A stretch of DNA of 29,080 nucleotides from a virus (IMGVR_UViG_3300022074_000269:1-29080); one strand, 5' to 3'. Positions 1 to 29,080 are shown, counted from the first letter of the stretch. A program made the numbers and translations. Notes: generated by a model not told the origin, from the sequence alone.

Positions 1-2
1 GT

Positions 3-78
3 ATTAAACTATTATTTTATAAAAGTAGTTTAACATTAAACTATTTCTGGATGTATATTCGTTTAGCATTAAACTATT
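3..78. repeat. Three iteron-like direct repeats, ATTAAACTATT
   Basis: ATTAAACTATT occurs exactly at 3-13, 35-45 and 68-78, so the copies are 32 and 33 bases apart, about three helical turns. Copies two and three are preceded by GTTTAAC and GTTTAGC. Around copy two this makes a perfect palindrome, TAGTTTAA-CA-TTAAACTA (26-43); around copy three it is a weaker one (61-74). Regular helical spacing and dyad symmetry suggest binding sites for a dimeric protein, either a regulator or an origin binder. Confidence 0.6.
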
Positions 79-210
79 GAGCGTTTAGGGTTTAAATAAC
101 TTAAGCAACTACACCACCACCTAGTAAACAGGTTGAAAAGCTTATCACCTAAAAATAATTATTAAAAGAATTGTAATGATATCAATCATTTAACTAACAG
201 TATAAAAAAA

Positions 211-270
211 AGTTAGGTTAAACTCTTGAAATAGCAGGATAACAGAATTAACTGTTACTCATATTAATAA
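211..270 (+). promoter_or_regulatory. Promoter/operator-like element ahead of the first gene
   Basis: The stretch begins AGTTAGGTTAAACTCTTGAA and contains CTTGAAATA (225-233), close to the element at 1191-1240. An inverted repeat TAACAG-AATTAA-CTGTTA lies at 240-257, and TATTAATAA follows. TTGAAA at 226-231 could be a -35 box, but no well-spaced -10 is obvious, so the exact promoter is uncertain. It heads the gene starting at 294. Confidence 0.45.
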
Positions 271-293
271 TTAAATGAAAAGGACTTGCTCTT

Positions 294-566
294 ATGGCTA
301 CTGATATTATCACAAATAAATATGGCGAAGCTTTCAAAAAGGTTGCTTTAAAAGATCTTAAAAAAGGTGACGAATTTAAAAGAAAACCAGACGCACTTAA
401 AAATTTCTATAAAGCTCACTACAATAGAAAATCATATCTACAACCTACAGCTAGTTACACCTGTATTCCTGATAATGATTTCCTAGGGTCTGGAATAGAA
501 ATAAACGCTAAAGCATACGTATATGTGGATGTAAATGGTCCAATAAACTACAGTGGAGTATTATAA
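294..566 (+). CDS. Small hypothetical protein, 90 aa
   Basis: I do not recognise this protein. It is lysine-rich at the N-terminus (several Lys/Asp/Glu pairs around residues 15-35) and more hydrophobic towards the end, with an alternating-residue stretch near 65-80 that looks like beta strands. The ATG is preceded by AAAAGGA about ten bases upstream. It is the first gene after the non-coding left region and lies just before the glycosylase-like gene, probably in the same transcript. Position and size suggest an early host-takeover gene, which is inference only. Confidence 0.7.
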   Translation: MATDIITNKYGEAFKKVALKDLKKGDEFKRKPDALKNFYKAHYNRKSYLQPTASYTCIPDNDFLGSGIEINAKAYVYVDVNGPINYSGVL

Positions 567-567
567 A

Positions 568-1158
568 ATGGATAACATATTAAAAGTATTTTCTCTTGCT
601 ACACCTGATGAAATTGCAGATGGCATTAAATGGTATGCAGAAGCGCAAGCCATATCTAAAAAGTTAGCACTAAAACATGATATGCCATTGCATATAGTTG
701 TGGGAGTTATGGCTTCTTTATCTCCCAACAATAAATGGGAAAGAAATGTACAGAATACAGACGAATTGATTGCAGCATATCTTAATGGCGATGCAATCGA
801 GAGTATCAAAGTGTCAACCTATAACAAAATGAAAGAAAAAGCGTGGTCAATTCTGGATGCAATGCCTGATCATGAACAAACTATTTCAATCCTTAATGGT
901 CAAAAGATTATATCATTTTACAGGAATATTATGGGTGACGATACGTGTACTGTAGATGGACACGCCTATAACATTTGGCGCTATGAGCGTCATGGATTAA
1001 CTACAGACAAGACAAACATAGGCAAAAAGTTATATACTGAAATACAGCAAGCTTATGTTAATGCAGCTAATGCAACACTAGTAAATGGTCGCAAGCTTAA
1101 AGCCTTTGAGATGCAAGCTATAACATGGGTCACATGGAAACGTATACATAATATATAA
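568..1158 (+). CDS. Phage protein with OGG1-like helix-hairpin-helix glycosylase features, 196 aa
   Basis: This is a helical protein of about 196 residues. Three segments look conserved by style: ASLSPNNKWERN (residues 49-60), NGQKIISFYRNI followed by TVDGHAYNIW (110-137), and the C-terminal FEMQAITWVTWKRIH. A Gly-x-Lys turn (K113) followed by V-D-x-H (D130, H132) matches the arrangement around the catalytic lysine and aspartate of OGG1-type HhH-GPD DNA glycosylases. The family match is an inference from these motifs. The start at 568 is chosen because GTGGAG lies about nine bases upstream; an in-frame GTG at 553 would overlap the previous gene. It could instead be a phage protein that merely shares the fold. 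Confidence 0.7.
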   Translation: MDNILKVFSLATPDEIADGIKWYAEAQAISKKLALKHDMPLHIVVGVMASLSPNNKWERNVQNTDELIAAYLNGDAIESIKVSTYNKMKEKAWSILDAMPDHEQTISILNGQKIISFYRNIMGDDTCTVDGHAYNIWRYERHGLTTDKTNIGKKLYTEIQQAYVNAANATLVNGRKLKAFEMQAITWVTWKRIHNI

Positions 1159-1193
1159 TTAAATCAGGAGGTTATAAGATAAATAAAAAATAG

Positions 1194-1234
1194 TTAGGTA
1201 AACACTTGAAATATAAACATTAGTGTTTACCTAA
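1194..1234 (+). promoter_or_regulatory. 13-bp perfect inverted repeat enclosing the ACTTGAAATA element
   Basis: TTAGGTAAACACT (1194-1206) is perfectly complementary to AGTGTTTACCTAA (1222-1234), with 15 bases between. TTGAAA (1206-1211) starts at the end of the left arm, and CCTAAT (1230-1235) lies 18 bases further on, which could be -35 and -10 boxes. It stands alone between the genes ending at 1158 and starting at 1271. The best reading is a promoter overlapped by an operator; a structured RNA leader is the alternative. Confidence 0.55.
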
Positions 1235-1270
1235 TTAATAACAGCAACAAATAAAAAAGGGATAGATAAA

Positions 1271-1519
1271 ATGAAAAACATCACAAGACACACTGGTAAA
1301 CTTGTAATTATTAAACGTCTTAAAAATAGCACAATGGGAAACCCTAAGTTCTTATGTGCTATAATAAATGAGGCAAGAACTGGTTTTGGTTTTGAGACTG
1401 CAACAAATTCTGGACATGCTTATTCAATAGAAAACTATGAAAACAAAAATGTTGCTGTAGAAATTGGAACGTATCGCAACAAGGCAACACTGCACACTAT
1501 TAAAGAAATGGGAGTATAA
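1271..1519 (+). CDS. Small hypothetical protein, 82 aa
   Basis: I do not recognise a named family. The protein is basic at the start (KNITRHTGKLVIIKRLKN) and mixed beta-like afterwards, with FETATNSGHAYSIENYENK near the middle and a lysine-rich end. It reads like a compact single domain rather than a membrane protein. The ATG follows AAAAAAGGGATAGATAAA, a plausible ribosome binding site. It is the first gene after the inverted-repeat element at 1194-1234 and heads a run of overlapping or closely spaced small genes up to 2270. Confidence 0.7.
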   Translation: MKNITRHTGKLVIIKRLKNSTMGNPKFLCAIINEARTGFGFETATNSGHAYSIENYENKNVAVEIGTYRNKATLHTIKEMGV

Positions 1520-1523
1520 GACA

Positions 1524-1661
1524 ATGGAAATCAAACAAGTAAAAAATGAGTATGGTTTAAAAGTTTGGCACGTAAGGGACGAGGGATGCATTCAAGAGTT
1601 TTGGACGCTTAAGGAAGCGTTAGACTATGTAGAATACGTCAAGAGCATAGAGGGAGAATGA
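1524..1661 (+). CDS. Small hypothetical protein, 45 aa
   Basis: The 45-residue product has a charged and aromatic sequence (KVWHVRDEGCIQEFWTLKEA) and no membrane segment. The start at 1524 is chosen because GGAG lies at 1511-1514; a longer reading from 1464 would overlap the preceding gene by 56 bases. Its stop almost touches the next start, so the two are probably translated together. Function unknown. The pattern of two strands followed by a helix would suit a small binding domain, but that is a guess. Confidence 0.6.
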   Translation: MEIKQVKNEYGLKVWHVRDEGCIQEFWTLKEALDYVEYVKSIEGE

Positions 1662-1662
1662 A

Positions 1663-1902
1663 ATGATAACACCTGATAGAATACCTGAGCTATTAAAATT
1701 TTGGTTATCAAATGGACAAACCTATGAGAGTTTAAGTGAAGCAATTAATGTAAGGATAACTACACTTAAGAACGAATTGAAAAGCTTTAGACAAGGCGTA
1801 AGGCCAAGTTATGTGAGTGCAGAAATGGGGGAAATAATGAGTAACATATACAACTATGAACAGGCATTAGAGCTATTGGAGGGAATGCAAAATGATAACT
1901 GA
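1663..1902 (+). CDS. Small hypothetical protein, possible HTH, 79 aa
   Basis: The protein is mostly helical. Residues 18-42 (NGQTYESLSEAINVRITTLK and the basic stretch after it) resemble a helix-turn-helix: a 'yeslseAi' helix, a turn, then a basic helix. This suggests DNA binding but is weak evidence. The ATG follows GAGGGAGA of the upstream gene end. Its last codons overlap the next small gene at 1892 by 11 bases, typical of a packed phage early operon. Confidence 0.65.
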   Translation: MITPDRIPELLKFWLSNGQTYESLSEAINVRITTLKNELKSFRQGVRPSYVSAEMGEIMSNIYNYEQALELLEGMQNDN

Positions 1903-2071
1903 TACTATGACATATCAAAAAGAAAAACTGTATAGGCTAAGTGAATATCTGGATGGTCTAACTACAAAAGCGACAAGCGTTTTTTGTAATGAGTTAGAAC
2001 AAACGCAAGCCCTAACTAAACTATGTAAAATAAATAATACTATTGAAAGGATATTGAACGATGAAAAATAA
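1892..2071 (+). CDS. Small helical hypothetical protein, 59 aa
   Basis: This short gene begins MITDTMTYQKEKLYRLSEYL and ends TIERILNDEK. It fills what would otherwise be a gap between two genes. It overlaps both neighbours by exactly 11 bases, and its ATG has GGAGGGAATGC directly upstream, a strong ribosome binding site. The residues suggest one or two amphipathic helices with two cysteines. No family recognised. Neat overlaps and the RBS make it likely real. Confidence 0.6.
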   Translation: MITDTMTYQKEKLYRLSEYLDGLTTKATSVFCNELEQTQALTKLCKINNTIERILNDEK

Positions 2072-2270
2072 TCTAATCAGGATAAATCATGCTACTGGTG
2101 CAGCATTGGAAGTGTTAACAGAAATAACGCAGTTAACTAGTAAGCTTGAACACATACAGGAGTTAGCAATAGAGGTGAAAGGCTCTGGTGCAATACCAAT
2201 TGAAGTAAGGGAAGCCCTAGAAGAAATTGTTTTCTCGTGTGGAAATTTAATTGCGAGAGGTAAAGAATAA
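2061..2270 (+). CDS. Small helical hypothetical protein, 69 aa
   Basis: The product is rich in Ala, Leu, Ile and Glu with heptad-like spacing from residue 12 to 65, consistent with a helical hairpin or coiled coil. There is no membrane segment. AAAGGAT lies about nine bases upstream of the ATG. It closes the small operon that begins at 1271; the next conserved intergenic element follows its stop. Function unknown. Confidence 0.65.
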   Translation: MKNNLIRINHATGAALEVLTEITQLTSKLEHIQELAIEVKGSGAIPIEVREALEEIVFSCGNLIARGKE

Positions 2271-2279
2271 TTATAGGAC

Positions 2280-2317
2280 TACTTGAATTGTAAAAATTAA
2301 TGCTTACTTAATAAGTA
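2280..2317 (+). promoter_or_regulatory. Promoter/operator-like element, third copy of the ACTTGAA family
   Basis: From ACTTGAA onward, 26 of 32 positions match the element at 1204-1235 without gaps (ACTTGAA-TAAA-ATTA-TG-TTAC-TAAT pattern). It also carries a dyad, TACTTA-A-TAAGTA (2305-2317). TTGAAT followed 18 bases later by CTTAAT could act as -35/-10. It lies in the 73-base gap before the gene at 2344. The recurrence is seen directly; promoter function is inferred. Confidence 0.5.
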
Positions 2318-2343
2318 CATACAAAAGAAAAAGGAAAAATGAA

Positions 2344-2538
2344 ATGACTGTAACACTCAACCAAATACTAGCTATGGAAAATGTCCTAGCTACTCGCAAA
2401 ATACCTAGCGACATAGAAGCTATGGCAAAAGCCAAGCGATACAGCGAAAGCAAACAAAAAGTAATTACACTAGGTGATCAACCACTACACTACGTGTTAC
2501 GCATACTAGCTAAGGAGGGCTTAGGTGATGCAGTTTAA
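2344..2538 (+). CDS. Small hypothetical protein, 64 aa
   Basis: A short protein with a basic helix-rich centre (TRKIPSDIEAMAKAKRYSES) and a hydrophobic C-terminal helix (PLHYVLRILAKEGLGDAV). No recognised family. The ATG follows AAAAGGAAAAATGAA. It is the first gene behind the conserved element at 2280-2317 and its end overlaps the next gene by 11 bases. Function unknown. Confidence 0.65.
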   Translation: MTVTLNQILAMENVLATRKIPSDIEAMAKAKRYSESKQKVITLGDQPLHYVLRILAKEGLGDAV

Positions 2539-2704
2539 AGATGTAATAATAGGGGCTGAGGATCTGGAGTGTCACACAATAGACACTGTAGCTGAGGCAA
2601 TATCTGAACACATAATTGAGTTAGGTCTAGCAACACCTGAGACACTAACAGGATTTACTTGGAGGCTAGATGTTAGAATGAGGGTTGATAATGAGACTGT
2701 ATAA
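2528..2704 (+). CDS. Small acidic hypothetical protein, 58 aa
   Basis: This short gene starts MQFKDVIIGAEDLECHTIDT and ends RMRVDNETV. It fills the gap between two neighbours, overlapping the upstream gene by 11 bases and the downstream one by 14. AAGGAGGGC lies upstream of the ATG, a strong ribosome binding site. The composition (acidic, beta-alpha-beta-like) looks like a real small domain. No family recognised. Confidence 0.6.
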   Translation: MQFKDVIIGAEDLECHTIDTVAEAISEHIIELGLATPETLTGFTWRLDVRMRVDNETV

Positions 2705-3020
2705 ATCAAGTAAGGGGCAATGGGTTGGCACTCAGAGAGATGCACAACGCTACTTCCCAAGAGACTGGGAGCAAGTTGAAGTGCCAGTATCTAAGGAGCA
2801 ACTAGTAGAATTTCTGAACGTCCACAAGGTAGGTGCTACACAGCCTGAGCAACAGCAACAGCAACAGCCAGTGATGGTTACACCTGACCCAGAGTTGATA
2901 GACCCAGAGGCTTACACTTGGGTACGTTGGGCATACGAAACGCTAAGGCGTGGCGATAAAAAAGAAACAGAAGCAATGCTTCTCAGAGGATTAGAAAAAC
3001 AAAAGGAGTTAATAAAATGA
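2691..3020 (+). CDS. Hypothetical protein with poly-glutamine linker, 109 aa
   Basis: Residues 1-45 form a first domain starting MRLYKSSKGQWVGTQRDAQR, which suggests a small beta-hairpin. A Gln-rich linker (about residues 53-59) follows, then a helical C-terminal domain (YTWVRWAYETLRRGDKKETE). The linker is coded by alternating CAA/CAG. The ATG at 2691 is preferred over an in-frame TTG at 2685; GAGGG lies upstream. Two short domains joined by a flexible linker suggest a scaffold or binding protein. No function assigned. Confidence 0.65.
   Translation: MRLYKSSKGQWVGTQRDAQRYFPRDWEQVEVPVSKEQLVEFLNVHKVGATQPEQQQQQQPVMVTPDPELIDPEAYTWVRWAYETLRRGDKKETEAMLLRGLEKQKELIK
2850..2867 (+). repeat. Short CAACAG tandem repeat
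   Basis: Three tandem CAACAG units lie inside the gene at 2691-3020 and encode most of its poly-glutamine linker. Such hexamer runs can change copy number by slippage without shifting frame, so linker length may vary among relatives. Confidence 0.8.
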
Positions 3021-3208
3021 AGTATACTGCATACTTCCAAGAGGAACTGCCACTTGACCACGAGCCTAGCCTAAATCATTGGGCTTGGATAATAGCAGAG
3101 GGTGAGATGGAGGATGGTGGCACTAACTGGGATTATGAATATGAACAAGCATGGCATTCATTAGATGCAGAATTTAATTACACATATGAATATAGGGAAG
3201 TAGTATAA
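3017..3208 (+). CDS. Small acidic, aromatic-rich hypothetical protein, 63 aa
   Basis: The 63-residue product is very acidic and rich in Tyr and Trp (LNHWAWIIAEGEMEDGGTNW, then several Tyr-Glu pairs). Strongly acidic, aromatic small phage proteins sometimes act as DNA mimics, but nothing here proves that. The start has AAAAGGAG about eight bases upstream. It overlaps the previous gene by four bases and shares one base with the next. Confidence 0.65.
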   Translation: MKYTAYFQEELPLDHEPSLNHWAWIIAEGEMEDGGTNWDYEYEQAWHSLDAEFNYTYEYREVV

Positions 3209-3408
3209 TGAAACTAATTAAAGTAAGGGTAAATAGAACCATAGAGTATGAAGTATCTGTGGGTGTGGATGATGACCACAAGTATGAACAAGTCAGGGAT
3301 TACTTACAGACTATAGACTGGGATAAAGAGATAGGAATATCACCCCAGAACTACAAACAAATATCAGACTACTATGACTGGATAGATTGGGAGGAAGAAA
3401 ATGTTTGA
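3208..3408 (+). CDS. Small acidic hypothetical protein, 66 aa
   Basis: It begins MKLIKVRVNRTIEYEVSVGV, a beta-hairpin-like stretch, followed by an acidic helix and an aromatic acidic tail (YYDWIDWEEENV). Like its upstream neighbour it is rich in Asp, Glu, Tyr and Trp. Its ATG overlaps the preceding TAA by one base, and its end overlaps the next gene by eight, so translation is probably coupled. No family recognised. Confidence 0.65.
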   Translation: MKLIKVRVNRTIEYEVSVGVDDDHKYEQVRDYLQTIDWDKEIGISPQNYKQISDYYDWIDWEEENV

Positions 3409-3649
3409 TGGATTAATAGATGATGAATGTAAATTGTGGGTGGTATTTTACACAGTTAGACAAAAGACTGGTACACCTGATCAACAGTGGGGCGATCCAG
3501 ATAACCCAGTTTATTTGAAAGACTACTGGGAGATTTGTTGGACTAAAGATGAAGCAGTTAAACACCACAAAAAGATCTTTGATATAGCTGACATACATGT
3601 GTCAGGTATTGCACCAATAGATCCAGAATACAGTACAGATTGGAGATAG
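3401..3649 (+). CDS. Small hypothetical protein, 82 aa
   Basis: The protein starts MFDGLIDDECKLWVVFYTVR and contains several aromatic residues and His/Lys pairs (DEAVKHHKKIFDIADIHVSG). A beta-alpha-beta layout is likely. It has no membrane segment. GGGAGGAAGAAA immediately precedes the ATG, a strong ribosome binding site. Function unknown. It belongs to the same overlapped run as the acidic genes before it. Confidence 0.65.
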   Translation: MFDGLIDDECKLWVVFYTVRQKTGTPDQQWGDPDNPVYLKDYWEICWTKDEAVKHHKKIFDIADIHVSGIAPIDPEYSTDWR

Positions 3650-3651
3650 AA

Positions 3652-3891
3652 ATGAAACATGTATGGTCACTAAAAAGATTAGATTGGAATGATGAAAGAA
3701 AAGAATTTATAGAACGCTACACTAGTCTACATCAGAGTAGTCGCAAGGCTAGACGTGCAGCGATAGAGTACATAACAATTCAAAAAGCAGAAAAGGATTT
3801 AGATACCTACGAATATCACAAAGGCTTTTACACTCTGACATCAGACAGTAAGAACACACACTGTATTGTCTCAAAAAGTTTTGTGGACTAG
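3652..3891 (+). CDS. Small basic hypothetical protein, 79 aa
   Basis: The start at 3652 is chosen because TGGAGATAGAA lies directly upstream; an earlier in-frame TTG at 3640 is less likely. The product is basic and helical, with SSRKARRAAIEYITIQKAEK in the centre, and could bind nucleic acid, though this is only composition. It contrasts with the acidic proteins encoded just before. No family recognised. Confidence 0.6.
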   Translation: MKHVWSLKRLDWNDERKEFIERYTSLHQSSRKARRAAIEYITIQKAEKDLDTYEYHKGFYTLTSDSKNTHCIVSKSFVD

Positions 3892-3949
3892 GGTTGAAAT
3901 GATTTTACATAACACACATATAAGTAGTATGAAACGAAAGGAAAATAAA

Positions 3950-4309
3950 ATGGAACTATCAATACACACAGCAAAGACAGTACGTGAACTGGCCTTTGCA
4001 GCAGCAGCAGTAGCGACAGACAGATACATTGAGAATGTACTGAAGGGTGAGGATGCTTTTAGTTGTGGCTTTGCATGGGTCACAGTCCAACCAAAACACA
4101 AGGGCAACACAAAGCTAGGGCGTGAAGAGCGTAAGGTACTACGTGCTCTAGGATTAGAGAAGGACTGGACAGAGAAAAGGTTTCAGTGGTGGAACCCTAG
4201 TAAGACATACTTCCAGAACATAGACTGCAAGGAAGAAGGGGCAAAGGCAGCAGCCAAAGTTTTAAAATCCTATGGACTGGATGCTTGGGCAAATTCAAGG
4301 TTAGACTAA
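3950..4309 (+). CDS. Conserved phage protein of unknown function, 119 aa
   Basis: The protein has an alpha-helical N-terminus (TVRELAFAAAAVATDRYIEN) and a C-terminal half with CGFAWVTVQPKHKGNTKLG, a WNPS segment, and a final DAWANSRLD. This GFAWV...WNP...SRLD pattern recurs, as I recall, in small proteins of many unrelated tailed phages; its function is not known to me. The start at 3950 is chosen because AAAGGA lies eight bases upstream; in-frame ATGs at 3899 and 3932 are alternatives. The gap at 3892-3949 holds no other feature. Confidence 0.7.
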   Translation: MELSIHTAKTVRELAFAAAAVATDRYIENVLKGEDAFSCGFAWVTVQPKHKGNTKLGREERKVLRALGLEKDWTEKRFQWWNPSKTYFQNIDCKEEGAKAAAKVLKSYGLDAWANSRLD

Positions 4310-4458
4310 TGGAGTATGTCATACGTATAAAAGGAAAGGGTGGTAAGTGTTTTGCTTATCACTCTACCAAAGATAAGTCAGAGCTAGACAGATTAGTAAA
4401 AAAATATTTAGCCATGAAAGATATAACATTTGAAATTCACAGGAGGTATTTAGCCTAA
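4309..4458 (+). CDS. Small basic hypothetical protein, 49 aa
   Basis: This short gene begins MEYVIRIKGKGGKCFAYHST. Its ATG overlaps the preceding stop (TAATG) and its own stop overlaps the following ATG in the same way. AAGG upstream may serve as ribosome binding site. The residues suggest a small beta-beta-alpha fold with many lysines. Its place in a chain of overlapping genes supports it. Function unknown. Confidence 0.55.
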   Translation: MEYVIRIKGKGGKCFAYHSTKDKSELDRLVKKYLAMKDITFEIHRRYLA

Positions 4459-4535
4459 TGGAAACAGAGATGATAGCTATTTTTTGTACCTTGGTATTCT
4501 GGTTGTGGTTAATTTTTATAGGAATAAAAAAGTAA
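4458..4535 (+). CDS. Tiny single-pass membrane peptide, 25 aa
   Basis: The peptide has six N-terminal residues including two Glu, about 17 strongly hydrophobic residues with two Trp, and a GIKK end, the classic layout of a single-span membrane peptide. AGGAGG at 4441-4446 lies upstream of the ATG, which overlaps the preceding TAA. A role at the host membrane (such as exclusion or depolarisation) is possible, but nothing specific can be read from 25 residues. Confidence 0.5.
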   Translation: METEMIAIFCTLVFWLWLIFIGIKK

Positions 4536-4554
4536 GTGAGACAATCTGTCATAC

Positions 4555-4659
4555 TTGAAATGAAATAGTGTGAGTATAACTAACTTAAAGTATTACTAAT
4601 AGAATAAACTAATATCTTTTATTTCTTTAGTTAATATTACTACAAGTAATACTTTAAGT
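4555..4659 (+). promoter_or_regulatory. Intergenic control element with a 15-bp perfect inverted repeat
   Basis: The 144-base gap between genes begins with ACTTGAAAT (fourth member of the recurring family), then TATAACTAAC. ACTTAAAGTATTACT (4583-4597) is then perfectly complementary to AGTAATACTTTAAGT (4645-4659). Inside it, AACTAA (4607-4612) can pair with TTAGTT (4627-4632). No T-run follows, so it is not a standard terminator. A pair of regulator sites, or a long 5' leader hairpin ahead of the gene at 4680, are the main options. Confidence 0.5.
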
Positions 4660-4679
4660 ACAAACCAAAGGAGTGGGTT

Positions 4680-4880
4680 GTGGCTGATGCTAAGTTTAAA
4701 AACATTATGAAAAGACTTGAGTGTGAGACTGAGGAAGAATTGATAACAAGATTACTTGAAGCAAACAGTGAATTGTTGGAGGCCATCTATGACCTACAGT
4801 GGTTCATGGAAGAAAAGAATTTAACGTCAAAAGACTTTCACAAGTGGCAAGAAGAAAAAGAACTGAGGATATACCATTGA
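4680..4880 (+). CDS. Small helical hypothetical protein, 66 aa
   Basis: The gene starts with GTG, with AAAGGAG about eight bases upstream. The product is highly charged and helical (MKRLECETEEELITRLLEAN, then further Leu/Glu heptads), suggesting a coiled coil. There is no membrane segment. It is the first gene behind the inverted-repeat element and its stop overlaps the TTG start of the next gene. Function unknown. Confidence 0.6.
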   Translation: MADAKFKNIMKRLECETEEELITRLLEANSELLEAIYDLQWFMEEKNLTSKDFHKWQEEKELRIYH

Positions 4881-5092
4881 ATATTTATTTACCAGAACCA
4901 ATAACAATTTTAGTAGGAGTCTTGGCATTTCTTTTAGGCTTCCTATATAAGAAACATAGCGACAAAGAAGATATAGCTGACGCATTCGAGGAAGGATTTG
5001 AGAAAGGAACTAAGGATGTAGTAAGGGCTTTGTCTGATATAACAGGGAGGGACATGCAAATTGAACTGGAAAGGGAAGACTTGGACAGATGA
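4877..5092 (+). CDS. Small membrane protein with charged tail, 71 aa
   Basis: A start at TTG 4877 gives NIYLPEP followed by a membrane span (ITILVGVLAFLLGFLY), then a charged cytoplasmic-type helix (HSDKEDIADAFEEGFEKGTK and beyond). GAGGAT lies upstream and the TTG overlaps the previous stop. A GTG at 4799 in the same frame would overlap the previous gene by 82 bases and is unlikely. One N-terminal span plus a long helical tail resembles an i-spanin or a membrane anchor, but no lysis genes flank it, so I leave it unnamed. Confidence 0.6.
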   Translation: MNIYLPEPITILVGVLAFLLGFLYKKHSDKEDIADAFEEGFEKGTKDVVRALSDITGRDMQIELEREDLDR

Positions 5093-5133
5093 TCCACATG
5101 ATGAAGTAACACACTGGATAGGGAGAATGAATT

Positions 5134-5319
5134 GTGAGACACTTAAGATACGAGGAAGAGAAAGTTGTTGCTGTACAACAATATATTATAGACCTACAGA
5201 GGGACATCAGTGACCTTGAGTGGGATGGAGAAAACAAAAAGGCAAACAACCTAAAGAGAATACTAGATGATGTTAAACAACAGAGAGATAAGGGGGAAGT
5301 ATGGTATCCAATGTTTTAA
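5134..5319 (+). CDS. Small coiled-coil hypothetical protein, 61 aa
   Basis: The gene starts with GTG, with GGGAG about eight bases upstream. The product is a long charged helix (KVVAVQQYIIDLQRDISDLE, then Lys-rich heptads), probably a coiled coil. The 41 bases before it hold no clear gene. It overlaps the following short gene by 19 bases. Function unknown. Confidence 0.55.
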   Translation: MRHLRYEEEKVVAVQQYIIDLQRDISDLEWDGENKKANNLKRILDDVKQQRDKGEVWYPMF

Positions 5320-5441
5320 TAGATGACGCAGATAGAGTAGAATATTTATGTGACACAAAAGGAAAAATAGAGTTAGCAAATAGGATTGTTCTTTTAGAAA
5401 AGAGATTAAAGAGAATAAAAGAGATAACAGAAAAGAAATAG
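5301..5441 (+). CDS. Small helical hypothetical protein, 46 aa
   Basis: This short gene begins MVSNVLIDDADRVEYLCDTK and ends in a basic helix (LLEKRLKRIKEITEKK). AGGGGGAAGT directly precedes the ATG, a strong ribosome binding site located inside the end of the upstream gene. One cysteine, no membrane span. No family recognised. Overlap and RBS support it. Confidence 0.5.
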   Translation: MVSNVLIDDADRVEYLCDTKGKIELANRIVLLEKRLKRIKEITEKK

Positions 5442-5452
5442 GAGACAGAAGA

Positions 5453-5626
5453 ATGATGTTTGTATTAGTGTGGATGCAGTTGTTCAGCACACAGACAGTG
5501 GAACACTACCAGTTAGGCAACTATGCCACACTGGAAGAGTGCCAGATTGAACTGAGCAAAGCAGCCAAGATGGTAACGCACAAGTCAGAGACAGTGGCTT
5601 GTCTAGAGGTAGAGGTACAGCAATGA
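5453..5626 (+). CDS. Small protein with hydrophobic N-terminus and paired cysteines, 57 aa
   Basis: The protein begins MMFVLVWMQLF, a short hydrophobic leader, followed by a polar domain with Cys30 (TLEEC) and Cys50 (VACLEVEV). Leader plus two cysteines suggests export and a disulphide, or a membrane-tethered peptide. GGAGACAGAAG precedes the two consecutive ATGs. Its stop overlaps the next start (ATGA). No family recognised. Confidence 0.6.
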   Translation: MMFVLVWMQLFSTQTVEHYQLGNYATLEECQIELSKAAKMVTHKSETVACLEVEVQQ

Positions 5627-5814
5627 CACCTAGTGAAGCAGCAGAGGTAGAAGCTAAGAAAACATTCGAGGGCTTTATCAAGTGGTGTAAGGTTTCATTC
5701 TACTGGATCATGGCAATCCTAGTGATCCTGGCATGGTGTGACTTTGGAGCAGACACTGAGACTGGTAGCCAGTACAATGGTGAGGTCTACGCACCAAAGA
5801 ATATAGGTAACTAG
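5623..5814 (+). CDS. Small single-span membrane protein, 63 aa
   Basis: After an acidic and then basic N-terminus (MTPSEAAEVEAKKTFEGFIK) comes one membrane segment (FYWIMAILVILAWCDF, about residues 29-45) and a short polar tail. The start at 5623 is chosen because it overlaps the previous stop as ATGA; an upstream in-frame alternative at 5599 has no better site. It could be a holin or inner-membrane factor, but one span and no lysis context are too little to name it. Confidence 0.6.
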   Translation: MTPSEAAEVEAKKTFEGFIKWCKVSFYWIMAILVILAWCDFGADTETGSQYNGEVYAPKNIGN

Positions 5815-5815
5815 T

Positions 5816-6046
5816 ATGCAACCAAAAGATAAACCATCACACATTCGTATCAAGCACGAGCCTACTCAGACACAAACAAAAAGAATCTGCAAACTCTATG
5901 GAAAACAATTTCGTAACATGGCAGAGGCAGCAAGGTACTGGGACATCAGTTATGCCTGGGCATCTGAACAAGTAAGGAAGGGTTGGAATCAGAATAACTT
6001 TCCACCTAAAGCGAGAAAGGGATATTCTTTAAGATGGTGGGGATAA
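5816..6046 (+). CDS. Small basic protein with NUMOD1-like DNA-binding segment, 76 aa
   Basis: The protein is basic. Its segment YGKQFRNMAEAARYWDISYA (about residues 27-46) fits the pattern of NUMOD1-type helix-turn-helix repeats (F-x-S/N-x-x-EAAR-x-x-x-IS), which in homing endonucleases and regulators bind DNA. No nuclease domain is attached. The ATG comes two bases after the previous stop. I infer DNA binding; the family call is tentative. Confidence 0.6.
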   Translation: MQPKDKPSHIRIKHEPTQTQTKRICKLYGKQFRNMAEAARYWDISYAWASEQVRKGWNQNNFPPKARKGYSLRWWG

Positions 6047-6071
6047 CAATTAAAGAAAGGAGGGACTACAC

Positions 6072-6254
6072 ATGGACTGTTGGCACTGTAAGTCTGAATT
6101 AATTTGGGGTGGAGACCACGACATTGATGAAGAAGAGACCTATTTATTTGGAGACTACAGCATGGTTACAAACCTTAGTTGTCCTGAGTGTAGCTCATAT
6201 GTCTTAGTGTACTATCCAAGGGAAGAAGAGGATGACATCAAAATGCATTCGTGA
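6072..6254 (+). CDS. Small zinc-ribbon protein, 60 aa
   Basis: A CxxC pair in MDCWHCKSELIWGGDHD and a second in LSCPECSSYV (about residues 37-40) form a zinc-ribbon signature separated by an acidic loop. I recall similar 'CWHC...ELIWGGDHD' proteins in marine phages, usually close to replication genes, without known function. AAAGGAGGG lies about eight bases upstream, one of the best ribosome binding sites in the window. It sits immediately before the primase-helicase gene. Confidence 0.75.
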   Translation: MDCWHCKSELIWGGDHDIDEEETYLFGDYSMVTNLSCPECSSYVLVYYPREEEDDIKMHS

Positions 6255-6378
6255 TATGACTGAAGATGAAAGACAACGTTCAATTGAAAGGGAACAGTGT
6301 AACAATGAAAGCAATAGTAAACAGCAACAACGAGATAAACCATCAACCTTGCCCATTCGAGGACTGTGGAAGCAGTGA
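6232..6378 (+). CDS. Possible small overlapping gene, 48 aa
   Basis: This frame starts MTSKCIRDMTEDERQRSIER and ends in RGLWKQ. Its ATG is preceded by AAGGGAAGAAGAGG, a strong purine-rich site, and it bridges the end of the zinc-ribbon gene and the start of the primase gene. It overlaps the primase by 74 bases or more, which is unusual. It may be a real small highly charged protein, or the frame may only serve to carry ribosomes to the primase start. Confidence 0.3.
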   Translation: MTSKCIRDMTEDERQRSIEREQCNNESNSKQQQRDKPSTLPIRGLWKQ

Positions 6379-7903
6379 CGCATTCAGCTACAACGTAGTG
6401 TCAAAGGTTGGTCACTGTAAGTCTTGTGACAGGGGCTACCCAAACAGGGCTAAGATGTTTGCTTGGGCTGAGGAAACTTATCCAATGCCCACACCAAAGG
6501 TAGACCTACGTAACACAAAGATAATCAGTGGTAGGTTCGATGGCATCAGAGGACTAGATGAGGATGTAGCAAAGCTCTACAACATTCAGTTGCAGTATGG
6601 TGAGGGTGGTGTACCAGTCAGGTACGCATTCAAGTATTCAAATAACGTTAAGTATAGAGGCCATGACGAGAAGAAGTTCTGGACTAAGGAACGAGGAGCA
6701 CTGACTGACCTATTTGGTCCTGACTTTAATGCAGGATCTAGTAAACGTATCTATGTTACTGAGGGTGAGTTCGATGCAGCCAGTCTCTATCAGGTACTAG
6801 GCAAGTCCTACCCAGTTAAGTCTTTACCAAGTGGCTCATTCAATGATGAGTTCCTAAAGAAAAACTTTGACTACCTTAACAGTTTTGAGATGGTGGTCTA
6901 CGCAGGTGAGTTGTCTGATGACACAGGCAAGGCAGCAGCAGAGAAACTATACAGCACAATGCCTGACAAGTTTTACTACGTGCCTATGTCTAAGTGGAAG
7001 GATGCTAACGAGTTCCTCATGAAGGGTGATGGTGAAGATCTTAAGTGGGCAGCACTCAAGCCACAGAGATTCAGCCCTGATAACTTTTTTGTAGGTGACT
7101 TGGAAGTAGAGAAGGCTATCCTCTACGAGAACCCATACGAGTATGTACCTACTGGACATAGTGGGCTAGATGAAAAGCTACGAGGTATGGTCAAGGGTGG
7201 TATCACATTCATCAAGGCTATGAGAGGTCAGGGTAAGACTGAACTTGCCAGGTATTTCGAGTGTGCTCTCCTGGAACAGGGTGTAAAGATTGGCTTAGTC
7301 CACATGGAAGAGATGAAGTCTACAACCTTTCGAGCTATGGCAACCTATGAACTAGGTGTAAACGTCAGAACTAAAGAGGATGCACAAGCAAATGGATTTG
7401 AAGAGAGACAAGTAATTGATGCAGGTCAGAGGATGGCAAGGGATGAACACACTATCCCCTTTGAGATGCGTAGTCATGAAGATCCAATGAAGATACTTGA
7501 CCATGTAAGGACAGCAGTCACAGTCTATGGGGCAGAGTTCGTATTCATAGATCACGTTCAGCGTCTAGCCTACCTGTCAAACTCTGGGGTTGATGCAGCT
7601 ACCAGTACACTGACAACTCTTGGTGCTAGGATGGCACAGCTTGCCAAGGAACTAAACATTGGTGTTATCTTTATCTCTCAGGTCAACGAGGATGGACGCA
7701 CAAAGTATGCAGCATCCCTGGAGGAAGAGGCTATCATCTGTATCAAACTCAAGAGAGATACAGAAGCAGAGGATGATACAGAGCGTAACACCACACAGTT
7801 TATAGTTGATAAAAATAGACCCTTCTCTAAGCTAGGTAATGCAGGGTCAGTATACTACGAGCCTGAGACAACTATCCTAGAAGAGGTTGTATTTCAGGGA
7901 TGA
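6305..7903 (+). CDS. T7 gp4-like primase-helicase, 532 aa
   Basis: This is the replicative primase-helicase: it makes primers and unwinds DNA at the fork ahead of the adjacent polymerase. An N-terminal zinc motif (Cys16, Cys21, Cys38, Cys41) is at the same place as in T7 gp4 (17-39), which is why I choose the ATG at 6305 (AAAGGGA upstream); an ATG at 6266 is possible. A TOPRIM segment follows (VTEGEFDAASL, Glu153; SDDTG, 204-208). The RecA-type helicase has Walker A AMRGQGKT (305-312) and Walker B FIDH (Asp416). The usual TOPRIM DxD is altered: only the Asp205-Asp206 pair precedes the Gly. The stop overlaps the polymerase start by four bases. Confidence 0.93.
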   Translation: MKAIVNSNNEINHQPCPFEDCGSSDAFSYNVVSKVGHCKSCDRGYPNRAKMFAWAEETYPMPTPKVDLRNTKIISGRFDGIRGLDEDVAKLYNIQLQYGEGGVPVRYAFKYSNNVKYRGHDEKKFWTKERGALTDLFGPDFNAGSSKRIYVTEGEFDAASLYQVLGKSYPVKSLPSGSFNDEFLKKNFDYLNSFEMVVYAGELSDDTGKAAAEKLYSTMPDKFYYVPMSKWKDANEFLMKGDGEDLKWAALKPQRFSPDNFFVGDLEVEKAILYENPYEYVPTGHSGLDEKLRGMVKGGITFIKAMRGQGKTELARYFECALLEQGVKIGLVHMEEMKSTTFRAMATYELGVNVRTKEDAQANGFEERQVIDAGQRMARDEHTIPFEMRSHEDPMKILDHVRTAVTVYGAEFVFIDHVQRLAYLSNSGVDAATSTLTTLGARMAQLAKELNIGVIFISQVNEDGRTKYAASLEEEAIICIKLKRDTEAEDDTERNTTQFIVDKNRPFSKLGNAGSVYYEPETTILEEVVFQG

Positions 7904-9861
7904 GAATACTTGTCAGTGACATAGAAACAAATGGTTTAGACAACAGTACTAAGCTCTGGATTTGTGGTGGTAAGGATCTATCGACAGGAGAGACCAGTCG
8001 ATTTGATAATTGCCTTGATGATCCAGTGGCTAAGGCTAAGGCTATCCAGTGGTATGAATCAGCAGACCTGATTGTTGGTCACAACTTCTTACAGTTTGAT
8101 GCACCAATGATTAACAAGTTGTTGAAGCCAGGGTTAATCAACCCACAAAAAGTTGTTGATACTCTGCTAGTCAGTAGACTTCACGACTACAACATAGCTA
8201 TCCCAAAGGGTGCTCAAAAACCTCACAGCCTACAAGCCTGGGGAATAAGATTAAACAAACACAAAGGAGAGTTTCATGAGTTTGATAAGTTCAGCAATGA
8301 GATGGTTGAATACTGGTATCAAGACATCGAGGTTACAGAATCTCTGTTCAATCACTTCCATGATATTATTTGGAGTCCTGATTGGCGTAAGTCTTTAAGG
8401 ACAGAGCATGATGTTCAGATAGAACTGGTACGTACAAGGTACTATGGCTTTCAATTTGATAAGACAAAGGCTGAGTTTCTACTCAACTCTATTGAACAGA
8501 AGAAGAATACTTTAGAGGAGCAATTCCAGGTGGACTTCCCACCACAACTGACTGAGATCAATCGTGTGAAGTATCGACTCAAGAAGGATGGTACTGAGAT
8601 GGCAACAGTTGCAAAGGCAAAGGAGAAGTATGCTCTGACTAGCGTAGAGGGTGATGATCTTATTTGTTCTGACTGGATTGAGTTTAAACCTGGCTCACCA
8701 AAGGATCGTATCAAAGCCCTCTGGGATGCAGGTTGGAATCCTGTTGATAGGACAGAGACTGCCAAGAAGTTCTTCATGAGAAAGATTGGAGACCCTTGGG
8801 GTAAGTCAATAGAGGCTATGGATGAGGACTTCTACAATCAAAAGAAGAAACACTTTGATACCTTTGGATTTACTGTATCAGAAGCAAACCTTGGTACACT
8901 ACCTGACACAGCACCTACAGGAGCAAAGGCTCTAGCCCAGTGGCTGACACTAGAAGGACGCAGAAGCTCACTGGTGGAGTGGATAGGCCAGTGTGGTGAT
9001 GATCTACGTATTCATGGTAACATAAACAACATTGGTGCTTGGACTGGCAGGTGTTCACACTCTGATCCTAACACTGCTAATATTTCTGCTCCCTTTCATG
9101 GTGATGCAAAGACACCAGTAGAAGAAGTAAAGAAGCAGTATGACCAACACCTCAGAGCCTGTTGGACTGTACCCTCTACCTCTTGGCTAGTTGGTACTGA
9201 TGCTGATGGCATTCAGTTGAGAGTATTAGCTGACTATCTCTGGCGTATGTATGATGAGGATCAGTATGCTCAGGCTATCATGAAGGGTAAGAAAGAAAAC
9301 GAGACAGACATTCACAACGTCAACAAGAATGCTCTGGATGTGCCACTAGGTACGAGGGATATGGCAAAGACTTTTATCTATGCTTGGCTACTAGGTGCAG
9401 GGATAGCTAAGACTGGTCAGATCCTTAAAGTAAGTATGAAGGAAGCACAGGATGCACGTATTCGTTTCGAGCAAAGCATTGGAGGTCTGTATGATCTGAA
9501 GAACAAATACATAAAACAAGTTGGAGAGAATGGTTGGTTCAAGGGCTATGATGGAAGACAGGTAAAAGTACCTAGTACTCACAAAGCCTTGGCAGGTATC
9601 CTACAGAATGGTGAGGCTTGTCTGATGAAGTATACCCTCCTGCGTTGGCACGACAGAGCACGTAAGGAAGGGATCAACTTCAAGATGGTAGGGTTTATTC
9701 ATGATGAGTACCAGGTAGAAGTAATAGGCACAAAGGAAGAGGCTGAAAGACTTGGAAAGATACAGGCACAGGCCATGCTAGACGTAGGTCAGGACTTAGG
9801 TTTTAAGATTCCTACACCTGGCTCATACGACATAGGAAAAAATTGGGCTGAGACCCATTGA
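7900..9861 (+). CDS. Family A DNA polymerase with 3'-5' exonuclease, 653 aa
   Basis: This enzyme replicates the phage genome together with the primase-helicase. The N-terminal exonuclease shows Exo I (Asp7, Glu9 in SDIETNGLD), Exo II (GHNFLQFD) and Exo III (YWYQD), so proofreading should be intact. The polymerase domain has motif A DADGIQLR (Asp434), motif B RDMAKTFIYAWLLGAG (Arg486, Lys490, Tyr494) and motif C IHDEYQ (His601, Asp602, Glu603), close to T7 gp5. The residue matching E. coli Pol I 762 is Tyr, while that matching Tyr766 is Leu498. There is no 5'-3' exonuclease domain. Length is slightly below T7 gp5. Confidence 0.95.
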   Translation: MRILVSDIETNGLDNSTKLWICGGKDLSTGETSRFDNCLDDPVAKAKAIQWYESADLIVGHNFLQFDAPMINKLLKPGLINPQKVVDTLLVSRLHDYNIAIPKGAQKPHSLQAWGIRLNKHKGEFHEFDKFSNEMVEYWYQDIEVTESLFNHFHDIIWSPDWRKSLRTEHDVQIELVRTRYYGFQFDKTKAEFLLNSIEQKKNTLEEQFQVDFPPQLTEINRVKYRLKKDGTEMATVAKAKEKYALTSVEGDDLICSDWIEFKPGSPKDRIKALWDAGWNPVDRTETAKKFFMRKIGDPWGKSIEAMDEDFYNQKKKHFDTFGFTVSEANLGTLPDTAPTGAKALAQWLTLEGRRSSLVEWIGQCGDDLRIHGNINNIGAWTGRCSHSDPNTANISAPFHGDAKTPVEEVKKQYDQHLRACWTVPSTSWLVGTDADGIQLRVLADYLWRMYDEDQYAQAIMKGKKENETDIHNVNKNALDVPLGTRDMAKTFIYAWLLGAGIAKTGQILKVSMKEAQDARIRFEQSIGGLYDLKNKYIKQVGENGWFKGYDGRQVKVPSTHKALAGILQNGEACLMKYTLLRWHDRARKEGINFKMVGFIHDEYQVEVIGTKEEAERLGKIQAQAMLDVGQDLGFKIPTPGSYDIGKNWAETH

Positions 9862-9890
9862 CATATTGGGTTATAGACCTTAGATATAAT
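9858..9890 (+). promoter_or_regulatory. Possible sigma70-type promoter before the SSB gene
   Basis: TTGACA (9858-9863) overlaps the polymerase stop. TAGATA follows after 17 bases, and TATAAT (9885-9890) after 21. The start TTGACATATTGGG resembles TTGACCTATTGAGG at 11703. It would feed the SSB gene, whose own ribosome binding site (AAAAGGAGGG) is strong. Promoter activity is inferred. Confidence 0.45.
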
Positions 9891-9914
9891 AACAGTAAGT
9901 AAAAGGAGGGCAAC

Positions 9915-10439
9915 ATGCCATCAACACAGATAGATGTTAAAGGAAAAATTACTTGGGCTAAAGTATTTGAGTCCAATCGTGATCGTGCAGAGTTTCACCA
10001 GGCAACAGATGGTGCTTACAAAGTCACAGTCACTACAGACAAGGACACTGCAAAGACCTTAGAAAAAGAAGGCTGCAGAAAAAAGATAAAGAAAGTCGAT
10101 GGTGGCTTTGAGGTAACATTTGATAGACCTCACGTTGGCAATCATGACTGGCAGGGTGGTGCTCCTATCGTTGCTGATATAACTGGTAAGGCTTGGGATC
10201 TACAGGATAAGGGTCTCATTGGTAATGGCAGTGAAGGCATCATTAAAGTTGAAATATATCCTACCCCAATGGGTAAGGGTACAAGGCTTCTTGGACTCCA
10301 AGTCCTTGATCATGTGGTCTACGAATCAGAGGGTGGTTCCTCCCAACCACGTTCAATGTTTACAGATCACTCCAATAGTTCTAGTGGTTCTAAGTCTTCG
10401 ACTTCCTCCCAAGAACCACAGGACTCAATACCCTTCTAG
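9915..10439 (+). CDS. Single-stranded DNA-binding protein, 174 aa
   Basis: The protein has an OB-fold-like N-terminal part (VKGKITWAKVFESN, then VTVTTDKDT and later IKVEIYPTPM), a serine-rich flexible linker (about 140-165) and a terminal QDSIPF tip. The acidic, Pro-Phe ending is the hallmark by which SSB proteins contact partner proteins. It lies between the polymerase and exonuclease genes, as SSB does in many T7-like phages, and would coat single strands and organise the fork. Size and placement parallel T7 gp2.5, though sequence similarity is not obvious. AAAAGGAGGG precedes the ATG. An apparent alternative frame at 10219-10530 is a shadow. Confidence 0.85.
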   Translation: MPSTQIDVKGKITWAKVFESNRDRAEFHQATDGAYKVTVTTDKDTAKTLEKEGCRKKIKKVDGGFEVTFDRPHVGNHDWQGGAPIVADITGKAWDLQDKGLIGNGSEGIIKVEIYPTPMGKGTRLLGLQVLDHVVYESEGGSSQPRSMFTDHSNSSSGSKSSTSSQEPQDSIPF

Positions 10440-10510
10440 GTTTTTCCTGTTCCTTTCCCCTAGAAGAAAACGCCCTCACCTTTTTGTTCATTTTAGGTGG
10501 GGGCTATTTT
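10433..10510 (+). terminator. Tandem hairpins after the SSB gene, the second terminator-like
   Basis: First, CTTCTAGG (10433-10440, including the SSB stop) is perfectly complementary to CCTAGAAG (10459-10466). Second, GCCCTCACCT (10472-10481) pairs with AGGTGGGGGC (10495-10504) with one G-T wobble, followed by TATTTT. The second looks like a weak rho-independent terminator or attenuator. It would limit transcription from the SSB gene into the exonuclease gene and protect the SSB mRNA end. Confidence 0.6.
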
Positions 10511-10526
10511 ATAAGAAGAGAGAGAC

Positions 10527-11318
10527 ATGAGTTACACCTACATAAAAAACGTTATAACAGATATGACTAATGAAGACTATCACTCAACCAGTGGTATATC
10601 TTCAAGTGCTGTAAAGGCAGTCTACAAAAAATCTTTGGCACACTGGAAGGGTGAGAAACGTAACCCTAACAATCCTGCTTTTGCTATGGGTAGTGCTGTC
10701 CATGCTAACTTACTGGAGAAAGAACGTAACCTGGTAGTCAAAGGACCAAAGACTAAGTCTAGTCTTGCCTTTAAAGAGATGAAGAATAACCTTGCTGAGG
10801 ATCAGATACTACTTACTGAGGTAGAGTTTAACGTAGCCAACTGTATAACCAGGGGTGCTCTAAGTAATCCTTCTTGTGCCTCCTATCTCAATCATCCACA
10901 CAGACTAAACGAGGTGAGTATTTTTGTAGAAGATCCTATCTCAGGATTAATTTTGAAGACTCGTCCAGACTTATTGATTGAGGATGAACACACAGTCTTT
11001 GATGTAAAGACAACACAGGATGCTAGTCCAAGAGGATTTTTAAAAGAGTGTCTCAAGTATGGATACTTGTTGCAGGGTGCTCACTATGTTTACGCATGTA
11101 AGTTAGCAGGTTATGACGTAGATAAATTTTCTTTTATAGCCTGTGAAAAGTCTGCCCCCTATCTCTCACATATTCATTTGATGAGTTCTGAAATTATGCA
11201 CTGGGCTATGAAACAACTGCACAAAACTTTAGCTGTTATAGCAAAGGCAGAAAAAGATTCTGACTACAGCACAGGTTGGGGTGACTATACTGTTATTGAA
11301 AAACCTGACTGGTTATGA
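10527..11318 (+). CDS. PDDEXK exonuclease (RecE/exonuclease VIII-like), 263 aa
   Basis: The protein begins with a MTNEDYHSTSGISSSAVKAV segment typical of phage RecE-like/DUF3799 nucleases, then AMGSAVHANLLE. The catalytic core is TRPDLLIEDEHTVFDVKTT (Asp, then D-V-K) followed by LLQGAHYVYA with its Gln-x-x-Tyr. It probably chews 5' ends for recombination and for breakdown of host DNA, the job of gp6 in T7. It lies next to endonuclease I, overlapping its start by four bases, so the two are translationally coupled. The ribosome binding site (GAGAGAG) is weak, and the terminator-like hairpin upstream may lower its expression relative to SSB. Confidence 0.85.
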   Translation: MSYTYIKNVITDMTNEDYHSTSGISSSAVKAVYKKSLAHWKGEKRNPNNPAFAMGSAVHANLLEKERNLVVKGPKTKSSLAFKEMKNNLAEDQILLTEVEFNVANCITRGALSNPSCASYLNHPHRLNEVSIFVEDPISGLILKTRPDLLIEDEHTVFDVKTTQDASPRGFLKECLKYGYLLQGAHYVYACKLAGYDVDKFSFIACEKSAPYLSHIHLMSSEIMHWAMKQLHKTLAVIAKAEKDSDYSTGWGDYTVIEKPDWL

Positions 11319-11701
11319 ATAGAAGAGCCAGGGCTTTAAAGGCAGGGTATCGTTCTGGCTTTGAGGATGATGTAGCAAAAGAGTTACGATCTAAAGGAAT
11401 TAAGTTTACGTATGAAGAAGAAAAGATTAAGTGGGTTGATCTTAAAATAAGAACCTACACACCTGATTTTGTTTTACCCAATGGTATAATTATAGAAACC
11501 AAGGGACGATTTGTAGCAAACGATAGGCGTAAGCACAAAGAGATTTCAAAACAATTTCCTGAATTAGATATTCGTTTTGTTTTTCAAAACAGTAGAGCAA
11601 AACTATACAAGGGTGCTAGGTCTTCTTATGGAGACTGGTGTAAAAAGTATGGTTTTCAATACGCAGAAAAAACAATTCCTGATGATTGGTTAAAAGAATA
11701 G
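11315..11701 (+). CDS. T7-type endonuclease I (Holliday junction resolvase), 128 aa
   Basis: The product matches T7 gp3 in length and layout. The catalytic set is visible as Glu17 (SGFEDDVAKEL), Asp51 (TPDFVLPNG) and Glu61-x-Lys63 (IIETKGRF), with spacing almost the same as Glu20, Asp55, Glu65, Lys67 of T7. The enzyme cuts branched DNA, resolves recombination junctions before packaging, and takes part in host DNA breakdown with the exonuclease encoded just upstream. Start overlaps the exonuclease stop (ATGA). The C-terminus (SSYGDWCKKYGFQYAEK and on) is conserved in style as well. Confidence 0.93.
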   Translation: MNRRARALKAGYRSGFEDDVAKELRSKGIKFTYEEEKIKWVDLKIRTYTPDFVLPNGIIIETKGRFVANDRRKHKEISKQFPELDIRFVFQNSRAKLYKGARSSYGDWCKKYGFQYAEKTIPDDWLKE

Positions 11702-11702
11702 A

Positions 11703-11730
11703 TTGACCTATTGAGGTTCTTCTATATAAC
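11703..11730 (+). promoter_or_regulatory. Possible sigma70-type promoter before the mazG-nrdJ group
   Basis: TTGACC (11703-11708) and TATAAC (11725-11730) are separated by 16 bases, a good host-type promoter layout. It begins directly after the endonuclease stop and shares TTGAC-TATTG-G with the stretch at 9858. It would drive the small gene at 11743, mazG and nrdJ. Confidence 0.5.
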
Positions 11731-11742
11731 TTGGAGGTTCCT

Positions 11743-11898
11743 GTGTTGTTTGAGGTTACGATGTTATTAGAGTTAGATCCTGACGCAAATTTTATTGCTT
11801 CAGATAGTACAAAGACAAGTCTTGAAGAAATAATTCGAGACACCATATATGATTTAGACGATGTTAAAATTATAGAAATAGATGCAAAGGAGAAATGA
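11743..11898 (+). CDS. Small acidic hypothetical protein, 51 aa
   Basis: A GTG start gives LFEVTMLLELDPDANFIASD, a helix (LEEIIRDTIYDLDD) and a final beta strand (VKIIEIDAKEK). The beta-alpha-beta pattern with an acidic helix resembles small proteins in marine phages, but I cannot name a family. TTGGAGG lies about six bases upstream of the GTG and the stop overlaps the mazG start, so it is well supported as a real gene filling the 193-base gap. Confidence 0.65.
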   Translation: MLFEVTMLLELDPDANFIASDSTKTSLEEIIRDTIYDLDDVKIIEIDAKEK

Positions 11899-12275
11899 TG
11901 TTAACACACCAAGACTTAGAAGACATGGGATACTTTGAAGCTTTCGAGGAGAACAAACCAATTAATCTAGAGGACTACGCTGAGTGGGTAGAGAATAAAA
12001 TGATTACCTCTGGTGATAAAAGATTCTTAGAGAACACTATGGGTTTGATAGGAGAGACAGGAGAGTTCTTTGAAAAGCTAAAGAAACATAAGAGAGATGA
12101 CACACCCTTAGATAAACAGGGTGTTACACTGGAAGCAGGGGATATGTTCTTTTACTTCATAGCTATACTAAATCTTTTAGATATAAAGCTTGATGATGTA
12201 GTAAAAGAAAACATGAAGAAGCTAGACAGTAGAGAGAAACGTGGAAAATTAAAAGGATCAGGAGACTACAGATGA
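11895..12275 (+). CDS. mazG: MazG-like nucleotide pyrophosphohydrolase, 126 aa
   Basis: MazG-type enzymes cleave nucleoside triphosphates to monophosphate and pyrophosphate in an all-helical fold. The metal-binding set is seen as GETGEFFEK (Glu54, Glu57) and LEAGDMFFY (Glu80, Asp83). MazG is common in marine phages, where roles in nucleotide recycling or in lowering ppGpp have been proposed; which applies here cannot be read. It is a single-domain version about half the length of E. coli MazG. It lies directly before nrdJ with a four-base overlap, which links it to dNTP supply. Two consecutive ATGs are possible starts. Confidence 0.85.
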   Translation: MMLTHQDLEDMGYFEAFEENKPINLEDYAEWVENKMITSGDKRFLENTMGLIGETGEFFEKLKKHKRDDTPLDKQGVTLEAGDMFFYFIAILNLLDIKLDDVVKENMKKLDSREKRGKLKGSGDYR

Positions 12276-14029
12276 ATATACCAAATATAGAACAGGACTA
12301 TGGACCAACTCAACCACTCTCAGAAGAGATACATGCTACGAAATATCGTGGTAAGGGAGAATCATTTAAAGAAGCAATGACTAGGGTTGCTGAAGCACTA
12401 AAAGATAATGAGCCACACTTCAATAACTTTAGAAACATTTTGTACAACCAACGCTTCCTTCCTGCAGGTAGGGTGCAGTCTGCAATGGGAGCACCAAGAC
12501 GTGTTACTCCTTACAACTGCTTTGTCTCTGCTACGATAGAGGATAGCATGGATGGTATCATGGAAGCTGCAAGACGTGCAGCAGAAACAATGAGACTAGG
12601 TGGTGGCATTGGCTACGACTTTTCTACTCTACGTCCTCGTAATGCACTGATACGTTCTTTAGATAGTAGATCAAGTGGTCCTCTGTCTTTCATGGGAATC
12701 TTTGATGCTATCTGTGATACTATTTCTTCAGCAGGTCACAGGCGTGGAGCACAGATGGGTGTCCTAAGAGTAGATCATCCAGACATCGAACAATTTATTA
12801 CAGCAAAGAACAACAAGGATAAGCTTACAAAGTTTAATATCTCTGTGGGTGTGACTGACGAGTTCATGCAAGCAGTCAAGGAAGACAAAGACTTTGATCT
12901 TAAGTTTGAGGATAGAGTTTACAAGACTGTAAGTGCGACTGCACTCTGGGATCAAATCTTACGCAGCACATGGGACTGGGCAGAACCAGGTATCCTCTTT
13001 ATTGATCGTATTAATAAGAAGAATAATCTACAATACTGTGAAACTATTGCAGCTACAAACCCTTGTGGTGAGCAGCCACTTCCCCCTAATGGTGCATGTC
13101 TCTTAGGTTCTTTTAACCTAACCAAGTACATTGTAGAACATGAGGACAAGTTTGTTTTCAACATGAACCAACTACGTAACGACATACCACATGTTGTACG
13201 AGCAATGGACAACGTTGTAGATAGAGCAACCTATCCCCTAAAGGAACAAGAAGAGGAAGCTAAGAGTAAACGTAGGATGGGGCTTGGTGTTACTGGTGTG
13301 GCAAATGCTATTGAAGCACTAGGCTTTGAGTATGGTAGTGAACGTTTCATACAAACTCTTGAAGAGATAATGGGAGTGATTAGGGATGTTGCATACACTA
13401 CGTCTGTTGAGTTGGCTATGGAGAAGGGTCCATTTCCTTTATTTGATAAAGCTTATCTTGAGTCTGGTTTTACTAGGTCTTTACCTCCTCACATATTTGA
13501 TCTCATTGGGGAGCATGGTATTCGTAATAGTCATCTTCTTTCTGTTGCACCAACAGGAACTATCAGTCTCTCAGCAGACAACATCTCTTCAGGTATTGAG
13601 CCAGTCTTTGCCTATCACACAGAAAGAATTATCCAAACCTTCGATGGACCCAAGGTTGAACGAGTAGAGGATTATGGATTCAGAGTGTTTGGAGTTAAGG
13701 GTAAGACAGCAGATGAACTATCTGTGTTCGATCACGTAAAAGTATTGAATGCTGCATCTCGCTTTGTTGACTCAGCCTGTTCTAAAACCTGTAACACAGG
13801 TGAAGAAGTTACATGGGAAGAGTTTAAGCAGGTATACATGGATGCTTATGATGGTGGTGCTTCTGGATGTACAACATTCAGAGCAGCAGGAAAACGATTT
13901 GGTATTCTTAACGTAGCTACCCCAGAGGAAGTTACCCAAGAAGATGATATTGAGGAGACCCAGGACTTTGTAGACGAGGGTGGTGCTTGTTACTTTGACC
14001 CTGCTACAGGACTTCGTAAGTGTGAATGA
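12272..14029 (+). CDS. nrdJ: Class II (adenosylcobalamin-dependent) ribonucleotide reductase, 585 aa
   Basis: This enzyme makes deoxyribonucleotides from ribonucleotides for phage DNA synthesis, using B12. The radical cysteine lies in NPCGEQPLPPNGACLLGS (Cys265), the redox pair is Cys83 (PYNCFV) and Cys276, and VAPTGTISL follows further on. The C-terminus has Cys573 and Cys584 (GGACYFDPATGLRKCE), probably the shuttle cysteines that re-reduce the active site. The N-terminal ATP-cone regulatory domain of longer NrdJ proteins is absent, so dATP inhibition may be lacking. No separate class I small subunit is present. The host must supply B12. It overlaps mazG and the next gene by four bases each. 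Confidence 0.93.
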   Translation: MNIPNIEQDYGPTQPLSEEIHATKYRGKGESFKEAMTRVAEALKDNEPHFNNFRNILYNQRFLPAGRVQSAMGAPRRVTPYNCFVSATIEDSMDGIMEAARRAAETMRLGGGIGYDFSTLRPRNALIRSLDSRSSGPLSFMGIFDAICDTISSAGHRRGAQMGVLRVDHPDIEQFITAKNNKDKLTKFNISVGVTDEFMQAVKEDKDFDLKFEDRVYKTVSATALWDQILRSTWDWAEPGILFIDRINKKNNLQYCETIAATNPCGEQPLPPNGACLLGSFNLTKYIVEHEDKFVFNMNQLRNDIPHVVRAMDNVVDRATYPLKEQEEEAKSKRRMGLGVTGVANAIEALGFEYGSERFIQTLEEIMGVIRDVAYTTSVELAMEKGPFPLFDKAYLESGFTRSLPPHIFDLIGEHGIRNSHLLSVAPTGTISLSADNISSGIEPVFAYHTERIIQTFDGPKVERVEDYGFRVFGVKGKTADELSVFDHVKVLNAASRFVDSACSKTCNTGEEVTWEEFKQVYMDAYDGGASGCTTFRAAGKRFGILNVATPEEVTQEDDIEETQDFVDEGGACYFDPATGLRKCE

Positions 14030-14232
14030 GTATACCTCATGTAAGAAGAAGGATTGCTCCTAGATTTGGGAGCACTCCCTCACCCTGCATCAAAGTTTGT
14101 GAGATAGATGATGAAGGATTTTGCACAGGGTGTAAAAGAACTATTGACGAAATAAGAAATTGGATGATAATGTCTGACTACGAGCAGACAATGTTGCTTG
14201 CAGAACTCAAGTGGAGAAAACATCATGGCTAA
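14026..14232 (+). CDS. DUF1289-family cysteine-rich protein, 68 aa
   Basis: SPCIKVCEIDDEGFCTGCKR contains the four conserved cysteines and the T/CxGCxRT style motif of DUF1289, a small bacterial family predicted to bind a metal or Fe-S cluster. The last helix (IRNWMIMSDYEQTMLLAELK) matches the family pattern of a Trp followed by a polar helix. Its biochemical role is unknown. Start overlaps the nrdJ stop as ATGA, so it is translated with nrdJ and might act as a redox or cofactor partner, which is speculation. Confidence 0.85.
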   Translation: MSIPHVRRRIAPRFGSTPSPCIKVCEIDDEGFCTGCKRTIDEIRNWMIMSDYEQTMLLAELKWRKHHG

Positions 14233-14380
14233 GGTACAGATTGTAGGAGTAGCAGCCAAGTCTCATCAGCCTACAAAAAAGAAAACTTCTCAGTCAAAGA
14301 GGATCTCTTCAATTAAATTTGGTTCTATGAATAAACATAAACGCAGGTCAACAAAACCATACAGAGGACAAGGCAAGTGA
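14225..14380 (+). CDS. Small very basic protein, 51 aa
   Basis: The product is short, rich in Lys, Arg, Ser and Gln (PTKKKTSQSKRISSIKF, then NKHKRRSTKPYRGQGK) and probably disordered. It could bind nucleic acid by charge. The ATG at 14225 has GTGGAG about eight bases upstream; a TTG at 14198 in frame is less likely. It overlaps the DUF1289 gene by eight bases and the next gene by four. Confidence 0.55.
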   Translation: MAKVQIVGVAAKSHQPTKKKTSQSKRISSIKFGSMNKHKRRSTKPYRGQGK

Positions 14381-14862
14381 AATCTGAAATTAAAAAAAGA
14401 AATATGGCTCAAGGCAATGAAGCAGAGCAAGAGTTTATTAGACTAAGAGGTGATAATTTTATTCGTAAGGCTAACTTTGAAGAAGATGTTAACGAACACT
14501 GGGATGTTCTTGATAAAGAATTTGGAAAGGTAGATGTTAAGTCTGGTAAACGTAGGTCTCACAAAGGACCAGTGGACTTCACAATCTGGTGGGAATTAAA
14601 AACAGTTAAGCGTCCACCTGATAATAAATCTCAACAGGGTTGGGGCGTACCTAATGGCATAGAACGAATGATAGCTGTTAGGTCTGAGGATTCTTATTAC
14701 CTGATAGATCCTGAAGATATTATTGATGACCTAAGAACCAGGTGTTCCTACAAGAACAAGGGTAACTTCTGTTTGTACTCTCGCCCAGGGAAAGAAGATC
14801 TTATTACTATCCTTCCCTTGGACTACGTTAAAGAATATGCGAAACATGTGGTGGAAGTATGA
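14377..14862 (+). CDS. Possible PDDEXK-type nuclease, 161 aa
   Basis: The sequence has NEAEQEF (a possible N-terminal Glu), EHWDVLDKEFGKVDVKSGKR in the middle and TIWWELKTV after it. A D-x(n)-VDVK pair followed by E-x-K is the layout of small PDDEXK nucleases and resolvase-like phage proteins. The C-terminal half (GVPNGIERMIAVRSEDSYYL) would complete the sheet. This is inference from motifs; it could be a relative without activity. GTG at 14377 overlaps the previous stop and follows AGGACAAGG; an ATG at 14404 is an alternative. Confidence 0.6.
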   Translation: MKSEIKKRNMAQGNEAEQEFIRLRGDNFIRKANFEEDVNEHWDVLDKEFGKVDVKSGKRRSHKGPVDFTIWWELKTVKRPPDNKSQQGWGVPNGIERMIAVRSEDSYYLIDPEDIIDDLRTRCSYKNKGNFCLYSRPGKEDLITILPLDYVKEYAKHVVEV

Positions 14863-15074
14863 CTGATAAACGAAAGCAGGTTGGTGGCACACACTACCAG
14901 AACTTAGCTATAGAGCCTATTGATTATATCTTAGCCAATGAACTAGACTTCTGTGAAGGTAACGTTGTTAAGTATGTCTCTCGTTGGCGTACTAAGGGTG
15001 GCATCCAGGATCTAGAGAAAGCCATACAGAACATAGAGTTTTTAATAGAGAGGGCTGAAGAAGAGAATGAGTAA
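14859..15074 (+). CDS. DUF3310-family protein, 71 aa
   Basis: VGGTHYQNLAIEPIDYILAN followed by FCEGNVVKYVSRWRTKGGIQ and DLEKAIQNIEFLIE is the full signature of DUF3310, a small family widespread in tailed phages and sometimes labelled as nucleotide kinase-like without proof. Its function is unknown. In many phages it lies among nucleotide-metabolism genes, as here. It overlaps its upstream neighbour by four bases and the downstream one by eight. Confidence 0.88.
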   Translation: MTDKRKQVGGTHYQNLAIEPIDYILANELDFCEGNVVKYVSRWRTKGGIQDLEKAIQNIEFLIERAEEENE

Positions 15075-15297
15075 GCCCACAAAAAAGAAAACCCTTGAGC
15101 AAGAAGCCCAAGAGTTTATCAAAGAAGAGATTCCTAGTGATGATGTATCAACTAGGGATTACTTTGCAGGTGCAGCACTGTCAGGTTTACTAGCAGCATC
15201 TGGGAAGTACTTACGATCAGACGAGATCATTAATCAAGCATTCTGTTATTCCTGTCTGATGCTTGACTATAAAAAGAATAAAGATAAATCGTCTTAA
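15067..15297 (+). CDS. Conserved-type small phage protein, 76 aa
   Basis: A basic N-terminus (MSKPTKKKTLEQEAQEFIKE) is followed by STRDYFAGAALSGLLAASGK and a cysteine-containing helix. The 'DYFA-x-x-AL-x-GLLA' segment recurs in small proteins of many tailed phages, function unknown to me. It is the last plus-strand gene of the replication and metabolism block; its stop lies three bases before the terminator stem. Confidence 0.65.
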   Translation: MSKPTKKKTLEQEAQEFIKEEIPSDDVSTRDYFAGAALSGLLAASGKYLRSDEIINQAFCYSCLMLDYKKNKDKSS

Positions 15298-15300
15298 ACT

Positions 15301-15331
15301 AAACCCCCAGGAATTAACTGGGGGTTTTTTT
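15301..15331. terminator. Strong bidirectional rho-independent terminator
   Basis: AAACCCCCAG (15301-15310) pairs perfectly with CTGGGGGTTT (15318-15327) around a seven-base loop, followed on the plus strand by seven Ts (15325-15331). On the minus strand the transcript ends in the T-rich TTTAGTTT. It lies exactly between convergent plus and minus blocks, and its T-run touches the stop codon of the minus-strand 1199-aa gene (15330-15332). Confidence 0.93.
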
Positions 15332-18300
15332 AATCATCTATTGGCACAGGAATAGGAGAATTTATTTTTACAGGAGGAACTTCTGTCTTCTTGTCTTTAT
15401 AATTTTCTCTTACAAACTTTATCAATCTCATTCTATTATCCATTTCTTCTTCGATGTCTGAAGAGTCTTGTAAAAATTCAAGAGCAGTGTTGTATTTCTC
15501 TGGTTCGTTTTGAGTCATCAACATAACTGCATCATCAAATGTTGAGATACCAGATGCTTCTAACTCAGCTTGTTCTAACAAGTATACGTTCCTAACAAAA
15601 CCTGCTGCTCTTGTCCTCCCTGGACCCTTCTCGTACATCACATTAAAAGCTTCTGTCATTTGTTCTTCTGTCTCTTGAACAATAGGGTTTACAAAAAAAT
15701 CTACCAGGGCTTCTTTCTTTGCTTGGTTGTCAGTTAGCTCATCGTAAGTTTGTCCTGCAAACTCTGGATTTTTTAAAGGCAACTTAGTTGTAGATCTCCA
15801 CTCATCAAACCTCTCAGCCAACGATGGATACTCTTTGCCATAGCCTACTGCTAAGAACTTGTTCACTGCATAGTCTACTGCAGGGTTCTCAATTTTACTT
15901 TTTCCATAAAGAGTATACTCAGGTATTCCTAGCTTATTTAATTCTTTTTGGATTCCTGTTGAAGGAGGTTCTTCTGTAAAACCAAACTGTTTAGTTATAG
16001 GATTCCACCCCCCAACTGGAGTTGGATTAAATATATTATATTTTTTTAAATCTATTCCATTTTCATTTCTGTTTGATTGGGTAATGCTAAAAGCAGGAGT
16101 ATCTATTATAAATCTAGTCATTTGATTTAGAGTTACCTGGCTCTTAAACATATCTCCAAAAAAGTTCCTTTCACCTATGAGTGATACATTCCCATCTTCA
16201 CTTGTGTCTCCACCTCTAGCATCTCTACTATATGGAGATCCTCTTGATGGACCATAGAGTTGTCCTTGAACATCTCTAGCAATCGTAGCAGGATAAGTAA
16301 ACGTAGATATTATATCTCCTGCTTTTTTCTGAGCGTCCTCATCCCACTTACCTTTTGCAATAGATGTTACCATAGCTCCAACTAGACCAGGATCAAAACC
16401 AAGATCAGTCATACCACCCAACACATCTGATAAATCTTTTTTAGCTTTCTCTCCAAAAGGTAAAGGGTTATCTAAAGTTGGCATAGACTCTGGAATAGTA
16501 TAACCCATACCCTCCAGTGAACTCCCAAGAACACCTGACCTGTAGATCCAGTCACCAATCAAAAGGTTAGCAGCCCAAGGTCCTGCGACACGACCAACAT
16601 CTGTCTCTGCACCAGTTCCAGTTATATCAAACTTACTATAATCTATCTCGCCTTGTTTTTCTGCAGCAGCCCAGACGCCACCCATTGTAAGCATAGCGCC
16701 AGTCATTTGACGTGCTGTTCTATCTGTCCCTGTTTTAAACACGTCACCAACAAGAGTAAGATTTTCTTTACCTGTTTTGTAAGTTAGTTTTTCGAGTTGA
16801 TCTAAGCCACCTGTTACAATCCCAATGGGCGTATAGTCGTTTATGTATTCCAAATGATTTGCAATGTATCTTGGAAATGGCATGTCTAAACCTGAAGAAA
16901 CTACAAAAGGTAATTGTTTGTGTAGCCTCTGTATTTCTTGAGCACCCTTACCAAATAAAGAGTTATCACCTTCAAACCCTCTTTGAAAAGTAAATCTCTT
17001 GGCGTAGTCTGTAGCTTCAGATAAAATACCAGAAGATCTTAAAGCGTCTAGATCTGTGTGTAATTCTAAGTACTCTTTAAAATTAGAGCCAAGGGCAGGG
17101 TTGTTTAATTCTCTTAGTTTCCTGTCAACAGCACCATAGAATGCACCTTGTTTAAACACTGAATCAGTAGCCATGTTTAATGTGTTAACAAACCTAGCCC
17201 CTCTGTTCAGAAAACTTGATGATTGACTTACATCTCCAATTCTTTGTGATTCATAAAATAAACTAGCAAATTGTTCAGGAGAATCCTCAAGCAACATAGC
17301 TCCCAAAACTTCTGCTTCTACTCTGTTAGTAGTAAAGCCTTTCATTACAGATAGAGTTTTTCCAGTCCATCTTCTAGTTACTTTACCATCAGCGCCACGA
17401 ACCCCAACAGTACTATTTAAAACGTCTGTCCAAAAAGCATCTGACATATCTATAATAGTATTTCCAGTACCTGTTGCAACGTTAGCTATAGTTGTACCAA
17501 GCTGAGAAGTCATAAAAGCAATTCTGGTAGAGTCTAGATCTTGTAAACCCCCATACCCTTTTCTTAACAAGCCACCACCTTCAGCTTCTCTAACTATCTT
17601 TAAAGTTTGATCACCTGTAAATACAGATGCTCCTCTGCTATTTAGTATATCAATATTTTCTTGCACTGCCCTTCGTATCTTAGAGCCTTCAGCTAGAGTA
17701 GAACCTGCTTTAGAAAGCTCTGCCATCCACACGTATGACAACTCTTCAGCAGAAAGATTGTATGTTTTTCTTATCTGAGTAATTGTATCAGAAGTGATAT
17801 CTCCTTTAGCAAGACCATCTGCTACAGCCTCTGTTATTCTTTGGCCTGGCTTTAAATTTAATTTTTCTTTTAGTTCTATACTGGCAGCAGCAATACCTCT
17901 GATTGTATTCATATCTAGACCAGGAGCTATCATACCATTGTAGTTAGGATCTAGAAAATTATTAAATATTTCTTGACCCATTTGAACTTTATCTTCTGAA
18001 AGTTTTGAAAGAGGAACTCCTGCTTCTCTTGCTCTCAGTATAGCTGCCATATCTACAACGTTACTTGTAACATCACTCAAGTCACCAGGAGATATGTTAC
18101 TACTACTTAACTTTGATAGAGCAAGTTTAGCTGCTTGTTTAGCTTGTACTCTTGCTTTCTCTGCTTGATCAACCAAAACATCCATAGCTTTGTTTTTTGT
18201 ACTCTGATTCCAAGCTCCACCAAATCCACCAAGAGGTACAGCTATTGCTGTGTCCACTGCAGTATCAACTAAAAGATCCATCCCTGTATATTCTTTACCA

Positions 18301-18929
18301 TAAGCCTTTTCTCTAGTCTCACCTCTTGAGTATGCACCCACTAAAGAGAATGGAGTTTCAGTGGCAACAGCACCTGCACTTCCTTTTAGAAATCCTTTGG
18401 TAATAGATGTTTTCTTTAAATTTTCTTTAAGGGTTTTCTTTGTTATACCCCTTTCCAACATTTCTTGAGCATACTTTCTAATGCTCATCTGAGTTGCTTT
18501 GGATGCTGCCTTTGCTGCAATTTTAGTTCCTACTCCAAAACCAAAAGTAGCAAGAGTTACACCAGTTGAAGGAGAGAAGATACCTGCAGTTGCATAATCC
18601 CAAGCACCTGCTAGTTTTCCTGTGCCTCCACCACCTGTTACATCCATTGCTTGCATTAGTTTAGCAAAAGATTCTTGACCCTCTACAGAAACCTCTTTGT
18701 CATTCTTTTGAATGTAAAGTAAATCAAATGCTGCAGTGACCTCATTCATACTCTGCCATCTCATGTGCTGTACGAAATCTCTAGCAAGAGACTTAGTGTC
18801 TTTTACTTCTTCATCTGAATAATTATAACGACCACCTTGAAAGAAATTTTTTAAGTCTTGATCGAACTCAGAATTTCCAACTAGATCCATAAAATCTTTT
18901 TCTTCAGCCTCCTGTAGGTAGCTCATCAT
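15330..18929 (-). CDS. Large internal virion/ejection-type protein, 1199 aa
   Basis: I do not recognise a named family, but size and context fit the largest internal core protein of podoviruses (T7 gp16 position), which enters the cell envelope during DNA ejection. Small-residue and hydrophobic stretches (AGIFSPSTGVTLATFGFGVG near residue 115, and near 225-240 VDTAIAVPLGGFGGAW) could span membranes; between them lie basic helices (KIAAKAASKATQMSIRKYAQ). No lysozyme motif is visible; the transglycosylase is encoded separately three genes upstream. The start overlaps the previous gene by four bases. It is the last gene of the minus-strand block. Confidence 0.7.
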   Translation of the reverse strand: MMSYLQEAEEKDFMDLVGNSEFDQDLKNFFQGGRYNYSDEEVKDTKSLARDFVQHMRWQSMNEVTAAFDLLYIQKNDKEVSVEGQESFAKLMQAMDVTGGGGTGKLAGAWDYATAGIFSPSTGVTLATFGFGVGTKIAAKAASKATQMSIRKYAQEMLERGITKKTLKENLKKTSITKGFLKGSAGAVATETPFSLVGAYSRGETREKAYGKEYTGMDLLVDTAVDTAIAVPLGGFGGAWNQSTKNKAMDVLVDQAEKARVQAKQAAKLALSKLSSSNISPGDLSDVTSNVVDMAAILRAREAGVPLSKLSEDKVQMGQEIFNNFLDPNYNGMIAPGLDMNTIRGIAAASIELKEKLNLKPGQRITEAVADGLAKGDITSDTITQIRKTYNLSAEELSYVWMAELSKAGSTLAEGSKIRRAVQENIDILNSRGASVFTGDQTLKIVREAEGGGLLRKGYGGLQDLDSTRIAFMTSQLGTTIANVATGTGNTIIDMSDAFWTDVLNSTVGVRGADGKVTRRWTGKTLSVMKGFTTNRVEAEVLGAMLLEDSPEQFASLFYESQRIGDVSQSSSFLNRGARFVNTLNMATDSVFKQGAFYGAVDRKLRELNNPALGSNFKEYLELHTDLDALRSSGILSEATDYAKRFTFQRGFEGDNSLFGKGAQEIQRLHKQLPFVVSSGLDMPFPRYIANHLEYINDYTPIGIVTGGLDQLEKLTYKTGKENLTLVGDVFKTGTDRTARQMTGAMLTMGGVWAAAEKQGEIDYSKFDITGTGAETDVGRVAGPWAANLLIGDWIYRSGVLGSSLEGMGYTIPESMPTLDNPLPFGEKAKKDLSDVLGGMTDLGFDPGLVGAMVTSIAKGKWDEDAQKKAGDIISTFTYPATIARDVQGQLYGPSRGSPYSRDARGGDTSEDGNVSLIGERNFFGDMFKSQVTLNQMTRFIIDTPAFSITQSNRNENGIDLKKYNIFNPTPVGGWNPITKQFGFTEEPPSTGIQKELNKLGIPEYTLYGKSKIENPAVDYAVNKFLAVGYGKEYPSLAERFDEWRSTTKLPLKNPEFAGQTYDELTDNQAKKEALVDFFVNPIVQETEEQMTEAFNVMYEKGPGRTRAAGFVRNVYLLEQAELEASGISTFDDAVMLMTQNEPEKYNTALEFLQDSSDIEEEMDNRMRLIKFVRENYKDKKTEVPPVKINSPIPVPIDD

Positions 18930-19807
18930 CTGTATCTATCCCAAGTAAACTGTGGGTTTGTAAATGATTCATCTAAGTTATCATTTATTATATCTACATC
19001 TAAACCATTGGCAGGTCTAATTTTATTAACAACCTCAAACACTGCATTGACTGGTGACAAAGTATTGAAAGGACTTTCTGCTAACTCTGTAGCCTTCTGT
19101 TCTAAATCAGTCATAAGATTTTCTACTTTATCTGATCCTTCTTTATTAGGATTGATAACAAATCTTTCCATCTCCTGATTATAACTAAAGTAATCATTAA
19201 ACATAATGTGAAGTGTATCACCTACTTGTTTTTTAATATTATTTTGATCAGAAAGACTTATCTTGTACCCTTTTGTTGCAGTAATATCAAAAGGTTTATC
19301 TATTTTTGGTGATGCAACACCACCTGTATAAGACATTAAATTAGCTAAAGCATTATCAAAATCTTCTCTGTCTGTAGCATTGTAAGCATTCAACATAGCT
19401 TGTGTTTGTCCCTCAGAATTAGTTAAGTCTCCAGACAATCCAATACCAACAGCCTTTGATAATTCAACATCATCATCTATTCTTTTCTCAAGACCTACGT
19501 TTAATGTTGTGATATAATCAGGGTCTATCCTATCTTTACCATCCACTATCTTAGCTAGTTGGAAATTAAGTTGACCAGTCATTTCTAATGCAGTTGCCAC
19601 TCGTTTTGTAAAACCCATTTCAATAGCAGTATCAATCCTGGCAGTTCTTTCTTTTGCAGAATCTGTTCTAGCATTAATACGTTCCATGATGTCAGGAAGA
19701 ACCATGTCTTTAAGTTTTGAAAGTTGAGTTTGCATAAACTCATCAGCCCTTATTCGTAAATCTTCTTGACGATTAAGTTCTTCAACAACACCTTTAACAA
19801 AACTCAT
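18926..19807 (-). CDS. Putative virion-associated helical protein, 293 aa
   Basis: The protein is mainly helical and charged (KGVVEELNRQEDLRIRADEF and on), with no signal peptide and no catalytic motif I can see. A mixed domain follows around residues 160-230 (FDITATKGYKISLSDQNN). It is placed between the proline-rich protein and the giant protein of the ejection cassette, the place of T7 gp15-like proteins, so an internal core or tail-tunnel role is inferred from position only. Start is two bases after the upstream gene's stop. Confidence 0.6.
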   Translation of the reverse strand: MSFVKGVVEELNRQEDLRIRADEFMQTQLSKLKDMVLPDIMERINARTDSAKERTARIDTAIEMGFTKRVATALEMTGQLNFQLAKIVDGKDRIDPDYITTLNVGLEKRIDDDVELSKAVGIGLSGDLTNSEGQTQAMLNAYNATDREDFDNALANLMSYTGGVASPKIDKPFDITATKGYKISLSDQNNIKKQVGDTLHIMFNDYFSYNQEMERFVINPNKEGSDKVENLMTDLEQKATELAESPFNTLSPVNAVFEVVNKIRPANGLDVDIINDNLDESFTNPQFTWDRYR

Positions 19808-19809
19808 TA

Positions 19810-20475
19810 CTATGCCCTCGCCATAAGACCTTTAGGTTCAGCCTTTGGCTCACCAAGATCCATTTCTATTTGCGCAGTTTCCTCTGCTCTTGGAGCATTC
19901 TTCACTACACTTTTTTTCTTATTAGACTTACGTACCATATTTTTTAAAACAGATAATTGTTTTTTATCTTCATCATTATTTTCAAAGCCACTCTTGTAAG
20001 GAACTTGCAGTTCATCTAAAGCCACTTCTATAAACTCGTGAACTGTAGGAGATATAATTAAACTAGTATCAATTGTGTGAATACCCTCAGATACTGCACC
20101 CCTCATGATACCCTCTACTAGATCTTTAACAGGAACTTCTTTTTGTACAACTAAAACTACATTGTCTAGTATCTCTGGATCAGTCAGCCTGGTTACGTGG
20201 TAGCGTAAAGCTTCTTCAGGATCTGTAATTTCTGGTGGTCTTTCATAAGGTCTATTCTTTGGCTCAACAGTAAGAGACTGCCCAGGTATAGGTCTGTCAA
20301 ATGTTTTAGGTTGTGCTTTAGGTCTAGGTCTAGGTTTAGCTGCAGGTGCAGGTGCTGCAGGTCTTCTCGCAGCAGGTGCAGTGGGTTTCATATTAGCCAT
20401 CTGTCCTGGCATCTTTTGATTATATATGGGTCTAGCCATAGGATTCATTTTTTGTTGTGCTTTAGGATCTATCAT
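19810..20475 (-). CDS. Pro/Ala-rich structural-type protein, 221 aa
   Basis: Residues 1-80 are low-complexity, rich in Met, Pro, Ala, Lys and Arg (PAARRPAAPAPAAKPRPRPK), probably disordered. Residues 90-165 form a folded helical domain (ALRYHVTRLTDPEILDNVVL, then PTVHEFIEVALDELQVPY), and the tail is again basic and disordered. A disordered arm with a compact domain suits a virion or assembly protein, but no family is recognised. It is tightly packed between the transglycosylase and the 293-aa gene, two bases from each. Confidence 0.6.
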   Translation of the reverse strand: MIDPKAQQKMNPMARPIYNQKMPGQMANMKPTAPAARRPAAPAPAAKPRPRPKAQPKTFDRPIPGQSLTVEPKNRPYERPPEITDPEEALRYHVTRLTDPEILDNVVLVVQKEVPVKDLVEGIMRGAVSEGIHTIDTSLIISPTVHEFIEVALDELQVPYKSGFENNDEDKKQLSVLKNMVRKSNKKKSVVKNAPRAEETAQIEMDLGEPKAEPKGLMARA

Positions 20476-20477
20476 TA

Positions 20478-21269
20478 CTATCTACTCACTCTCTCAAAAT
20501 AATCCATAACAGACTGACCTGTTATATCTCCATCTCCTTCTGTTCTCCAGTTAGGATTTTGCTTCCAAGCTTTAGATCCTTTCTTATAGATAACAGTATC
20601 AGGATTATTTTTAACATCGTCTAGTTTGTTTGGAGCAGCTTGAAGTATAGCCAATGGTACACTTCCATCGTAGCCCCAGTAGTCTAAGTATTCTTCATAA
20701 AGTTCTAATTGTTTCACGTCACTCATATCACTTGCTTGTTTAGCAGTTATACCTTTATCCTCAAACACCCCACCTTTTTGAAATTGTGTAGGAATAAACT
20801 GTACGAGTGTTACAGCTTTACTCTCAGGGTTTATTGCTTTGGTATCCATACTACTTTCACCCTGTATAATTCTATAAAATTCATTTGAAGGTATGCCATA
20901 CTTCTCAGACATTTTTTCTATTTGATTAATAGCAAGACTACTTAAAGAACCTTGAGCCTTTTCAGGATATGACAACTCAGTTCCATCTTCCTCTACGATA
21001 GATCCTTGAGAAACAGATCTAGGTTTTGTCTTCATCATGTTTGCAAACAATGATTCACTACTATTTCTTAGTGCAGACCTATAGTCTGTCATAGTATCTA
21101 GAGGATCTTTAGGTCTTGCTTTTGGTTTTAGTTTATTGGGTATACCCCCCAAAGCTTTTTGAGCTTGAGATTTACCAGAAGAAACAGAATACTTTGTCCT
21201 TAACTTTGCAACCCTTTCAGACGCTTTAAGAACACTGTCCTCACTCTTAGGAGCAAGTTTATAACTCAT
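20478..21269 (-). CDS. Lytic transglycosylase (SLT-type) virion protein, 263 aa
   Basis: The C-terminal half is a soluble lytic transglycosylase domain: EKYGIPSNEFYRIIQGESSM with catalytic Glu138, INPESKAVTLVQFIPTQF, and a later helix with VPLAILQAAPN. It would cut peptidoglycan locally when DNA is ejected. The first 110 residues are basic and disordered-like. The ATG at 21269 is preferred because GGGAG lies about eight bases upstream; a start at 21314 would add a 15-residue hydrophobic leader resembling a signal peptide, with a poor site. In T7 this activity is fused to gp16; here it is a separate gene. Confidence 0.8.
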   Translation of the reverse strand: MSYKLAPKSEDSVLKASERVAKLRTKYSVSSGKSQAQKALGGIPNKLKPKARPKDPLDTMTDYRSALRNSSESLFANMMKTKPRSVSQGSIVEEDGTELSYPEKAQGSLSSLAINQIEKMSEKYGIPSNEFYRIIQGESSMDTKAINPESKAVTLVQFIPTQFQKGGVFEDKGITAKQASDMSDVKQLELYEEYLDYWGYDGSVPLAILQAAPNKLDDVKNNPDTVIYKKGSKAWKQNPNWRTEGDGDITGQSVMDYFERVSR

Positions 21270-21331
21270 TGTAAAACTCCCAAGAAAAAATACTATAAAG
21301 ATAAATCTTTGCATTAATCATTTTATATACC

Positions 21332-24300
21332 TTATGTATTAAATAAGCTAGTGGCAGGGGAACTAAAAAATATCTTTGTGAGAAGACTTCCTACAGCAGC
21401 TTGTTCTTCTGCATCTATCTGCTCTCTTATAGCTTCAAGTTGTTTATCTCCTAGTAAAATACTTAATGCACGATCAGCAGCATTTTCACTTTGAGTAAAA
21501 CTGTAATCCATTATATCTCTTTCTCTTTGCCATATCTCATCAAGAGACTTTAATGTTAAAGCATTTACAGTTTGAGCATAATCCATATTAGCTTCATTAG
21601 AGGAAGAGGTATTTATTGTAGCAAGATTTTGTCTCCAGGCTGCGTTAGCCTGTGCTACAGCTAGATAGTTTTGAGCATTAAATATTTCTCTTTGATTTTG
21701 AATAGAAGAATTAAATTCTAACAAAGCATTTGTTTCATCAGCGTTGAACTGTTGCATTGCATTAAGTTGTGCAGCATTAAACTGATTGATTGAAGCCTTA
21801 AGATTTGCAAAGAATTGGTTTGTTTGATTTTCTGATGTAGCATTAAATTGTTTTGAAGCATTCTCTGCAGCTTGATCAGACATAATAGAATTAATAAGAG
21901 ATTGATTTTTAAACAATGCTACTTGTTGGTCATTAGATAAGTCAGCCATATCTACTTGTAAAAAATTTTGAGCGTTCTGCACTTGTGCTTGCTGTCTATT
22001 GTTTAGATTAGATATGTCTATTTGTGATAAGGCTGCAGCTTCTGCCATTATAATAGCTTGATCATTATTTAAGTTTTGCAATTCCATAGTGTTAGCAGCA
22101 CGAGAATTTTCTAAAGCTACCTGTTGTTGTGCATTAAAATCTAGGTTAGCAATTTCAGATATGGTAGCAGCATTTTGTACTTTAGCTTGGAATGCCTGGT
22201 CAAACTCTATTCCTAAAAATTTAGCACGTTGCTCTGCTTTCATCATAGCTACTTGTTGTTTATTAGCTGTATCAATCTGAGCAATAGGTAATGCAGCTTC
22301 CATAGCAGCTTGTATAATAGCTTGACCTGCCATACTAGAAGCACCAAGACCTCTCTCTGCCATTACTGCAGTAGCTCTACGCATAGAACCTGCAGCCCAT
22401 GCAGGTGTGTTACCACCCTCAAATTGAGACATAAGGTTAGCTAGTTCTCCTTGTATTGAAGCAGCTTGTATTTCACCAGAACCAAAAGCTTGCCCCACTC
22501 TATTCTGATCTACAGCAGAACCATCTATTATTTCCCCTATTCTTTGAGTTCTTAGAGGACGATTAACTACATCTATTGAATCAGCTTCTGCTCCTTCCAT
22601 TCCTTTGATAGAAGAACCCACTTGTTGTTGAGCAGTTATTTGTCTAGTAGGTGTACCTAGATTTGCAGCAGGACTTAAAGTTGGAAGAGCATTCTTAACG
22701 TCAGAGTAAGACGCATCTGCAGTATAAGATCCTTTAGTTGTTGCGCCTGGTGTATCAGCAATAACACCAGTACCCATCTGAGCTATCTCATCTTTTCTAA
22801 CTATAGGTGCTACTCCCATAGCTTGACCTGCAGTAGATTCAATTACAGAGCCATAAGTATTTGGATCTATATAAGATGTAGGGGCAGCAGCTACAGCACC
22901 TCCTGGTGCTCCATAAGCTTGTGCTGTTAAGTTTCTTTGATACTGAGCTAAATCATCTTTAGTGACTTGCTGCTGAGAAGTATCATAGTTTTCATTTATG
23001 GTTGATTTTACTGGATTCTTAGCAGCTTCATCAGCAGCTTTCTGAGCATTAATAGAAGTTAAAGTATTTGGATCAGCAACATAAGAATTAAAAGCGTCAA
23101 TGTACATCTGGGCATCATAACCAGGAAGGTCAGGGTTTACCCCCTGCTGCTGTAGATATTGATCATATAAAGGAAGACCAAGATTTGTTAAAGCCATACT
23201 GTTAGCAGCTTGTGCATTTTCTTGTGTAGCATATCCTTGAGAAAAAGTTCCATTAGGATACTTTATTTTATATTGATCACCTTCCTGTACAATATTGCCA
23301 CCAGGTTTATAGTTAAGTGGTGGGTTAACCCCTCCCCCTGTATTGTAGCTTTGTACTACACCACCTTGGTTCTGTGCTTGTGCTGCTACAGGAAAGTATC
23401 CTGGGGGAATTGGTTGCATAGCTTGACCATTCATAAATTGTATATACATGGTCATACCAAAATTATTTTTGTATAACTTGTTTTCAAAAGCAGGGGCCAT
23501 ACCTGCTGTAGTTTGTTCCTGTAAAGTTTGAGGTTGAAAGAACTGACTATTCTGATCATCTCTATTTATATAACTAGACTCTTGATTTGCTAGACCTTGT
23601 TCAAAAGTAGGTATCTGTGTTTGAGTTGTTCCACTTGATTCAGGAACAGTTGTACCTGTGTTTGAAGAATTAAAAGGATTAGTTATATATCCTACATTAG
23701 CTGCACTACTTCCTGCTTGATTGCTCTGATCCCCAGATTCAACGTTTGTATTATCGTTAACAGTAACTTGACCTGTATCTTGACCTGTATCTTGTGAAGT
23801 ACTAGTCTCAGTCTGAGGAATTATTTTAGAACCAAAAGGCGACCATTGTAATGAGTTATATAAATCACCTGTAATATTTACACCATACTGACCTCCTGCA
23901 ACTTTTTCTTGCTGTAAATATTTTTTATCATATATGCCATCAAAATCACCAACAGGTTTAAGTGCTATTGTTTCTTCATCTGTTTCTTTTAACAAGTTTT
24001 GTATTAGTACTTGGTTAGCAATGTTGTCATTTGTCATGAACCTATATTCTTCACCAGTTCGAGGATCAATCTTGCCACCTAAGTTTTTAATATTTTCTGT
24101 AGTGCTTTCCATATATCCATTATAAACAGCATTTTTATAAGCATCAAAGAATGCTGCAGCACCTGCATCTTTTGGGCCACCTAATGTAGATCCACCATAG
24201 AAATTAGAACTACCTACATTATATCCATACTGAGTTAAAAGTTTTTGAACGCTTTCTGTTCCATCTCCCACATCAACGAGAGGAGTATCAGCACTTAAAC

Positions 24301-24883
24301 CTGCTGCTACCTTTAATTCATTTATTACGTTCTGATCAATACCAGTAGTTTGAGATAAGAACATGCCATCTGCCAGATTAACTACAGCACTAACTTGCTC
24401 TTCAGACATACCTTCTGGTATTTCTGAGGTTGTATTAAAACTAGAGCCTAAACCAAATGAATCTTGTGCTTGTGATAAAGCTTGTTCATAGCTTCTATAG
24501 CCACCCCTTAAAATAACACCATCACTAGTTACAATACCAAAATTATTATCGTCACCCAGTTGAACAACAGAAGGTTTATACATTTTTTCTGTAGCAGCTA
24601 ATGTTTCCTTAAGCATATCACTGCTACTTATATTAGAAAAATCACGAGTATCTTGATTAGAACCTACAACACCATACAAAAGTTCACTCGCTTGTTGTAT
24701 GATACTTTGTGCATTTGAACCTGGATTAGAATATAATTCTTCAGGAGTAGATCCTGATATAGCTTTCATCATTTCACGCATGTTAGGTTTACGTGGATTA
24801 GCAGGATCATAAGCATAGTTAGGATCTACCCAATCTGGTATTCCTGCTGATACTGTTTCTGTGTTATCGACTTCTTCTGCCAT
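21332..24883 (-). CDS. Very large Gln/Asn-rich virion (ejection/tail) protein, 1183 aa
   Basis: Several blocks are visible: a mixed N-terminal half (residues 1-400), a low-complexity Ser/Thr/Gln/Asn stretch (350-450), a NKLYKNNFGMTMYIQFMNGQ segment with PIPPGYFPV, glycine-rich turns, then a long helical region. From about residue 800, TAVMAERGLGASSMAGQAII resembles T7 gp14-like internal proteins, followed by degenerate repeats of the type NL-x-QQ-x-A-x-x-N and QFNA units. It is probably an ejected or tail-tube protein; the family call is inferred. It is the first virion gene, nine bases after hldD, with AAGGT as likely ribosome binding site. Confidence 0.7.
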   Translation of the reverse strand: MAEEVDNTETVSAGIPDWVDPNYAYDPANPRKPNMREMMKAISGSTPEELYSNPGSNAQSIIQQASELLYGVVGSNQDTRDFSNISSSDMLKETLAATEKMYKPSVVQLGDDNNFGIVTSDGVILRGGYRSYEQALSQAQDSFGLGSSFNTTSEIPEGMSEEQVSAVVNLADGMFLSQTTGIDQNVINELKVAAGLSADTPLVDVGDGTESVQKLLTQYGYNVGSSNFYGGSTLGGPKDAGAAAFFDAYKNAVYNGYMESTTENIKNLGGKIDPRTGEEYRFMTNDNIANQVLIQNLLKETDEETIALKPVGDFDGIYDKKYLQQEKVAGGQYGVNITGDLYNSLQWSPFGSKIIPQTETSTSQDTGQDTGQVTVNDNTNVESGDQSNQAGSSAANVGYITNPFNSSNTGTTVPESSGTTQTQIPTFEQGLANQESSYINRDDQNSQFFQPQTLQEQTTAGMAPAFENKLYKNNFGMTMYIQFMNGQAMQPIPPGYFPVAAQAQNQGGVVQSYNTGGGVNPPLNYKPGGNIVQEGDQYKIKYPNGTFSQGYATQENAQAANSMALTNLGLPLYDQYLQQQGVNPDLPGYDAQMYIDAFNSYVADPNTLTSINAQKAADEAAKNPVKSTINENYDTSQQQVTKDDLAQYQRNLTAQAYGAPGGAVAAAPTSYIDPNTYGSVIESTAGQAMGVAPIVRKDEIAQMGTGVIADTPGATTKGSYTADASYSDVKNALPTLSPAANLGTPTRQITAQQQVGSSIKGMEGAEADSIDVVNRPLRTQRIGEIIDGSAVDQNRVGQAFGSGEIQAASIQGELANLMSQFEGGNTPAWAAGSMRRATAVMAERGLGASSMAGQAIIQAAMEAALPIAQIDTANKQQVAMMKAEQRAKFLGIEFDQAFQAKVQNAATISEIANLDFNAQQQVALENSRAANTMELQNLNNDQAIIMAEAAALSQIDISNLNNRQQAQVQNAQNFLQVDMADLSNDQQVALFKNQSLINSIMSDQAAENASKQFNATSENQTNQFFANLKASINQFNAAQLNAMQQFNADETNALLEFNSSIQNQREIFNAQNYLAVAQANAAWRQNLATINTSSSNEANMDYAQTVNALTLKSLDEIWQRERDIMDYSFTQSENAADRALSILLGDKQLEAIREQIDAEEQAAVGSLLTKIFFSSPATSLFNT

Positions 24884-24892
24884 TTTTATACC

Positions 24893-25669
24893 TTACCTTA
24901 GTGATAGCGTTTGCCAGAGATTGACTGTGTCTGCTCTAGTAAAACTCTGATAACTTTCTTTTAATTCTTCTGGCATGTCTATCCACTCAATAGTTGCACC
25001 TGTTTCTTTACATATATCTAGAGCAACCTCGTAAAAACTTCTTTCAAAACCTGTACCCACGTTCCAGACACCTGACTTTTCTATAGAGAAAAACTTTTGA
25101 TGATACTCTATAATCTTGTCTACGTGAATAAAATCCCTGTAAAAATATTCTGAGTTCTTGAATAGTTTTATCTTTCCAGTTTCTTTTGCTTGCTTTCTAA
25201 ACTTAGTATGTGGACTTGCCTGTTCTTCCTTGTGCTCCTCATGAGGACCATACACATTAAAGTATCTGAATACTTGAGTGATGATGGGAGCTTTTCTATA
25301 CTTAATATAGTTTTCAAATATAGCCTTGCTTCTAGCGTAGTGATTGAGAGGATCTAGAACTGCAGTCTCTTTAAAGCCACAAGGATCTAACCCATATACT
25401 GATGCACTACTAGCAAACTGAAAGTTGATACCCCTATCTATACAGTCTTCAAATAAATAAATAGAGGACTCAATATTCTGTACTGTTATTTTACGTATGT
25501 CTTTCTCTGTAGTAGAGCTTACTGCTCCTAAGTGTATTACCCAGTCAAGACCATCCAGTATTGGGTACTGATTACCATACTCGTAAGTAGAAATCTGATG
25601 TTTATCTTTTAGGGCATTGACCATGTTCTGACCAATGAACCCTTTGTTACCAGTGACTAGTATTTTCAT
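24893..25669 (-). CDS. hldD: ADP-L-glycero-D-manno-heptose 6-epimerase, 258 aa
   Basis: This enzyme inverts C6 of ADP-D-glycero-D-manno-heptose, the last step to the LPS core heptose donor. It is a short-chain dehydrogenase-type epimerase: TGNKGFIG (Rossmann glycines 7, 10, 13) binds NADP; ASSASVYG (Ser87-Ser88) and YARSK (Tyr111, Lys115) follow. FRYFNVYGPHEEHKEEQASP aligns with the HldD segment FRYFNVYGPREGHKGSMAS, with Lys147 matching the catalytic Lys178 of E. coli. RDFIHVD, WNVGTG and ESYQSFTRAD complete the family. It is about 50 residues shorter than E. coli HldD. Start overlaps the cupin stop by four bases. Other sugar epimerases are much less likely. Confidence 0.88.
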   Translation of the reverse strand: MKILVTGNKGFIGQNMVNALKDKHQISTYEYGNQYPILDGLDWVIHLGAVSSTTEKDIRKITVQNIESSIYLFEDCIDRGINFQFASSASVYGLDPCGFKETAVLDPLNHYARSKAIFENYIKYRKAPIITQVFRYFNVYGPHEEHKEEQASPHTKFRKQAKETGKIKLFKNSEYFYRDFIHVDKIIEYHQKFFSIEKSGVWNVGTGFERSFYEVALDICKETGATIEWIDMPEELKESYQSFTRADTVNLWQTLSLR

Positions 25670-26022
25670 GCTTGACTGTCACCCTTACCTACTCTGTAAT
25701 TATCTTCTACAGAGTCAGGGGTAGATACTTCTAGGATTGTACCCTCTTCTAAGCAAATGATCTGATGAGGTACAAGAGTCGCATTCGTCCAGGCATCGCC
25801 CTCACCCAGGGACTCAATGTTAACAGTGGCGTCTTCTGTGTCAATCCAATGCACTTCAAACTTGCCTGATAAAACGTACCAACTCTCTTCCTTATCCTTG
25901 TGGAAGTGCATAGAGAATTTAGCACCAGAATTAAAAGATAAAAACTTACTACAATACTTGTCATTTGTTACCCATATTAGTTCTGAACCCCAACCTTTTT
26001 TAACAAAACCTTCAAGTCTCAT
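25666..26022 (-). CDS. Cupin sugar-processing-type protein, 118 aa
   Basis: A single cupin barrel: FSMHFHKDKEESWYVLSGKF has the HxH...E metal ligands (His39, His41 and Glu45 or Glu46) and LVPHQIICLEEG the second-motif histidine. It resembles the C-terminal domain of type II mannose-6-phosphate isomerases and other sugar-phosphate cupins (also KKGWGSELIW at the start, as in their PWG motif). It lies between the heptose kinase and epimerase genes with overlaps on both sides, so it should serve the same heptose pathway, possibly an isomerase or epimerase step. The exact reaction cannot be read. Confidence 0.75.
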   Translation of the reverse strand: MRLEGFVKKGWGSELIWVTNDKYCSKFLSFNSGAKFSMHFHKDKEESWYVLSGKFEVHWIDTEDATVNIESLGEGDAWTNATLVPHQIICLEEGTILEVSTPDSVEDNYRVGKGDSQA

Positions 26023-26767
26023 GAACTACCTCTTCTATTTTGGGGGCATATACGCCCCTGTGTTGCACAGTTATGGCTGCTGCTTGCATTGCAAACTTTA
26101 TAGCCTGGTCTATACTATAAGTATCTAAATACTTGAATACAAGACCTGCGAGAAAAGTATCTCCTGCACCACACACATCATGAGTTTCTACACTTGGAGG
26201 TAGGTAAGTCCTATTTTTATATTCGACTTTCTTTGAGCCATAGGTAACTATTAATTCGTTAGTAAGGCTTTCAGCCTCTTCGTATTCGTACTGATTTATC
26301 TTTACAAAACACCCATCAAACTGAGCTAAATCTTTTTTCTTTGTATCTACAAAAATAGGACCATCAAACTTTGCCCTAAGTTTTTTTATGTCACCCTCTT
26401 CTACAAAACCTTTGTTATAGTCTGATATAACAATTGCAGAGTAACCATCTAGACTTTGGTCTGCTGTGTCCACCTGCTCAGTCTTAATCTGTTCGTCTAC
26501 TCTAAGCAGTTGTTGACCAGTCTTTTCTTCTACGTACCTGTGCTTACGCTCTTTGTAGTCTGTTATGACATCTACTCTTGCACCTAAGTTAACAAGGTTA
26601 TTGTAGACGTTATAGGCCATACCTCTTTTTACAACAGTAGATGTAAGATCAAAGACAGGTACAGGAGCTTCAGGACTTATTCGAGTTACAGTTCCTGTGT
26701 GATATTCATCATAGCAACTGTCGCCTAGTAATAAAATTTTCGATTGTTTTTGTTGTTGATTGACCAT
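26012..26767 (-). CDS. hldA: D-glycero-D-manno-heptose-7-phosphate kinase (HldE domain I type), 251 aa
   Basis: This PfkB/ribokinase-family enzyme adds phosphate to C1 of heptose-7-phosphate. ILLLGDSCYDEYHTGTVTRI followed by SPEAPVPVFDL (residues 11-41) is the HldE kinase signature, and DVCGAGDTFLAGL carries the catalytic Asp and anion hole. Compared with the E. coli kinase domain, about 30 residues are missing after GARVDVITD, and a further shorter piece later, and the usual PGGAANVA is KRGMAYNVY. The enzyme is thus compact and may differ in lid or oligomer structure. It overlaps hldC by 59 bases and the cupin by 11. Activity is likely but not certain. Confidence 0.82.
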   Translation of the reverse strand: MVNQQQKQSKILLLGDSCYDEYHTGTVTRISPEAPVPVFDLTSTVVKRGMAYNVYNNLVNLGARVDVITDYKERKHRYVEEKTGQQLLRVDEQIKTEQVDTADQSLDGYSAIVISDYNKGFVEEGDIKKLRAKFDGPIFVDTKKKDLAQFDGCFVKINQYEYEEAESLTNELIVTYGSKKVEYKNRTYLPPSVETHDVCGAGDTFLAGLVFKYLDTYSIDQAIKFAMQAAAITVQHRGVYAPKIEEVVHET

Positions 26768-27119
26768 TGGTTCTCTCGTAGAATACTACCTTGTTACAGT
26801 ACTCCTCCCCTATAACCTTTTTTCCTCTCCAATCAGAACCCTTAACCATTATGTCTGGTCTGTACCTTTCAAGAATTGCAAGAAGATCATTGTCTGTGTC
26901 AAATGTTACTACGCTTGTAACAGGTTTCAACGAACCAATTAAATGTTTTCTATTCTTAAGTTTATTGAAAGGTCTTCCTTCCCCCTTGTTATACTCAATA
27001 CGCCTATCTGTGTCAATAGCTACGAGCAGGTGAGTGCCTAAACCCTTAGCAAAATCAAGCAGATCAAGGTGTCCTGAATGCACTACATCAAATGCTCCAT
27101 TGACAAATATCTTCTTCAT
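26709..27119 (-). CDS. hldC: Heptose-1-phosphate adenylyltransferase (HldE domain II type), 136 aa
   Basis: This nucleotidyltransferase joins AMP from ATP to heptose-1-phosphate. The N-terminus FVNGAFDVVHSGHLDLLDFA has the HxGH motif (His14, His17) of the cytidylyltransferase-like family; GRPFNKLKNR, DIMVKGSDW and NGQSTTKTIENF match HldE domain II. Start at 27119 is chosen because it gives the usual MKKIFVNG beginning; a longer frame to 27188 would run into gmhB on the other strand. No clear ribosome binding site is seen. In E. coli kinase and transferase are fused, with the kinase first; here they are separate and the transferase comes first. Confidence 0.85.
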   Translation of the reverse strand: MKKIFVNGAFDVVHSGHLDLLDFAKGLGTHLLVAIDTDRRIEYNKGEGRPFNKLKNRKHLIGSLKPVTSVVTFDTDNDLLAILERYRPDIMVKGSDWRGKKVIGEEYCNKVVFYERTNGQSTTKTIENFITRRQLL

Positions 27120-27134
27120 AATTAAAATTACACC

Positions 27135-27779
27135 ATGTCTAGATTTAAACATATAATAGAACAAGACCCACAACAGATTCAACAGCAAAATGTTCCTAGT
27201 GATTGGCCTAAAGTATTTCCTAAGTCAATTGTTGGTTTGGATCGTGATGGTGTAATAAATGTAAACAAGGGTTACATCTCTGATCCTAACGACTGGGAGC
27301 CTATCCCTGGTTCTCTTGAAGCTATTCGTATGATTAGACTCAAAGGATATAAACTAGTTATACTAACCAATCAGGGGGGTATTATAAAAAAGGAGCAGAC
27401 ACATGACCAAGTAGAAGCTGTTCATCAACGTATGATGGAAGTCTTTGGTAATGCAGGTATCTACTCCATTGATGGTTTGTTCTATTCTGAAACATCTCTG
27501 AAATGTGATTGCTTTGCTAAACCTAATTTAGGTATGTTTCACAGAGCAGAGAAAGAAATATTTTTAGATAAGCATAGGTTTAAACAAAATGGTTTTTATG
27601 TTGGTGACAAGATGACAGATCTTAAAGCTGCAGAACGTATAGGTGCTAGACCTATTCTTGTTCGTACTGGTCATGGATTAGAAACTGAAGAAGACCTCAA
27701 GAAATTCTCAAAAGAGAAACTTAGAAAGAAGACCAAAGTGTTTGATGATCTTCTTCAGTTTGCTCATAGGTTGCCTTAA
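27135..27779 (+). CDS. gmhB: D-glycero-D-manno-heptose-1,7-bisphosphate 7-phosphatase, 214 aa
   Basis: A HAD-family phosphatase that removes the C7 phosphate so HldC can adenylate the sugar. GLDRDGVINVNKGYISDPND carries the nucleophile pair Asp36 and Asp38, VILTNQGG the motif II Thr78, CFAKPNLG the motif III Lys129 and YVGDKMTDLKAA the metal acid. The GmhB zinc loop is reduced: only Cys124-x-Cys126 remains and the usual C-x-H pair is absent. A 30-residue N-terminal extension precedes the domain; no Shine-Dalgarno site is visible. It is the only plus-strand gene in the right part, between two minus genes. Histidinol phosphatase is the less likely alternative. Confidence 0.85.
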   Translation: MSRFKHIIEQDPQQIQQQNVPSDWPKVFPKSIVGLDRDGVINVNKGYISDPNDWEPIPGSLEAIRMIRLKGYKLVILTNQGGIIKKEQTHDQVEAVHQRMMEVFGNAGIYSIDGLFYSETSLKCDCFAKPNLGMFHRAEKEIFLDKHRFKQNGFYVGDKMTDLKAAERIGARPILVRTGHGLETEEDLKKFSKEKLRKKTKVFDDLLQFAHRLP

Positions 27780-29080
27780 GCAGCTTCCTCCATATCCTCA
27801 ACAAGACTATCATTATAAGGATAATGTACTAGCTTACCTACGTCTGGTAAGTATAGATAGTTTATGTCTGAGTTCTTTACAGTCTCCATAGCATCTTGCA
27901 AAGTCTCAACTAGAGGCTGACCTGCTAGATTAAAACTTGTGTTAAACAGAATAGGAACACCAGTTATTTTATCAAACTCTTTTATCAGGGAATAATAGCT
28001 AGGGTTCTGTTCTTTAGTCACAGTCTGAATACGACATGTACCATCTACGTGCGTGATTGCAGGAACTTCACCATGCTTGTCAGTCTTAAAGTCCATAGCA
28101 TACATCATGTATGGTGACTCTTCTAGACCACGAGTTTCAAACCACTCTTCAAAGTTTTCTTGTAGCATTGAACCTGCAAAAGGTCTGAACCACTCTCTTC
28201 CTTTGACTGTGTTTACAAAGTCTTTACCATTAGGATCTGTGGGATCATACAGTATAGAACGATTACCCAGTGCTCGTGGTCCTGCCTCAGATCGTCCTTG
28301 GAATAGAGCTACAATGTTTTTGTCTGCTATTAGCTTTGCTACATCAGCAGTCTTTACATCTTTAGTCTCTATGTCACCAAAGTCATAATCTTCTTTTCGT
28401 TCAGGACCAAGATACAAAGTAGTCATAGGACGTATAGTCTTATCCTCTTTGTTCTTATCGTAGTGAATTAGTTTGGCTAACCCTACTGCTGTACCACCAT
28501 CGTGAGAGATAGGGTCAACAAAGATATTCAGATCAGGAAACCTTTCCTTGTAGTAGTAGTTGGCTACACAGTTAAGGCCATAACCACCTGATATAACAAT
28601 GTTTTTGTGTCCTGTTTTATCTACAGACTTTTCGATTAAGTCTCCTACAAGAGTTTGTGTCTCATCTTGCACAGCCCAAGCTAAATCTTTTGCTGCATCT
28701 GTTACCTTTGTGTGGTCACTATGCCAACCTTTAGGGTCTTCTTTTAGTTCTAGTAAAGGGTGGCGTGAGTGATCTACGTAAGCACCTGCAGGGTAGTTAG
28801 GAATAAATACGTTCTTGTTACCTCTACCATTATAAAACAGACTAGGAATAAACTCGTTGCTTTTACCATATGGTGCAAGACCCATTGTCTTACCTGCTTC
28901 AATGTAACCAAAACCAAGATAGTCTGAGACAGCCTCATATGCTTTAACTATTGTTATAGCACTATCCATTTCTACATCTTCAGTTATTATACGTTGGGTA
29001 TCGTAGTTACCTCCATAAGAAGTAAATACAGGTTTTATTCCCTCTTCATAGCCACAGTTAAAGATAGACTCTGTTTCAAA
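27776..29080 (-). CDS. O-carbamoyltransferase (NodU/TobZ/CmcH type), 5' end outside the window
   Basis: The frame stays open from 28969 to the window edge (29080) in TESIFNCGYEEGIKPVFTSY and so on, so the gene starts outside; 434 residues are visible, against about 560-600 for full members. The Kae1-like part shows KTMGLAPYGK, VISGGYGLNCVANYYY and DPISHDGGTAVGLA; the YrdC-like C-terminal part shows ALFQGRSEAGPRALGNRSIL, WFRPFAGSML and ILFNTSFNLAGQPLVET. These enzymes move carbamoyl from carbamoyl phosphate, via carbamoyl-AMP, to sugar hydroxyls. The acceptor here is unknown; heptose is suggested by context. Its stop shares TTAA with the gmhB stop. Confidence 0.92.
   Translation of the reverse strand, partial: FETESIFNCGYEEGIKPVFTSYGGNYDTQRIITEDVEMDSAITIVKAYEAVSDYLGFGYIEAGKTMGLAPYGKSNEFIPSLFYNGRGNKNVFIPNYPAGAYVDHSRHPLLELKEDPKGWHSDHTKVTDAAKDLAWAVQDETQTLVGDLIEKSVDKTGHKNIVISGGYGLNCVANYYYKERFPDLNIFVDPISHDGGTAVGLAKLIHYDKNKEDKTIRPMTTLYLGPERKEDYDFGDIETKDVKTADVAKLIADKNIVALFQGRSEAGPRALGNRSILYDPTDPNGKDFVNTVKGREWFRPFAGSMLQENFEEWFETRGLEESPYMMYAMDFKTDKHGEVPAITHVDGTCRIQTVTKEQNPSYYSLIKEFDKITGVPILFNTSFNLAGQPLVETLQDAMETVKNSDINYLYLPDVGKLVHYPYNDSLVEDMEEAA

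Follow-up and report, generated by a model that had tools for sequence, protein, structure and literature searches.

The window, that is, the whole stretch of 29,080 bases that was analysed, is one virus record with early and replication genes running rightward from position 294 and a structural arm running leftward. Judged from sequence, the phage is a CRP-9/CRP-13-like roseophage, with DNA polymerase identities of 80% to CRP-9 and 69% to CRP-13 and a large leftward protein 55% identical to that of CRP-13. It is a podophage, not a T4-type phage. The CRP-9 group combines a Cobavirus-type replication module with an HMO-2011-type morphogenesis module (PMC8528129). Since a contig with identical encoded proteins (L001) carries the noncoding region between the arms at 1140–2020, the left end of the window lies inside this inter-arm region. 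The Pfam search of the early proteins gave DUF7178 (568–1155) as the sole match above the cut-off, and the Rfam search of the window gave zero matches. Relatives of the DUF7178/phrog_3842 protein (568–1158) occur in 354 or more viral stretches.

The hexamer CTTGAA starts on the + strand at 225 (E1), 1205 (E2), 2282 (E3) and 4554 (E4), once in each of the gaps 1–293, 1159–1270, 2271–2343 and 4534–4679, which are the large gaps of the rightward arm, before the helicase and replication genes. The features at the locus are the following.

1–90, unstranded: palindromic repeats of the TAGTTTAAYRTTAAACTA type, ~33 bp apart, at the border of the inter-arm noncoding region, upstream of E1
226–254, + strand: E1, TTGAAA (226–231), N17, TAACTG (249–254)
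1159–1270, unstranded: E2 gap block, its conservation reaching from the stop codon to the next start codon, with flanking genes exchanged in relatives
1191–1237, + strand: E2, dyad arms enclosing TTGAAA (1206–1211), N16, TACCTA (1228–1233)
2281–2320, + strand: E3, near-copy of E2, TTGAAT (2283–2288), N16, TACTTA (2305–2310), then TACTTAATAAGTA
4536–4560, + strand: E4 box, GTGAGACAATCTGTCATACTTGAAA, with the partial palindrome GACA-N3-TGTC, from an alignment of 26 distinct sequences and a pattern scan
4555–4582, + strand: E4 putative core promoter, TTGAAA (4555–4560), N16, TAACTA (4577–4582), with TATAAC (4575–4580) as alternative −10
4583–4659, + strand: E4 leader, 20-nt arms (4583–4602/4640–4659) that are 90% complementary, with TACT-N3-AGTA-type units

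The preliminary description placed the elements in gaps, and this was borne out. All four + strand matches to CTTGAAW in 1–15300 fall inside these four gaps, which make up 10% of 1–6265 (Fisher 1e-4 for the gap restriction) and 4% of 1–15300 (Fisher 3e-6), and CTTGAA appeared in all four gaps in 0 of 5000 gap shuffles; since the motif was picked post hoc, these p values are flattering and are taken as descriptive. An excess over shuffled sequence was found for the E2/E3 consensus with up to 3 mismatches, which matches these two sites alone in the window (shuffle mean 0.00). It was not found for the 9-mer ACTTGAAWT alone, one mismatch allowed, which occurs 17 times in the window against 29.8 expected by chance. 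Being rarer than chance, the 9-mer is unusual for its position, not for its number.

The repeated core is present, but the sites are not four copies of one element. E2 and E3 are identical at 26 of 32 positions (1204–1235/2281–2312), exactly as had been stated, a value reached in 0 of 400 shuffles. E1 has in common with E2 the stretch ATAAAAAAxAGTTAGGTxAA (18/20, p = 0.01) and CTTGAAATA and is divergent downstream, and AGTTAGGTTAAACTC upstream of its core is likewise common to E2. At the site homologous to E1 in L003 (near 5933), ACTTGAAA is kept and the downstream part is different; conservation of the E1 −10 is not clear. E4 has only ACTTGAAAT in common with E2 (p = 0.5). Of the four "very similar" elements, then, the CTTGAA core stands in each, while the likeness of E1 to E2 stops at the upstream half and that of E4 at this short stretch. 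E1–E4 form at least two classes that share merely a −35-like core, with E1–E3 found in the closest relatives only and E4 clade-wide.

The E2/E3 consensus was found in only five viral contigs, each a close relative. The E2 dyad has 16-nt arms (1191–1206/1222–1237) that are 15/16 complementary; across five phages the arms are 14–16/16 complementary, and in L086 they are perfect after coordinated changes. The arms lie upstream of any transcript from E2 and so cannot form an RNA hairpin in it; they cover the −35 to −10 region, the place of an operator, and the dyad could be one. Dyads at or beside the motif had been described in general, and they hold for E2 (long dyad) and E4 (a short dyad, GACAATCTGTC, and a downstream pair), whereas those of E1 and E3 are weak only.

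At the E2 gap, an island of 114 bp (window 1158–1271, to 1276 in L122) is conserved, with 86–97% identity in L085, L086 and L122 between non-homologous neighbours. Upstream of it lies DUF7178 in the window and in L003, and a 315–317-aa protein in L122 and L086; downstream, three different gene arrangements were found. The gene upstream of E3 is also different in L122 and L085. The E2 block reaches from one gene's stop codon to the start codon of the next, so conservation concerns the block and not an adjacent gene. With the island constant and its neighbours differing among close relatives, the block serves as a joint for gene exchange.

E4 was found in 26 distinct relatives, with CTTGAA invariant and with the typical order GTGAGACAAYYTGYC, few bases, CTTGAAA, a TATAACTA-like box and the leader. 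The E4 box is the best-conserved stretch of the module, and the −10 is ambiguous, with TATAAC at 14 bp and TAACTA at 16 bp. E4 appears to be a clade-wide, older control module formed by the box, CTTGAA and a ~95-nt leader able to form a hairpin. In the searched stretches of the cobaviruses CRP-5 and ICBM2 and the HMO-2011-type CRP-2, no E4/E5-like module or leader was found.

In the predicted fold, the E4 leader is one long hairpin, with z from −2.1 to −4.4 across sequences and −3.7 in the window. The covariance model R1 scored window 4572–4665 at 78.8 bits, the window being among the model's own training sequences. In the leader alignment, 83.6% of the cells pair, part of this pairing being automatic because the TACT-N3-AGTA units are themselves palindromes. 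Double-changed cells numbered 54; shuffling gave 28, and sliding the partner gave no more than 10. Several of the double changes belong to one clade. Linker pairs outside the palindromic units covary (columns 67–140), perhaps by one event, and among stem mismatches G-U was not clearly favoured (12 G-U vs 8 A-C). Given the palindromic units, the shared clade changes and this count, selection on the RNA is not separable from selection on the DNA.

The opposite arm, outside the window across the noncoding region, is headed by E5, which consists of TTGTTT, few bases, CTTGAAGCGYGTATAACT and a long inverted leader, with the promoter form TTGAAG-N16-18-TATAAT or a near form. A model made from E4 leaders alone finds the E5 leaders of L001, L002, L003, L088, L090, L116 and L129 and both sites in CRP-13. 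Both arms are matched in L001, L002, L088, L090, L116, L129, L138+L140 and others, and stretches spanning both arms mostly have two leader places, one per arm. In L002/L185 there is an extra weak match beside E5, and the weak matches in L102 (2845) and L132 (2068) may be leftward copies. The leftward E5 leader of CRP-9 (L139), with a longer loop, scored below the cut in the search with this model, and RNAalifold on the E5 alignment, where MAFFT misplaces loops, gave no useful covariation. The E4 and E5 leaders are very AT-rich, at about 16–28% GC. In L116 and L114, the E4/E5 leader loops are by eye more alike within one phage group than between groups, and the two leaders of one group look as if they were co-evolving.

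Further upstream of E5 lies E6 (L001 about 1375–1560, − strand, outside the window), a dyad TGTTWACCAC...RTGGTWWACA abutting TTG-N16-TATAACTA. Among the 15 E6 sequences listed, TTG-N16-TATAAC stands directly before a small ORF. This conserved 36–47-aa ORF (e.g., MQIYKIDKKYYLCDARGYILLMTTSRKICEHYYNIGRVIIKKV) occurs at almost every true E5 locus examined, and since its ATG is no more than ~10 nt past the E6 −10, the message is probably leaderless. The product is a candidate early regulator.

Within the noncoding region, about four copies of TAGTTTAAYRTTAAACTA palindromic 18-mers, 22–33 bp apart, lie at window 1–90 (L001 1696–1800), and arrays of this type are also present in CRP-9 (55415–55550), CRP-13 (54669–54749), L002 and L003. 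The array is a possible origin or regulator site. Palindromes of the TGTGATCACA type are repeated in L002 (near 4760–5160), L004 (near 5210–5270) and the CRP-13 noncoding end; by eye, none was seen in window 1–300.

Phage-encoded polymerases and sigma factors were searched for. No single-subunit RNA polymerase (PF00940) was found in 6 related records, with the T7 control matching at 1e-110, and no sigma-70 region 2 (PF04542) was found in the related records searched, with control genomes matching. From these two results the host RNA polymerase is the likely reader, and T7-like promoters for a phage polymerase were rejected on the PF00940 search. A distant or new type of polymerase could have escaped these searches. 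A generic E. coli-style sigma-70 scan gave fewer sites than shuffles, and E1–E4 were not among them. In Alphaproteobacteria, more than 60% of sigma-70 promoters are without −7T, and a spacing of 17 is the most frequent one (Myers et al. 2021, PMC8407463). Because −7T is so often missing there, boxes such as TACCTA, TACTTA, TAACTA and TATAAC are accommodated, though an E. coli-style scan misses them. The geometry of a TTG −35 and a TA −10 at 16–18 bp is present with N16 in E2 and E3, with N17 in E1 and in strong forms in E5 and E6. The alphaproteobacterial promoters are alike in the TTG −35, the TA-led −10 often without −7T and the ~17-bp spacing; they differ in that the −35 here is CTTGAA, 16 is the usual spacing and conservation in E4/E5 extends well past the hexamers.

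It is therefore considered probable that the four gaps hold early promoters read by the host housekeeping RNA polymerase, E4 being a distinct, older module with an equivalent in the opposite arm. Here the preliminary description of repeated early promoters is favoured by position, conservation in relatives, the fixed −35/−10 geometry and the failure to find a phage RNA polymerase. We infer, each in its turn, promoter identity, the places of transcription start, an operator role for the dyads and what the leader does. The host sigma-70 polymerase would use a −35 TTG(AAA) and a TA-led −10 without −7T, 16–17 bp apart. E1, the predicted promoter that heads the rightward arm before the gene at 294, would fire early together with E2 and E3 into runs of small, exchangeable genes; E2 and E3 would be copies of one promoter block and serve as fixed joints for the gain and loss of small genes. 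The terminator scan of the window found no + strand terminator-like site upstream of position 12603, so transcripts probably run on and overlap. E4 would start or boost the replication operon, and the conserved box by its −35 suggests an additional activator or repressor. The E4 leader would form the very start of the transcript. Together with that of E5, it may take part in one step shared by the two arms, acting on the polymerase or the transcript of each; processive antitermination, message stability and replication priming are candidates.

The primary origin of T7 consists of tandem promoters and an AT-rich region. A comparable reading, possible but the less probable one, is that the leaders of E4 and E5 are not RNA structures but work as DNA, either as replication origins or as arrays for protein binding (TACT-N3-AGTA), with the promoter giving primer transcripts as at that origin. 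The likeness is AT-rich DNA lying past a promoter in the neighbourhood of replication genes, and the high AT content, the repeated palindromic units, the copy beside the replication genes and the lack of a clear preference for G-U over A-C in the stem agree with it. Unlike at T7, no phage RNA polymerase was found here, the inverted repeat is conserved and the opposite arm begins with a second copy. In addition, linker pairs beyond the palindromic units covary, perhaps by one event, and on both arms transcription from a promoter-like site would run into the leader.

The preliminary description went further and proposed one phage-specific regulon, in which the recurring element would be the operator of a phage-encoded DNA-binding regulator. 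We regard this as rather unlikely. The coordinated changes that keep the E2 dyad, a GGT(T)AAAC-CTTG by the −35 common to E1, E2 and the leftward E6, and a GTGACA-N3-TGTCAC-like box common to E4 and E5 would fit such a regulator. However, no dyad is common to E1–E4, the long one being kept by E2 alone; E2/E3 and E4 are separate classes, and the distance from the box to CTTGAA differs between E4 and E5. Nor was a matching regulator found: neither of the two HTH-like proteins suggested for binding tests (1663 and 5816) gave a Pfam match. The 5816 protein, three helices in a single-sequence fold (pLDDT 61, low confidence), is present in only 8 viral contigs, fewer than carry E4.

Similarly doubtful is a more specific form of the leader role, in which the same promoter-plus-hairpin leader on both arms would modify the host RNA polymerase by put-like antitermination for the long divergent operons. 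The HK022 putL/putR antitermination RNAs are alike in that each arm has, past its early promoter, one of a pair of related structured leaders, and a related copy past the early promoter of each arm was found here. Such leaders suppress termination through the β′ zinc-binding domain (PMC9378689). The leaders here, of another phage and host, differ in that a single long AU-rich hairpin is predicted instead of two ~70-nt stem-loops arranged as a V. If true, a marine podophage clade without its own RNA polymerase would read long divergent operons via a put-like leader.

CTTGAA is the −35 motif of sigma-32, and a CTTGAAA at −35 resembles sigma-32 promoters. The TTG triplet is moreover essential for RpoHI/RpoHII promoters (PMC3441632); nevertheless, host heat-shock (RpoH/sigma-32) promoters are very improbable here, since the C-rich −10 is absent at the expected distance and the sister promoters E5/E6 carry TATAAT/TATAAC. 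That a 7-mer recurs by chance in AT-rich gaps, to which the lack of over-representation of the degenerate 9-mer would point, is scarcely credible and was refuted for E2, E3 and E4 by the gap restriction, the E2/E3 identity and the conservation across relatives, E1 being the weakest case.

With host-read early promoters as the preferred reading, the arrangement is like that of the PeSL (promoter early stem-loop) cassettes of T4-type phages, as far as the work of Arbiol (2010) and Comeau (2014) is summarized in PMC4503421 and PMC3950731. In these summaries, an intergenic early promoter with an inverted repeat recurs and small genes are exchanged about it. The E2 dyad with its promoter-like site lies likewise in a small-gene gap, and flanking genes are exchanged while the element stays, on both sides at E2 and on the upstream side at E3. 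Compared with the cassettes so summarized, the dyad here overlaps the promoter, no terminator-like stem-loop follows, the copies are fewer and the phage is a podophage. Since neither the PeSL terminator nor the put two-stem fold was found, the elements are filed in neither family; they are classed as host-type promoters that form a new arrangement.

Promoters are unmentioned in the papers describing HMO-2011-type, CRP-9 and CRP-13 phages, and in that literature the transcriptional control of the CRP-9-type marine group appears undescribed. The four elements give a testable promoter map for this group and show small early genes exchanged about a fixed promoter block, and the leader in each arm may control the polymerase. 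Elsewhere in the window, the structural arm carries at 24893–28969 a set of sugar-nucleotide type, with a NAD epimerase, a cupin, a PfkB kinase, a cytidylyltransferase-like protein, a carbamoyltransferase and, on the + strand at 27135–27779, a HAD phosphatase.
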